Assembly: GCA_027405735.1 (NCBI GenBank) | Contig: JAPEHQ010000013.1 | Span: 310,001 to 374,000, forward strand | Reading direction: 5' to 3' | DNA length: 64,000 nucleotides | Source of the DNA: Mucor racemosus | Lineage: Eukaryota > Mucoromycota > Mucoromycetes > Mucorales > Mucoraceae | Shown here: positions 1-64,000 of the stretch, in pieces | Layout: each line of letters begins with the position of its first letter | Position numbering within the stretch: position 1 is the stretch's first letter | Program-made: the position numbers and the translations under genes | The notes under the pieces: generated by a model | The model's database searches: none | The model's input: only the letters and a program-made list of their open reading frames with translations | Told to the model about the DNA's origin: nothing

Positions 1-69
1 GGCATTTTTAGAGAATTAGTATTTTATAACATCGCTTACTGATATAGTAAATGTTGTTTATTTAAACTA

Positions 70-1030
70 GAAAAACTATCTGTCAAATCATATATTCATT
101 GAAAAAAATTGCAAAACCTAGCCCGCAGGGCAACACCGTAATTGAACCTGGCGAGATCGAACGGCTAGGTCTTTTATATAATAATAAAAATTAAATCAAC
201 TTTTTCTTATATTTAACCATGTACGGTCTGAAAATTCAGTTTTTGTAGCGGACATTCTTCGGGGCTCATTTCATCCTTACCACACTCATGATTTTGATCA
301 AAAAATAGAAAAATCAAATTTTGATACCAAAATCAAGGCTTAAATATACTACAATGTGAGAGAAAATTGTAGCTACAACTAATACGCATTTTATAAAAGC
401 TTAAAATTAAAAGTTAAATAATAAAACTTTGTACTTTTGTCCATAAAACAAATTTTCGGTTAAAGGATTTTCATATAATATTTTGCAATAAAAAGGGTTG
501 TTATTTTTTATTAAAAAAATAGAGTGCTAAATTCTGTATATGTGCATATTTTTTTTTTATAATTGGTGGTATAATTAACTCTAGATTTACAAAATCAGAA
601 AACAAAATTGGAAAATGTCAAAAATTAATGATCTGGACAAGGATAATTTTTGAAATTAATATTCCGTTTATAAGCCCTGTAAGTCTTAAAAATAAGATAT
701 TTTACTATATTTGAAAACTTCTTTAAGAATCTACGATGCTGTACCCACTCGATTCAAGTTTATTACTGTAAATCTTTACACCTTTTAATACTGTGCAATA
801 ATTTGTTTGATGAAATAAATATTTACCTTCTAATTATCTCGCTAGAGTTGATTTACATTAATTCTTCGACTTACCTCTATATCTCCAATGTCATAAATAT
901 AAGCATGACCATCACTGGAGTCAATAATGAAGCGTAAAAGGGTAGAGCTGCCAATCATATGATACATTTATTAAAAAAATTGCAAAAGCGAGCCCAATCC
1001 CCCTAACGAAGCCGTGATTGAGCGTAGCTT
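70..1030 (-). repeat. Dispersed repeat family 1, copy A
   Basis: This is the reverse complement of sequence that recurs at about 31.0-32.2, 34.7-35.9, 54.5-55.2 plus 60.9-61.4, and 62.8-63.6 kb. Shared landmarks are the GAAAATGTCCGCTACAAAA stretch, the TTTTTGATCAAAATCATGAG stretch and the GCTCGCTTTTGCAATTTTTT stretch. It may continue beyond the left edge of the window. A second, truncated piece of the same 3' part lies at about 975-1040. No intact open frame is seen across it. The family is probably non-coding or decayed; no terminal repeats were recognised. Confidence 0.7.
865..950 (-). pseudogene. Fragment resembling last WD40 blade of dynein intermediate chain
   Basis: Read on the minus strand this short stretch gives an SSDGHAYIYDIGDIE-like peptide followed at once by a GTAAGT splice-donor-like sequence. 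The same peptide, more or less mutated, precedes three other copies of repeat family 1. The pattern S-D-G-x-x-Y-I-Y-D-I-G resembles the last WD40 blade of cytoplasmic dynein intermediate chain. The fragment is too short to be a gene and is best read as a gene relic carried with the repeat. Family assignment is an inference. Confidence 0.45.
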
Positions 1031-1942
1031 GAGAGTTTATAAAAAATCATTTATTTGGCTATTTATTATTCATAAAATGGACTTTTGATGATAAAACCAT
1101 TATTCTGATTTTTGAAATTATGCAAATTTTTTAGTGAGATTTTTTTGATTAATTAACGACATTCGACGTAAAATTTAATACTCTACTTACAATATTTATC
1201 GAGCTTTATAGATTTGCTTCATAAGATTTAGAGAAATACTATAGGCGATCAAGGCCAAAAACCCCATGTGGTGTTTTACTTCGATTTTTCTACTGCAAAA
1301 TCATGCTTTCAGAGCTTCAAACAACTTGTATAAAAGTCAATTGCTATCGACTTAGTAGAGCAAACAAACAAAGGAGAGTGGGTCATATAAAATGTAAATT
1401 GTATTTGCACATCTGAATGATTTATAGAACAAATTCAAGGGCAATAGACATCTTTAGCACTCTCTTGCATGATATTCTGAGAATCTAAATGTCTTCAACA
1501 ATTATTGTTTATATGAAAATTGTAGCATTTTCTTGGAGCATTCTGATTTTTTTATTGCTGTTTTCAATTGTTGGAAAAAGCTTCACTTTATTTTAAAGTT
1601 TTTAATCTTTTTTAGTATCATACATGATTTTTACTCTTGAAAAAGTGCATTGATCTGCATCCTCAGCACATCATCTAAAGGAGATATCGAATGATTCCAA
1701 TATTATTATTGATAAAAAACCCAATACTCTAGTAATGATAACTTTGATATTATTAATGCCGAGTAGTACAACATGATCAATCCGAGGAAAGATTCACTTG
1801 CTCCTACTGCTCAAATGAAATGATATTTGAAATGATTGGACGACGTGGCAACTAACCAGTCCTGCTAAACAAAACAAAAAGCTATACAAATAGCGCGTGC
1901 ATTGTAAGAACTGCTCAACTTTCTAACATCTTTCAATTGCCA
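1031..1942. other. AT-rich intergenic stretch
   Basis: About 0.9 kb of AT-rich DNA with no open frame that looks coding. The last part should hold the promoter of the SPC2 gene. No repeat shared with the rest of the window was recognised here. Confidence 0.4.
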
Positions 1943-2695
1943 ATGTCACAAACAGGTAAATAAATAAGTTTGTAATGCTATAATGGCGTTTGACTGATTA
2001 TATTTGAATTTAGAGACTACAAACGAACCTGTGCAAGTATCTAATAAATACGACTGTACTCAAATTAAAAATGCAGTCGATGATGAACTTTCTAGAGTAA
2101 ATGTCTAAATAATACAAGCATGCAAATAAATTGTTAACCCTCATATATGTTTAGTACTTTTCAGAGGACCAAAAGTTCAATCAATCACACACTCATACAG
2201 ATATCAAGTTGTTGCTAGGATACGTGTCATGTTTCATTGCCGGTGGATCATTTTTATATGAATACAAGACAAGTTTCAACGATGCACTTTCTGTAACTAC
2301 CGTTTGTGTTATTGTCTATTGGATCATCCAATCTATCTCTTTTGCATACGGTTATCTTGTCGAAAAGGATGAGCTTTTTACTGGAACTAAAAAAGTAGAT
2401 GGAAAGGTAAGATTAATTCAGTTAAATACAGACAATTTCAATTAACCACTTTTTTTTTAAAAAAAAAAAGTCTATATCGATATTAAAGGTTTCAGGAAAG
2501 ATTGATAAATATTCACCTAAATACGAGCTCTGTTTCAATTATACTGACATTAGTACTGGAAAAACAGTTTCAAATAAAATCGAACCTAATGTAGCTACGT
2601 GGTTCGATACAAAAGGTGTTCTTGTTAAACAAGCCATGGATTCAGATTTGAATACTTATTTATCAACACTTGTACAAAAAATTCATCAAGAATAA
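1943..2695 (+). CDS. SPC2: Signal peptidase complex subunit 2 (SPC25/SPCS2)
   Basis: Non-catalytic subunit of the ER signal peptidase complex, which removes signal peptides from secretory proteins. Four exons are proposed: 1943-1955, 2014 to about 2135, 2167-2406 and 2489-2695, with short GT-AG introns. Key evidence is the SPC25-like block DQKFNQSHTHTDIKLLLGY, which leads into two hydrophobic segments (FIAGGSFLYEY and ALSVTTVCVIVYWIIQSISFAYGY), as expected for this two-TM protein. A soluble C-terminal part with WFDTKGVLVKQAMDSDL matches the family C-terminus. The exon 2/3 junction is the least certain point. The gene converges with glutathione reductase, leaving only 67 bp between stop codons. 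AATAAA-like sequences lie just downstream. Confidence 0.85.
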
Positions 2696-2762
2696 TAGCA
2701 TTAAATTGATTTGATTTTATGAAATAAAAATAAAAATTAAATTGTAATTGTAGTAAAATAAC

Positions 2763-4166
2763 TTATCGCATAGTAACCAATTCTTCGGCAGAGGTTGGGT
2801 GAATAGCAACACAGTTGTCAAAATCAGCCTTAGTAGCTCCCATTCGAATAGCAACGCCAAAACCTTGCAAAATCTCGTCACTGTCTCTACCAATGATATG
2901 AAGACCAATAACCTTTTCTTCAGGGCCATGGACAATAATTTTGTAGGCAGTAGGCTCCTTCTCGTCAAGAACACTAAAGTACATGTTACCAAATCTACTT
3001 TGATAAAGCTTGATATTAGATTCACCAAATTTAGCACGAGCTTCTTCTTCGGTATAACCAATTGTACCAATTGTAGGATGAGAAAAGACAACAGTAGGAA
3101 TGTTGAAATAGTCAAGTTTAGATTGAGCAAATTGAGGGCCACCAAAGAGACGATCACTCAATTTACGAGCAGCAGCGATAGCAACAGGAGTCAATTCTGC
3201 CTTACCAACAACATCACCAAGGGAATAGATATTGGGAGCTGTAGTGTTTTGATATTCATCTACAACGATTTGATGTTTATCGTCAATCTTAACACCAGCG
3301 GCGGCGACATTCAAACCTTTTGTATTAGAAGCACGACCAACAGCCCAGAGAACAGTATCGACTTCAAGTTCACCCTTTTGACCATCAGATTCGTATTCAA
3401 CAGAAATGCCAGTATCAGTCTTTTTTAAAGCAGTAACCTTGGAATCAAAGACAAAGTTGACACCTGTCTTTTGCATTTGTTCCAACAAAGTATCCTTAAT
3501 AATGCTATCAAACTTTCTCAGAATTTGCTTTGTACGAGAGAAAATTGTAACATCTGTACCCAATGCATGAAAAATACCAGCGAGCTCAATGCCAATATAA
3601 CCTGTACCTACCACAGCCACACGTTTAGGTTGTGATTCCAATAAAAAGAAACCATCAGATGTGATACCAAGTTCAGCCCCAGGAACCTCTGGAATGATGG
3701 GATGACCACCAGTAGCGATAAGAATGTTTTTACCCTTAATTTCAATAGGATCAGCACCGTTGCGAGTAAGAGATAAAGTATTAGAATTGACAAAGCTTGC
3801 GTGTCCATGGAATCGCTCTACATTTTCTTTAATAGCATTCGAATCATAGATTCCATTTAAGCGTTTAACATAGGCATCGCGCTTTGCCTTGATGATAGAC
3901 CAGTCAAATTTTACTTCACCAAATTCATAACCATAACCTTTTGCTTGACGCAATGTCTCAAAGACAGAGGCTGTGTTCCACATGACCTTTTTGGGTACAC
4001 AGCCTACATTTACACAAGTACCACCCAAAACACTATGAGCCTCAACCAAAGCAACACTTGCGCCATGAATGCCAGCAGCTCTTCTGGCTCCGGCCATACC
4101 GCCAGAACCACCACCGATAACAATGTAATCATAAATTGGTTTTGATGCTTTAGTTACAGGAGGCAT
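2763..4166 (-). CDS. GLR1: Glutathione reductase (NADPH)
   Basis: Flavoenzyme that reduces glutathione disulfide with NADPH, keeping the cytosolic and mitochondrial thiol pool reduced. A single uninterrupted frame of 467 residues, the usual family length. FAD-binding GGGSGG lies at residues 18-23 and the redox-active disulfide CVNVGC at 51-56. NADPH-binding GTGYIG is at 187-192, followed by arginines R211 and R217, which in glutathione reductases bind the 2'-phosphate and separate them from NADH enzymes. The C-terminal HPTSAEE catalytic motif has His456 and Glu461. No N-terminal targeting sequence is evident from this start, and no introns are needed. An alternative assignment to trypanothione or thioredoxin reductase is unlikely: there is no C-terminal selenocysteine or Cys extension. 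Confidence 0.96.
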   Translation of the reverse strand: MPPVTKASKPIYDYIVIGGGSGGMAGARRAAGIHGASVALVEAHSVLGGTCVNVGCVPKKVMWNTASVFETLRQAKGYGYEFGEVKFDWSIIKAKRDAYVKRLNGIYDSNAIKENVERFHGHASFVNSNTLSLTRNGADPIEIKGKNILIATGGHPIIPEVPGAELGITSDGFFLLESQPKRVAVVGTGYIGIELAGIFHALGTDVTIFSRTKQILRKFDSIIKDTLLEQMQKTGVNFVFDSKVTALKKTDTGISVEYESDGQKGELEVDTVLWAVGRASNTKGLNVAAAGVKIDDKHQIVVDEYQNTTAPNIYSLGDVVGKAELTPVAIAAARKLSDRLFGGPQFAQSKLDYFNIPTVVFSHPTIGTIGYTEEEARAKFGESNIKLYQSRFGNMYFSVLDEKEPTAYKIIVHGPEEKVIGLHIIGRDSDEILQGFGVAIRMGATKADFDNCVAIHPTSAEELVTMR

Positions 4167-4492
4167 TTTTAAACAATCGTGAATATGTAAAAGTCTATTG
4201 TTAATAATTTCTTGATAAATAAGAAAAGAAGAAGAAGAAGAAAAAGGTATAGGTTAGATATTTGTTTTATATAGAATATCGTTTTGCATTTATTTATTTG
4301 TGACACTTATTTGTGTATGTTATGCTATAAATTAGTCAATTGTTTCCAATCGATTGCATTACCAACCATCGTTATTATTGGGCATTTCGAATTTGAATCA
4401 GTTTTTTGTATAGGAAAAAGAGAAACATGTTAAGAGTCCTGAAAGTGTGCATTTTTAAACCTTGTGAATTATCATATTTTGGCCAATTATAT

Positions 4493-5623
4493 TTATGCTT
4501 TAGCTTCATTGACAAATCCACCCTCTCTTTGAACGACATTGAATTTTATATCAGCGATTTGTTGGCCTTGATTGTTCTCCAAACCACCAGTAATGATATC
4601 GCCAGATTTAATAGCACCAACTCCTTTAGGAGTACCTGTCAATATAACATCTCCAGTTTGCAATTTCATTATAGATGATATATACTCGATAAGTGTAGGG
4701 ATACTTTTATACAGTAAAAAAAAAAAAAAAAAAAAAGGATTAATAATCAATGCAAATATATCAAGGGTTTTCGTTTCTTACCTAAAAATCATATCCTTTG
4801 TATTACCGTTCTGACGATATTCTCCATTAATCTATTTCATTTTGAAAATGCAATCGTTACTCATGATCCTATTACTAATCATTTCTCTTCTTTATACCTT
4901 TATCCAAAGATTAACATTTGCTGGGTCAGAAATAAGGTCCTTTTGGATAAAATCGCTATAAAACATCATTTAAAACTTGGAATTTTTGGTATAAACTCAA
5001 GGTTTTACCTTATAGGTGTAAATGTATCAAACCCTTTCGAAGCAGACCAAGGCAATCCCTTCTTTTTGGCTGCCAACTATATATGAATTTCGACAAATCA
5101 AAAATGTTTACATTTATTACGCTGAGTCATGATTTTTACCTGAAGATCTCTAGCTGTTAAATCAATTGCTAATGCATATCCTAAAACAGATTCCCGCTCA
5201 TCAGTAAATTTCTCATTATCAGTAACTTTATGCGCTTACCTCCAATATAATCTTCAGCGTTTTCTACCGAGATATTTCTACCATCCTTTCCGATAACAAC
5301 TGCCAATTCAACTAAAAAAAACATTAACGAATATGGAAAAAATGGGATTTCAGATTATACTCACTTTCATGATGAACTTCACATCCTTGTGGTAACTCAA
5401 TATTACCACCATTTTCCAAATAAGAACTTGTAGGCTTCAAAAAGAAGAAGGGCGTTTCGGGAACTGCATTATTTAATTCTTTGGCGTGCTCACTATTTGT
5501 TGTATAAACCCAAATACAATCAGACCCTGACATTATGTTGTGCATCTACTTTCTCTTTTAATACCTGTAATTTCTACCAATCGCTACAATCTTACGCCCC
5601 GTTGTTAAAAAATTTTCGGCCAT
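4493..5623 (-). CDS. FAHD1-type acylpyruvase / oxaloacetate decarboxylase (FAH superfamily)
   Basis: Predicted Mg2+-dependent hydrolase of acylpyruvates, a fumarylacetoacetate hydrolase-fold enzyme usually found in mitochondria. The gene is broken into about six exons by short introns. Spliced on the minus strand it reads MAENFLTTGRKIVAIGRNYS, then EHAKELNNAVPETPFFFLKP, a metal-ligand region CEVHHE...LAVVIGK, GYALAIDLTARDLQ, KKKGLPWSASKGFD, a middle NLWIKVNGEYRQNG, and the family signature GDVILTGTPKGVG near the end. The blocks follow FAHD1 order throughout. A run of about 20 A/T lies in the last intron near 4717. The start at 5623 is the only Met in frame before the GRNY motif. The bacterial-type homologue would be a catechol-pathway hydrolase, but the short length favours FAHD1. 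Confidence 0.88.
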
Positions 5624-5793
5624 GTTTACGTTTAAAAGGTTAAAGAAGTGCAATATAGATAGTCCTTGATTGCCATCAACGTAAAAATATATAATGTAAT
5701 GCTGGGATCAAAATGGAAAATTTTAAGAATGTGTGAGAAATTCCTGCAATGGCGACAGCTATATTTGCATATGGGTAACTTTTTACTTCTGTT

Positions 5794-6010
5794 TGATGTA
5801 CCATTCTCAACCAGATGTCAAATTCAAAAAAGTAAACAATAGTCCAGGGACCGAAAGTCATGTTGATTGAACATCAACTGAACCATGCTTTCCGAAGCAT
5901 GGTGTAGAAGCATGGTATTCCAGCATGACACATTATTATTACATAACATCGACAATATTACAATACCTTATCACATCATTATTCCCTAAAAAAAAATAGT
6001 ATATAAATTA
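5794..6010 (+). repeat. LTR-like repeat B, left part (interrupted by Cryptons)
   Basis: Starts TGATGTACCATTCT and resembles the reverse complement of the 325-bp insertion at 32965-33289, including repeated CATGC words and a CTTATCACATCAT block. Its right-hand part resumes at 11824 after the two Cryptons. The intact relative lets one see that the Cryptons interrupted a pre-existing element of roughly 300 bp. Likely a solo LTR of an unidentified retroelement; no internal coding region is seen. Confidence 0.6.
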
Positions 6011-6015
6011 TATTA
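6011..6015. repeat. Left flanking pentamer TATTA
   Basis: The same pentamer is found at 8915-8919 (between the copies) and 11819-11823 (right edge). Sequence to its left differs from that at the other two junctions, and sequence to its right matches only the middle junction. This fits a crossover core or short target repeat used by the recombinase. Confidence 0.7.
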
Positions 6016-6025
6016 TTTTGTGTCG

Positions 6026-6139
6026 AAGTCCTCGGAAGTCCCGGAAGTCCCCTACACGATTAGAACCCAGTATGCTAATAAGCTCACTTATTTGAGAAAC
6101 AACCGTAAATAAGTGCACTTATTTACGGATCAAGTCCCC
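6026..6139 (+). promoter_or_regulatory. Left-end AAGTCC(C) motif cluster of Crypton copy 1
   Basis: AAGTCC occurs at 6026, AAGTCCC at 6036, AAGTCCCC at 6045 and AAGTCCCC at 6132. The first three are 9-10 bp apart, about one helical turn. Two are preceded by G to give GGAAG, whose complement CTTCC is the known core recognised by yeast Gcr1. The cluster is repeated at 8930-9043 in copy 2. Candidate recombinase binding sites; the function is inferred. Confidence 0.5.
6103..6128. repeat. Perfect 26-bp palindrome in Crypton left end
   Basis: CCGTAAATAAGTG is followed directly by its reverse complement, with no spacer. A related CACTTATTT word lies just upstream near 6086. The identical palindrome occurs at 9007-9032 in copy 2. 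It sits between the AAGTCCC motifs and the 3' end of the recombinase gene, so it might be a protein-binding site, a hairpin or part of the transcription terminator. Confidence 0.75.
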
Positions 6140-6344
6140 AGGGAAAAAATAATAAATTTATGTCAATACAATCATGGCAAGATCGACTTTATTTTGTAAA
6201 ATGTTATGCTTAGACTTCAATATGATATTATGATACTTGTTGTATTTACAGTAAGCTGAATGATGTTTATTTATTGAATATATATGTATATATAAAAATA
6301 ATAATAAAATATAAAGAAATGCAAAGAAAGAATAGAAAAAGCTA

Positions 6345-8704
6345 TTACAATGAGCCATCATTGACTCCAAAGATTTCAATTTTGTTATTCGCCAACCAAT
6401 GCAACGAGTATCCTTTCTGTGATCTTCTTCGTTCTGCAATATTTACTGCAGTTTCTAAACTAATGTTCCTTTTCATGGCGTAATCCTCGATTGTCTTGAT
6501 GATAAGTTTTCTTCTATTGAAGAACTTCTTTTCCTTCTCTGCTCGTCTCCATCTTGTTCCAAACTTTTCTTCCAAATCTTGTACCGCATATCCACCGCAC
6601 AAACCATGTTTCCACTCTCTCCACAAGTCTTTGATGGACACAATTCCTCGACTCATTTGGTAATGTGGTACCTTTTCTGTAACTTCAAGAGAATTTGATG
6701 ATGATGAGGATAATGTTGGTGGTGGTGGATTGGAATTTGACATCAAGTTTTGTTGTGGTTTTGTGGTTGCTGAGATGTGAGATTGGCCATTTTGTAAATC
6801 TGGTAAGTTCACGCTGAGGTTTATACTTGCTTGACCTGTAATTAGACGGGTTATATAATCATTAGTTGTTTCTTGAGTAGTGAGATGATCATTCAATTTT
6901 GAAGAAAGGTCATTATGCATTATGCGTATCTTTTCCTCTAAAATTGGAACACAACGTTGGAGCAAAATGTTTGCAGGGTCATTGTTATCTTTCATGATCA
7001 CTGTCATGCGTCTTTGAAGAAGATTTATTAGTTTATACTATATAAAACACAAACAAGTGCTTACTCTTTATATTCTAAAAACATAGGATTAGAAAACAAT
7101 TCATTTTGCCATAATGGATGATTGGGGAATTTCTCCATCATCACAATTGAATCTTGAATAATAATTTTTCTCAACATAAAAAACAGTTGAAAGCAAGCTT
7201 TTGCAGCCACGGTAACTTCCATAGGGTCACCATTATTCTTACCAACATTCTTAGCTAGTAATCGATCGTTCCATTCATCCAGTAGAGGAAAAATCAACTT
7301 GGTCAAATCTTCAGGAGGATCCAGTGAGGCCCTGGGAATGTAAAATTGTCCTTGCTGAATAGTAAAACCCGCCATTGCTCGCATTGCTTCCCTGGGCAAA
7401 CCAGTAAGGTAAGCACCATTCATTGTTGTGTTATTCCAACGACCGAGACGACGAATTTGGTCTTCGTGAACACCAGCAAGATCAGCCATCCTCGCAGAAG
7501 AGCCACGGTTTATATGTGTTTTTGTTTTAGAGAAAATTTTTGCTCCATCTAATCCTCTTATAACGGCATCACGATGGCTGTTGTAGCTCCAGATTTTCTT
7601 TAAATCCTGGTTATCAGATTTAAAAAGCTTTATAAAATACCAATTATGAGAAGTAGTGAAGTCGGGAAACGGCTCATTCTCAACATGAAAACGCCAAAAC
7701 AAATATAGGCCAAGAGACATTATAGGGCAAATTTCAACGCGAGTGTTACGGATGCAGCCACCAAGTTCCAAGCGGTTATTTTTGTTTGTTTTTCCCTGTC
7801 GCAACACCATCACCAGAGCAGGACATTCTATGTCAGGCCTGATACTCTCATTATCTAAATTAACTGTTTGAAAATCTGTCAATTCAGCATGCCTGATAGA
7901 TTGTCCTCGTAGTAGAAAATAATGGGAGAAAAGAAATGCGGCAGCATCTCTCAAGTTTTCTCCATGATTTCTTTGGCTATTCAAATAGAACTGTATGACA
8001 TTTGCTACTTGATCTAATGAAGTATAACCATCGGCAAGTGTTCCTTCTCCACGATCTTCGCAATTAGATCTTTTGGTCTGGAATTCTCGTTCTTTAGCAC
8101 TTTTCAATACGCTTGCAATTACTTTTCTTGGATTTTTATTACAATTTATTTTCTTTATAACTTGTGTCTTGTATAGATCTGTAATTGCTGCTATGTATTG
8201 TTCGACAGTTGAAAATTTGATTCTTTGAGCTGCTTTTGTTTTCGTTTTTCTGCGAGAGAAACGATTTAAAACCTGGGATAATAAGGGCGTACAAGACAGT
8301 TAGTATCAAAAGCTAAATTCATTAGCAATATTCTTTGCTTTCACCTCCTTGTGTAGAAAATAATTTAATTTTTCCCCAGAAACAATTCCTCTTTGCAATT
8401 TATCTTCATGTACAAAGGTTTTCTCTGCCCATGTAAGAAACTCTTTAGCTTTCGCTGAATATGCTTTTTTAGTGTTTATGGGCCTATTATCTTGAGCTTG
8501 TTCAGCAGTAATTTCAAGACTCCTTGCCATGTCATATATTACATTGGAACCATCATTTTGGTTGTTGTCAACCATATCAGTATTGACCGTATCAATATCA
8601 TTAGTGACAATCATATTGATCATATCAATATCATTATCAATCAAGGTAGAAGATGAAGCGGACATTCTACTATCAATAGATGCAGTTGCAGTTTTCTTAG
8701 TCAT
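6345..8704 (-). CDS. Crypton tyrosine recombinase with GCR1_C domain, copy 1
   Basis: Integrase/transposase of the element. Three exons: 8704-8345, 8272-7065 and 7011-6345, giving 744 residues. Intron 1 (72 bp) contains a textbook TACTAAC branch site. Residues 65-100 hold the N-terminal helical region (INTKKAYSAKAKEFLTWAE) that precedes the catalytic part in Cryptons. Catalytic residues seen: Arg in LLRGQSIR (242/247), the H-x-x-R box HINR (373-376), Trp in LGRWN (399) and the likely nucleophile Tyr in GAYL (408), followed by LPREAMRAMAGF, which resembles other Cryptons. A proline/serine linker leads to a GCR1_C-like domain at about 642-720 (GIVSIKDLWREW...RRAEKEKKFFNRRK). All catalytic residues are present and there is no stop or frameshift, so the copy looks competent. 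Confidence 0.9.
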
Positions 8705-9006
8705 TGTATAAGTGGATTATTCTTTTTCAAATGGTTTGTTTATTATTTATTTGTTAAAATTAAGAATATTCTCTTCGATGACAGCTCTCAGTAATATTTA
8801 TTTGTGAAACATTTCATGCAGAAAGCTGATCATAAGACATTTATTGATTTGAAGTCCCTCATTAGGGTGGGACTTGAGTCCGGGACTCAGTATGCGAACT
8901 TGAAGATAAGTCCCTATTATTTTGTGTCGAAGTCCTCGGAAGTCCCGGAAGTCCCCTACACGATTAGAACCCAGTATGCTAATAAGCTCACTTATTTGAG
9001 AAACAA

Positions 9007-9032
9007 CCGTAAATAAGTGCACTTATTTACGG
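9007..9032. repeat. Perfect 26-bp palindrome, copy 2
   Basis: Same sequence and relative position as the palindrome at 6103-6128, offset by exactly 2,904 bp. Confidence 0.75.
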
Positions 9033-9248
9033 ATCAAGTCCCCAGGGAAAAAATAATAAATTTATGTCAATACAATCATGGCAAGATCGACTTTATTTTG
9101 TAAAATGTTATGCTTAGACTTCAATATGATATTATGATACTTGTTGTATTTACAGTAAGCTGAATGATGTTTATTTATTGAATATATATGTATATATAAA
9201 AATAATAATAAAATATAAAGAAATGCAAAGAAAGAATAGAAAAAGCTA

Positions 9249-11608
9249 TTACAATGAGCCATCATTGACTCCAAAGATTTCAATTTTGTTATTCGCCAAC
9301 CAATGCAACGAGTATCCTTTCTGTGATCTTCTTCGTTCTGCAATATTTACTGCAGTTTCTAAACTAATGTTCCTTTTCATGGCGTAATCCTCGATTGTCT
9401 TGATGATAAGTTTTCTTCTATTGAAGAACTTCTTTTCCTTCTCTGCTCGTCTCCATCTTGTTCCAAACTTTTCTTCCAAATCTTGTACCGCATATCCACC
9501 GCACAAACCATGTTTCCACTCTCTCCACAAGTCTTTGATGGACACAATTCCTCGACTCATTTGGTAATGTGGTACCTTTTCTGTAACTTCAAGAGAATTT
9601 GATGATGATGAGGATAATGTTGGTGGTGGTGGATTGGAATTTGACATCAAGTTTTGTTGTGGTTTTGTGGTTGCTGAGATGTGAGATTGGCCATTTTGTA
9701 AATCTGGTAAGTTCACGCTGAGGTTTATACTTGCTTGACCTGTAATTAGACGGGTTATATAATCATTAGTTGTTTCTTGAGTAGTGAGATGATCATTCAA
9801 TTTTGAAGAAAGGTCATTATGCATTATGCGTATCTTTTCCTCTAAAATTGGAACACAACGTTGGAGCAAAATGTTTGCAGGGTCATTGTTATCTTTCATG
9901 ATCACTGTCATGCGTCTTTGAAGAAGATTTATTAGTTTATACTATATAAAACACAAACAAGTGCTTACTCTTTATATTCTAAAAACATAGGATTAGAAAA
10001 CAATTCATTTTGCCATAATGGATGATTGGGGAATTTCTCCATCATCACAATTGAATCTTGAATAATAATTTTTCTCAACATAAAAAACAGTTGAAAGCAA
10101 GCTTTTGCAGCCACGGTAACTTCCATAGGGTCACCATTATTCTTACCAACATTCTTAGCTAGTAATCGATCGTTCCATTCATCCAGTAGAGGAAAAATCA
10201 ACTTGGTCAAATCTTCAGGAGGATCCAGTGAGGCCCTGGGAATGTAAAATTGTCCTTGCTGAATAGTAAAACCCGCCATTGCTCGCATTGCTTCCCTGGG
10301 CAAACCAGTAAGGTAAGCACCATTCATTGTTGTGTTATTCCAACGACCGAGACGACGAATTTGGTCTTCGTGAACACCAGCAAGATCAGCCATCCTCGCA
10401 GAAGAGCCACGGTTTATATGTGTTTTTGTTTTAGAGAAAATTTTTGCTCCATCTAATCCTCTTATAACGGCATCACGATGGCTGTTGTAGCTCCAGATTT
10501 TCTTTAAATCCTGGTTATCAGATTTAAAAAGCTTTATAAAATACCAATTATGAGAAGTAGTGAAGTCGGGAAACGGCTCATTCTCAACATGAAAACGCCA
10601 AAACAAATATAGGCCAAGAGACATTATAGGGCAAATTTCAACGCGAGTGTTACGGATGCAGCCACCAAGTTCCAAGCGGTTATTTTTGTTTGTTTTTCCC
10701 TGTCGCAACACCATCACCAGAGCAGGACATTCTATGTCAGGCCTGATACTCTCATTATCTAAATTAACTGTTTGAAAATCTGTCAATTCAGCATGCCTGA
10801 TAGATTGTCCTCGTAGTAGAAAATAATGGGAGAAAAGAAATGCGGCAGCATCTCTCAAGTTTTCTCCATGATTTCTTTGGCTATTCAAATAGAACTGTAT
10901 GACATTTGCTACTTGATCTAATGAAGTATAACCATCGGCAAGTGTTCCTTCTCCACGATCTTCGCAATTAGATCTTTTGGTCTGGAATTCTCGTTCTTTA
11001 GCACTTTTCAATACGCTTGCAATTACTTTTCTTGGATTTTTATTACAATTTATTTTCTTTATAACTTGTGTCTTGTATAGATCTGTAATTGCTGCTATGT
11101 ATTGTTCGACAGTTGAAAATTTGATTCTTTGAGCTGCTTTTGTTTTCGTTTTTCTGCGAGAGAAACGATTTAAAACCTGGGATAATAAGGGCGTACAAGA
11201 CAGTTAGTATCAAAAGCTAAATTCATTAGCAATATTCTTTGCTTTCACCTCCTTGTGTAGAAAATAATTTAATTTTTCCCCAGAAACAATTCCTCTTTGC
11301 AATTTATCTTCATGTACAAAGGTTTTCTCTGCCCATGTAAGAAACTCTTTAGCTTTCGCTGAATATGCTTTTTTAGTGTTTATGGGCCTATTATCTTGAG
11401 CTTGTTCAGCAGTAATTTCAAGACTCCTTGCCATGTCATATATTACATTGGAACCATCATTTTGGTTGTTGTCAACCATATCAGTATTGACCGTATCAAT
11501 ATCATTAGTGACAATCATATTGATCATATCAATATCATTATCAATCAAGGTAGAAGATGAAGCGGACATTCTACTATCAATAGATGCAGTTGCAGTTTTC
11601 TTAGTCAT
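9249..11608 (-). CDS. Crypton tyrosine recombinase with GCR1_C domain, copy 2
   Basis: Three exons at 11608-11249, 11176-9969 and 9915-9249, each exactly 2,904 bp from its counterpart in copy 1 and with identical translation (744 residues). The R, HxxR, W and Y residues and the GCR1_C-like domain are all intact. The two genes point the same way, so transcription from copy 2 would run towards copy 1. Nothing distinguishes the copies in coding potential. Confidence 0.9.
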
Positions 11609-11755
11609 TGTATAAGTGGATTATTCTTTTTCAAATGGTTTGTTTATTATTTATTTGTTAAAATTAAGAATATTCTCTTCGATGACAGCTCTCAGTAATA
11701 TTTATTTGTGAAACATTTCATGCAGAAAGCTGATCATAAGACATTTATTGATTTG

Positions 11756-11823
11756 AAGTCCCTCATTAGGGTGGGACTTGAGTCCGGGACTCAGTATGCG
11801 AACTTGAAGATAAGTCCCTATTA
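11756..11823. promoter_or_regulatory. Right-end AAGTCCC / GGGACTT motif cluster and TATTA edge
   Basis: Within about 65 bp of the right edge are AAGTCCC at 11756, the inverse GGGACTT at 11773, GAGTCC at 11780, GGGACTC at 11786 and AAGTCCC at 11812, the last abutting the TATTA at 11819-11823. The same arrangement ends copy 1 at 8852-8919. The motifs face both ways here and one way at the left end. Likely recombinase recognition sites; this is an inference from position and repetition. Confidence 0.5.
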
Positions 11824-11905
11824 ATTTCATTCCAATAAACGACACCTCTTCACTTGGTTAAAGTTTTATTTTATTTTATAATTTATGTTATGATAAATCT
11901 CTGTT
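11824..11905 (+). repeat. LTR-like repeat B, right part
   Basis: Resumes the element begun at 5794. It carries CCAATAAACGACACCTCTTC, matching TTTTAATAAACGAAATCTC in the intact relative (reverse complement near 33010-33030), followed by a T-rich tail. The exact right edge is unclear. Confidence 0.5.
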
Positions 11906-12039
11906 CATTGGCTTTCAAAGCTAAAAGATTGAAAATTGCTGCCTCTTTTTTTCGGTGATACGGTCAAACTATGATTCCCATTATATACAATTTATTCACT
12001 TTAGATTCAAACGAATTTAAAAATATATGCCAATGTATC

Positions 12040-12560
12040 TGATATATTCAATTTTAATCCAAAAACGCGTTTTCAGAAATATCTTATTTTTTTGCAGTTG
12101 ATATAACTTTTTCAGTGCTAAATGTTTCAGATATTTACAGGTATTTTCCTGCTAAAATTAGAAAATTTTAAGGATTCATATCTCTGCCAAACATTAAGCT
12201 ATATTAACATTTTCTAATGATGAAACATATTTATTTTGAAGTACTCTATAACACAATTCAATATAAAAAAATTATGAGCATTTTTATTTCTTTTACTTTT
12301 TTGATGTTTGTGTAGTAGATTTCAAAATATCAATTAAACTAAGCAGCATTTTTTTTACATTTATGCCACTCACCTTGGTCAGCTCTCTCAGACTCAATTT
12401 AGTTTCTTTCAAAACATTGATTTTTCGTGGAGATATCCTCAAAAATGTATAAAAAAGCAAAGTTACACTCAATAAAATGCAAAACGTTACACTCCATAAG
12501 TTAAAATGGATTTTTTTTAAAAAAAAATCGATTTCCAACTTTTTTCCCATGAATTTTTAA
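12040..12560 (-). repeat. Dispersed repeat family 2, copy 1
   Basis: Related copies lie at 13180-13700 (-), 37430-38310 (+) and 50700-51240 (-), with a fragment near 52290-52400. Read on the minus strand, a stretch near 12296-12450 stays open and encodes YTFLRISPRKINVLKETKL followed by SLRELT...NVKKMLLSL, which recurs in the other copies. It is either a decayed protein-coding mobile element or a repeat with accidental reading frames. Confidence 0.6.
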
Positions 12561-13179
12561 ATGTAATAAAGTAAACATGGATCCTGATACAAATCAATGC
12601 TTCAATGACGATGATGTTATTTGTATATTTTTCGCCTTTTTTTGTGCAGAGATATAACCGCTCAAAGAATTGGAGAAATATCAGAAAAACAAGAATAACT
12701 ACTGATTCCATTAAATAGACCTCAGTTGTAGTTGTAATTAAAGTTGTTTATCTACGTTACCTGCAAATTATTTGTTAGAAATATATAAAGCTAAAATAAA
12801 ATTTCAAAGATTCTAACCCGTAAAACGCACCAAACACGCATAAATCATTAATGCCTCCTTACAAAATCATTGAACCAGAATGGCAGTTTAATAAAGATAC
12901 TCGTGCACAACAATATCTATAGCCCTGTTTTTATTTTTTTCAAAATCATTAATTTTTGATGGGGTAATGAAGATATTAAAGTGTAGCCTTGTTTTTTGAC
13001 CCCAACCCCCATCCGAAAATCGCGATTTTAAGCGATTTTCAAAACAAATTTGTAAAAACCTCTTATTGCAATTAGCATGAATCGATGTAGAATTTGAAGA
13101 GCTACAAATAACAATTAATTGAATATAGTTATTACTATAATGTCTATGGAGAAAATAGGGAAAAACAGATACATTTTTC

Positions 13180-13700
13180 TTTGAATTTGGCTTTTACTGC
13201 TTAAATTCAAAAAGTTGAAACTTTGAGTCTTAATATTTCTGAAAAAAATTAAGATATACTAATACTTTCTAATAATGAAATTTATTTGTTTTGAAGAGTT
13301 TTATAATATATCTCAGTATAAAAAAATTCTGAGCATTTTTATTTTTTTTTCATTTTTTTGACATTTTTGTAGTAGATTTCAAAATATCCGTTAAATTGAG
13401 CTGCATTTTTTACATTTACGTCATTAAGCGCGTTTAGCTCTCTCGGATCCAATTTAGTTTTTTTAAAAATATTGATTTTTCGTGGAGATATCTTCAAAAA
13501 TGTGTACAAAGGGATACCTTTGCTTCTAACTTCAATTTTTCTCCTGCATACACTCATCCCAAATTCCGAATTTGAAAAAAAAAAATTGCACAAAAATGTC
13601 GTTTTCTCTACAAAAAATGCAGCTGGAGGGCTTAGCAATAACTCAGTCGATAGATAATTTTGCTGCGCATCCTTTTCATTACTTACCACTTTAATAAACT
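13180..13700 (-). repeat. Dispersed repeat family 2, copy 2
   Basis: Second minus-strand copy next to the first. The open stretch 13339-13689 encodes 116 codons including LYTFLKISPRKINIFKKTKL and NVKNAAQFNGYFEIYYKN. Upstream lies the sequence CAAATTCGGAATTTGGGAT, equivalent to the point where a solo LTR interrupts the copy at 37.4 kb. No start codon context or splice structure convinces me of a gene. Confidence 0.6.
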
Positions 13701-15905
13701 ATTTTGTATACATTATTTCAGATTTTTTCCAAAAAAATTTATAAAATTAAATAATGGTTTAAAATGGAATTTTAAAGTTGCACTTAATGCACAGTAATAT
13801 ACGAATAACATATCTTGATTTCGTTATCTAACAGCTATTTTTGAAGAATTCTAGTACACGTTTTAAACAAAAATCTCTCTTTTTCTGCTTAAACCTTAAA
13901 GAATAAAGCAGCTGGAAAAAATAATCTTAATCCTTGAATATTGATCCAAATAGATTGTAAGGCTCAAATATATACTATTTAACTGTAACCGTATCCAGTG
14001 CTATAGCTTTCGTTAGTGTTAGTGTCGATCCTGGTTTTGCCAGCTAAATTTACTAATAGAAGTTGGGTTCGACAACAATTCTAGTTTTAGTATCCTACTG
14101 ATTTGCTGGTTAAATCGTAGGAATCAAGTGCGCCCTTTTTTTGAAATAGGTTTTGTGCCCAGAAGACCGTTCAAAAGCAGAAATAACGCTAAATCAGCTA
14201 AACGCAGCATATAAGACAATGACAGCTACCGAAATTAATAAGTGAATATCTTCTTTATGCATAATTAAAGTTGTAGTACAGTTTGTTCTATATACATCAA
14301 TTCTATAAAACATCATTGAGTTTAAATATTGATTTAGACAACTCTAAGCAAATAAATATCAGAAAGATATCGGAAAATTGTAAGCCATTATTTCATAAAT
14401 GAGTTGCTTTATTAGATGACCAATAGTGAATAATAAATCAAATAGTGGACAGCGTTATGTACTAGATATTTTTTAAATTTTTAAAAATATAATTTTTCGT
14501 TGGAATTATTGATATATAAATCAAGATTTGAAGCTAGATTGGAAAGGATATAATTGATAAATACTGATATCTGTTATATGATTTATTGTCAGATTTCAAA
14601 CATTCTCTATACTTCCTGCATATTGCATATTGCATACTTAGACCTTAAAATTGTGAGGAACACTCTAGCACGTATCCACCATAACGTTTACATGGTTGAC
14701 TATCATTAATTTTCTACATAATACGAATACATTAAAGAACACTTCAAACACTTAGTGTCCACATATTTTTTGCTTACTTTTCAGCTGTGATTGAGATGAG
14801 GAATGGTGGCCTTTTGAGGATGCAAAATGCAAAATTCTTTGAACAATGTATACATTTTTTGAAAGAGAGTAATCATTGGCAATCTTTGCTTTTTTGGTTT
14901 TTTTGGATTTTATCAAGCCAAAATTTAAGAAACTTCAAAGAATGAAAAAAGTGAAAATGGTCAGACAAATTAGTTCTTTCAGGTACGGCCCTAATTAGGC
15001 TTTCTGAATGTCGACACTGTTATACTCAAACATTCTCATATCTCAATTGAAAGCCCAATCTAAAAATTTGCTATCTTTTGGGGTCAAGATTTGGGCATAC
15101 AGTATTTCATAAATAAAAATAGCATGCTAAGTGTAATAGTTTGGAGGACACCAAGTGGTACAATGCTAAATTAAGTGTTGTTATTAGGATTAAAAGAATA
15201 TTGGTCAGGCGGGTCTCACTACTAGAGGGAGAAAATCTAATTTTGCATTAATTTGTCAAAAACCCAGATATACACTTTGTAAAATTTATGCAAAATTTAT
15301 AAATCTCGTACAATAATTCGTATGGTTCCATCTATTTTGGGTCTGCGTCTTGCCCAGCATTCTTTGTATTTTCCAAAAGACAATAAGTAAAGAATTAACA
15401 TTTAGTGATTTCGATCGATGGGTGTTAGTATCAAATGTAACAGTATTTGATCAACACGCTGTTTTCAAGTGGCTTCAATATAAGGTTTACTGAATCTAAC
15501 GAATGAATTCCTGTACTATGTTTAAATTGCCCCCCTTTATTTCAAAGAAGCGTTGCTAAAGTTTCAAAACATATGAATAAAACCAAGTCATGGTAACACA
15601 TCTTTCTTTCATGTAGTAGTTACTTTAACAATAACAAAAGCAACAGAACTTTTCACACGAAGCAATACAAAAAAGACAAGAAAGCAAATCTTCTTCTTCT
15701 TCAGCATATCAAGTTTAGATATACTTGGCTTTTCTTTTTCTTTCCCCTTGAATAGTATAAATCAATCAATCATAAAAAGCTTGGATATCTTCTTTTTTTT
15801 TTCCTTTTTCCTTTGATTAACTGTATATTCCCACCCCTTTTCAATAAGCTTTCTCTTTCTTCTTTCCTCTTTTACTTTATATTATTTAGCGTCTCTTTCT
15901 TTAAT
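13700..15905. other. Intergenic, no recognised gene
   Basis: About 2.2 kb of AT-rich DNA. It holds a short tandem GCATATT run near 14625, and a piece near 14030 similar to 29120-29150 (TTTTGCCAGCTAAATTTACTA). From about 15.6 kb there is a pyrimidine-rich leader that should be the promoter and 5' UTR of the HMG-box gene. No coding region is supported. Confidence 0.4.
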
Positions 15906-16999
15906 ATGTTGGTCAATCATCATTGTCTACTACAACAACAATCACCTTATTTATCACCAAAACAACATGCTACTATGTCAACAGCAGTAGAAGATGAACA
16001 GGAACAAAATGGTAATTTAAAAGACCTGGAAATGATTGGATCAAATAACTACAATAGTAAAAGAGCACCCAACTCTTTCTTATTGTATAGTGCAAAAAGA
16101 CGCCATGATCTACAATCTGATGGACATCAAATTACTACTCAACAACTGGCAGAAGAATGGAAGAATATGACAAAAGATCAAAAAGCAGAATTCCAAAATC
16201 AATCACAATGTCTTCAGTTCACATTAGATATTGATAACCGTGCTCCAACTACAGCAAATTCAAGGAAAAAGCATCCCTTTATACCCAAAATTGTAGTTCC
16301 TCCGCCTTCTTCGATGGTTATCCCTAATGATCACTCTGATGATTCATCTCCTATTAGCAGAGATAGAGATGATGAAGATGACGATGAATCTTATTTCATG
16401 CAAAATACTTCAACTCATCATCTTTATCATCAGCCTTGCCAACAGCAGCAACAACAGTATTATAATCAACATCAACATCAACAATCTACTCATAACCATC
16501 ACTTGTCAAATATTTTACTGGATTCGTTTCAACATAATAGTAACAACAATAATAATCATTCACCACATCCAATGTACGCATCAAATCAACAGCAACAACA
16601 CCATCGCCAAGAACAGCGTTATTATCATCATCACACTTCTCCACCACCGCCGCTCCCTTCATCTACACACATAGATAACCATTACCATCATCAGCAACAA
16701 CACCAACAGCAGCAGCCTCGTCCTTCTTATCATTATCATCATTTGATGAATGACACTTCACCAATAGCGTCTCCGCCTACACCTTACCATTTTCATCAAC
16801 ACCGTCAGCTATATCCTTCCAATAATTCTAGTAGTTGCAGTAACAGTAGCCAATCTAATACCGCTACACCTCCTACTCATAATGGATATACTACAACAAC
16901 AACAACTACAAAATTGATTCCTAATTTATCTTATTCGGCCGCAGCAGAAGCAGCAGCCCTTGAATCGCTTTCATTTAATGGAGAAAAAGAACATATTCA

Positions 17000-17030
<31 letters not shown>

Positions 17031-18224
17031 CAACAGCAGCAGCAGCAACAACAACATCAACAAAAAGAAAAAATGACAAAACCCAATCCTTCTAATACAG
17101 TAATCAAATCACCGTCATCTTCAACAACATCAACTTTGGCTGCAAGTCAAGGCACAAAAAGAAAGTATGGTATTTTACCTGAAAAGGTGAAACGGCCGCC
17201 GAATGCGTACTTGTTGTTTAATCGGGACATGCGTCGTCAATTGCATGATGTTAATCAAGGACTAAGCTCTGGAGAAATAAGTAAATCAATTAGTCAACGA
17301 TGGAAACAACTCTCAACAGTAAGTCTTTTTATTTCTTCATTTTGCATGATGTTAACTTTTTTTTTTTTTTTTTTGCTAATATAGATTGAAAAAGACTTTT
17401 ATTTCAAAGAAGAATTAAAATTAAAAGAACAACATAAACTTGGTCATGATAACTTTATTTATACAAGAAGATCAAAAGCAGAAATGAAGCAAGCTGGGCA
17501 AATGAAAAAGCAACAACAGCAACATCAAATCAAACAACCAGCTCCTCCATTACCTCAACAATTACCAACAAAGACCCAAATTCCTATAGCATCATCTGCT
17601 ATTACCGTTACGAAAAAACTAACAAACATCAAAAATAAATCAACTAGTATAGTGGGGCGTGATCCGCGTGGCCGAAAAAAGAAAAAGGCAGATGATACTC
17701 TACCAAAGCATCCCATGTCCGCTTACTTACATTTTGCCAAAGAGATGCGACCTATAATGAAAAAACGGTTTCCGGATGCTCGTCTTGTAGAAATTAGTAA
17801 AGAGATTGGAAATGAATGGCGCGCCATGGCTCAAATCGATTTACAAAAATGGATGGATATGGCAAATGTTGATAAAGCTAGATATGCAAAAGAGATGAAG
17901 GAGCGTTATATTCAAAGTCAACAACAACAACAACAAGAGAATATAACTGTAAATGATGATGCTCAATCATTTAGTAGTAGTAGTATTAGTAGTGAAACCT
18001 CTTCTACTGCTAGTGGTTTATTGTCCATAACAACCGCAACAGCAAGAAAAAGAAAATTTTCTTCCATTTCTTCCACTTCAACCATATCTACTAGCAATAA
18101 TAGTACTACTAATAACGCTGCAATTGATGATCTGGATAGTGACATTATTGCGACGGTTGCACAAATGGTAAATGCCAATGCCAATGCTAATACTCCTACT
18201 AAAGAGAATGGCAGCAGGGGGTGA
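15906..18224 (+). CDS. Triple HMG-box DNA-binding protein, Q/H-rich
   Basis: Predicted nuclear DNA-bending or transcription-regulating protein of 750 residues in two exons (15906-17318 and 17385-18224); the intron has a T-tract of 18. Box 1 is at about 51-100 (SKRAPNSFLLYSAKRRHDL...EWKNMTKDQKAEF), box 2 at about 428-500 (VKRPPNAYLLFNRDMRRQL...SQRWKQLS), and it spans the splice junction. Box 3 is at about 578-645 (PKHPMSAYLHFAKEMRPIM...EWRAMAQIDLQKW). Between boxes 1 and 2 lie long Gln/His/Asn-rich stretches and a 19-residue Gln run near 366-385. I chose the ATG at 15906; the open frame extends upstream without a Met, and an ATG at 15975 is an alternative. It is not a mating-locus sexM/sexP type, which has a single box. 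Confidence 0.85.
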
Positions 18225-19641
18225 TAATAAAGTTGTGAATCACTCGTTGCATACATATATCTATAATTATTTAATATTAATAAACCATGTCTATTTTTGT
18301 TTATTTAATATTCTAGAATCTTGATGTAAGATGGCGACATTGTGTATACATATAATTTATGTTTGTATCTTGTTGGATCTATAAAATTATGTTAAATTAA
18401 ATTGTTGTGTGCATAAATGACATTATTACAGTGTGAATATACAAATAAATTTGGGGGAGGGGTAAATTGAAGCAAATACATCTACTTTAATAGCTTGATA
18501 ACTAAAACTAGTAAATAAGCATCTTATTTTTTACCTAGAATATTCAGTTAATGTCGTAGTTGTTGTAATGTATCATCGTAAATATCCTTTATGATAGAGA
18601 AAAATTCTTTAAATGATTTTATAGCAATATATAAAAACGGTTTATAGATTAAATCAATTAATTTGAAGTTTTCTGCATGTTTAGCTGATGATCGTGTTTT
18701 TTCTGCTATCTTAGTATTATAGATTTAACAATTGTATAAGGATTGATTCAAGCAGTAGGTCAAGGTTTTAGGGTTGAGAAGTATTCAAATACCGACAGTT
18801 TCGCGATTTTTCGATTTGCTCGATTTTGTTGTTTTTGGATCCCAAAATTTGTTTTCGGCGGATTACTCAAAATCCTCTATGCAAGTTTCCAAGGTCTATT
18901 AATACTTTTAAGTACTCCCTTTTGAGGCGCATTAAATGATAGTATTTTATTAGAATTTTTCCCGTTAAAATTTTGAGTAATTTGTAAAAATATGAAAATA
19001 CGTTTTTCGAACAAATGTTAGTTTCTGATATAAGAAATTGACTTTTAAACAAAATTATAGGCTGAATTGAAGAATTTTGGTCATTTTGAGCTTAGGAAAT
19101 GCATAGTAAAAAGTTTCGTTTTTGACGTTAAAACCCCAATTTTTCATTTGGTATCCATTTTCATGAGAGATAACAAGGATCCAGACCTCAAATTTTGGTC
19201 GATTTTTCATGACCTCAAAGATGCAAGAAAAAAATATAGCACGTTGCTACGGAATCAGAGAAATAGTTTTGGCTGGGTTTGCGAATGGGAAACTGCCTAA
19301 AAGCGTCTAAAACAATTCTTTAAATTGCCAAATCAGGGTGTTTTACAGTGAAAATGTGTATATTTGAGAGTTATAATCTGATTATTGCTAATAGGTTTGA
19401 ATGTTTTTACCAATGTTACAATTACTGCTACTATTACAATGTCAAATTGACTTTGAATCGGATTCCCAAGTGCCTGGTTGTTATTAATGAAGAAAGTTCA
19501 GGGCAAGTTAGAACATCATTGTGGGCTCCGCCTATTTTGCATTGGAGAAATCTAAACACAACAAAAGAAAGAAAATATTCTTTAGTTTTCTTTTTGTTTC
19601 GCTTTGTTTCGTTTCCTTTCTAACCATTTTTTCGAGTTATC
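18225..19641. other. Intergenic, no recognised gene
   Basis: About 1.4 kb. The stretch 18.75-19.3 kb has longer open frames on the plus strand (for example around 19067-19300) but no motif, no consistent start and no homology that I recognise. It may be a decayed gene or repeat. The last 60 bp are pyrimidine-rich and lead into the methyltransferase start. Confidence 0.35.
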
Positions 19642-20610
19642 ATGGCAGTAGAACAACAACAGTACAAGTATGATCGAGATTTTGAGATTGGAAATTTACC
19701 CGAGGGTTTAAATGTTACTGCATCTGAAGGAGCACCTGGTTATTTAAACACTAGTTCACTTGAACTAAAGCAAGATATTGGTCAATTTGGACTAGCTGGC
19801 AAAATATGGCAGAGGTGTGTTTGTGTATCCTTTTTTGACATAGTTTCATATATTGAATTTTTTTGATATAGTGCCTATACTTTACAAGCATTATTCTCAC
19901 CTGATACCCGATCGATTATCGAACCAAGCAACCCCATACCAGAAATATATTACAAAAACACCGCCTCATCAGCTGATAATAATGATCATTTAAAGCCGTT
20001 TCGTATTCTTGAGCTTGGCGCAGGCACGGGTTATGTAGGTATTGCATTAGCACAACAATTGCGTAAACCAGTACAAGTGTATATTACAGATTTGGAGCAA
20101 GTTGTACCGTTAATAGAAGAAAATGTCGATTTTCATTACAATGAATATACAAATGATACATGCGCTGCTGAAATTATTGTAGATCGACTTCATTGGGGTA
20201 ATCATCAGGATGCCAAAAGATTGGTTGAACAAGGCCGTTTTGATCTCGTAGTAGTCAGTGATTGTGTTTACTTTCCTGAATTATTTGGCATGTTATTGGA
20301 TACACTTTTGGATGTTTGTGATGCTTCTACTCAAGTAGTGATTGGTTACAAATGTCGTTCGCTTGAAAAGGAAGTTGGATTTTGGCAAGATTATTTTGGT
20401 AGATATTTTGAATATGAGCCTGTACGTAAAATTGAAGTTTCCCAAGAACAAGATGAAGATGGAAATACTGTGGAAAAGCAAGAGATTGGAGATTTCTTGG
20501 GCGCAGAAGATCAATTGTTTGTATTTATTGGAACGAAACGAACGGGAAATCAAGTCAAAACTGCAGATGATACTTTTACAACCTTATTATTTTGCTCAAT
20601 GGGAATTTAA
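19642..20610 (+). CDS. METTL21/EFM-type protein lysine methyltransferase
   Basis: Predicted SAM-dependent methyltransferase of the family 16 (METTL21-like), which modifies lysines in chaperones or elongation factors. Two exons, 19642-19814 and 19872-20610, give 303 residues. The SAM-binding motif I LELGAGTGYVG is at about 104-114, motif post-I acidic D in ITDLEQVVPLIEENV near 131, and the family D-x-x-Y signature DCVY is at 188-191 (VVVSDCVYFPELF). The C-terminal extension carries an acidic segment. The exact substrate cannot be told from the sequence. Downstream, 348 bp separate it from the PKA regulatory subunit. Confidence 0.85.
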
Positions 20611-20958
20611 GTGAACCACGAGGGAAAGGGAAATCTCGCGTTACATTTTGATGTGAGTGTGCACGCACACACACTAATTAAAAAACGTGGAAAAACTATT
20701 ATTATACTATAGAATAGACTTGGTAAGTTGGTCGCTGTAGTATTAAATTTGATATGTGTGTGCATGTAAAAGAAAAGTTTTTTTTTTCCCTTTCCCCTCT
20801 ATCTCTTTCTTCCCTCCTATTTTTTTCTATTCTTTCTTTTTCTCTCTTAAAAAAAATACGAGCAATTTAACATTGCTATTATTATTCTATATCAACAACA
20901 GTTTTTCTATTTCATAAATAAATCAAACCAAAAAAAAATCCTAAAAAGCTAAAAAAAA

Positions 20959-22451
20959 ATGACCTTTTCATTTGGTGAGCCGTTTCCACAGGATCAACAA
21001 CAACAACAACAACAACAACAACCACAGCAATTTAATTTTTCGTATGCCGATGAATATACTCAACTCTTGACCGAGTTACATGAAGTTTACTGCAAAGACC
21101 AACCTCATGATGTATTGCAATATTGTGCCAATTTCTTTAACCGAAAATTAGAAGAGCAAAGATCTAGTTACTTTCGTGAACAGCATGGTTTAGGTAAAAT
21201 AAAATTAAAATTAATATCTAGTATTTTATTCTGACATTAGTAAAAATCGTTGATAGAAATTGAGCATCATCCTTTGGCCGAGAATGGTGGTAATAATAGT
21301 ATGTTTGCGCCTGAAACTGCTTATAGTAGCTTTAGTAGTAATAGTAGTAGCCATCATTATGAAAACGATCAAGATGTTGATGATGATATTTTCCATGATG
21401 CTGACAACGACGACGATGATGATGAGGATGATGAGGATGATGAGGAACGGGATAATTTCTCTACAGCACCTCTCAATAGTATTCCTGCTGCTGCTAATTA
21501 CAATCGAGGAAGACGTACTTCAGTTAGCGCTGAATCCATGGCACCATCCTCTCAAGGATTTGTTAAAAAAGTAATTTCTAAAACACCAGCTCAAATAGAA
21601 GGAATCAAAAAGAGTGTAGGTAATAACTTTTTATTCAAAAATCTCGATGAAGAACATCATCAAGATGTTGTTGATGCCATGGTAGAAACACTTGTGGCTG
21701 AAGGAACATCTATTATTGAGCAAGGCGGAGTGGGCGACTTTTTTTATGTTGTTGAATCAGGCACATTTAATTGCTTTATTACAACAAAAGAAAATGACAT
21801 TGAAACTTCGCAAGTTGTAGCAACATATGAAGCAGGAGGCAGTTTTGGTGAGTTGGCGCTCATGTATAATGCACCACGTGCCGCAACCATTGTAGCTACT
21901 TCAAATGCTGTCTTATGGGCTCTTGATCGTGTTACATTTAGAACTATTTTAATGGAAAATACTTCTCGCAAACGCAAAATGTATGAATCATTTTTAGAGG
22001 AAGTGCCTTTACTCAAATCATTGGAACCTTATGAACGTCATAAAATCGCAGATGCTTTAGAATCTGTTTATTTCAATGATGGGGAACATGTTATTTTACA
22101 AGGTGATGTGGGAGATCAGTTTTATATTATTGAATCTGGTCTTGCTGTGTTTTATAAAGTCGATGATAATGGAGATCAACAAGAAGTGAATCAATTTGAA
22201 AGAGGAGCCTATTTTGGAGGTAAGAAGTAGGTTTAAGTGTATATAAATACAATATTTAACTCTTTGATGGCATTATAGAGCTTGCGTTACTTAACGATAG
22301 TCCAAGAGCAGCTACTGTAGTTGCAAAAGGTAGATTGAAGTGTGCTACATTGGGTAAAAAAGCTTTTACAAGATTATTAGGATCTGTTCATGAGATTCTA
22401 AAGAGAAATTCAGAAAATTACCATGCTATTATCAATCAACAACAGTTATAG
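20959..22451 (+). CDS. pkaR: cAMP-dependent protein kinase regulatory subunit
   Basis: Binds and inhibits the PKA catalytic subunit until cAMP releases it. Three exons (20959-21193, 21257-22219, 22279-22451) give 456 residues. An N-terminal Gln run is followed by the RIIa dimerisation/docking domain at about 30-75 ([32 protein letters not shown]). Then comes an acidic Asp/Glu run and the inhibitor sequence RRTSVSAE near 163-170, with a phosphorylatable Ser as in type II subunits and yeast Bcy1. Two cyclic-nucleotide-binding domains follow, with signatures [17 protein letters not shown] (about 272) and [16 protein letters not shown] (about 395). The second signature is split by intron 2 and joins cleanly as GEL, which confirms the splice. 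The intron 1 acceptor was chosen to keep frame. Confidence 0.95.
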
Positions 22452-23116
22452 ATCTCCTCTCTTTATTTTTTATCTCGTCCCCCCCCCCCTCCCTTTCTTT
22501 CTTTCTTTTTTTTCTTATTAGATGTTGATTGAATACACATTATCGTATTTCTTAACCCCAACTTCAAATTTTATTTAGTATATATCAAATATGTAAATAT
22601 ATATCCACTCTTTTATTCCAAATTAAACACATTGATATATAAAAATTGCTTAAAGTTAAGAATTATGCATGAATTTCATGTATATATATAGATACCATGG
22701 CAAAAGATTTGTTGTTTACAGACATGGCATAAAAAGTATGCATGAAAAAAAAATTCAGGCACCACATTTTCCGGCAGATTCTTTTTTGAGTGAGTCTTAA
22801 GGAATGCATTGCTATTGAAATAGACGATGATGTTTTATATGTAATACACAATGATACACAACATGAACCAAGATACAAATACTCATTCACTCGCTTTAAA
22901 TCGACATAAAATGCCCCTTTTGAGTATTAAACAACAAATACAACAACATGAATCCCTATTTTTATTTGATCTTTTGTTAGTCCCCCCTTCATTTCCCCTT
23001 TATTTGTATATCTCCCCTAATCTAATGAATTGCAATGTATCTATTATTTCTCTTCTTCTCTTATTCTTCTTCTTTTTGTTTTTCTTTATCTTTCTATTTT
23101 TTTACTTTTTCACATA

Positions 23117-24619
23117 ATGACTACTGTATCTCCAATGGAAGCAGCACCTCTTCCTCCTTCTGAACCCATCACATCACCAGGAACAGGCATCGCTAATTTA
23201 CCCAATCAAAGACACAAAATTGTAGCAAAGAATGGTGCTAATTTTACCTTGATGGTTTGCGGTAAAGTTTTTATTTATAAAATGTGAATTGTGCTGTATA
23301 TTCATGCATGAACAATTCTTAGGTGAATCTGGTGTTGGTAAAACTACATTTGTAAATACACTTTTTACATCTACCATCAAGGAGCCTAAAAACTTGGCTA
23401 AAAGACGTTCCAAAGCGCCATCCAAGACTGTTCAAATCCAAATCACTAGAGCAGGTAAATTATAGTTGATCAAGGCATTGAACAATGTTACTCATAACTT
23501 ACCATTTCGCCTTGAAGAATTGGAGGAAAAAATGTTCAAGGTCAAACTAACCATCATCGATACCCCTGGGTTTGGTGATTACGTTAATAACCGCCACGGA
23601 TGGATCCCAATTGTTGATTTTCTTGATGATCAACATGAGAATTATATGAGACAAGAGCAACAGCCTTGTCGTAAAGGCGTTGTTGATATGCGTGTCCATG
23701 TTTGTCTTTATTTCGTAAAACCTACTGGACATACTTTATCTCCTTTAGATGTTGAAGTTATGAAAAGATTGGGTTCTCGTGTCAATTTGATTCCAGTTAT
23801 TGCAAAAGCAGATACATTGACACCCTCAGATTTGGCTAAATTCAAGCAAAATGTAAACAAAAAACCTCCTTAGATCACAAACAATTCTCCTTAATTAACC
23901 CTTAATCCCCCCCCCCTCTCCCTTTTTAGATTCGAGATGTTATCTCTGCTCAGAATATTCAATGCTATTCCTCTCCAATTGAGAGCGATGATGAAACCAC
24001 TACAAAACGTAATGTTAATATTATGGCTGCTATGCCCTTTTCTGTCATTGGATCAACACAAGATGTCCTTACTGCAGATGGTCGCAGAGTTAAAGGTCGT
24101 GAATATTCTTGGGGTGTTGCTGAAGTAGAGAATGATGATCATTGTGATTTTAAAAAGTTGAGAAGTTTATTGATTAGAACTCACATGTTGGATTTAATTA
24201 CTACAACTGAAGAAAATCATTATGAAAACTATCGTCAAATTCAAATGGAAACTCGTAAATTTGGTGATCCACGGTAAATTAGATTATTTGATGTGATTAT
24301 TTGATGATGCTAATTAAAAGAATATAGTGCTGAAAAGGATGAAAATGCTAAATTTGCTGAAGAAGAGGAGCAATTGCGCAAAAACTTTACTGAAAAGGTC
24401 AAATCTGAAGAAACTCGATTCCGTCAATGGGAACAACAGGTTTGTTTAATATTTCATGTATAAAATATCCGAAACTAACTTTCTACAAAATAGCTTTTGT
24501 CTGAAAGAGATCGTCTCCATAAAGAGTTGGAATCTCAGAGTGAGAAAGTCAAAGAGCTACAATTTGAGGTTGAATCTTATTATAACCAACGCGATTCTCC
24601 AAGAAACATTAGAAAGTAA
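23117..24619 (+). CDS. Septin GTPase
   Basis: Filament-forming GTP-binding protein of the septum and bud/hyphal neck. Six exons (23117-23261, 23323-23454, 23518-23852, 23930-24273, 24328-24439, 24494-24619) give 397 residues, a usual septin length. P-loop GESGVGKTTFVNTLF, switch DTPGFGDYVNN, the septin-unique region and G4 AKADTL are present, then a C-terminal acidic coiled coil (EEEEQLRKNFTEKV...ERDRLHKELESQSEKVKEL). The YVNN...FLDDQHENYMRQEQQP stretch resembles the filamentous-fungal AspB/Cdc3 group, but I cannot fix the subgroup without an alignment. The start is preceded by a long T-rich tract, and no other Met is available before the P-loop. Confidence 0.94.
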
Positions 24620-24797
24620 TCTTTTAATAAAATCTCCTCTTAATTTTTCATTATTCCTCACATGCACACAACTCACACACAAACGCCCAGAGCAACTGAA
24701 TAAAGCCCATTAAAAATTTTTTAGTTTTTTTTTTCTTTTTTTTCCTCTCCTCTTTTTACTTTATATAAAATCAACATAAAAAGCATCAGTTCACAGC

Positions 24798-26451
24798 ATG
24801 TCTAATAATAGATGGTTGAATTGGGTTCAAGATGAAGTTCATCAAAAACCAGAACAACGTCCATTGAATAAAAGAATACCTTCTTCGACAACCGTAGCAG
24901 CAACAACACCTACATCGTCATCGTCAACAACAACAACAAATGCACCAATATCAACAGTTTCAAATCCAAATAATCGTTTTATCACTCCAACTAAAGAACA
25001 ACTCGATGTTATTTTACCAAATCCTGTGCAGTGTTTTTGTGAAAAACCAGCGCATAGAACTTTTACTAGTGAATACGGCCCAATTCTTGTTTGCAACAAT
25101 TTTGAATTAGATCCTGCAACTACTCCACACAAAACACAAAGTAAATTTGTTTGTGGTTTTCATGTTCACGAAACATCTTGGACAAAGTTTTGTGATGCTA
25201 TTAAAGGCAAAAATCATGTCAGTGTTGATTATGTCGAACTTCGCAGTTGTCCCTTGTATAATTTCACTTTTTGTACTATATTTCGCATTTCCAACAAATA
25301 TGACATGAATCCTCCAATTATCCTGCCAAATTGTTTCTGCCACAAACCTGTTACAATGCGCATCAGTAGAGTAGACAGTTCAATTTCATTTGCATGTAAG
25401 AATGGCGATGTCGATGGTGCTAGAAAATGTAGCTGGGTTTTGCCAGCTCATCAAGTTGCATTTCCAAGACCAACTTTTCATATTCATAATACTATCACCC
25501 ATGAAGATTATATGAATAAGAAACATGAAACTTTAACAGCAAAGAAAGCTACCCCTACTCCCACCCCTTCTCCTAATCCTCCCATTTCTGGTCCTCCTGC
25601 TCCTCCCGCAGAAGGACATCAAGCAGATCTCTTAGCAACTTTATCCAGAACTTCCAGCAAAAACAAAAGTCCAGATATCCCACCATTGTCAGAATTAAAT
25701 CCGAAACAACCAAAACCAACAGGCATGAAATCGCTTATTATCCCTACATGTGTAATGGGTAAAAGGCCCAACCCTCAGCCTGTCCTTTCAACATCATCTT
25801 CGGCATCATCTTGCTCTTTAGCTGCATCGCCTGTCATCAGCTCTTCAGACGCAACCATTGTTCCAAATACAAAAACCGAGGAACAGCAGCAAAATTCTGA
25901 TCATGAAAAGAATGTATTACTTAAATCAGAACTTAACCTATTGAGAAACGAGAACTCTCATTTAAAATCTACAATCAATACTCTCACGGCAAATCTTGAA
26001 AGCCTGGCATCAAAATCTGATAGATTGAAAACCAAAACATCTGACCTCCAAATAGAATTGCACCGCAGTAAAAATGAATATAGCGAACAGAACATATTAA
26101 GAATCAACTGCCAAGAACGACTCTCTAAGATTGAATTAGATGTTGTGCATCTGATGAATGATAATGAGAAATTGAAGGAAGAATTACATGTAATAGAAGA
26201 CGAGATGGCGAAATCTGGTAAAGATGAAGAAGTAAACAAATGTCGCTTATGCTTTACTCGTAATATTGAATTCTGTTTAATACCCTGTTATCATTATGGT
26301 ATGCAATTAATATACGTTTGATTACTTAAACTTATTCTAACTTTATAATGCCTTTAATATAGCTTATTGTCAATTGTGCGCTCAGAAGTTGACTGAATGT
26401 GCAATTTGCAGAACAGAAATCTACAGTATTCAAAAAATCTACAGCTGTTAA
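24798..26451 (+). CDS. Zinc-finger, coiled-coil, RING-type E3 ligase candidate
   Basis: Unnamed protein of 529 residues in two exons (24798-26298 and 26363-26451). Two similar cysteine modules lie at about 75-130 (CFCEKPAHRTF...FVCGFHVHETSW) and 178-215 (CFCHKPVTMRI...FACKNGDVDGARKCSWVLP). Both share a C-x-C-x2-P...F-x-C pattern reminiscent of GRF-type zinc fingers. A Pro/Ser-rich linker follows, then a coiled coil at about 375-470, and a C-terminal C3HC4 RING (CRLCFTRNIEFCLIPCYHYAYC...CAICR). The RING is completed only by splicing the 64-bp intron, which supports the model. It probably acts as a ubiquitin ligase; substrate and location are unknown. Confidence 0.75.
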
Positions 26452-26844
26452 AAAAAAAGAAACCTCTTTATTCGTTTGTTGGTGCTATTAAATATGTATA
26501 TGTATATATATACCCCCCCTCTTTTTTTTTCCCTCCATCTATACATTTTAACCATCATTGCATGATATGAATTTCCTTTTATCCATCGAACAAAAAAAAT
26601 TACTGTTATATTATTATCCCGTATCCTTCATATTAATCTCCACTAAATATTATATGTAAATCTAGTACAATTTGATTCAAATAATCAAATTAAATAAAAA
26701 GAACACTACTACATTACTGTCATTATAATTAACAAATTCAATATTCCTCCACAATTACTACCGCATTCAGGCATAAACAATACTCCGCTAATTTTGCATA
26801 ATTTAACGAGTTGTTTTTTATGCTAAAGAGCATTATGACATTTC

Positions 26845-27285
26845 AAATTGTATTGTCTATAATATATATTAATAAAAGGAAATGTAATTTAAAAACCCAT
26901 TCCAGTAAAAAAAATGCAATGAAATTTTGAGAACGGCACAATGCTCATGTACAAACCAATTTGTGCCCATACGATCAGCCCATTATGCTTATGGTCAGAT
27001 TTAATTATTATTCACAAATAGGGATAATGATATGCTTATGGACAATTCTACTATTATGCAGACATGGGATTAATGTCATGAACACGTACAGAATTTATAA
27101 CTCTGCACATACAGGCTTTTCTTTATGCTCGTGTGCAGCTTCTTTTGTTGTGCCCATGTGCATCTTGTTATCTTTTTAGCCATTATTCAGTGGGCGCAAC
27201 AACTCATCAGGCTATAGTGTACAGCCCACCTAGGCATAACAAAATTATCTTGTGCAGCACAGGTCGATCGTAGTGCTTTTATATA
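26845..27285 (+). repeat. Dispersed repeat family 3, copy 1
   Basis: Shares with 32570-33870 and 36880-37325 an ordered series of blocks: AATGTAATTTAAAA, GAACGGCACAATGCTCAT, CAATTTGTGCCCATACGATC, CTCGTGTGCAG, CAGTGGGC...CAACA, GGCTATAGTGT, CAGCCCACCT and CTTGTGCAGCACAGGTC. Many short inverted words (TGTGC/GCACA) recur within it. No coding potential is seen. Confidence 0.65.
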
Positions 27286-28375
27286 TAAATCCTTTAAATT
27301 TGTGATTTTATGAACTTTTTTTGAATCCGGTTGTATCATCTTATACTTTTCAAGTTAAATCCGTTATTAGGCTAATAATGTTGTAGGTTGTATTTATGCT
27401 TTACTTAAAATAAGCCTTTGAATAATTAATAGCAATGCAGTCGAACCTTAATTTTTGTATGAAATTTCGATACCTGTATCTTATAGCTGCTTGGAATATT
27501 TAAACAACCGCGTCCGGGCTGTCCGGTAATTTTTTCTAGAGATTTAAAGCTTGGAAATATCATTAGATGGCCGCTTCGGGAGACTGTTCGGCTTTTTTTT
27601 TGGAAGAGTGACCATTGGTAAAAATATGAATCATATACTATGTTGTATGTCATCAAGTACCATATGCAGTAAATGACGAAGTTATTTACTAAAATAAAAT
27701 AAAATATAAAAATAAAAGCAGTAGAAATACAATTATAATCAGCTAAAGTTTTTATTACAAAAGATTTCTGAAGAGTTAAAATAATTGAAAAGTATGAGGG
27801 TATTTATAGTGATTTTGGAGAACTTGGATACCATCAGACTTGAATGGATGTATATTTAGTAATCTTCCAGTTTTGAATACATTGCTATTGATTTGATATT
27901 TTAAGGGGTAAATTGTGTAGAGCATTGACCATAAGGGATTGTATGTCAAGTGTGACAATATCGACCTTTTGGGAAATGGTTGTTTTGTTTATTTTTGTTA
28001 TATCTATTTTATTATGTAATAACCTTGATTTTTAAGGGGTAGTTTTTATATGCTTGAATCTTATTTATATTGATAGTGCAACTTCAATATAGATGAGCAG
28101 TTGACTAAATCGATATCTTTGTTTATTATTATTATTGATTTGGATAGAATTCTGTTTTGATATATATGTCATTTGTGTAATTGATTGCGCCGTGATCAAG
28201 GGTGCTATCATCTACACGACATGTATGGTTCAAAAAGGTATTTCATATTTTTAGCATGCGTTTGTTATTGTGTTCAATTAAAGCGTTTGTTTATTATTGT
28301 TGTTCACATTTCAAGTGGTATCATATTTTATGAGCGACACTTGGAATTTAGGTTGTTTTATTGTTATCAAGCGTT
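27286..28375. other. Repeat-rich intergenic stretch
   Basis: About 1.1 kb, AT-rich. The stretch 27430-27610 contains a GC-richer part that could be the remains of an older element. No gene is supported; the plus-strand open frame ending at 28517 runs into LTR-like repeat A and is not a credible gene. Confidence 0.35.
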
Positions 28376-28911
28376 TTTAGTATGTAATTCCACTGCACCA
28401 TATATTATCACCTTCTACAGTATCAATACACCTTACAATCTATTGACTACGACATGTATTGAAGAGCAAAGTCTTGATATCATCGGATATAAGAAACTCC
28501 TAGCATACCAAGTTTAATCCAGTAATTACCAAGAACGCTTGGACCTCAATTATGACACCATTTTATTTCATCCCAGCGGTTAATTAATCAAGTAGTTATC
28601 AAATCAACACCCAAGAACAACTAGTGCAGCATTGAAACAAAGCAACGTACAAGCTCTGCAAGAACGGTTAAATTAAAATTGATCCATTTCAATTCATAGA
28701 TTACTATCAAGCAGATCTAATGGTTCAATAGTGCCTTAAATTATATCTCAGGATCTCAATGTCACATCAATATAAAAGGCCATACTTTTATATCTTCTAA
28801 ATAAACGATATCTTGTTTTTATTATACAGTTAAAGAACTAATTCATTACTCATTCTCTTTTAATTGTATTCTTTTTTAAGTATTATTTATCAAACCTGAA
28901 AATATACGGCA
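28376..28911 (+). repeat. Solo-LTR-like repeat A, copy 1
   Basis: About 535 bp, ending CTGAAAATATACGGCA. It aligns by eye along its whole length with the interrupted copy at 32893-33750 and the minus-strand copy at 51444-51973. The 5' edge has diverged from the TGTTGTATGCCACC start seen in the other copies. No internal retroelement region accompanies it. Confidence 0.6.
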
Positions 28912-29279
28912 AGGCTAAACCTTTTTCAATTCTGCGGATCAGCACTTAGAAGCTTAGAAGTACCTGCCATTGCAACGGGAGGTCATTTGTTGGATTCATA
29001 TTTGTTGAGAAGAACTTATGGGCTTGCTGATCTTAGTGGGTGTAAGTAGCAGGTAACCAACTTGTTGCTCGAATTGGCTGAACGTACAATGATCCATGGA
29101 TGCTGGTAGTATTGGTGTCTAGCCCGGTTTTCCCAGCCAAATTTACTAGTAGTATGCATATCATATGCATTAAGGAAAAAGGAAAAAATTTGCTAGACAT
29201 ATGCAAAAGTTACTAAGAAATAAAAGGAGGATCATATTCGATGAGAAGCAAGGGTCATCGGAGATTCTCTTTCGAAATT

Positions 29280-29395
29280 CATATCCTAATACCAAAGGGC
29301 TTCCCCTTTGGCGGGTTTGAACTCACGAATATGTGTGTCGCACTCAATTTGTAGCGCATGCGCTACCCGTTAAGCTTGTCACTCTCCTTTGATCT
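29280..29395 (-). other. tRNA-like relic, possible SINE head
   Basis: On the minus strand AGCTTAACGGGTAGCGC resembles a tRNA A box, and 50-60 bp further GAGTTCAAACC resembles a B box. A 5-bp anticodon-like stem (GCGCT/AGTGC) lies between them. The acceptor and T stems do not pair well, so this is not a functional tRNA. A CCAAAGGG-CTTC-CCCTTTGG hairpin follows the B box. A downstream stretch (CAGCCAAATTTACTAGTAG near 29130) is shared with 14040. A tRNA-derived SINE or pseudo-tRNA is the best guess. Confidence 0.35.
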
Positions 29396-30021
29396 ACAAT
29401 TTTAATCCCCATACATGTGAACATTTATTTGTCAGTTTTTCATTATTTTGGGAAATGCATCAAATTAAGGCATATTTTTCTTTTTGGAAATAACAGTAGA
29501 GCTTTCCAAAAATTGGTAGTAGACATCGTCTGGAAAAAATGCCAACTGTTGATGGAGATATAAACAAAACTCAATATTAGTACATTAATATTAAGCTGTA
29601 TAATACAAAAAGTGAATATAAATGAATGTAAAGCAATATTTGCCAAATGGGAGTTAGTATGACATGAGCTACAACGCACATAAAAACCTCAAGTAATATT
29701 TAACAGATGCAGTTGCATTTGGAAATTCAGTTTTTAGGAGTAGAAACACCTAGAATTATAAATTATACTGGAAAACCAAAGTACACATTATTCATCAAAC
29801 TAAACACAGACACCAACTTTCCAATCCACCAGTGTTAAATGCAGATAATATCTATTATATAATCTCTACCAATGCGAAATAGTAATATGATATACTGTAT
29901 GAATCAATTAGTTTGACAGTTATAATCAATGGTAATAATAATAATTATAATTATAATAATAATAATAGGATCAAGTTTTTAAAGTAGTAATAGAAAACTA
30001 CCAACAGTAGTATATTAGTAA

Positions 30022-30340
30022 ATTGTTGATCTATCAGAATTACAACATTCGATATATAGAAGATCTCCGACAAATCTAGCAGATCTTATCTATCCAGTAA
30101 CTGGTTCCTGTCACCCAGGAACTAACAATGAAACATAACTTATAGCAATATTACCACTGAAACATAACATGTTATATCCATACACATTAATAATAATATC
30201 TACTGTCACATCTAATGGATCCCTGTCCATTAGATCTTATCACACAATTCCAATAACTATATAAACCCATATTTAATTCATTCTAATAAACGGTACTTTT
30301 TACGTTGATTTTAATTTATAAAGTCTCGATAAATCAATTG
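30022..30340 (+). repeat. LTR-like repeat C, copy 1
   Basis: Shares GAATTACAACATTC, ACCACTGAAACATAACAT, TGGATCCCTGTCCATTAGAT and ATTCTAATAAACG in order with 36017-36560. It lies directly before the first segmental-duplication unit. The AATAAACG block also occurs in repeat B, so the two may be related LTRs. Confidence 0.55.
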
Positions 30341-30699
30341 TAATTTAATAATACACTATCGTTTAATATGACCGAATATTAATGAATCAGAGAAAATACA
30401 ACTGGTAAATAAAAAACTGATACTCAACGTAAAGCGAAGTCAAGATTGATAAAAGGCGCTTTCATTGTGTTGTGAAAATTGCGACATATTGATGGATAGA
30501 AATTACTACAGGACCAAGATGTTGTGTTTGCTTCAAGATTTTCAAAAGGGTTCAACGGCATTCTTCATTAAACTCAACTAGATGTTGAATACTCACCATA
30601 TGTAATTAGTATCATTTTGTCTTATTTAATTGTTATATTATTAAAAATCACGCTTCTAATAGCTTAATAACAATGACAATGTAATGTTTCTGATTTTAG

Positions 30700-30960
30700 A
30701 TTGTTGACATTTATCATACGGCGGGCTGATGATAGGTTTGATACTACTGCAGATGGAACCAGTCAATCCAGTTTATGAAATTTGAATGAAAATACCAAGG
30801 AGCCATTTGTAAGTACTTAATAAGTTGGCCCTAGTAAAGCATTGAATAAATTAGCTTGGGACAAAGAAGAGGATAAAAAGACGGCAATAGGTTTCATTGA
30901 TGATGGTCATATTTATGTTTATGGTATTCGAAACGTAAGATTAAAGCTCAATGTAAGTTA
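30700..30960 (+). pseudogene. Dynein intermediate chain C-terminal WD40 relic, copy B
   Basis: Conceptual translation gives DGTSQSSL, a TGA stop at 30776-30778 where the expected residue is Trp, NLNENTKEPF, then ALNKLAWDKE near 30838 and GHIYVYGI near 30905, followed by a GTAAGTTACC donor-like sequence. The order (VDG-x-G-x-x-D-LWNLN, then ALN-x-V-x-W, then an SDG-x-x-x-Y-D blade) is the C-terminal end of cytoplasmic dynein intermediate chain. Retained splice-like signals suggest a genomic rather than cDNA-derived copy. Stops and frameshifts rule out function. Confidence 0.5.
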
Positions 30961-30989
30961 CCTCTAATGCAGTAATTATAGAGTAAGAC

Positions 30990-32170
30990 TATACTATCAT
31001 CAAATAAACTACTACACAACATTAACAACATGTATAAAGATTTACAGTAATAAACTTGAATCAAGTGGGTATAGCATTGTAAAATCTTGAAAAAGTTTTC
31101 CAGTATTAGAAAGTCTCTCATTTTTAAGACTCACAAGGCTTATAAGCGGAATATTAATTTAGAAAATTATTCTTGTTCAGATCATCAATTTTGACATTTT
31201 TAAATTTTTTTTTCTGATTTTGCAAATCTAGAGTTAATTATACTACCAATTATAAAAGCAAAAAATATACACATATAGAGAATTTAGCGCTCTATTTGCT
31301 CAATAAAAAATAATAAGCATTTTTATTGCAAAACATTACATGAAAATCCTTTAATCAAAAAACCGTTTTTGGGCCAAAAGTACAAAGTTTCATTACTTAA
31401 TATTTAATATTAAGTTTTCATAAAGTGTGTATTATCTATAGTTACGATTTTCTCTCATAATGTAGTATATTTAAACGTCGATTTTGGTATCAAAATTTGA
31501 TTTTTCTGTTTTTTGATCAAAATCATGAGTGTTGGTAAGGATGAAATGAGCCCCGAAAATGTCCGCTACAAAATCTGAATTTTCAGATCGCACGTGGTTA
31601 AATATAAGAAAAGCTAAAAAAAAACATCTTTTTATTTAAAATTTAAATATACTGTGCCATAGTATAAAAGATTTAGCCGTTCAATCTTGCTATGCTCAAT
31701 TACGGCATTGCTCGAAGGGCTCGCTTTTGCAATTTTTTAACGAATCTATGATATGACAGACGGTTTTTCTGGTAGAAAGATTTATGCGCTGTAATGCTGC
31801 CTTTGACATTGGCTGAAATGAGCAATTTAGCAGGGTTTTAATTTCGCTAAATAATGGAAAGCCTTAAAAATCCTTTTCTACGTGTGTTGTTCCTCTCTTT
31901 TTGTTTTTATATTATTCTAAAAATATATTCACTGTTTGATAACGTATGTCAGACTATTATCAAGCTGGTATTCTTTTCTTTTATCTAAATAAGCATGCTA
32001 ACATAAGGGACTAATGTTTTTAATATAGGTAGCAGTCTATATTAGAGACTGATATTTTCATTTAACCGCATTCTAAGATCAAATATCATTATTTACTACT
32101 GTATTGTTGGACGTATTTCGTGATTACAAGATCAGATCGAAGGCAATAATATTTATATCTGCTCAATGCA
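30990..32170 (+). repeat. Dispersed repeat family 1, copy B
   Basis: Runs from ATAGAGTAAGACTATACTATCATC through CCGCTACAAAATCTGAATTTTCAG, GCTCGCTTTTGCAATTTTTT and TGACATTGGCTGAAATGAGC to TTGTTGGACGTATTTCG. It directly follows the dynein-like relic, as in copies A, C and E. Confidence 0.7.
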
Positions 32171-32569
32171 AAGCTAGAACTGGCTACAGACCCACAAAAT
32201 GTTCCATAAAGGTGATAAAATTTCAAATAATATAGAAGAAACACAAAAAAAGAATAATCAGATATCTTGGCTAATAATAGCCATAATTTTGATCGTAGCT
32301 ACAGTATGCTTAAAAACAAACCTTCTTTTATTAGCTGACAATCGTAAACTGAAATAGTAAGTTTAAAGAAGGTTAGTTTGTTTAAATTTTATGTGTGATA
32401 AAGTAACATCTATAATATTAGATTTGACTTGCATATAGATTTAAGCAGTAAGTGTTATTTAAGTTTATGCTGAAGCAAAAACCACTGTTGCTGTAAACAT
32501 TATAGCTATAAACATATTTACAAATGATGATAATCGTAAATATATTGACTCTTGCATGTATTGCTCTAC

Positions 32570-32892
32570 AACAACAATGTATTGAATTGTATTATCTGTA
32601 ATGTATATTAATAAAGTCAAATGTAATTTAAAACTACATTCTAGTAAAAAATGCAATGGACTTTTGAGAACGGCACAATGCTCATGCATAAACCAATTAT
32701 TTGTGCCCATACAATCAGCTCATTATGCTCATGGTCAAATTTTATTATGATGCACAAATAGTGATAATGATATTCTTATGGGCAATTTTACTATTATGAA
32801 ATTAATGTCATGCACACGGATAGAATCTTTAATCCTGCACGTACAGGCTTTTCGTTGTGCTCGTGTTCAGTTTCTTTTGTTGTGTCCATGTG
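32570..32892 (+). repeat. Dispersed repeat family 3, copy 2, left part
   Basis: Interrupted at 32892 by LTR-like repeat A; the rest resumes at 33751 and ends near 33870. The uninterrupted copies read CCCATGTGCA at this point. Confidence 0.6.
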
Positions 32893-33750
32893 TGTTGTAT
32901 GCCACCTAGTATCACACGTTATCGCCTTCTACAGTATCAATGCATCTTACAATCTATTAGCTACTAATTTATTAGAATATGTTTATGTTAAATAAAAACT
33001 AGAAAATTTAATCAAGTAAAGAGATTTCGTTTATTAAAAGAAAATAAAGAGGGTTTATATATTATTAATTGAGTTGAGGGAAATGATGATGTGATAAGGA
33101 TTATATGTGTTATCTATTATACTAATGTGGCATAATGGTGGAATATCATGCTTTAATGCCATGCTGTAATATCATGCTGTAATATCATGCTGGAACTGTG
33201 GTTCCGTTGATGTTTAGTTGACTTGAATTTTGGTTCCTGAACTATTGTTTTACTTTTGGATTTGACATCCGGCTAAGAATGATACATCAACTACGACATG
33301 TATTGAAGTGCAAAATCTTGATATTGGATATAAGAAACTTTTAGCGTACTAAGTTTAATTCAATAATTACCAAAAACACTTGGACCTCAATTATGACACC
33401 ATATTATTTCATCCCAGCGGCTAATCAATCAAGTAGCTATCAAGTCAACATCCAAGCACATTTAGCGCAGCATTGAAACAAGACAATTCACAAGCTCTGC
33501 AAGAACGGTTAAATTATAATTGAACCATTTAAATCCATAGATTACAATCAAACATATCTAATGGTTTAATAATGACTTAAATTACATCTTAGGGTCTCAA
33601 TGTCAAATCAATATAAAAGGCCATACTTTTATATCTAAAATAAACGATATCTTATTTTTATTATACAGTTGAAGATCTGATTCATTACTGATTCTTTTTT
33701 AATTGTATTCTTTTTTAAGTATTATTTATCAAACCTGAAAATATACGACA
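32893..33750 (+). repeat. Solo-LTR-like repeat A, copy 2, with nested repeat B
   Basis: Starts TGTTGTATGCCACC and ends AATATACGACA. It is flanked by ATGTG (32888-32892) and GTGTG (33751-33755), a 5-bp target duplication with one change; the uninterrupted host repeat has ATGTG here. Its 858 bp exceed the usual ~530 because a 325-bp element is inserted at 32965-33289. Confidence 0.7.
32965..33289 (-). repeat. LTR-like repeat B, intact copy nested in repeat A
   Basis: On the minus strand it starts TGATGTATCATTC. Flanks are GCTAC (32960-32964) and ACTAC (33290-33294), a near-perfect 5-bp duplication of ACTAC found in the uninterrupted repeat A. Subtracting it and the duplication returns repeat A to about 528 bp, the length of its other copies. 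Contains several CATGATATTACAG units (about 33160-33190). Confidence 0.65.
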
Positions 33751-33875
33751 GTGTGCACCTTGTTGTCTTTTTAGCCATATTCAGTGGGCACAACAGCTTA
33801 GGCTATAGTGTGCAGCCCACCTGCTGGGCATCACCACGAAATAATCTTGTGCAGCACAGGTCAGCCGTAATGACT
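33751..33875 (+). repeat. Dispersed repeat family 3, copy 2, right part
   Basis: Continuation of the repeat interrupted at 32892. It carries CAGTGGGCACAACAG, GGCTATAGTGTGCAGCCCA and CTTGTGCAGCACAGGTC. Confidence 0.6.
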
Positions 33876-34379
33876 AATTATTCTGATTAACATTAATGGG
33901 CTCAAAAAGCATAGTAGTTAAGTGCAATCATTGCTACTAAATTGCATAATTTAATATGTAGAAAACTCTTGAAGCATTTACTCTTTTCTTTTTCTTTTTT
34001 TTTTTTGGTAATGCTACAAATCATTATCGTTAAATATGACTGAATATTAATGAATCAGAGAAAATACAACTACTAAAAAACTGATACCCAATGTACATAG
34101 AGGTCAAAATTGATAAAAGATGGTGCGTTCATTGTGCAGTGAAAATCGCAGCGCTTTGATGGATATAAATTAGAGGACCAAGATGTTGTATTTGCCTCAG
34201 GATTTTTAAAAGGGTTTTAAAAGCATACTTTATCAAACTTACTTAGATGTTAAATACTCATCATATGATATTAGTATCATCTTGTTTTTTATTTACTGAT
34301 TGCTGTATTATTAAAAATCAAGCTTTTCATAGCTTATAACAATAATGACAATAGGATGTTTCTGATTTTAGATGGGCAT

Positions 34380-34630
34380 TTATCATAAGGCGGGCTGATG
34401 ATACTTTTGGTACTGTTGTAGATGGAATCAGTCAATTTGATTTATGAAATTTTAATGCAAATTCCGAGGAACCATTTGTAAGTACGTAAGTTGGTTCTGA
34501 TGAAGCATTGAATAAATTGGCTTAAGACACAGACGGCAAAAAGGCGGCAATAATAGGTCCCAGTGATGACCATGTTTATTTTTATGATATTGCATATTGG
34601 AGAAGAAATAAGAGTAAAACTCAATGTAAA
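34380..34630 (+). pseudogene. Dynein intermediate chain C-terminal WD40 relic, copy C
   Basis: Reads GTVVDGISQFDL, a TGA at the same Trp position as copy B, NFNANSEEPF, then ALNKLA with a stop, and a DDHVYFYDI-like end. The shared TGA shows that both copies descend from an already broken ancestor. Not functional. Confidence 0.5.
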
Positions 34631-34679
34631 TCAACTCTAATGCAACACTTATAAAGTAAGACTATATTATCATCAAATA

Positions 34680-35930
34680 AACTACCACACAATATTATTG
34701 ACATGTATAAAGGTTTACAGTAATAAGCTTGAATCAAGTGTGTACAGCATCGTAAATTCTTGAAAAAGTTCTCAAGTATTATAAAATCTCTTATTTTTAA
34801 GTCTTACAAGGCTTATAAGCGGAATATTAATTTAGAAAATTATTTTTGTCCAGATCCTCAATTTTGACATTTTTTAAATTTTTTTTTCTGGTTTTGCAAA
34901 TCTAGAGTTAATTATACTACCAATTATAAAAACAATAAATGTACACATATAGAGAATTTAGCGCTCTATTTGCTCAATAAAAAAAAACAAAGATTCTTAT
35001 TGCAAAATATTACATGAAAATCCTTTAACCAAAAAACCGTTTTTTGGGCAAAAGTGCAAAATTTCATTACTCAGCATTTAATATTAAGCTTTTATAAAAT
35101 GTGTATTAGCTATGGCTACAATTTTCTCTCATAATGTAGTATATTTAAACGTCGATTTTGGTATCAAAAATTGTTTTTTCTGTTTTTTGATCAAAATCAT
35201 GAGTGTTGGTAAGGATGAAATGAGCCCCGAAAATGTCCGCTACAAAATCTGAATTTTCAGATCGCACGTGGTTAAATATAAGAAAAGCTAAAAAAAAGCA
35301 CCTTTTTATTTAAAATTTCGATATACTGTACCATAGTATAAAAGATTTAGCCATTCAATCTTGCTATGCTCAATTACGGCATTGTTCTACGGGCTCGCTT
35401 TTGCAATTTCTTAATGAATCTATGATATGACAGACGGTTTTTCTGGTATAATAATGTATGTTTCTATGATAACAGATATTGCCTATTATTTTGTTTAGTT
35501 TATAGTTCATGGCTCCTCATGCGCTGTAATGATGCTTTTACATTGGCTGAAATGAGCAATTTAGCAGGGTTTTAATTGTACTAAATAATGTAAAGCCTTG
35601 AAAATCCTTTTCTACGTGTGTTGTTTCTCCCTTTTTGTTTTCATATTATTCTAAGAATGCGAATATATTCACTGTTTGATAACGTATGTCAGATTATCAA
35701 GCTGGTATTCTTTTCTTTTATCTGAATACGCATCATGCTAACATAAGGGACTAATGTTTTTAATATAGGTAGCAGTCTATATTAGAGGCTGATATTTTTA
35801 TTTAAATGCATTATGAAATCAAATATCATTATTTACTACTGTATTGTTGGACGTATTTCGAGATTACCAGATCAAATCGAAGGTAATAATATTTATATCT
35901 ACTCAATAAAAAGCTAGAGTTGGCTAAAAA
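34680..35930 (+). repeat. Dispersed repeat family 1, copy C
   Basis: Aligns by eye with copy B over its whole length, with an extra ~60 bp near 35450-35515 (TATGTTTCTATGATAACAGA) that is also present in the copies at 60.98 and 63.6 kb. Confidence 0.7.
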
Positions 35931-36016
35931 CCCAAGAAATGTTTCAGAAAAATGATAAAATTTCAAATGATATAGAAACAAAAATAAAAAAAGAATAACC
36001 TAATGTCTTGTATAGT

Positions 36017-36560
36017 AACTGATTAATCAGAATTACAACATTCCATATTATATTATAGAAGATCTTTGAAAGGTCTAGCAAGTCTTATCTGTTCAGTAGT
36101 AACTGGTTTCCTATAATCTAGGAACTAATAATGAATCATAACTTGTAGCAATATTACCACTGAAACATAACATATTATATCCATACACATTAATAATAAT
36201 TTCTATTGTCGCATTTAATGGATCCCTGTCCATTAGATCTTATCACACAATTCCAATAACTGTATAAACCTGAAATGTCAAAAGAGTCTATATAAATAAT
36301 CTTGCCAGAATATTACACTTTTATTAACAATACATCCTTTGGATGTATTTATATACATTAATTATAACTATTACTAGGGTTTTACTATCTAAGAATATGA
36401 TGTAAGTCAATGATCCACATTGATTTACTGTAACACTAATTATAGACTGTGACCTTGGATGTGAGACATAGGATGAGTATTGACATAACAAAACCCATAT
36501 TTAATTTATTCTAATAAACGTTATTTTTTTACGTTGATTTTAATTTACAAAGTCTCTATA
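36017..36560 (+). repeat. LTR-like repeat C, copy 2, with nested 220-bp element
   Basis: Shares block order with 30022-30340 but is interrupted at 36271-36490. In unit 2 it separates sequences that are contiguous near 32260-32290 in unit 1, so it inserted after the segmental duplication. Confidence 0.55.
36271..36490. mobile_element. 220-bp element with TSD AAACC (solo LTR or MITE-like)
   Basis: Starts TGAAATGTCA and ends TGACATAACA; the ends are inverted at 8 of 10 positions. It is flanked on both sides by AAACC (36266-36270 and 36491-36495). The uninterrupted copy at 30250-30280 has a single AAACC at the same point. TG...CA ends with a 5-bp duplication favour a solo LTR. An internal ACATCCTTTGGATGT near-palindrome lies near 36330. 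No coding capacity. Confidence 0.7.
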
Positions 36561-36879
36561 AATTAATAACCATAGTTTTGATCTTAGCTATACTTGAAAA
36601 CAAATCTTTTTACAGCTGATAATTGCAAACTAATAAAATAGTAAGTTTAAAGAAGATTAGTTTGTTTAAACTTTATGTGTAATAAAGTGACATCTATAAT
36701 CTTAGATTTGGCTTGCATATAAATTTAAGCAGCAGTAAGTATTATTTAAGTTTATGCTCGAGCAAAAACCACTGTTGCTGTAAACATTAAAGCTATAAAC
36801 ATATTTATAAATAATGATAATCGTAAATTTATTGGCTGTTGCATGTATTGCTCTACAACAACAATGTATTGAATTGTCT

Positions 36880-37325
36880 TATCTATATAACTTATATATT
36901 CTATATCAATAAAAGCAAATGTAATTTAAAAACCCATACCAGTAAAAAATGCAATGGGATTTTGAGAACGGCACAATGCTCATATACAAACCAATTTGTG
37001 CCCATACGATCAACTCATTATTCTCATGGTCAGATTTTATTATTATGCACAAATAATAGAGATAATGATATGCTTATGCATGGGCAATAATTTTACTGTT
37101 ATGCACACATGGGATTAATGTTATTATACACACGGACAGAATCTATAATTCTGCACATAATACGGGCTTAGCGTTGTGCTCGTGTGCAGTTTCTTTTGTT
37201 GTGCCCATGTGCATATTGTTATCTTTTTAATCATATCCAGTGGGCACAACAGCTCAGGCTATAGTGTGCAGCCCACCTGGGCGCAAAGAAATCATCTTGT
37301 ATAGCACAGGTCGACCGTAGTGATT
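36880..37325 (+). repeat. Dispersed repeat family 3, copy 3
   Basis: Uninterrupted copy showing CCCATGTGCATATTG at the point where copy 2 carries an LTR, followed by the CAGTGGGCACAACAGC and CAGCCCACCT blocks. Confidence 0.65.
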
Positions 37326-37429
37326 CCATGTCAGATTAATAATCTATTTATATTAGTATATAACACAGGACACAGCACATTTAATTTGAGCTTATTTCAT
37401 ATAGCTAAATCCAACAAGTGGGTATGATG

Positions 37430-38310
37430 CCTCACATATCCCACTTCCTGGATTTTGAGAGAAAACGAGATTTTTGTCAATTTTTTTTTCGAATTCAGTG
37501 TTATATCAGAATCTAGATATAGCGCTACAGTAGTCGTATTATCAGGATATATATTGTTGTTATTGTCACACCATTAATAGCTATTATATCACTTGATAAT
37601 CTCTTCTATATAATCTCATTCTCTACATTGAATAAAACCTCGCCTTTTACTCTTGTCTAATTCTTATTAGTTTTGGTAAAACATTTAGAATTTGGGATAA
37701 AGGTATGTAGGGAAAAAATTGAAGCTAAAAGTAAAGGTATTTCTTTATACACATTTTTAAGGATATCTCCACGAAAAATGGATATTTTTAAAAAAACTAA
37801 ATTGAGCCTAAGAGAGCTCAAAGAGTTTGATGACATGAATGTAAAAAAAATGCTGCTCAATTTAACGAATATTTTGAAATCTACAAAAATGTCAAAAAAA
37901 TAAAAAATAAAATAAAAGTGCTCAGAATTTTTTTATACTAATATATGTTATAGAGCACTTTAAAACAAGTAAGTTTTATTATTAAAAAGCGTTAGGATAG
38001 TTTAATTTTTTGCAGAGATATGAAGTCTCAAATTTTTCAATTCTTTAGCAGTGAAATACGCGTAAAAATCTGAAACATTAGCACTGAAAAATTAATATCA
38101 ACTGCAAAAAATAGGATATTTCCGAATACTCTTTTTTAGATTAAAGCTGAACATATCAGGTACATTGGCATATAATTTTTTCTTGGTGTTATTTAGTGAA
38201 AAAAAAAGTAGAGCAGGGATGAAAAGTGAGACACAGTTTTTAAAGAAAAAGAAGCGAATTTTACTTGTTTTTCAGTCTTTTGTGAGATGTAGTATAAAAT
38301 TACGAATAGG
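37430..38310 (+). repeat. Dispersed repeat family 2, copy 3 (with solo LTR inside)
   Basis: Plus-strand copy. Its open stretch 37673-37903 encodes LYTFLRISPRKMDIFKKTKL and NVKKMLLNL. Further on, 38165-38392 encodes SRAGMKSETQFLKKKKRILL, which is also present in the copy at 50740-50925. A solo LTR interrupts the left part at 37499-37683. Confidence 0.65.
37499..37683 (+). mobile_element. Solo LTR related to the gypsy element at 55.2 kb
   Basis: 185 bp starting TGTTATATCAGAATC and ending AGTTTTGGTAAAACA. Both ends and the TGAATAAAACC...CCTTTTACTCTTG block match the 181-bp LTRs at 55204 and 60737, while the middle has diverged. Flanks TTCAG (37494-37498) and TTTAG (37684-37688) form a 5-bp duplication with one change. 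Family 2 copy 2 shows the unfilled site. Confidence 0.75.
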
Positions 38311-38608
38311 TAGCATAATGTGGTCAATTCATGTATACTTTGCAGTGCCTAAGGTATATCTTCACAGCTGTTCAGGGTTGAGTTGGTTCTAGCAAAAATG
38401 GTTCGCTCTGATTTGAATGACTTAAAAATTTGAAAATTAATGTATTCGAAGATTCTCAAGTGGGAATATAATACAAACAACTATCAGGACTTCAAAATGG
38501 GGGATTGTTTTCTGATTTGCGGCACAATATAAAAAGTTTATATAAAATTATTTATTACTAATATGCTTCAAAACTATAATAATAAGGAAATGGAAAGGGG
38601 TAGAAAAT

Positions 38609-40296
38609 TTAATCGCTCTTTTTAATAATTTGTTCGCCTTCAATCTTCTTTACAGGGTTAATTACGAATCTCCACAATGGGAAAATAATAAACAAAATTG
38701 CCAATGCAACAGACCAGCCGACCTTGACGATCATTGGAGCAGTGGTATGGAATTCATTTTCAGCAAACTTTAAGCAAATCAAAGACTCTGTCAAAATGTT
38801 GAAAATAAGTAACCATGCATGAGCACCCATACGAACAGTGCTGTTATCTGAAATATATTGATAAGCTTCTCTAGCTCCAGGAAGAGCAAGGAAGAAGATG
38901 AGAATTAAACGATAGGTATTGACAGGATGCTCTGGGGGGACCCAAAGGAGATATTTGAGATAGAAACAGTTCAATTCACATAATAAAAACTAAATGTACG
39001 TTAAAAGTTAGAGCAATGCTGCTGGAAGAGCGTGATGTGGTTTACTTACGACAAGCAATAAAAGAACGGTACCAAAGTAATTTTTTGGTGAACTGGTGGT
39101 CTTCCATTCATAACGTGTCCATTCACGAGGGGTAAATTGTTGAACGGCACGTTTAGCTTTACCTTTGAATGATTTGATTTGTCTAAATCCAACCCAAGAG
39201 TATTGCTATAAATACAAAATTAATACAAAATTTCGATAATAAATTTGCGTGTGTTACCTTGACAGAAAAGTATTGACAGAATTTCATGCCAATCTCAATA
39301 CCAAGCCAATTACATACCAACACATCAAGGATCCACTAATCATATGTATAAAATCATTAATGACCTTATTCATTCATCATCCACTTCATATAATTAACTC
39401 ACATGATCCCACCAACATTCAGCAAAATTATTCAGCTGATGTTCCAAAGAGTATTCGCATAATTCGAATGCGATTGAAATGATCCAACAAAACCAATAAT
39501 CTCTAAGAATCAGAGCCTTACCGAACCAACCAACAGCATGTGCCACAACAAAGATATCCATTTGGTTCTAATCAAAACAAATTCAATAAACACTCAAATA
39601 CTTTGATAAATTATTTTGCATACTGTGATATTCTCCCAAGTCAAAGCACAAGCGTCAGCATAGGATCTCTCAGGTAACTGAATGCCTAAACTTGAATCGT
39701 AGTATGTCATGAATTTGCGAGCGTCATCTTTGTTCTACATTTAGTCATGGTTAGATGATTACAGAAACGACATTTCCATTATTCAAACTTACCATAAACA
39801 ATAAGAAAACTAAGAATAACTGATAGAGTACACTTAAACTAAGTACGGCTCTCCAAATAGGTTTACTGGGACGGACAAATGGACCATCAGGGAAATGAAG
39901 CATACCAATAAACACAAAGCAAGCTACAGAAGCTAATACTCCCAATTTGATACTATCGGCTGTATTTTCGTAATTTGATCTAGTAGCAGCATAAAACATC
40001 AATGCCAATAGAACGATCAAGGCAGTTAAAGTATGAGGATGAACTATATGAAAGAAGTTGAGTTGACAAGCCTAAAACTCCGATATGATTACATTTTGTT
40101 CTCCCCTTATTTTTTTTTTCTCCATTGCTACATCCCAAAAAACCCCCATGTGTTGAACCAGCCAGGCCATTATGATTTACTAGGCTAGTTTACCCCCCAT
40201 TTTATACTTACATAAAGGCTCATCGAGAATAGTTTTGCTATCTTCTGGCTTTGATACCTTGGCGGTAGGCACAGAACTTGATTGTTGTGTCGCCAT
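38609..40296 (-). CDS. Phosphatidylserine synthase, base-exchange type (PTDSS2-like)
   Basis: Multi-pass ER membrane enzyme that makes phosphatidylserine by exchanging serine for the head group of an existing phospholipid. Seven exons (40296-40212, 40043-39793, 39734-39624, 39567-39403, 39335-39258, 39205-39050, 38989-38609) give 408 residues. Family blocks in order: [99 protein letters not shown], and [18 protein letters not shown]. The C-terminal ELN...PPEH block fits animal PTDSS2 better than PTDSS1. Every splice keeps frame, which supports the model. It is unrelated to the CDP-DAG-dependent Cho1 enzyme of ascomycete yeasts. Confidence 0.94.
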
Positions 40297-40655
40297 GATG
40301 TAATTTGTATTTTTTCAATTCAAGTTGCCTCGAGAAAAAATTTGAAACTGTTTGATGTAATATAAAAAAATGGTATATCAATCGTCGAGTTTCTCGTCTT
40401 TTTTTATATTATAAATATATTAAAAATCTATTATAAAAAAAAAGGTCTAAAATTCTAGAGAGGAAAAAAAAAAAAAAAAAAAGGCAAAAAAGAGAAAAAG
40501 AAACAGGAATCAAACAATTTCTTTTTTTATTCATGGCAAACAAAAGAGGAGGGGCGAAGAGAAAGTTTTATGTGTGACGATCAATAAACACTCAATATTA
40601 GGTAATTCAGCAAAGTGCATCGGATATTTCATGAAAACCCACAGAGAAAGATTGA

Positions 40656-42471
40656 CTAAATCTGCCCCTTGATATCCACTTTATTGTAGTTTTTGCTTTG
40701 CGCCATCAATACCGGTAAAGCAGATTTAGTATCCAACATACTATCCTTACTTTTACTAGCTAATTGTTTGATGCCATGCTCTCGAAGGAACTTTGCTAGT
40801 TTCTTCATGCTGTCAAATGATAGTTCCTTTGCAACATAAGTTAAAGATATGCCTGTTTTATAACTATATTTTCATTAATAAAGATGTTCTCTTGCTATTC
40901 TATAAGCAAACTTACGCTTTACAAATTACAATTAATGCATCAATTCTTTTTCTGCCCACAAATTGATCCAATAAATAGCCTCCCATGTTTGGTGCAGTTT
41001 CATACAACCTAAAAAAATTATGATAATTTCCCTTGGCCAATGCAGATCGCACCATCAAGGCATGTTGAACACATTCGGCATGATTTTGCAATCCAACATC
41101 ACACATTTCTTCTAACATGGCATTAATATCTAGGCATTTAAAAGAAACTTGAGTATTGCTGTTATCCTATCCGACAATTTTTCCTTACCAGATTGATTTT
41201 GGGAAAATAACATGTACAAAATTCTATAAGCCAAAAATTCATTTTCACAACCAGGGATATTTTGTTCATAAAGGTATTTTAGTTGTGTTTGGCATTGATT
41301 ATATTCTCCAATGTCTCCCTATTTCAGATTTTATATTAGTGGTTTTGTTGTTTCAATGGAAAACAGTTTAAAAACCTTTTCTAATGCAATTCTTGCATGG
41401 GTTTCATATACTCGAACAGTAAATTCCGTACGAATTCTTTGTACCTAGAATAATCGGTTATTAGTACATCTTTTTCACAATATGTAGTTATACCATCAAT
41501 CTTTACAGTCAAATCTTGTCGCATTGACTTGAATTGTTCGCAAATATATGAATAATTTCCTTCTTCTCTCCATTTTGTTCGTAACATTTTGAATGCCTTT
41601 TTCAGGATATTTATTGGTCGAACTGTTGCTGGATCAGCGGCCTAAAGATCAATCATGTCAATTGCCATCTTTTACTCTTTTGTAAATTGACTTACAGATG
41701 TTAATCTAAAGTAAGGCTTCTCTAATTCAGTGCTTGTACCAACAATCACATTATTTAAATCTGCTTCTGCCTCGTTAGACCAAACAATTGGCGTGAATGA
41801 TTTCTTCTTCTTTTTCGCTGGTTGTACGATCGCAGGTGTTGCTGGCACATCATTCTGAAAACGCATTGCTCTAAGCTGCCTTTTTCTTTCTTCTGCGGGT
41901 GTTAATTCTATATTACCTATAGTTGAAGTTGTTTTTTTCGTTCCTATTTTTGCTCTAAAAAAAACCTATAAATGCATTGCATTACCAAACGAAAAAGATC
42001 AAGGAAAAACTCACTTTTTGTGAAATAATTCTACGGAATTGGGGTTTTTTGTTGTTATACATGCACTAAATATATACTTAATATGTCGTCTTGATTTCGC
42101 TCGGTGGAATAATCGCCTTACCTTGGTAAATCTCTACTATTCCAATCAATCACGTCCATCATGTCAGTATTTTTTGCTTGTTTAATAATGGCTTTCATTT
42201 GCGTTTCTAATGTTTTCTTCATATTAGGCATACAATTAGAAAATGAATTTGCTACATATTCTCTACAAACATGAAATAACGTTTGATTTAATGTCAAAAA
42301 GTTTATTATCGCAAGTTTTGCTTTTGTTTTTTTTTTTTTTTTTTACTTTAAACTGCTTGGCCATTCGCTATCTTCTTTATCAACTTCCATAGAAGTTTTT
42401 GGAGTCGGTGCAACAGCTTTTTTCTTTTTTCCACCACCACCAACAACGATATACTGAGGCTGCTTATTCAT
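40656..42471 (-). CDS. THP3: SAC3/GANP-domain protein, THP3/LENG8 type
   Basis: Predicted nuclear mRNA export/splicing-linked factor. About eight exons on the minus strand. In order: [18 protein letters not shown], then [25 protein letters not shown]...[28 protein letters not shown] and [11 protein letters not shown]. Next are [59 protein letters not shown] and [23 protein letters not shown], ending VDIKGQI. This is the SAC3/GANP/PCI layout of LENG8 and yeast Thp3. The splice inside DLT-VQRIR is needed to restore the family motif. I chose the Met at 42471; an in-frame Met at 42525 is less likely because its extension is unlike the family. Divergent from eS26 with a 246-bp shared promoter. Confidence 0.88.
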
Positions 42472-42717
42472 TATAATCAACACAAAATTAAAGGATTTCT
42501 TTTGGTTTTTGCTTGGACTTTTCAAAGATTTTTTTATCTGTTGGCCAATTGAACATTACCTACTGACATCCGGGCATGATCAAGAAACCCGACCCGCAAG
42601 ATATAGAGTTGAGAGTCAAAAAAAATTGTTCAGCGCAATTGTCGAAGGAAAGGTAAAGTGCGCCCATCAAGAAAATAAAGGGAAACTCTCTCTCAACTTC
42701 TTCGTTCATCAATCAAT

Positions 42718-43415
42718 ATGGTACGTTTTCGTCAATGAAAAAAAAAACTCGTATAGCAATGCATGGAAAATTAGATTAATAAGGGCAATTGAGATACAAA
42801 CAAATGTTTCGATAAAAAGGATGGATTATATAAACGGATGTAGTCGATTATGATTAGATGTTTGGATGTTTTTTGGATGTAGAACTTTTTGCCCTTGATT
42901 TTCGTTTTCCATTTTGCTACTACAACATAATGAAAAAGCAAAATTACTAAATGTTACTGATATAGACTTGCAAGAGAAGAAATAACGGACGTAACAAGCA
43001 CGGTCGTGGTCACAACAAGGTTGTTCGTTGTATCAACTGTTACCGTTGTGTCCCCAAGGATAAGGCTATCAAGCGTTTCACCATCCGTAACATGGTTGAA
43101 GCTGCTGCTGTCCGTGATCTCCAAGAAGCTTCCATCTATGAGGGTAAATATTTGATTGAAATAGAAAGAACCAGGTTATTAATCAATATTTTACATGTAG
43201 AATATGCTATCCCCAAGTTGTACGTCAAGCTCCACTACTGTATCTCTTGTGCTATTCACGCTCGTGTCGTCCGTGTTCGTTCTGCTGTCGACCGTCGTAA
43301 CCGTCTTCCCCCTCCTAGATTCAGATTCCAGAAGGTAATTTGATAAATTATAGAAATATATCGATATTTAGATAATTAACATGATCCTTTTTGACAGGCT
43401 GCCAACAAGGCTTAA
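42718..43415 (+). CDS. RPS26: 40S ribosomal protein S26 (eS26)
   Basis: Small-subunit protein at the mRNA exit channel. Four exons: 42718-42720 (only the ATG), 42966-43143, 43201-43334 and 43398-43415, giving 110 residues. Spliced start [20 protein letters not shown] is followed by the zinc-binding cysteines CINCYRC and CISC and by [16 protein letters not shown]. Codon use is strongly biased (CGT, AAG, GTC, TCC), as in highly expressed genes and unlike neighbouring genes. The first intron begins directly after ATG (ATG|GTACGT), and the upstream region is pyrimidine-rich (CTCTCTCTCAACTTCTTCG). The last exon is only 18 nt. Confidence 0.95.
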
Positions 43416-44466
43416 ATCGGTTTATGATTTTTAAAAAAATTCCTTTAAAGCATCAATTACGAGAATGCAGTAATAAAAAGTATTTTGAAAAGGATATTTT
43501 TTCTTTTTGTGTCCTGGAACTATTTATTGTGTTTATCTGTTTATTACGAGTGGTTCATTTTTATTATTTTTCGGGTCAAATGAGATTGTCTGTGGCAGGA
43601 ATAGACTTTCGTTATAGCTGTTTAATGTATGCTAAACATGTATTTATTGTCTAATCATAGTTGCTGTAGAAAAATCAAGACATGAATCTGTCCATCAAAA
43701 ATTGTAATTTTACTATTTTGTAATTAAAGCTCATTGAGACATTGAGCAAATTAGTTACTTTTCTTTTACGAATAAAAGATATTTGAATAGTGCAAACAAT
43801 TCGTTTTCAAGTGAGGGCCCAGTTTGTGCACAATGCACCCACAATTACACCTCTTCAATGAATCGGGCACATTTATTGCGTACAATTATCATCTAGAAGA
43901 GTCGCAAAAAAAATATTGCCCTTTTATGTCAAGCTTTACAAATCATAGCGTTGTACACTTTAGCATTAAAACTCCCAAATAAAAAATACCTTGATATAGC
44001 TGATATTTGGAAATATACAATGAATAATTTCTTTTCATCTGGGTGCATGTTATATGCCTAAATGAATCCTTGAAACTTGGTTGAAATGGTGCTTTTTTGA
44101 AGGAATACAGAGGTAAATTTTTTGGATTTGTAGTTGTAGTGAAGGCTTACAACTATATATATTGATTTTTGATTCTAGTTCAAGAAACAAAATATAAATT
44201 AATTCTTGGGCATGTCGAAATAATTTACTAAAAGTTTTGTTTAACCATTTAAATATTACCTTTATGCTCGAAACCTCTTTAAAAAGAAGGTATATGATTT
44301 GTTAAAATACGATTTTTGGCCGGAAACCAAGGGAAATGTCCGGGACATGTCCGATCATATTAACGCACTCGTTTTTTTTACACATCCCGCAAGCGATTCT
44401 ATATGATGTGTAATGTAAGCTGCAAAAGTGATAATCCTCCTCTTCTCGCATACATCGCCTTTCGAA
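43416..44466. other. Intergenic between eS26 and eL39
   Basis: About 1 kb with no supported gene. The last part (44380-44466) contains CGCACTCG and TCCTCCTCTTCTCGCAT pyrimidine-rich stretches that probably belong to the eL39 promoter. Confidence 0.4.
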
Positions 44467-44894
44467 ATGGTAAGGATGGTGTTTTCATTTATTATAGTTG
44501 TAGAACAAGAAGGAGAGTGGGGCCATGATGAACAAAAAAAAATAGATTAGTTGATGGATTAGATGAAACTATCGATGGATTAATTGATTGAATACGGATC
44601 AAAAATACTACATATGACCGATAGGGTGGAGGGAAAAATTGAATTTGGTCGAGAGATATTAACGAATTTTATGTATAGCCTTCTCAAAAGTCTTTCATCA
44701 CCAAGGTCAAGCTTGGCAAGGCCAAGAAGCAAAACCGTCCTTTGCCTCACTGGTTCCGTCTTAAGACTGACACCAAGATTCGGTAAGACCATGAAGATCT
44801 GTATTGGTTGATGATCTGTAATTAACTCATTTTTTATTTTCATAGTTGGAACGCTAAGAGACGTAACTGGCGTCACACCAAGTTGAACATCTAA
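44467..44894 (+). CDS. RPL39: 60S ribosomal protein L39 (eL39)
   Basis: Small basic large-subunit protein lining the exit tunnel. Three exons: 44467-44469 (only the ATG), 44679-44782 and 44846-44894, giving 51 residues, the normal family length. Translation starts [20 protein letters not shown] and continues [15 protein letters not shown], then [16 protein letters not shown]. As in eS26, the first intron begins directly after the start codon (ATG|GTAAGG), and codon use is strongly biased towards C- and G-ending codons. The open frames that overlap it in other phases are shadows. Confidence 0.95.
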
Positions 44895-46279
44895 GTTATT
44901 TGTTCAACTTCACTACTGCAGCAAATTTCAACTCTTGCTTGTGTCGTATATATATGAATTTTCTTTTGAATCTTTGAAGGAATTTTTTAGTTCATCTGGT
45001 TAAATAAAATAAAAAAGAAATTTTTTTCTTTGTTATCGTCGAGCGATTGTACACACACAAACACGAACACATACGAAGACTTACATCAGATTTGACATGA
45101 ATATTTATACAAAGGGGGAGGGGTTATTCCTGTAGAATGCGCTAAAACCAAATGGCATGTTTTTCTGTCTGTTATCAAATGGTGAATTATAAAGATAGAA
45201 ACAAGGGGAAAATTGTAGATCTTTTATAACTTGTTTGTTTGCTACATATTACATCAGACAGTTCTAGACTTTATAACAGAATATCTTGAGCTATATCAAG
45301 TATATGTATAAACACTAAAGCATATGCAACTTAAATAAGTGTCATATATATCCTATCAATACCTCATCATCATGAGATAAACATATATGCTGGGGAATAA
45401 TAATAATCCCTTGATTTACTTTCCTTATCGTTGGGAAGCCTACATGTTGAATTCCTTTCTCGTGTGTAAAAAGCAGGGAGATGGAAATGTTCTAGATCAA
45501 GTATAAATATATATGTAGCTATCGTAGTTGTAGATGTTAAAATCGCTGTAATGTACATACATTTATTATTATATGAAAAAAAAGCTAAAAAAAAAAAAAA
45601 AAACCTTATTGAAAAGGCTCCAGTTTTCTTTTTCATCAGTCGTGCTCTGCATAGAATTCCCTGTTTAGTGTTAGTCATCACCACTTTAGTTACTTTAAAA
45701 ACCAAGAACATCCAAGGGGATTGATTGAGATTAATAATACCAGTACAAAGGAATCGGCAAATATGAAATGTTGCCAGTTGACTAGTGATTTTTAGCATGA
45801 AATTCGCCATGAAAAATTGCCATTAATTTTGGTATGGTCTGCATGTGTTGAAGAGCTATAAAAAAAACAGAGAGAATTTAGGGGGAATGTTATTATAATT
45901 TGTTGATTTTGATTGAATTTGTGTACAGTATTTTGAGAGCATCTAGGCCCTCTTCCATATAATATACACATGTCAATATTAAGGATTATGATATACGCCA
46001 AATTTAGTCTTTCATCATGGAGATCAACGCAATGCAGTGAACTTTACCATGTAGGTAATTACACAAAATTGAAATAATATATCAAATAACCCATGACAAT
46101 TGTCAACAAAACGCCAACCCTAATGGACTTCTTTGAGTGATGATGAGGTGTCTCCTTAGAAATGGTTGTATGTCATTGATTGAATTGTGCATCTATATAA
46201 ATGCATCAACAATTTGGCTCTTTTTTTTCTTCTTCTTTTTTGCTTCTTTACTTTTTGCTTAATTCATTATTTTAAAGAA
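44895..46279. other. Intergenic, no recognised gene
   Basis: About 1.4 kb. A 146-codon minus-strand frame (45370-45810) contains a long A-run encoding polyphenylalanine and shows no motif. It is treated as chance. AATAAA-type signals for eL39 lie near 45005. Confidence 0.35.
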
Positions 46280-46506
46280 ATGTGTATTTTTATTCAAGAA
46301 ACCAAAGCAAATCAAGTCGCATCGACAGGACCTGAAATCCCATTAATTGACATGTCATATGCCATTAAACCATTAAACCTACAAGGTGGTCAATGGTAAG
46401 TTAAATCGTAAATATTGTGCTCAATTGTATACTAAACATCTCCCACTATAGCACCTGGTGTGGTAAATATGGCCATAAGAGAAACACATGTCCTTTATTA
46501 AAGTAA
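46280..46506 (+). CDS. Small CCHC zinc-knuckle protein
   Basis: Two exons (46280-46395 and 46452-46506) would give 56 residues. The second exon completes a CCHC knuckle across the splice: C-T-W-C-x4-H-x4-C (CTWCGKYGHKRNTC), followed by PLLK and a stop. Preceding sequence is EIPLIDMSYAIKPLNLQGGQ. The intron is short with good GT-AG ends, and the frame closes only if it is spliced. The start is uncertain: ATG 46280 lies after a T-rich tract, and a further upstream exon cannot be excluded. CCHC knuckles bind single-stranded nucleic acid; the cellular role is unknown. Confidence 0.55.
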
Positions 46507-48464
46507 AATCTTCGCCAATCCATCACTTCAACAACACTCTTTCTTTTTTCCTAAAACGCATAAAATCAACAGCAAATCTATGTATATGCCCTATTTCTCA
46601 TTTAAATAAGCAACCACAATTCATGTAACTATTATCCAAAAAGGATTATTTTTCTCTTATGTATATATCATCACTTTCGTTTTCTTTTATGCCTTGACTT
46701 TTTCTTTATTTTCCCTGTATTTTCTCAATCATATCAAAAGTTTTCTCCATTATTACATATGTCACTTCTTATAACAAACAACAAACAACAAACAAACAAG
46801 TAAATAAATAAAGCATTCAATCATACATTACATCGTTTCATTTGACATGGATTTGCGCCATATTTGCAGCAGCAATATTGCCCTATTTTTTTTTTTTTTT
46901 CCATCAAAACCTCATGTCCGAGCGCTTATCAGTTGATTTACATAATTTGAAGTCTAGTTTTTGGCCCACCTTTAAACACGATGCTACTTTTTCCAAGTTG
47001 TTGAGTGCATAAAAAAACCCCCCTTAAAAAGGCGGACATTGGCCACTTGTCAAGCAAAAATATAAGAACGATAAATATACAATATTGTGGAGATGTTCTG
47101 TTGCATTCAATATTCCTGGAACAAGCATGCAACATCAATGCTATAATTTCTTGGCATTATTTTCGGAAAAGAAAGTTGAGAATCGCTCTTTGACATCTAA
47201 TGAAAATGTTACAAAAAGCTACATTTGTTTGATAAATGCAATGTTATGTAACATTTGATAATTGTATAGTAAATCAGAGATTCCTAAATCGTTTGATATG
47301 CCTAGTTTTCTATAAGGTATTCAAGTATTGCAGCCGTTTAAATGAGAAATTGAACTAGTTCTTCATTGAATAATCAAGTACTCGGTTAGTTTTGATATAG
47401 AATGTACTAAATTGTAAGTCTATCATTCCATTAATATTCGATTTATAGCCCTATATCACTGCGCATTAATCATTTAAATAGTATGTTGCCTTGAAATATT
47501 GCAGCTTTGTATAACTTGTTTTTACTTTAAGGATAAAATAATTTTGAAAGCGTGCTCATGAGCACCCGAAATGCTCAAACAACATCGAAAAGCCCCTGTT
47601 CATATCCGTTAAGCTGTTACAAATGAACCACTTTATATCAAATAAGACAACTACGGTTGAACAAAGAAGTTATTTTGATGACAGAAACTCTTTTCAAACA
47701 CTTTTATCATACAGCATTTATATCAAGCCATGTATGCTTATCCAAAATTATGAACTTTTTTTACAAGAGAAATCTTTATACGCTTAACCAATCTTTGTGA
47801 AGGTATAATAATTTTGCAGGCAAATGAACTCAAAATACTATGAAAGAGCTTAAAATAGCTATTTACTCTTAGTTATATCAGCCCAAATTTACACCTTTCT
47901 GGGAAAAAGTGTAAATTGTTTATTTGTAACACTCTTTTCTGCAAAAAAAATCTAAAATTAATATTATACTTTTACTTATCTCGGTCTCTTCTCAAGTTAT
48001 AAGAAAGTTCTCAAAAAATGTAGTCTTTACAATTTTCAAGCTATTTTAAAGGTAGACTTTGCAATATGCTAATAAATGCGTAAGGGATCATCATCATCAT
48101 CTTGATTGCAAAAGCCTACAATGCATTCAACTTTTTAGGGGGCTAAGACGCTAATTATGATCCTCATGCCATTTAATTTCATATACTACTAATTGCGCCC
48201 ATCTTTTATTAAGGAAATAGTAGTTACTGATAATATTGGTCTTTATATGATATCGATCATTAACTTGATGCTAGATATTCAAGGCTATAAACCTCAATTG
48301 CATATGTCAAAGACTTATCTTTCATAACAATGAAACAACTCTTCTACTGCTGTAAAAAAATACAAACAAACATATGTAATTTTTGGTGCGAGCTCCGAGT
48401 TTAAAATGATATCGAGCCCCCAACGCCCCCTTTTCCTTTACTTTTTTTGCACTCTCTAACAAAA
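46507..48464. other. Intergenic, no recognised gene
   Basis: About 2 kb of AT-rich sequence. Direct ACAAACA/AACAA words occur near 46780, and a T-run near 46890. No shared repeat family and no credible open frame were noticed. Confidence 0.35.
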
Positions 48465-48920
48465 ATGAATGAACAAGAATCCATGATAGACATGGGGAAA
48501 CGCCCTTCTCGTCAACGTCGGCATTTACCTACTTCAATAACATCAGCAGCTATTGTTCGATCAGACAAAGAACGACGTAATATAGCATTATTGAACATGT
48601 TTAATGGAAAAAAAGATAAAAACTGCAAAAGTACAGGATATGAACCAACAACAACAACAACAACAAAACGCAGAAAGCCACATCAGCAGCAGCAACAACA
48701 ACAGATACACAAACAAAAAGCGCGTCAATTTGTGACCAAATCAAAAACCACAGCTACTAGTACTACCAAACTAATTTTATATACCCTTAGTAGCTTATGG
48801 ATTTTGTTTGTTATATACCGCATCTACTTTAGTATGCAAACTGAAGATTTTAGTTATTTAAGCATTGTTCATTTTATATCAAAAAAGGTAACTGATCTGA
48901 TGCACGAGCCAACAAAATAA
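48465..48920 (+). CDS. Hypothetical single-pass membrane protein, basic and Q-rich
   Basis: A 151-residue frame without introns. The N-terminal half is basic (KRPSRQRRHLPTS, DKERRNIALLNMF) with a Thr run and a Gln run (about residues 63-90). One hydrophobic segment, LILYTLSSLWILFVIYRIYF, spans about 103-122, followed by a short polar tail. This pattern suggests a membrane anchor with a basic cytosolic N-terminus. The ATG at 48465 is the first in frame. I do not recognise the family. Confidence 0.55.
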   Translation: MNEQESMIDMGKRPSRQRRHLPTSITSAAIVRSDKERRNIALLNMFNGKKDKNCKSTGYEPTTTTTTKRRKPHQQQQQQQIHKQKARQFVTKSKTTATSTTKLILYTLSSLWILFVIYRIYFSMQTEDFSYLSIVHFISKKVTDLMHEPTK

Positions 48921-49070
48921 AAAATAAAAAAAGAGTGAAAAAAGGGGATTTGTAAGAGAAAGTTACAATTATGACGCATATCATAATAAGGGGATGCTTT
49001 TTCGTTCGTTAGTATAAAGTAAATTTTTTGTCATGCCTTCTAATTTAAATAAACTTGACTATTATACAAC

Positions 49071-49175
49071 AACAACAACAACAATAATAATAATAACAAC
49101 AACAAGAAAACAATCATAAATAATCTTGGTTTTTTCTTTCTTTTTCTTCTTCTTCTTCTTCTTCTTCTTCTCCCT
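49071..49175 (+). repeat. CAA/TAA and CTT simple repeats in a 5' leader
   Basis: ACAACAACAACAACAATAATAATAATAACAACAACAAG is followed by an uninterrupted CTT run at about 49145-49170, just upstream of the small gene at 49220. Typical low-complexity 5' UTR sequence. Confidence 0.6.
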
Positions 49176-49212
49176 CTTTTTTCTCTCCATTTCTTTCCAT
49201 TTATACTGCCTT

Positions 49213-49248
49213 ATGGAACATGATATATCAACCGCAAGATCAAGATAA
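49213..49248 (+). promoter_or_regulatory. Overlapping upstream ORF
   Basis: ATG at 49213 opens an 11-codon frame, out of frame with the main start at 49220, and stops at 49248. Ribosomes scanning from the 5' end would meet it first, so it could lower translation of the downstream protein unless the transcript starts later. Confidence 0.4.
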
Positions 49249-49615
49249 CTACATGTACAACAATAGTACTACAACAACTACCACCAATAGTAATAATGGG
49301 GGTTTGGCGGCGGGCTGGTCCGAAGATCAACAACAACAAGCTACTTCAGATAAACCAACGCATCCAGAATGGGGTGTTATGAAAGAACAGGATTTTCATC
49401 CACTTACACTAAAACATCAACGTGATCTCGAAAATTTGCATCAAGCTGGTAACTTTATTACTGATTTTTACTTTTGGCAAGCAAATTTGGGGGGTTATTG
49501 TATGGCTGACATGATTCAAAATGTGGTGGTTTCATCCGAAGGTGCATTTGTACTAATAAGACGTATTGTCGAAGGCGCTCCACATCCAGGTAGAAGAAAG
49601 AAGAAGAAGGCTTAA
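49220..49615 (+). CDS. Hypothetical small protein with basic C-terminus
   Basis: Intronless frame of 131 residues. A low-complexity Thr/Asn/Gln N-terminus (about 1-45) precedes a compact region, HPEWGVMKEQDFHPLTLKHQ followed by RDLENLHQAGNFITDFYFW and an aromatic/hydrophobic part ending RRIVEGAPHPG. A lysine-rich tail RRKKKKA may be a nuclear or nucleic-acid-binding signal. I do not recognise the family. The ordered middle section looks like a real domain rather than chance. Confidence 0.5.
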   Translation: MIYQPQDQDNYMYNNSTTTTTTNSNNGGLAAGWSEDQQQQATSDKPTHPEWGVMKEQDFHPLTLKHQRDLENLHQAGNFITDFYFWQANLGGYCMADMIQNVVVSSEGAFVLIRRIVEGAPHPGRRKKKKA

Positions 49616-50700
49616 AATTATAAATATATATTCAAAAAAAGAGGGCATATTGTGACAGATCTGGTATTCGTTATGTGTATGATTGTATATCTGTAATAAA
49701 TAATGGATATACTTATAAAACGCGATTCTCTATTATTGATAGTTTAATAAAATAAGTTTAATATATGAATAGTATGTATGAGTGCGCATTTATGTGGTGC
49801 TAATAATGCTTGTGGAAAGAGGTTTATTTTAGTATATATAAATTTTATATAGTTTCCCCTTTTTGCATTGATGTATAACATGTAGATACATCTATCAATT
49901 TAGGAAATTTTCACAGTATTTATACATACAACAATTTCTTTATACAGCAATTTAATCTTATGCAAAAGAAGCTCCAAATTACTATTATCAAAATATAACA
50001 TCAAATCGACAATTATTATGTATTTTATAGGCATCATGTTCCTTTGATAACACACCGGACAGGCTTGCCCTTGATAGAATCCATAGTCATAAGACGAAAT
50101 AGATATTAGCTTTCGATGATGATATCTATAATACAAAAAAAAAAAAAATCAACTGCGAATGAAGAGATAATTCGATTTCAAAGCAGAGATCAGCTTCTTG
50201 GAGGTATAAAAGACTTGAGAATTTAAGCTTATAGTCGATATCTCACCACGGCCTGATTCTGAAGAAATTATATGAACGTTTTCATCTTGCTAAAATTCTC
50301 TATATGATGATGCGTTTGACCGGATTCTGCATCAATGCATAATGAATTATACTAAAAAAAAAGTGCATTTGTAATATACGTCTCATTGCCACACCTTTTC
50401 GTAACTACTCTTATAAAAAGACTTGCTACAAATATACATACCCTATATCTATATATACCGAACCCATTGACGAAAAAAAAAAATATCCATTATATCGAGT
50501 TTCCTGTCATAATGAAAACAGCTTTATGTACAAATAATGTATAGAACTGATACTCATAGTGGTATTTCAAATTGTCTTTTTAAGTGAGACATCCAGATTT
50601 TACATTTTTAAATGACCAAATCTATAACATGGTAGAGCATTTTATAGGTATATCCACTTAAAACATTCAGTTCCAAAAACTAAATTTGGAAATCTATAAT
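49616..50700. other. Intergenic, no recognised gene
   Basis: About 1.1 kb. AATAAA-type signals for the preceding gene lie near 49698 and 49748. No coding region supported. Confidence 0.35.
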
Positions 50701-51240
50701 CTTCAAGTAGGGAGCTCGCCCTCAATTCTATAGCTAATATTATACTTTACGCATTTTGATATACACCTTAGACACTGTAAAATAGGTATAAATTAGCCGC
50801 ATTATGTTACCTATTCGTAATTTTATACTATATCTCACGAAAGACTGAAAAACAAGTAAAATTCGCTTCTTTTTCTTTAAAAACTGCGTCTCACTTTTCA
50901 TCCCTGCTCTACTTTTTTTTTTCACTAAATAATACCAAGAAAAAATTATATGCCAATGTACCTGAGATGTCCAACGTTAATCCAAAAACAAGTATCCAAA
51001 AATATCCTATTTTTTGCAGTTGATATTAATTTTTCAGTGCTAATGTTTCAGATTTTTACGCGTATTTCACTGCTAAAGAATTGAAAAATTTGAGACTTCA
51101 TATCTCTGCAAAAAATTAAGCTACCCTAACACTTTCTAATAATAAAATTTACTTGTTTTAAAGCACTCTATAACATATTTGAGTATAAAAAAATCCTGAG
51201 CATTTTTATTTTTTTTTATTTTTTTGACATTTTCATAGTA
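50700..51240 (-). repeat. Dispersed repeat family 2, copy 4
   Basis: Minus-strand copy containing the conserved SRAGMKSETQFLKKKKRILL frame (50740-50925) and the non-coding part shared with 37.95-38.15 kb. The ISPRK-encoding part is missing or truncated here. Confidence 0.6.
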
Positions 51241-51443
51241 TATGGAATAGGTAGAGATATTCACGGAAAAAAAGTATAAAGAAACAATAGGAATTTGACT
51301 AGATAACATTAGGATTTTATTATCAAGTTAAATTCTACTTAAGGACTTTTGTAATAAATAAATGACCTCTTTATATAGTTTTTACCAGAGAGATTAGGTA
51401 AACATTTTTACGTCCATACATAGCCAATAATGCCCCTTGTCAG

Positions 51444-51973
51444 TGTCGTATATTTTCAGGTTTGATAAATAATACTTAAAAAAGAATACAATTAAAAGAG
51501 AATGAGTAATGAATCAGTTCTTCAACTGTACAATAAAAACAAGATATCGTTTATTTAGATATAAAAGTAGAATGGCCTTTTATATTGATTTGACATTGAG
51601 ATCCTAAGATGTAATTTAAGTCATTATTAAAGCATTAGATATGTTTGATAGTAATCTATGGATTGAAATGGATCAATTATAATTTAACCGTTCTTACAGA
51701 GCTTGTAAGTTGCCTTGTTTCAATTCTGCGCTAAATGTGCTTGGATGTTGATTTGATAGCTACTTGATTGATTAGTCGCTGGGATAAAATAATATGGTGT
51801 CATAATTGAGGTCCAAACGTTCTTGGTAATTACTGGATTAAATTTAGTACGCTAGGAGTTTCTTATATCCGATATCAAGACTTTGCACTTCAATAAGTGT
51901 CGTAGTCAAAAGAGTGTGAGATGTATTGATACTGTAGAAGGTGATGACATATGGTACTAGGTGGCATACAACA
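51444..51973 (-). repeat. Solo-LTR-like repeat A, copy 3
   Basis: 530 bp; on the minus strand it starts TGTTGTATGCCACC and ends AATATACGACA, the same edges as the copy at 32893-33750. The flanks GTCAG and GTCGT agree only in part, so the target duplication is worn or lost. Confidence 0.65.
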
Positions 51974-52289
51974 GTCGTCAGATATAAGTCTTGATAGCAA
52001 CCAGTGAGTGTATTCATAGAGTTTATGGATCCTTGATTATAATAGTGTGATTAGGTCCACATTATGTTTATTGATCTTTAACTATAAGTTGCTAGAATCG
52101 AAGCTCGGTAGAAAGTTTATATTAGTATGAATTAGCATATATTATTTAGTAGTGTAATGTGTATTTATGCCAGCTGTACTTTAATTGAGAATTAGATGAA
52201 ATGGAGATCAATATAGTGAATAAATGTGAACATATTCCACACAATAGTAGATTATAAATATTCGTTATATTGAGCAGCAATTTTTCTCA

Positions 52290-52760
52290 TATTCATACTT
52301 CATGTTATCCTGCTGAGAGCTCTATCGGACCCAATTTAGTTCATTTCAAAATATTGAGTTTTCGTGGAGATATCATCAAAAATGTTTTAAAAAAGGATAT
52401 CGCTCTTATAAAGAAATGCCTACATTTTTTAGTCTTAGCGTTCACTGCTAAAAAAACGTATTTATATTAAAAAGCAATGGGAACTACATGATTTATCGAA
52501 AGGTAAATCGTATAAAATTAATCAAATGAAAAAGTACCGTTTTATTATGAGCTTCTAGAGGGGGTTTATATACTAATTGAATGAGTGTATTAAATGTGAG
52601 TGATAATATAATTAGAATGAGCATTTGGATATTGTGTGGATATATTGGAATCATGCTTCTATGATTCAATAGTAGCATGATGATAGACGCATGGAATATG
52701 ACCTTGCTTGACTTGCATGTTGAACATCATGGTTTGACAGATGTTCTAAATTGGTAATTC
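52290..52760. repeat. Family 2 fragment and LTR-like repeat B relative
   Basis: 52290-52400 matches the ISPRK-encoding part of family 2 on the minus strand. From about 52490 to 52740 the layout (CATGCTTCTATGATTC, TAGCATGATGA) resembles repeat B. Edges are unclear. Confidence 0.4.
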
Positions 52761-53376
52761 GGTAATTCCTAATTCTGATAGATCACTACAATTATAACTT
52801 TTCTAGCTTTATTAGAGGTATCCAGCCTTCAATTTCAGAGATAACCTGCTCGTGTAACTTTGTTGCGTCCACAGGTTATAATAGTAATTTGTAAGATGAT
52901 GAACCTTTTATATTGTAATCCTTATTGTGAAAGTAAGCTAACTACTGAGGGATGGCACTCCTAATTGTTCTCCGTTGAAGGATGATCCGGATTGTACGGG
53001 ATATATGAGATACCATATTTGGTTGCATGAAATATGTGCTCCTCATGTATGCTATGTTATTGATGTAAATAAATACTGATCTAACGAATGAAATTGTAAT
53101 ATAGAATTTGTATATAAAAAGGACAAATTATTGATATTAAATAAAGATTCTCTTCAGTTTTTGTGTGTGATTTAATTTAACCAGTTTCTTTATTAAATTA
53201 TACATTTTTTCTTGCTACAATATTTATTCTAAATCTTGTGCAATTCAAACTTCAAAGGAGGCTCAACGCCAGCACGAAGCAGCCAAAAAGAACCAATTGG
53301 ACCGGGAAGCCCATTGCATATCCTAATGGTCCCTCAGTTGAAGTGAATGAGATAGCTGCTGTTTTCAAGACTTCCG

Positions 53377-54312
53377 CTATCCTACCTTACCCATACGACG
53401 AATCATATCCAAAGAGGCTCCATTTAATTCTGTAATACGGGCACCTGAAATACAACCAGCATGTGTAGTATGAGGGCTTTTGACACCAACTTCAGCAAAG
53501 ACACAATGCAACGATTGATTTTGAGCAGCAAACGACATCTCTTCCTTTCTGGGGGCCTTGGCAGGCTTGAGAACCTTGATATTATACCAATTTCTATTAA
53601 TAGTAAAATTAGGAAACTCCTCCCCCTCGATCATGAAACGGTAGAAAAAATAAAATGCTACCGAACCCCAAACACAAACGCGCGCATCCTTATGCCTAAT
53701 AGCTCCACCGTACTGCGTTTTGTGGCTCTGGTTTATCTTACCACCGGTAAATTGAAAAACTAAAGCAGGACAATCCTTGGTGGCACCTTCATTATCAAAT
53801 TCAATCATTGAGCAGTATTGCAAGCTAACTCTTCTCAAGTTTTCGCCTCGCAACAACATCGAGTGATTGCAAATCACTGCCATTCGATCACGATAAGAGG
53901 CCTGGCCACCACCTCTCTTTTTAAAATAGTACATTGATAGAATAATGTACTGTTTGTAGGTGTAACCATCTTGGATACTGCTTTTAGCAGTATCAGCAAA
54001 TTGCTTTTCCTTAATCTCATTATAGATTTTGTCAAGGTTTCCTTCAAACATTTTGACACCGTATCCACAAGGATGGTTGGGATTTGTCTTCTCAGGCTTT
54101 TCTATGAGCTTCTGATGCTCCCAAAGATTGACTTCAGCCTGATCCTCTGTCTCGAGTTTTTTATCGAGATATTCATCGTTATCTATCTCATTTTTGGGCT
54201 CGTTTTCTGTAGCATTTTGAAGAAGAGATGACCTAGTAAATGATCCAGCCGCGCTAAAAAAAGAAATCGAAGATGAACTTTCACTAACAAACTTTGTAGC
54301 TTTTCTTTTCAT
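53377..54312 (-). pseudogene. Decayed Crypton-like tyrosine recombinase
   Basis: An open frame of 311 codons with the catalytic-domain layout of the Crypton at 6-11.6 kb: LLRGENLRR (cf. LLRGQSIRH), CPALVFQFTGGKINQ, GAIRHKDARVCVW, YRFMIEGEEFPNFTINRNWY and GARITELNGASLDMIRRMGK. It is clearly a different family member, not a copy of the tandem element. The HxxR box reads HAGC (Arg to Cys, one C-to-T change), and the frame stops just before the Trp/Tyr segment. The nucleophile and the GCR1_C domain are absent. The N-terminal 80 residues are acidic and unrelated. It is inactive as a recombinase unless an unseen exon supplies the end. Confidence 0.65.
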
Positions 54313-54519
54313 AGTTATTATTGTAAGTAGATAACAACTTTATAATTTGTTTATATAATACTGCTGTTTAAATTTTATTACTATTATTAAGTATTTTTGA
54401 CAGGTGAAATCGAAGAAACAAAACCAGGCACACTTATTGTGCCCCGGACAGATTCTACACCTCTTGCTGGGCAACATCAATCGTTATTTGTCGGTTCTTC
54501 AAATATATTTAGTTAATAT

Positions 54520-55203
54520 GCCTACTATGTATAAATATTTACAGTAATAAGCTTGAATCAAGTGGGTACAGCATCGTAAATTCTCGAAAAAGTTTTCAAA
54601 TATTATAAAATCTCTTATTTTTAAGACTTACAAGGCTTATGAGCGGAATATTAATTTAAAAAATTATTTTTGTCCAGATCATCAATTTTGACATTCTTTA
54701 ATTTTTTTTTTCTGGTTTTGCGAATTTAGAGTTAATTATACTACCAATTATAAAAACAAAAAATATACACATATACAGAATTTAGCGCTCTATTTGCTCA
54801 ATAAAAAATAACAAACATTTTTATTGCAAAATACTACATGAAAATCCTTTAATCAAAAAACCGTTTTTGGGCCAAAAATGCTAACTTCCATTACTTAACA
54901 TTTAATATTAAGTTTTTATAAAATGTGTATTAGTCATGGCTACAATTTTCTCTCACATTGTAGTATATTTAAACGTCGATTTTGGTATCAAAATTTGATT
55001 TTTCTTTTTTTTTTATCAAAATCATGAGTGCTGGTAAGGGTAAAATGAGTCCCGAAAATGTCCGCTACAAAAACTGAATTTTCAGACAGTACGTGGTTAA
55101 ATATAATAAAAGCTAAAAAAAACGCTTTTTTATTTAAAACTTAGATACGTATACCATAGTATAGGAGACTTAGCCGTTCAATCTTGCTATACTCAATTAC
55201 GAC
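54520..55203 (+). repeat. Dispersed repeat family 1, copy D, left part
   Basis: Interrupted at 55203 by the gypsy element; the right part resumes after 60922 and runs to about 61400. Joining the flanks restores the CAATTACG...TCGCTCTACGG order seen uninterrupted at 63525-63545. Confidence 0.75.
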
Positions 55204-55384
55204 TGTTATATCAGAATCCATATATGGCATTACCGATGTCTATTTTCATAGTCTCAGTCCTGGGTGTACCCATATCATTATTGTATTACCCGAGATTGCC
55301 GTCTATTACATATATCCTCACATTGTATATTGAATAAACCACACCTTTTACTCTTGTTCAATTCTTATTGTTATTGATAAAACA
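55204..55384 (+). repeat. 5' LTR of gypsy element
   Basis: 181 bp, TG...CA ends. It contains TTGAATAAACCACACC, a likely polyadenylation signal region (AATAAA), near its 3' end. No tRNA-primer-binding sequence of the usual TGG type follows; the next bases are a T-run. Confidence 0.92.
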
Positions 55385-55422
55385 TTTTTTTTGAACATTT
55401 ATTTAAAGACAGTTTATTCATT

Positions 55423-58400
55423 ATGCAAACATTTCCCACCACCACCTCTGAAACCCATCATTTCGATGGTAAATCAACATCTGCAATGGATGTTGACGAT
55501 TGTTCTTCAGTTATTGAGGAAACCAATCTTTCACGCACTGATTTGCGCAAGCAAATCAACACGTTAAAGCTTCAGCTCGCAAGAGCAACACAACTTTTAC
55601 TCACGAGCAACAGTGAGGAGGCGAAAGCCGAAGTGATCAGATTGAAAGATCTAATCGCTTTATCCAATGAAGTTTACAATGTCATGCTTCCATCTGAAGT
55701 CCCTGAACCTGTAAATTCATCTACTTCTGCCTCTGTGAGCTCTAACGCTACAAGCAGTGATAACTTTGATCATACTAGTAGATCCAATAATACTAGCAAC
55801 TCCTTTCTTGTACCTAGCAGTCTTCCTTGGATACAATGGAAAGATCATTTTTTCAATCGCAAGGCAGCTGTATACGATACACCATTAGCTTGTCTGGATA
55901 TATTTGAGTCAGTTCTTGATGCCCATGGTCTAGAACTTGATCAACATTGGAGACGTTTGATTAAGCCTAGACTTTCTTCGTCAATGTTGGCCTGGTTAAA
56001 AACCGTAGATCAATCCTTTTCGTGGTTACAGTTTAAAGAAAAAGTAATAAGTAAATACGGCTTGTCGCCTGCTCAAGAAAAAGCAGAAGCTAAACTTAAA
56101 CTGCAGCAACTGCGTATAAAAAGGAACGAAAGCATCAATGAATATGTAGATCGTTTCAATGTTTTAAGAGAGAAAGCAAATGTAGTTGACACTACAGAAT
56201 TGGTAAAAGCTCTTCTTGCCCCATTACCACATGCTTTAAATGAAGCAATAAATATACATGTACTATTATGTGATGATCCCAACAAAGATACAGTTGAGTA
56301 TACAATCGAAAAACTCAAGATTGCATACGTGGACTACCAATCCAGACATTATTTGGATAAGTCTTTCTCCACGACTCTTCCATCATCTCCGCGTCGCCGA
56401 GAAGATCGTCAAACACGACATGCTAAACCATATGATCGTAATTCATCGGATGGATTCCCGAGAAAATTAGCTGCTCGTCCTAGTAACCAAGCAAAGCCCT
56501 CGTCTCGTAAGGAATCGCCATGGTGCGACATCCATAAATTTCATGGTCATGCCACTGCAGATTGTAGAGCGAATGCTCTTAACAATCCAGGTAATATGCC
56601 TACAGCCCCACGAACATGTTACACATGTAAAAAATCATGGGTACCAGGACACAATTGTTCCTCTAATGCTTCGAGTAAGCACAATCCACATCGTAAGTCT
56701 CATGACAAAAAACACCGCAACGGCTATCATTCCTCATCTTCTGGCCGTCATAGCTCATCTACCAAACACGTACGCCCACCGCTAGTACCAGGTACCAAAC
56801 CTTCCAAACGTCATTCATCAACTTCATCCTCGGAATCTCATAGTGATGGAAAGACAACATCTTCGGATATTGACATGGATGAGCAATCTGGTGATGAAAA
56901 TCTCGTGTACGCAGCTGCTGCCTTAGATCTTGATTCTAACGATCGCAAAGGAAAGAATAAAGCTGAATGTAAGTACAACGATGATTATTTTTGTCAGCGT
57001 CCTGATAACTTCATGTCTAATGATGCCATTTATCTACCTCTAACTGTAGAGAAAATAAAAGTATGGGCCCTCTTAGACTCTGGATGTACCTTTTCTGCCA
57101 TCTCGCCTCAATTAGCAAAACATCTTAATTTATCAATAAAAAAGAAAGCAGGTCGCGTTATGCTTGCTCAAAAAGATGTTAATTTACAAAGGATTGGCAA
57201 AACAGCTAAAAATTTAGAAGTTTATTACAATACTAAAACTATCTTTTCCAAATTTGAAATCTTTGAGATTGTCAATGACCTTCATGTTTGTATTGGTATG
57301 AATCTTCTTCCAAAATTAGGTATTCAGATATCTGGGTTAACATATGATTGGGATGAACATACAGGCCCTGAGATTCCTGCCATTGATCCTGAACCATATA
57401 AACCTAATGACTCACCTTTTGGTAACCCAAGTGAGAGAGCTCAGTTGTTAAAATATATTCAATCTTCAATTGATGCCAACAAATCTATTCCGCCAGGTGC
57501 TTACTGTAATCTACCTGACAGTGCCATCATTTTACCTATCAAAAAACATCTCACACACGACACATTTAAACCGCAATACCCTATTGCTGAAAGTCTCAAA
57601 CCAGTAGTGGCAGAGCAAATACAAAAATGGAAAGATAGTAAAATTATTGAGCGTGCGCCTCCCAACAATCCTCACAACTCTCCTCTATTACTTGTCCGTA
57701 AGAAAAATTCGCAAGGCGAGTATACAGGCAATGATTATCGTTGTGTGATCGACAGTCGCTTAATCAACAAAGCTCTTGATCCACGAAAAATTGACCGATA
57801 TCCTCTGCCTTTAATCAGCGAAATGCACCGTAAAATGTCCAAATTTGCACTTTTTTCTACCATTGACTTAAGCGCTTGTTACCATTCTTTTGCCATAATT
57901 TCGAAATACAGGCCTCTCACTGCATTTACTGATTTAAACGGATCGCAATGGATGTTCTCCAGAGCCCCTTTCGGACTCCGCCCACTCAGTAGTAGAGTAC
58001 AGAGGATACTTTCTACTTTGTTTGAAGATATTAGCGAGCATACTAGCGTTTTTCAAGATGATATCACGGTGCATACCTGTGCGGATCTTCAATTTCATGC
58101 AAAATGTGTCAAAGAGGTCATTAATCGACTCACCAAAGCTAATTTGCGCATGAATGTGGAGAAATTGCATTTAGCACAACGCTGCATCTACATCCTAGGT
58201 TTTTGTCTATCTGAAGCAGGTCTTCAGCTCGATCAACGCAAAGTTGCCAATTGCCTCAACTGGCCAGTTGAAGTTAAATCCTCGAAAGAACTTGCTTCTC
58301 GATTAGGTTTAATCAACTATTTTCGCGAGTCCATTCCAAACATTGCTACGCTCACAGCTAGCCTGAATAAATTACGCAATGCTCCTGACATTCGAAAAGT

Positions 58401-60447
58401 CTGGACAGCTGAACACAGTGAAGCTATGCGAAAATTGCAATTAGCCTTAGTTAGTGCTCCTGTATTACATGCACCCAACCTCAATCATCCGTTTCATTTG
58501 GTTACTGATAGTAGTGCTGTGGGCATCGGCTGCTGTCTATACCAAATAATTCATAATCGTATCTACTACATTGGTTTTCTGGCAAGATCACTCACACCCT
58601 GTGAACAACGATGGGGCATATTCAAACGTGAGCTACTTGCAGTTGTATACGCTTTCACTAAATATCGTCAATGGTTATATGGTCGTCCATTCCATTTATA
58701 TGTAGATAACAAAGCATTACTATTTCTTCATACACAAGAAAAAACCAACCGCATTATTGAAAATTTTTACGAAACCATTTATGAATTTACCTTTGATATC
58801 ACTTATTGTGAAGGTATAAAGAATATTCTAGCCGACCGTCTCTCGCGACTTTTCGATTCCCCTCAAAGTCTGGCGGGCGCTGGTTCATCCAAGAATGAGA
58901 ATGCTTCAAAGAAGTCTAAGTCCTTTGCAAAGGAATCTAAACGTCTAAATACCACAAAAGAAACAAAACATGGAAAAAATTTATCTGATTCCAAAACATC
59001 AGAATCCAATAATTTATACATTTGCGCCAGTCACCTAGATGTATTTGAAACGCCTAAATCAAATCAAGAAAAGATTCAATTACTTGAAAAGAGTCATCTA
59101 CTTGGCCATTATGGGGTAGGCGCAATGGAACGTATTATCCATCAAGATTATAGAATGCATTGGCCCAACTTGAGGGACGATATTACCAAGTTTGTGAAAA
59201 ATTGTCATCAATGCAGATTATACAATCCAGCCAAACATGTATTTCATCCACCTGTCAGTATTGCTCCAAATGGAGTATGGCAACATCTTGTCATGGATCT
59301 TGGTACCTTCAATGTTACAACTCCAAGAGGGAATAACTTCATTTTAGTGGTAGTCGATGTGTTCTCTAGATTTACCATATTAAGAGCGATCAAAGACAAA
59401 ACTGCATTATCTGTAGCTACAGAACTAGTATCTATCTTTTCGTTGTTCGGATACCCGTATATACTAGGTCATGATAACGGAAAAGAATTTTCTGCAAATT
59501 TATTGCAATGTATAACCGATCAATGCGGCATAAGCGAAAAGCTAAGTTTACCATTCAATCCCCTAGGTAATAGTGTGGCCGAGGCTACGGTAAAAACCAC
59601 CAAAAGAATCATTGTAAGGATGCTTAATGGATACGATGAATCATGGGATTTATATGTAAACAGCACAGCTCTTGCAATGAACTGTCATTATTCACGATTA
59701 CACAATATGAAACCATTCTGTGTCATGTTCTTTAGACAACCCAATACGTTCCACAATAATTACGCTAAACTAGCACCTAACTTTCCTGGAAAAAGCATTG
59801 ACCAGAAAGCGTTTGTCAAGAAACTTAGTTTGGTAGATCGTATCCTAATTCCAGCCATTAAAGAACAAATTGAAAGAACACAAAAAGCTGACAATGCTTA
59901 TTTCATGAAAAGACACAAAATACTTCAAAAACCTTTTCCTACTGGATCGGCAGTAATGATAAAAAATGTCGAAGGAAAGAATAGCAAAACTGATCCACTT
60001 TATGAAGGGCCATATACCATATGCGGTACTACAAAAAATGGTAGCTACATCTTGAAAGATCGTACAGACACCTTACTTGCGCGCGATGTGCCAACATCTC
60101 ATATCAAATTGATCCATGACGATTCAGTAAACCCAGAGGACTCTTCTGAAACCTATGAAGTGCAAGCTATTATAGATCACCGCGGGAAAGGACCAAAAAT
60201 AGAATATCTAACTCGATGGAAACATTTCAAAGAAGATGATGACACATGGCAAGCACCAGAAACATTCGATGGTACTGACATGATCAAGGCTTATTGGGCT
60301 AGACGAAATGTGGATCAAGAATTCAATCAAAACAAGCGAAGTACTAGAAAACGAGTGGCACCAAAATCAATCAACAAACGCAGAATACCGACTCGTGATG
60401 ATAAAAGCAAAACTCGAAAGAAATTCAAAGCAACCAACGTAGAATGA
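55423..60447 (+). CDS. Gag-Pol polyprotein of Ty3/gypsy chromovirus
   Basis: 1,674 residues in one frame, with no frameshift between gag and pol. Gag capsid-like region is at about 140-290 (WRRLIKPRLSSSMLAWL...INEYVDRFNVLRE); a C-x2-H-x4-H-x4-C knuckle starts at 368. The aspartic protease signature LLDSGCTFSAISPQ has its Asp near 552. Reverse transcriptase lies at about 730-930, with catalytic FQDD at 877-880 instead of the usual YxDD/FxDD with V or I. RNase H Asp is at 1029 (TDSSAVGIG) with YVDNKALLFL further on. The integrase HHCC zinc finger is at about 1225-1265, and the catalytic triad D1292, D1351, E1387 has exact DX35E spacing. A C-terminal chromodomain at about 1576-1628 (YEVQAIIDHRGKG...YLTRWKHFKEDDDTW) should target heterochromatin marks. 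No stops, so probably functional. Confidence 0.95.
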   Translation: MQTFPTTTSETHHFDGKSTSAMDVDDCSSVIEETNLSRTDLRKQINTLKLQLARATQLLLTSNSEEAKAEVIRLKDLIALSNEVYNVMLPSEVPEPVNSSTSASVSSNATSSDNFDHTSRSNNTSNSFLVPSSLPWIQWKDHFFNRKAAVYDTPLACLDIFESVLDAHGLELDQHWRRLIKPRLSSSMLAWLKTVDQSFSWLQFKEKVISKYGLSPAQEKAEAKLKLQQLRIKRNESINEYVDRFNVLREKANVVDTTELVKALLAPLPHALNEAINIHVLLCDDPNKDTVEYTIEKLKIAYVDYQSRHYLDKSFSTTLPSSPRRREDRQTRHAKPYDRNSSDGFPRKLAARPSNQAKPSSRKESPWCDIHKFHGHATADCRANALNNPGNMPTAPRTCYTCKKSWVPGHNCSSNASSKHNPHRKSHDKKHRNGYHSSSSGRHSSSTKHVRPPLVPGTKPSKRHSSTSSSESHSDGKTTSSDIDMDEQSGDENLVYAAAALDLDSNDRKGKNKAECKYNDDYFCQRPDNFMSNDAIYLPLTVEKIKVWALLDSGCTFSAISPQLAKHLNLSIKKKAGRVMLAQKDVNLQRIGKTAKNLEVYYNTKTIFSKFEIFEIVNDLHVCIGMNLLPKLGIQISGLTYDWDEHTGPEIPAIDPEPYKPNDSPFGNPSERAQLLKYIQSSIDANKSIPPGAYCNLPDSAIILPIKKHLTHDTFKPQYPIAESLKPVVAEQIQKWKDSKIIERAPPNNPHNSPLLLVRKKNSQGEYTGNDYRCVIDSRLINKALDPRKIDRYPLPLISEMHRKMSKFALFSTIDLSACYHSFAIISKYRPLTAFTDLNGSQWMFSRAPFGLRPLSSRVQRILSTLFEDISEHTSVFQDDITVHTCADLQFHAKCVKEVINRLTKANLRMNVEKLHLAQRCIYILGFCLSEAGLQLDQRKVANCLNWPVEVKSSKELASRLGLINYFRESIPNIATLTASLNKLRNAPDIRKVWTAEHSEAMRKLQLALVSAPVLHAPNLNHPFHLVTDSSAVGIGCCLYQIIHNRIYYIGFLARSLTPCEQRWGIFKRELLAVVYAFTKYRQWLYGRPFHLYVDNKALLFLHTQEKTNRIIENFYETIYEFTFDITYCEGIKNILADRLSRLFDSPQSLAGAGSSKNENASKKSKSFAKESKRLNTTKETKHGKNLSDSKTSESNNLYICASHLDVFETPKSNQEKIQLLEKSHLLGHYGVGAMERIIHQDYRMHWPNLRDDITKFVKNCHQCRLYNPAKHVFHPPVSIAPNGVWQHLVMDLGTFNVTTPRGNNFILVVVDVFSRFTILRAIKDKTALSVATELVSIFSLFGYPYILGHDNGKEFSANLLQCITDQCGISEKLSLPFNPLGNSVAEATVKTTKRIIVRMLNGYDESWDLYVNSTALAMNCHYSRLHNMKPFCVMFFRQPNTFHNNYAKLAPNFPGKSIDQKAFVKKLSLVDRILIPAIKEQIERTQKADNAYFMKRHKILQKPFPTGSAVMIKNVEGKNSKTDPLYEGPYTICGTTKNGSYILKDRTDTLLARDVPTSHIKLIHDDSVNPEDSSETYEVQAIIDHRGKGPKIEYLTRWKHFKEDDDTWQAPETFDGTDMIKAYWARRNVDQEFNQNKRSTRKRVAPKSINKRRIPTRDDKSKTRKKFKATNVE

Positions 60448-60736
60448 AGGCACAGCACTTTCCATCTGATTTACCTTTTTCCTAAATTGAATTTTCCCTT
60501 ATTTTAAGGTTTTACAAATTAGGTTTTTTAACGGTAATCAGATCAATTCCTCGTATTTCATCAGGGCAACAACAATCAATCATCAAATCACCCTTTTTCT
60601 TTTTTTCTTTTTTTTCTTTTTTTTCAAGTTTATCGGTTCAATAAGGCATGTTCTCGACATGTACCAACAACAAGTTTACATCGGCGTACGCATCACCCTA
60701 CATCTTCCATGTAGACTGTATGCTGGTGCGGGGTAG

Positions 60737-60917
60737 TGTTATATCAGAATCCATATATGGCATTACCGATGTCTATTTTCATAGTCTCAGTCCTGGGTGT
60801 ACCCATATCATTATTGTATTACCCGAGATTGCCGTCTATTACATATATCCTCACATTGTATATTGAATAAACCACACCTTTTACTCTTGTTCAATTCTTA
60901 TTGTTATTGATAAAACA
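60737..60917 (+). repeat. 3' LTR of gypsy element
   Basis: Identical by eye to the 5' LTR. The preceding GGTGCGGGGTAG is the only purine-rich stretch next to it and would be the polypurine tract. T/C-rich tracts lie at about 60590-60625, between the end of the coding region and the LTR. Confidence 0.92.
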
Positions 60918-60922
60918 ACGAC

Positions 60923-61400
60923 GTCGCTCTACGGCCTCGCTTTTGCAATTTTTTAATGAATATATGATATGATAGACGGTTTTCCTGGTAGAAAAATGTA
61001 TGTTTCTATGATAACATATATTGCCTATTATTATTTTGTTTAGTTTATAGTTCATGGTTCATGCGCTGTAATGCTGCTTTTGACATTGGCTGAAATGTCT
61101 AATTTAGCAGGGTTTTAATTGCACTAAATAATGCAAAGCCTTGAAAACCATTTTCTACGTGTGTTGTTTCTCTCTTTTTGTTTTCGTATTATTCTAAGAA
61201 TATATTCACTGTTTGATAAGATATATCAGACTATTATCAAGCTGGTATTCTTTTCTTTTATCTAAATAAGCATGCTAACATAAGGGACTAATGTTTTTAA
61301 TATAGGTAGCACTCTATATTAGGGGCTGATATTTTTATTTAACCGCATTCAAAGATCAAATATCATTATTTACTACTTACTACTTTATTGTTGGACGTAT
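60923..61400 (+). repeat. Dispersed repeat family 1, copy D, right part
   Basis: Continues from 55203: GCTCTACGGCCTCGCTTTTG through TGACATTGGCTGAAATG to TTGTTGGACGTATTTCTTG, as in copies B and C. Confidence 0.7.
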
Positions 61401-62660
61401 TTCTTGATCACTAAGGCCGAACTATGCTTCTCATATGCATAATGATCTGCACAGATGGGCGGAATAAAAAATCTGTGCAGATCAGGCAGCCCAGATCAGC
61501 AGAGCAATGAGATCAAGGCTTTTAAATCAATTTATTAAAGTATATCAATCATAATATAATTAATAACGAAGATTAATTTGAATGGTTTAAAGCAGATGTG
61601 AGCTACTCTGATTCAACAGAATTGCCTTATTGACGAGATACAGTATATTAATTTGACATTTGGGGTTTGAAAATTTTCTGCCCATGTTCTTCTTTTGGGG
61701 ACTAAATGGAAACAACGACAACAACCTGTTTGGTAATGCTAAAAGTATTTATGCCTTTGTAAATTTCTGTTTGTAACACACAAAATCTTTTTTCTTCCCT
61801 GCTCTTTCCTGGGTGTTACGCCAGGAGATTAGATCAATCTTAAAGCTAAAATATTTATCAAATCATTTAATAAAAATAAAGAAAAACTGTTATAAAATAA
61901 AAGAGCACACTAAAACTAAAGAACTTTATTATAAGATCGAAACATCTGCTTTTATATTTACATTCTCTAATTATATGACCTGTTTATATGAGTTTATTTA
62001 TATATATACATATATCCAATCAAGTCTAGGTGACACACACTAGTTTCACATTTCTGTATAAATGGAGCTTCATAACATAATACACAGCAATGTAGAACTT
62101 AACATATCAAACTGTGTTGTAATCTTAACCAAGGAATGCACCCAGATCTGTGGATGCAACACTGGGCTCTTTTATTCACATTTAAAACTACAACAAAAAG
62201 ACTAATATTTTTCTATAAACTGAAATCAAGTAGCAGGTACAAGTACATGTTTTTCCTATTGTTTATTTGAAAATAAATGATTAACTGTTAATGTTGGGGC
62301 GCGTTATAGTATCTTTTTCGAACAAAAAAAGCATCCAGGACGTAATCATTTTGTTCCATTATCTACGTTATAATCAGTGCTTTTTTGGTTTAAAATCGAT
62401 ATCTACCTGGAGAAGAACTGGTAATTATAAAAGTATGTATAGTATTGACTTGATTTGAATGAATAGATAAACTCATGTTAGTCTATTTAGTTTCTAAAAA
62501 GTATTTGTTTCTATTTAGTGGCCAACAGCTAAGAAGAGGAAAATAAGATGTTTTCTTGTATACCACTATCAACTTTCAAAGGTACACAATAATTATCACT
62601 TATTAGCTTGTTATTAATAATTGATTTTACTAATAAATTAATTTTTATAGGTCAAAAGTA
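61401..62660. other. Intergenic with hairpin; no recognised gene
   Basis: Contains the inverted repeat at 61444-61483 and GGGTGTTACGCC near 61812. No coding region is supported. Short AT-rich open frames show no motif. Confidence 0.35.
61444..61483. repeat. 13-bp perfect inverted repeat with 14-nt loop
   Basis: GATCTGCACAGAT at 61444-61456 and its exact reverse complement at 61471-61483. A stable hairpin in RNA or cruciform in DNA. It lies just beyond the end of the family 1 repeat, so it may mark an element end. Confidence 0.7.
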
Positions 62661-63640
62661 AGTTTGTTCTGGTAAAGCATTACATAAATTGGCTTGGGAC
62701 AAAGAGGTAAAAAGAAGGCAATAATAGGTTCCAGTGGTGGCTACGTTATGTTTACGATATTGTAGAGGTAAGACTAAAACTTAATGTAAGTCACCTCTAG
62801 CGTAATGATTATAAAGTGAGACTATATTATCATCAAATAAACTACCACATAATATTAACATGTATAAATATTTACGGTAATAAGCTTTAATCAAGTGGGT
62901 ACAGCATCGTAAATTCTCGAAAAAGTTCTCAAGTATCGTAAAATCTCTTATTTTTAAGACTTACAAGGCTTATAAGCGGAATATTAATTTAAAAAATTAT
63001 TTTTGTCCAGGTCATCAATTTTGACATTTTTTAATTTTTTTTTTTCTGGTTTTGCAAATCTAGAGTTAATTATACTACCAATTATAAAAACAAAAATATA
63101 CACATATACAGAATTTAGCGCTCTATTTGCTCAATAAAAAATAACAAACATTTTTATTGCAAAATATTACATGAAAATCCTTTAATCAAAAAACCGTTTT
63201 TCGGGCAAAAATGCTAAGTTTCATTACTTAACATTTAATATTAAGCTTTTATAAAATGTGTATTAGTCATGGCTACAATTTTCTCTCACATTGTAGTATA
63301 TTTAAACGTCGATTTTGGTATCAAAATTTGATTTTTCTATTTTTTGATCAAAATCATGAGTGCTGGTAAGGATAAAATGAGTCCCGAAAATATCCGCTAC
63401 AAAAACTGAATTTTCAGACCGCACGTAGTTGAATATAAGAAAAGTTAAAAAAAAACGCTTTTTTATTTAAAACTTAGATACGTATACCATAGTATAGGAG
63501 ACTTAGCCGTTCAATCTTGCTATACTCAATTACGGTGTCGCTCTACGGGCTTGCTTTTCCATTTTTTTTTAGTAAATGTATGATATGACAGACGGCTTTT
63601 CTGGTAAAAAAATGTATGTTTCTATGGTAATAGATATTGT
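62660..63640 (+). repeat. Dynein-like relic plus family 1, copy E
   Basis: 62670-62770 translates to ALHKLAWDKE followed by frameshifted remains of IIGSSGGYV...YDI, then GTAAGTCACCTCTAG as in the other copies. The family 1 repeat follows to about 63640 and shows the uninterrupted CAATTACGGTGTCGCTCTACGG site where copy D carries the gypsy element. Confidence 0.6.
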
Positions 63641-64000
63641 GTTGTATTCCATGTCACCTTCTACAAATCTCCATCCTAATCTGATAGATAAGGTACTATA
63701 ATGGTGGCCTGCACAAATCCATGGTATAACCGATACTTCGGAAGGAAGTCTCAACCACGGATACTCTGTTTCTCCGTGTGGCTCAATAGCATATTCAGCT
63801 CATTTTATGACAGCGTATTAATAGGCGGCACTATTAATATAAACATTGATCTCAGGGCACGGACCTACTGTCGATTTTCGAGGATATTAAACAGCCAATT
63901 TTGAAGCCAATTCCATTCCTAACTCATATTAAAATGTAATTCATATAAATAGTCTTTTAAACCAAGGCCTAGAAGCTCTTGGTTCTTTCTTTTACAATTA
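63641..64000. other. Window end, unassigned
   Basis: A somewhat GC-richer stretch (63700-63860) with open frames on both strands but no motif that I recognise. It could be the edge of another element or gene beyond the window. Confidence 0.3.

Follow-up and report, generated by a model that had tools for sequence, protein, structure and literature searches.

A head-to-tail pair of identical elements

How do two identical transposons come to stand head to tail with a single recombination core between them? The locus that raises this question lies in Mucor racemosus (GCA_027405735.1, contig JAPEHQ010000013.1, positions 310,001-374,000), in a stretch of 64,000 nt that we call the window and whose own numbering is used throughout. 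At 6011-11823 it reads TATTA, 2,899 bp, TATTA, 2,899 bp, TATTA; the segments 6011-8919 and 8915-11823 (2,909 bases) can be superimposed with 0 mismatches at a period of 2,904, which bears out to the base the two identical head-to-tail copies and three cores described in a first-pass annotation of this DNA. Outside the pair, the left and right flanks are unlike each other. Copy 1 (6016-8914, minus strand, 2,899 bp) contains one minus-strand gene at 6345-8704, with exons 8704-8345, 8272-7065 and 7011-6345 that are predicted to splice into a frame of 744 aa. Copy 2 (8920-11818, minus strand) has the same sequence, and its gene (9249-11608, minus strand; exons 11608-11249, 11176-9969 and 9915-9249) lies exactly 2,904 further on. 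On the plus strand, the left core (6011-6015) is preceded by the target base A, this being the only one of 34 sites in the genome where C is absent at that position, and the right core (11819-11823) is followed in the target by ATTTC, not TTTTG. The middle core (8915-8919, plus strand) is common to both copies and lies in the junction GATAAGTCCC-TATTA-TTTTGTGTCG; this is the circle junction predicted for joined element ends, as the annotation had also proposed.

The ends are rich in one short motif. AAGTCC occurs on the plus strand of the left end at 6026, 6036, 6045 and 6132 (span 6026-6137), and in the right end at 8852 and 8908, with an inverted occurrence at 8870. All seven motifs of an element are within about 125 bp of an end, and we infer that they are candidate protein-binding sites. 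A perfect 26-nt palindrome at 6103-6128, repeated at 9007-9032, is present in 42/42 copies of the family, and an older relative (L042) has only half of it.

The element is a CryptonF

In Pfam searches, the predicted spliced 744-aa protein combines a tyrosine recombinase (YR) domain (NDC10_II, aa 212-518) with a GCR1_C domain (aa 640-719, E 7e-23). Splice-site prediction relied on GT..AG, the reading frame and a TACTAAC box rather than on transcripts, and the assignment of GCR1_C to the same protein as the recombinase depends on the predicted second intron. The recombinase domain carries the R..K..HxxR..Y signature. A short direct repeat (TATTA, at nearly all sites CTATTA) is found at both ends of the element and as a single copy in the empty site, and no inverted 13-mer (up to 2 mismatches) links the two 150-base ends. 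A profile search retrieved Ndc10/CBF3 (E 6e-19) together with five weak matches (E 0.19 to 0.84) that we took as chance; a phmmer search of the recombinase exon against PDB sequences gave no match up to E 1. The CryptonF elements of fungi and oomycetes, as presented in the passages of PMC3212892 considered here, have the same architecture, namely one protein that unites a recombinase with GCR1_C, short terminal direct repeats, of 6 bp in most, and the absence of terminal inverted repeats. The Crypton assignment of the annotation can thus be narrowed to CryptonF on the strength of NDC10_II and GCR1_C in one predicted protein.

The frame is widely preserved. When the same splice signals are applied throughout, 37 of the 42 copies in the genome read as 744 aa, and shorter frames are found in four (L010, L024, L030 and L039); L040, whose first splice signal differs, was left unscored. 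The 37 include L041 (G000:C13:745563-750117), whose second intron is broken by a 1,647-bp insert with ends CAGTGACCCCC...GGGGGTCACTG next to TA, which looks like a Tc1/mariner element. Altogether, the family is apparently an intact, recently mobile CryptonF of a Mucor-like fungus. Starships carry a DUF3435 captain recombinase and large cargo. An origin of this kind was discarded: only NDC10_II and GCR1_C were returned by Pfam (E up to 1), and the element is 2.9 kb long with one predicted gene.

Seven pairs among 34 sites

The assembly (54 contigs, 53.2 Mb) contains 42 near-full copies, a number reached both by a DNA search (43 candidates, of which 40 were scored) and by scanning the whole genome for the two ends. 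The pattern scans gave 42 left and 42 right ends, with one full copy (L040) devoid of an intact left end and one orphan left end, at C7:73528, that belongs to no listed full copy. This orphan, a perfect left end (G000:C7:73528), lies about 6 kb from a decayed internal piece (C7:79397-80645). The 42 copies occupy 34 independent sites, 27 single and 7 paired, a single copy on contig C33 being counted with the pair on C2 as the same locus. The window pair is thus not a one-off. All seven pairs are head to tail, and no triple or longer array was seen among the 34 sites. The middle junction has 7 exact copies genome-wide (0 in a reversed control); L040 adds one further match, at its left end, with 3 mismatches. 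TATTA bounds the element at 34/34 sites, which answers positively the check proposed in the annotation, whether other copies also end at this sequence, and rules out coincidence; CTATTA is present at 33/34, the window site being the exception.

Target site and core

At 30/34 sites the element stands at one nucleotide of a repeat of about 1.1 kb, whose limits, relative to the junction, are about -1,000 and about +70 to +100. The left flanks of these 30 sites align with one another up to the junction, mostly at 74-88 % identity; those of L020, L040, C11t and C13 do not, and the window site (C13) is therefore one of four off-target exceptions. Two of these four (C13 and C11t) are paired, versus 5/30 in the usual target, although these are small numbers. 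Random-site integration is ruled out by such a distribution, and insertion into microsatellites in the manner of CryptonV does not describe sites within a complex repeat. Rfam searches of three of the 30 target-repeat loci (L006, L021 and L033) gave nothing at gathering score. The single-core target GWACTATTATTTTGATTATCTCGACGAAAAA, with up to 3 mismatches, is found at 1,428 places (reversed control 0), a count that may include some right junctions of occupied sites. The same target letters precede the core in both of the older relatives whose left end is still legible, namely L042, with pieces of 87 and 91 % identity, and L044, with pieces of 81-86 %; the target preference is thus older than the present burst.

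The whole of CTATTATTTTG is present in 23/34 rebuilt empty sites. Only the window site, with A before and A after, restricts the core to TATTA; other sites allow CTATTA, and a core of 5 bp and one of 6 to 11 bp are both compatible with them. Exact CTATTATTTTG occurs 1,325 times (reversed control 387) and CTATTATTTTGRTTATCTC 760 times (control 0), right junctions of filled sites being counted among the latter. Occupation is favoured at CTATTATTTTGRTTATCTC by an odds ratio of about 4.7 (20/760 versus 3/~523 for the shorter motif, p 0.005, Fisher's test), where ~523 is obtained by subtraction (1,325 less 760 less 42) and one of the 3 shorter-motif sites, L029, falls in the repeat by its left flank. 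Insertion may therefore need more than the 11-bp core, although such small numbers are only suggestive. By eye, the GATA words beside the core look similar in the target and in the right end.

Twins are identical, most sites are not

The 34 sites display 23 haplotypes. Between sites, elements differ by a mean of 12 bases (median 8; L004, L040 and L041 were left out of this comparison), and only 21 of 496 site pairs are identical; for two random sites the probability of identity is 0.037. The twins of a pair are nevertheless identical in 7/7 cases (0 differences), for which the probability under free draws is 1e-10. Two pairs, C8t and C1b, have variants shared by their own two twins and absent from the other 40 copies. 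The haplotypes of the remaining 5/7 recur at other sites: C13 and C2t share one haplotype, also found in L005 and L006, and those of C1a, C19t and C11t are shared with singles. Pairs are also too numerous, with 7 seen versus about 1.1 expected if the ends of resident copies were simply further targets (P 1.5e-4); these chance calculations assume independent draws, and the target count allows up to 3 mismatches. Because all twins are identical and pairs exceed this expectation, the second copy is not a random visitor. As we read these data, it is either derived from the first, or enters together with it as a dimer, or owes its continued identity to conversion.

Among 40 aligned copies there are 54 singleton variants, which fall in 12/26 unpaired copies (20 in L039 alone); none is found in twins. 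The pairs look young, or else continually lost or homogenised, the uneven spread of variants making this a weak clock.

One locus on two contigs

When the two 1.5 kb ends of contig C33 (26,814 bp) are placed on C2, they span C2:1549372-1579107 (29,736 bp). The difference in length, 2,922, corresponds to one element plus core (2,904) and 18 bases. Between its ends, C33 was compared with C2 in the region around the element, where the 3 kb of flanks differ by two homopolymer lengths and the cut edges only; one of the 1.5 kb ends has 0 substitutions and 9 single-base indels relative to C2, one of them at the edge. C33 carries one element and C2 two, and all three are identical. In the simplest interpretation, the culture that was sequenced contained this locus in both a one-copy and a two-copy state. 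However, C33 has the appearance of a contig with thin coverage and no polishing, and its single element could be a tandem that collapsed instead of a real one-copy variant.

Origin of the pairs

Tyrosine recombinases exchange strands between two short matching cores, with no gain or loss of bases. Here, the enzyme would cut and rejoin within the short core TATTA, usually inside CTATTATTTTG, which is common to the joined ends of the element and to the target, normally one nucleotide position in the 1.1 kb repeat. After replication, it would act between the two copies of the same element, the left core of one sister chromatid recombining with the right core of the other, to leave a pair on one chromatid and an empty site on the other. 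By an alternative route, the element would be excised from one sister and enter the core at the end of its twin, with the same outcome: two identical copies with one core between them. Such in-situ doubling by the recombinase is probably how the pairs are made, the activity of the enzyme, the exchange between sisters and the order of events being inferred. A point against it is that no array of at least three copies was seen, although repeated exchange should give some.

Several other origins have to be weighed against this doubling. The first-pass annotation favoured a circle integrated at the end of a resident copy, and for this the core, the ends and the junction all fit, with a parallel in the tandem arrays of Salmonella genomic island 1 (SGI1; PMC2297512, in the part considered here). 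What does not fit, if the circle was excised at another locus, is the identity of all seven pairs of twins in a family with so many haplotypes, together with the private variants common to both twins in C8t and C1b; later gene conversion would be needed in most or all pairs, and we consider such a foreign circle very unlikely. Integration of an entire dimeric circle at each of the seven sites, whether the dimer came from excision of an existing pair, from recombination of two circles or from circle replication, would account for both the identical twins and the exact middle cores, and the recurrence of five pair haplotypes elsewhere is what is expected if pairs travel. This origin requires dimer circles, of which there is no direct sign, no trimer was seen, and the haplotypes of two pairs are absent from all other sites. 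The presence of one and two copies at the C2/C33 locus also speaks against it, although loss after entry of a dimer would fit as well; on balance, we regard a dimeric entry as unlikely.

Ordinary unequal homologous recombination, which the annotation gave as its own alternative, would have no substrate, as the repeat around a single copy measures only 5-11 bp; homologous recombination alone is therefore unlikely to start a pair. The host could still have duplicated the element without the recombinase, by replication slippage or microhomology-mediated template switching between these 5-11 bp cores, which form a direct repeat around every copy; homologous loss or gain would come afterwards, an existing pair being able to change in number by recombination over 2.9 kb. 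Such a duplication is hard to reconcile with seven precise events over 2.9 kb with error-free junctions, next to a gene whose product has the fold of enzymes that catalyse this very reaction, and we find it highly improbable. Finally, identical 2.9 kb twins are hard to assemble and one locus (C2/C33) is present in both forms, as would be expected if single copies had been expanded, or longer arrays collapsed to two, during assembly. Against such an artefact, the seven loci are scattered over six contigs, none of their flanks (C2/C33 apart) is nearly identical to any other flank compared, and 27 other sites of the family were assembled as singles; the chance that the pairs are artefactual thus seems slight.

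In-situ doubling could have a further consequence. It is possible, and we suggest it tentatively, that the pair is the multiplication route of the element, which would duplicate in place and then release one circle. If so, a circle leaving a pair would keep the donor site occupied and a conservative enzyme would yield a net gain, that is, copy-and-paste out of a cut-and-paste recombinase, whereas moving a single copy brings no gain. The one-copy and two-copy forms of the C2 locus would then be two states of this duplicate-release cycle.

Relation to known systems

Some components of this picture are already known: CryptonF elements, target-specific CryptonV elements, the tandem insertions of Dada and the arrays of SGI1. 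A circular intermediate has been proposed for Cryptons by analogy (Kojima and Jurka 2011, PMC3212892), their movement as presented in that paper resting on analogy with bacterial elements; the passages considered here do not address how copy number increases. In comparison with the CryptonF elements described in those passages, the Mucor element is distinguished by its 42 near-full copies, by its preference for one target nucleotide within a dispersed repeat and by recurrent identical head-to-tail pairs; the text of that paper has the word "tandem" a single time, in the title of a reference. CryptonV elements of cnidarians, as far as presented in the part of PMC8869645 considered, are likewise YR transposons with strict target choice, but their families are said to enter microsatellites and not one point of a complex repeat of about 1.1 kb. 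Dada elements of fish resemble the Mucor family in their strict targeting of multicopy sequences and in tandem insertions with one common target repeat, involving two different elements on chromosome 12 and two copies of one element on chromosome 3; they differ by their DDE-type transposase and by their targets, which are small-RNA genes (PMC3706591, in the part considered). SGI1 also forms head-to-tail arrays of a site-specific integrating element at its attachment site; it is bacterial and its arrays, seen after conjugative transfer, reach six copies (PMC2297512, same part as above).

Among the papers listed by a literature search confined to open-licence PMC articles, none dealt with tandem Cryptons, and no CryptonF with such a target or with recurrent identical twins came up. 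The preference of a CryptonF for one landing point inside a repeat is a strategy better known from other kinds of transposons. With its 34 sites, its defined core, some 1,400 comparable targets and seven doublings whose twins can be typed by their variants, this single genome makes it directly testable whether tandem intermediates are the route by which a conservative recombinase multiplies.

Other repeats and elements in the window

Pieces of the usual target repeat are found in the window at 12019-12456, 13218-13685, 37683-38399 (minus strand), 50726-51240 and 52244-52396. They are 79-88 % identical to the majority sequence and none reaches the target point; two of them sit just right of the tandem pair. 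The off-target copy L040 occupies another repeat: when its two flanks are joined, they match 34486-35845 of the window (plus strand; 85 % over 1,367 columns) through the junction, and this segment is thus an empty relative of the L040 site, with the core at 35483. Related pieces occur at 30821-31778, 62640-63639, 54523-55201 and 60923-61377, and the last two bracket an open frame of 1,674 aa (55423-60447, plus strand), presumably a Ty3/gypsy-type polyprotein. The repeat of the L040 site may be the LTR of this long-frame element, in which case L040 would lie inside such an LTR. A partial gene at 53377-54312 (minus strand) represents a second, distinct Crypton-like lineage (NDC10_II, E 2e-18); apart from the main family, related sequence occurs at six places genome-wide (37-82 % identity), with several weaker matches besides.
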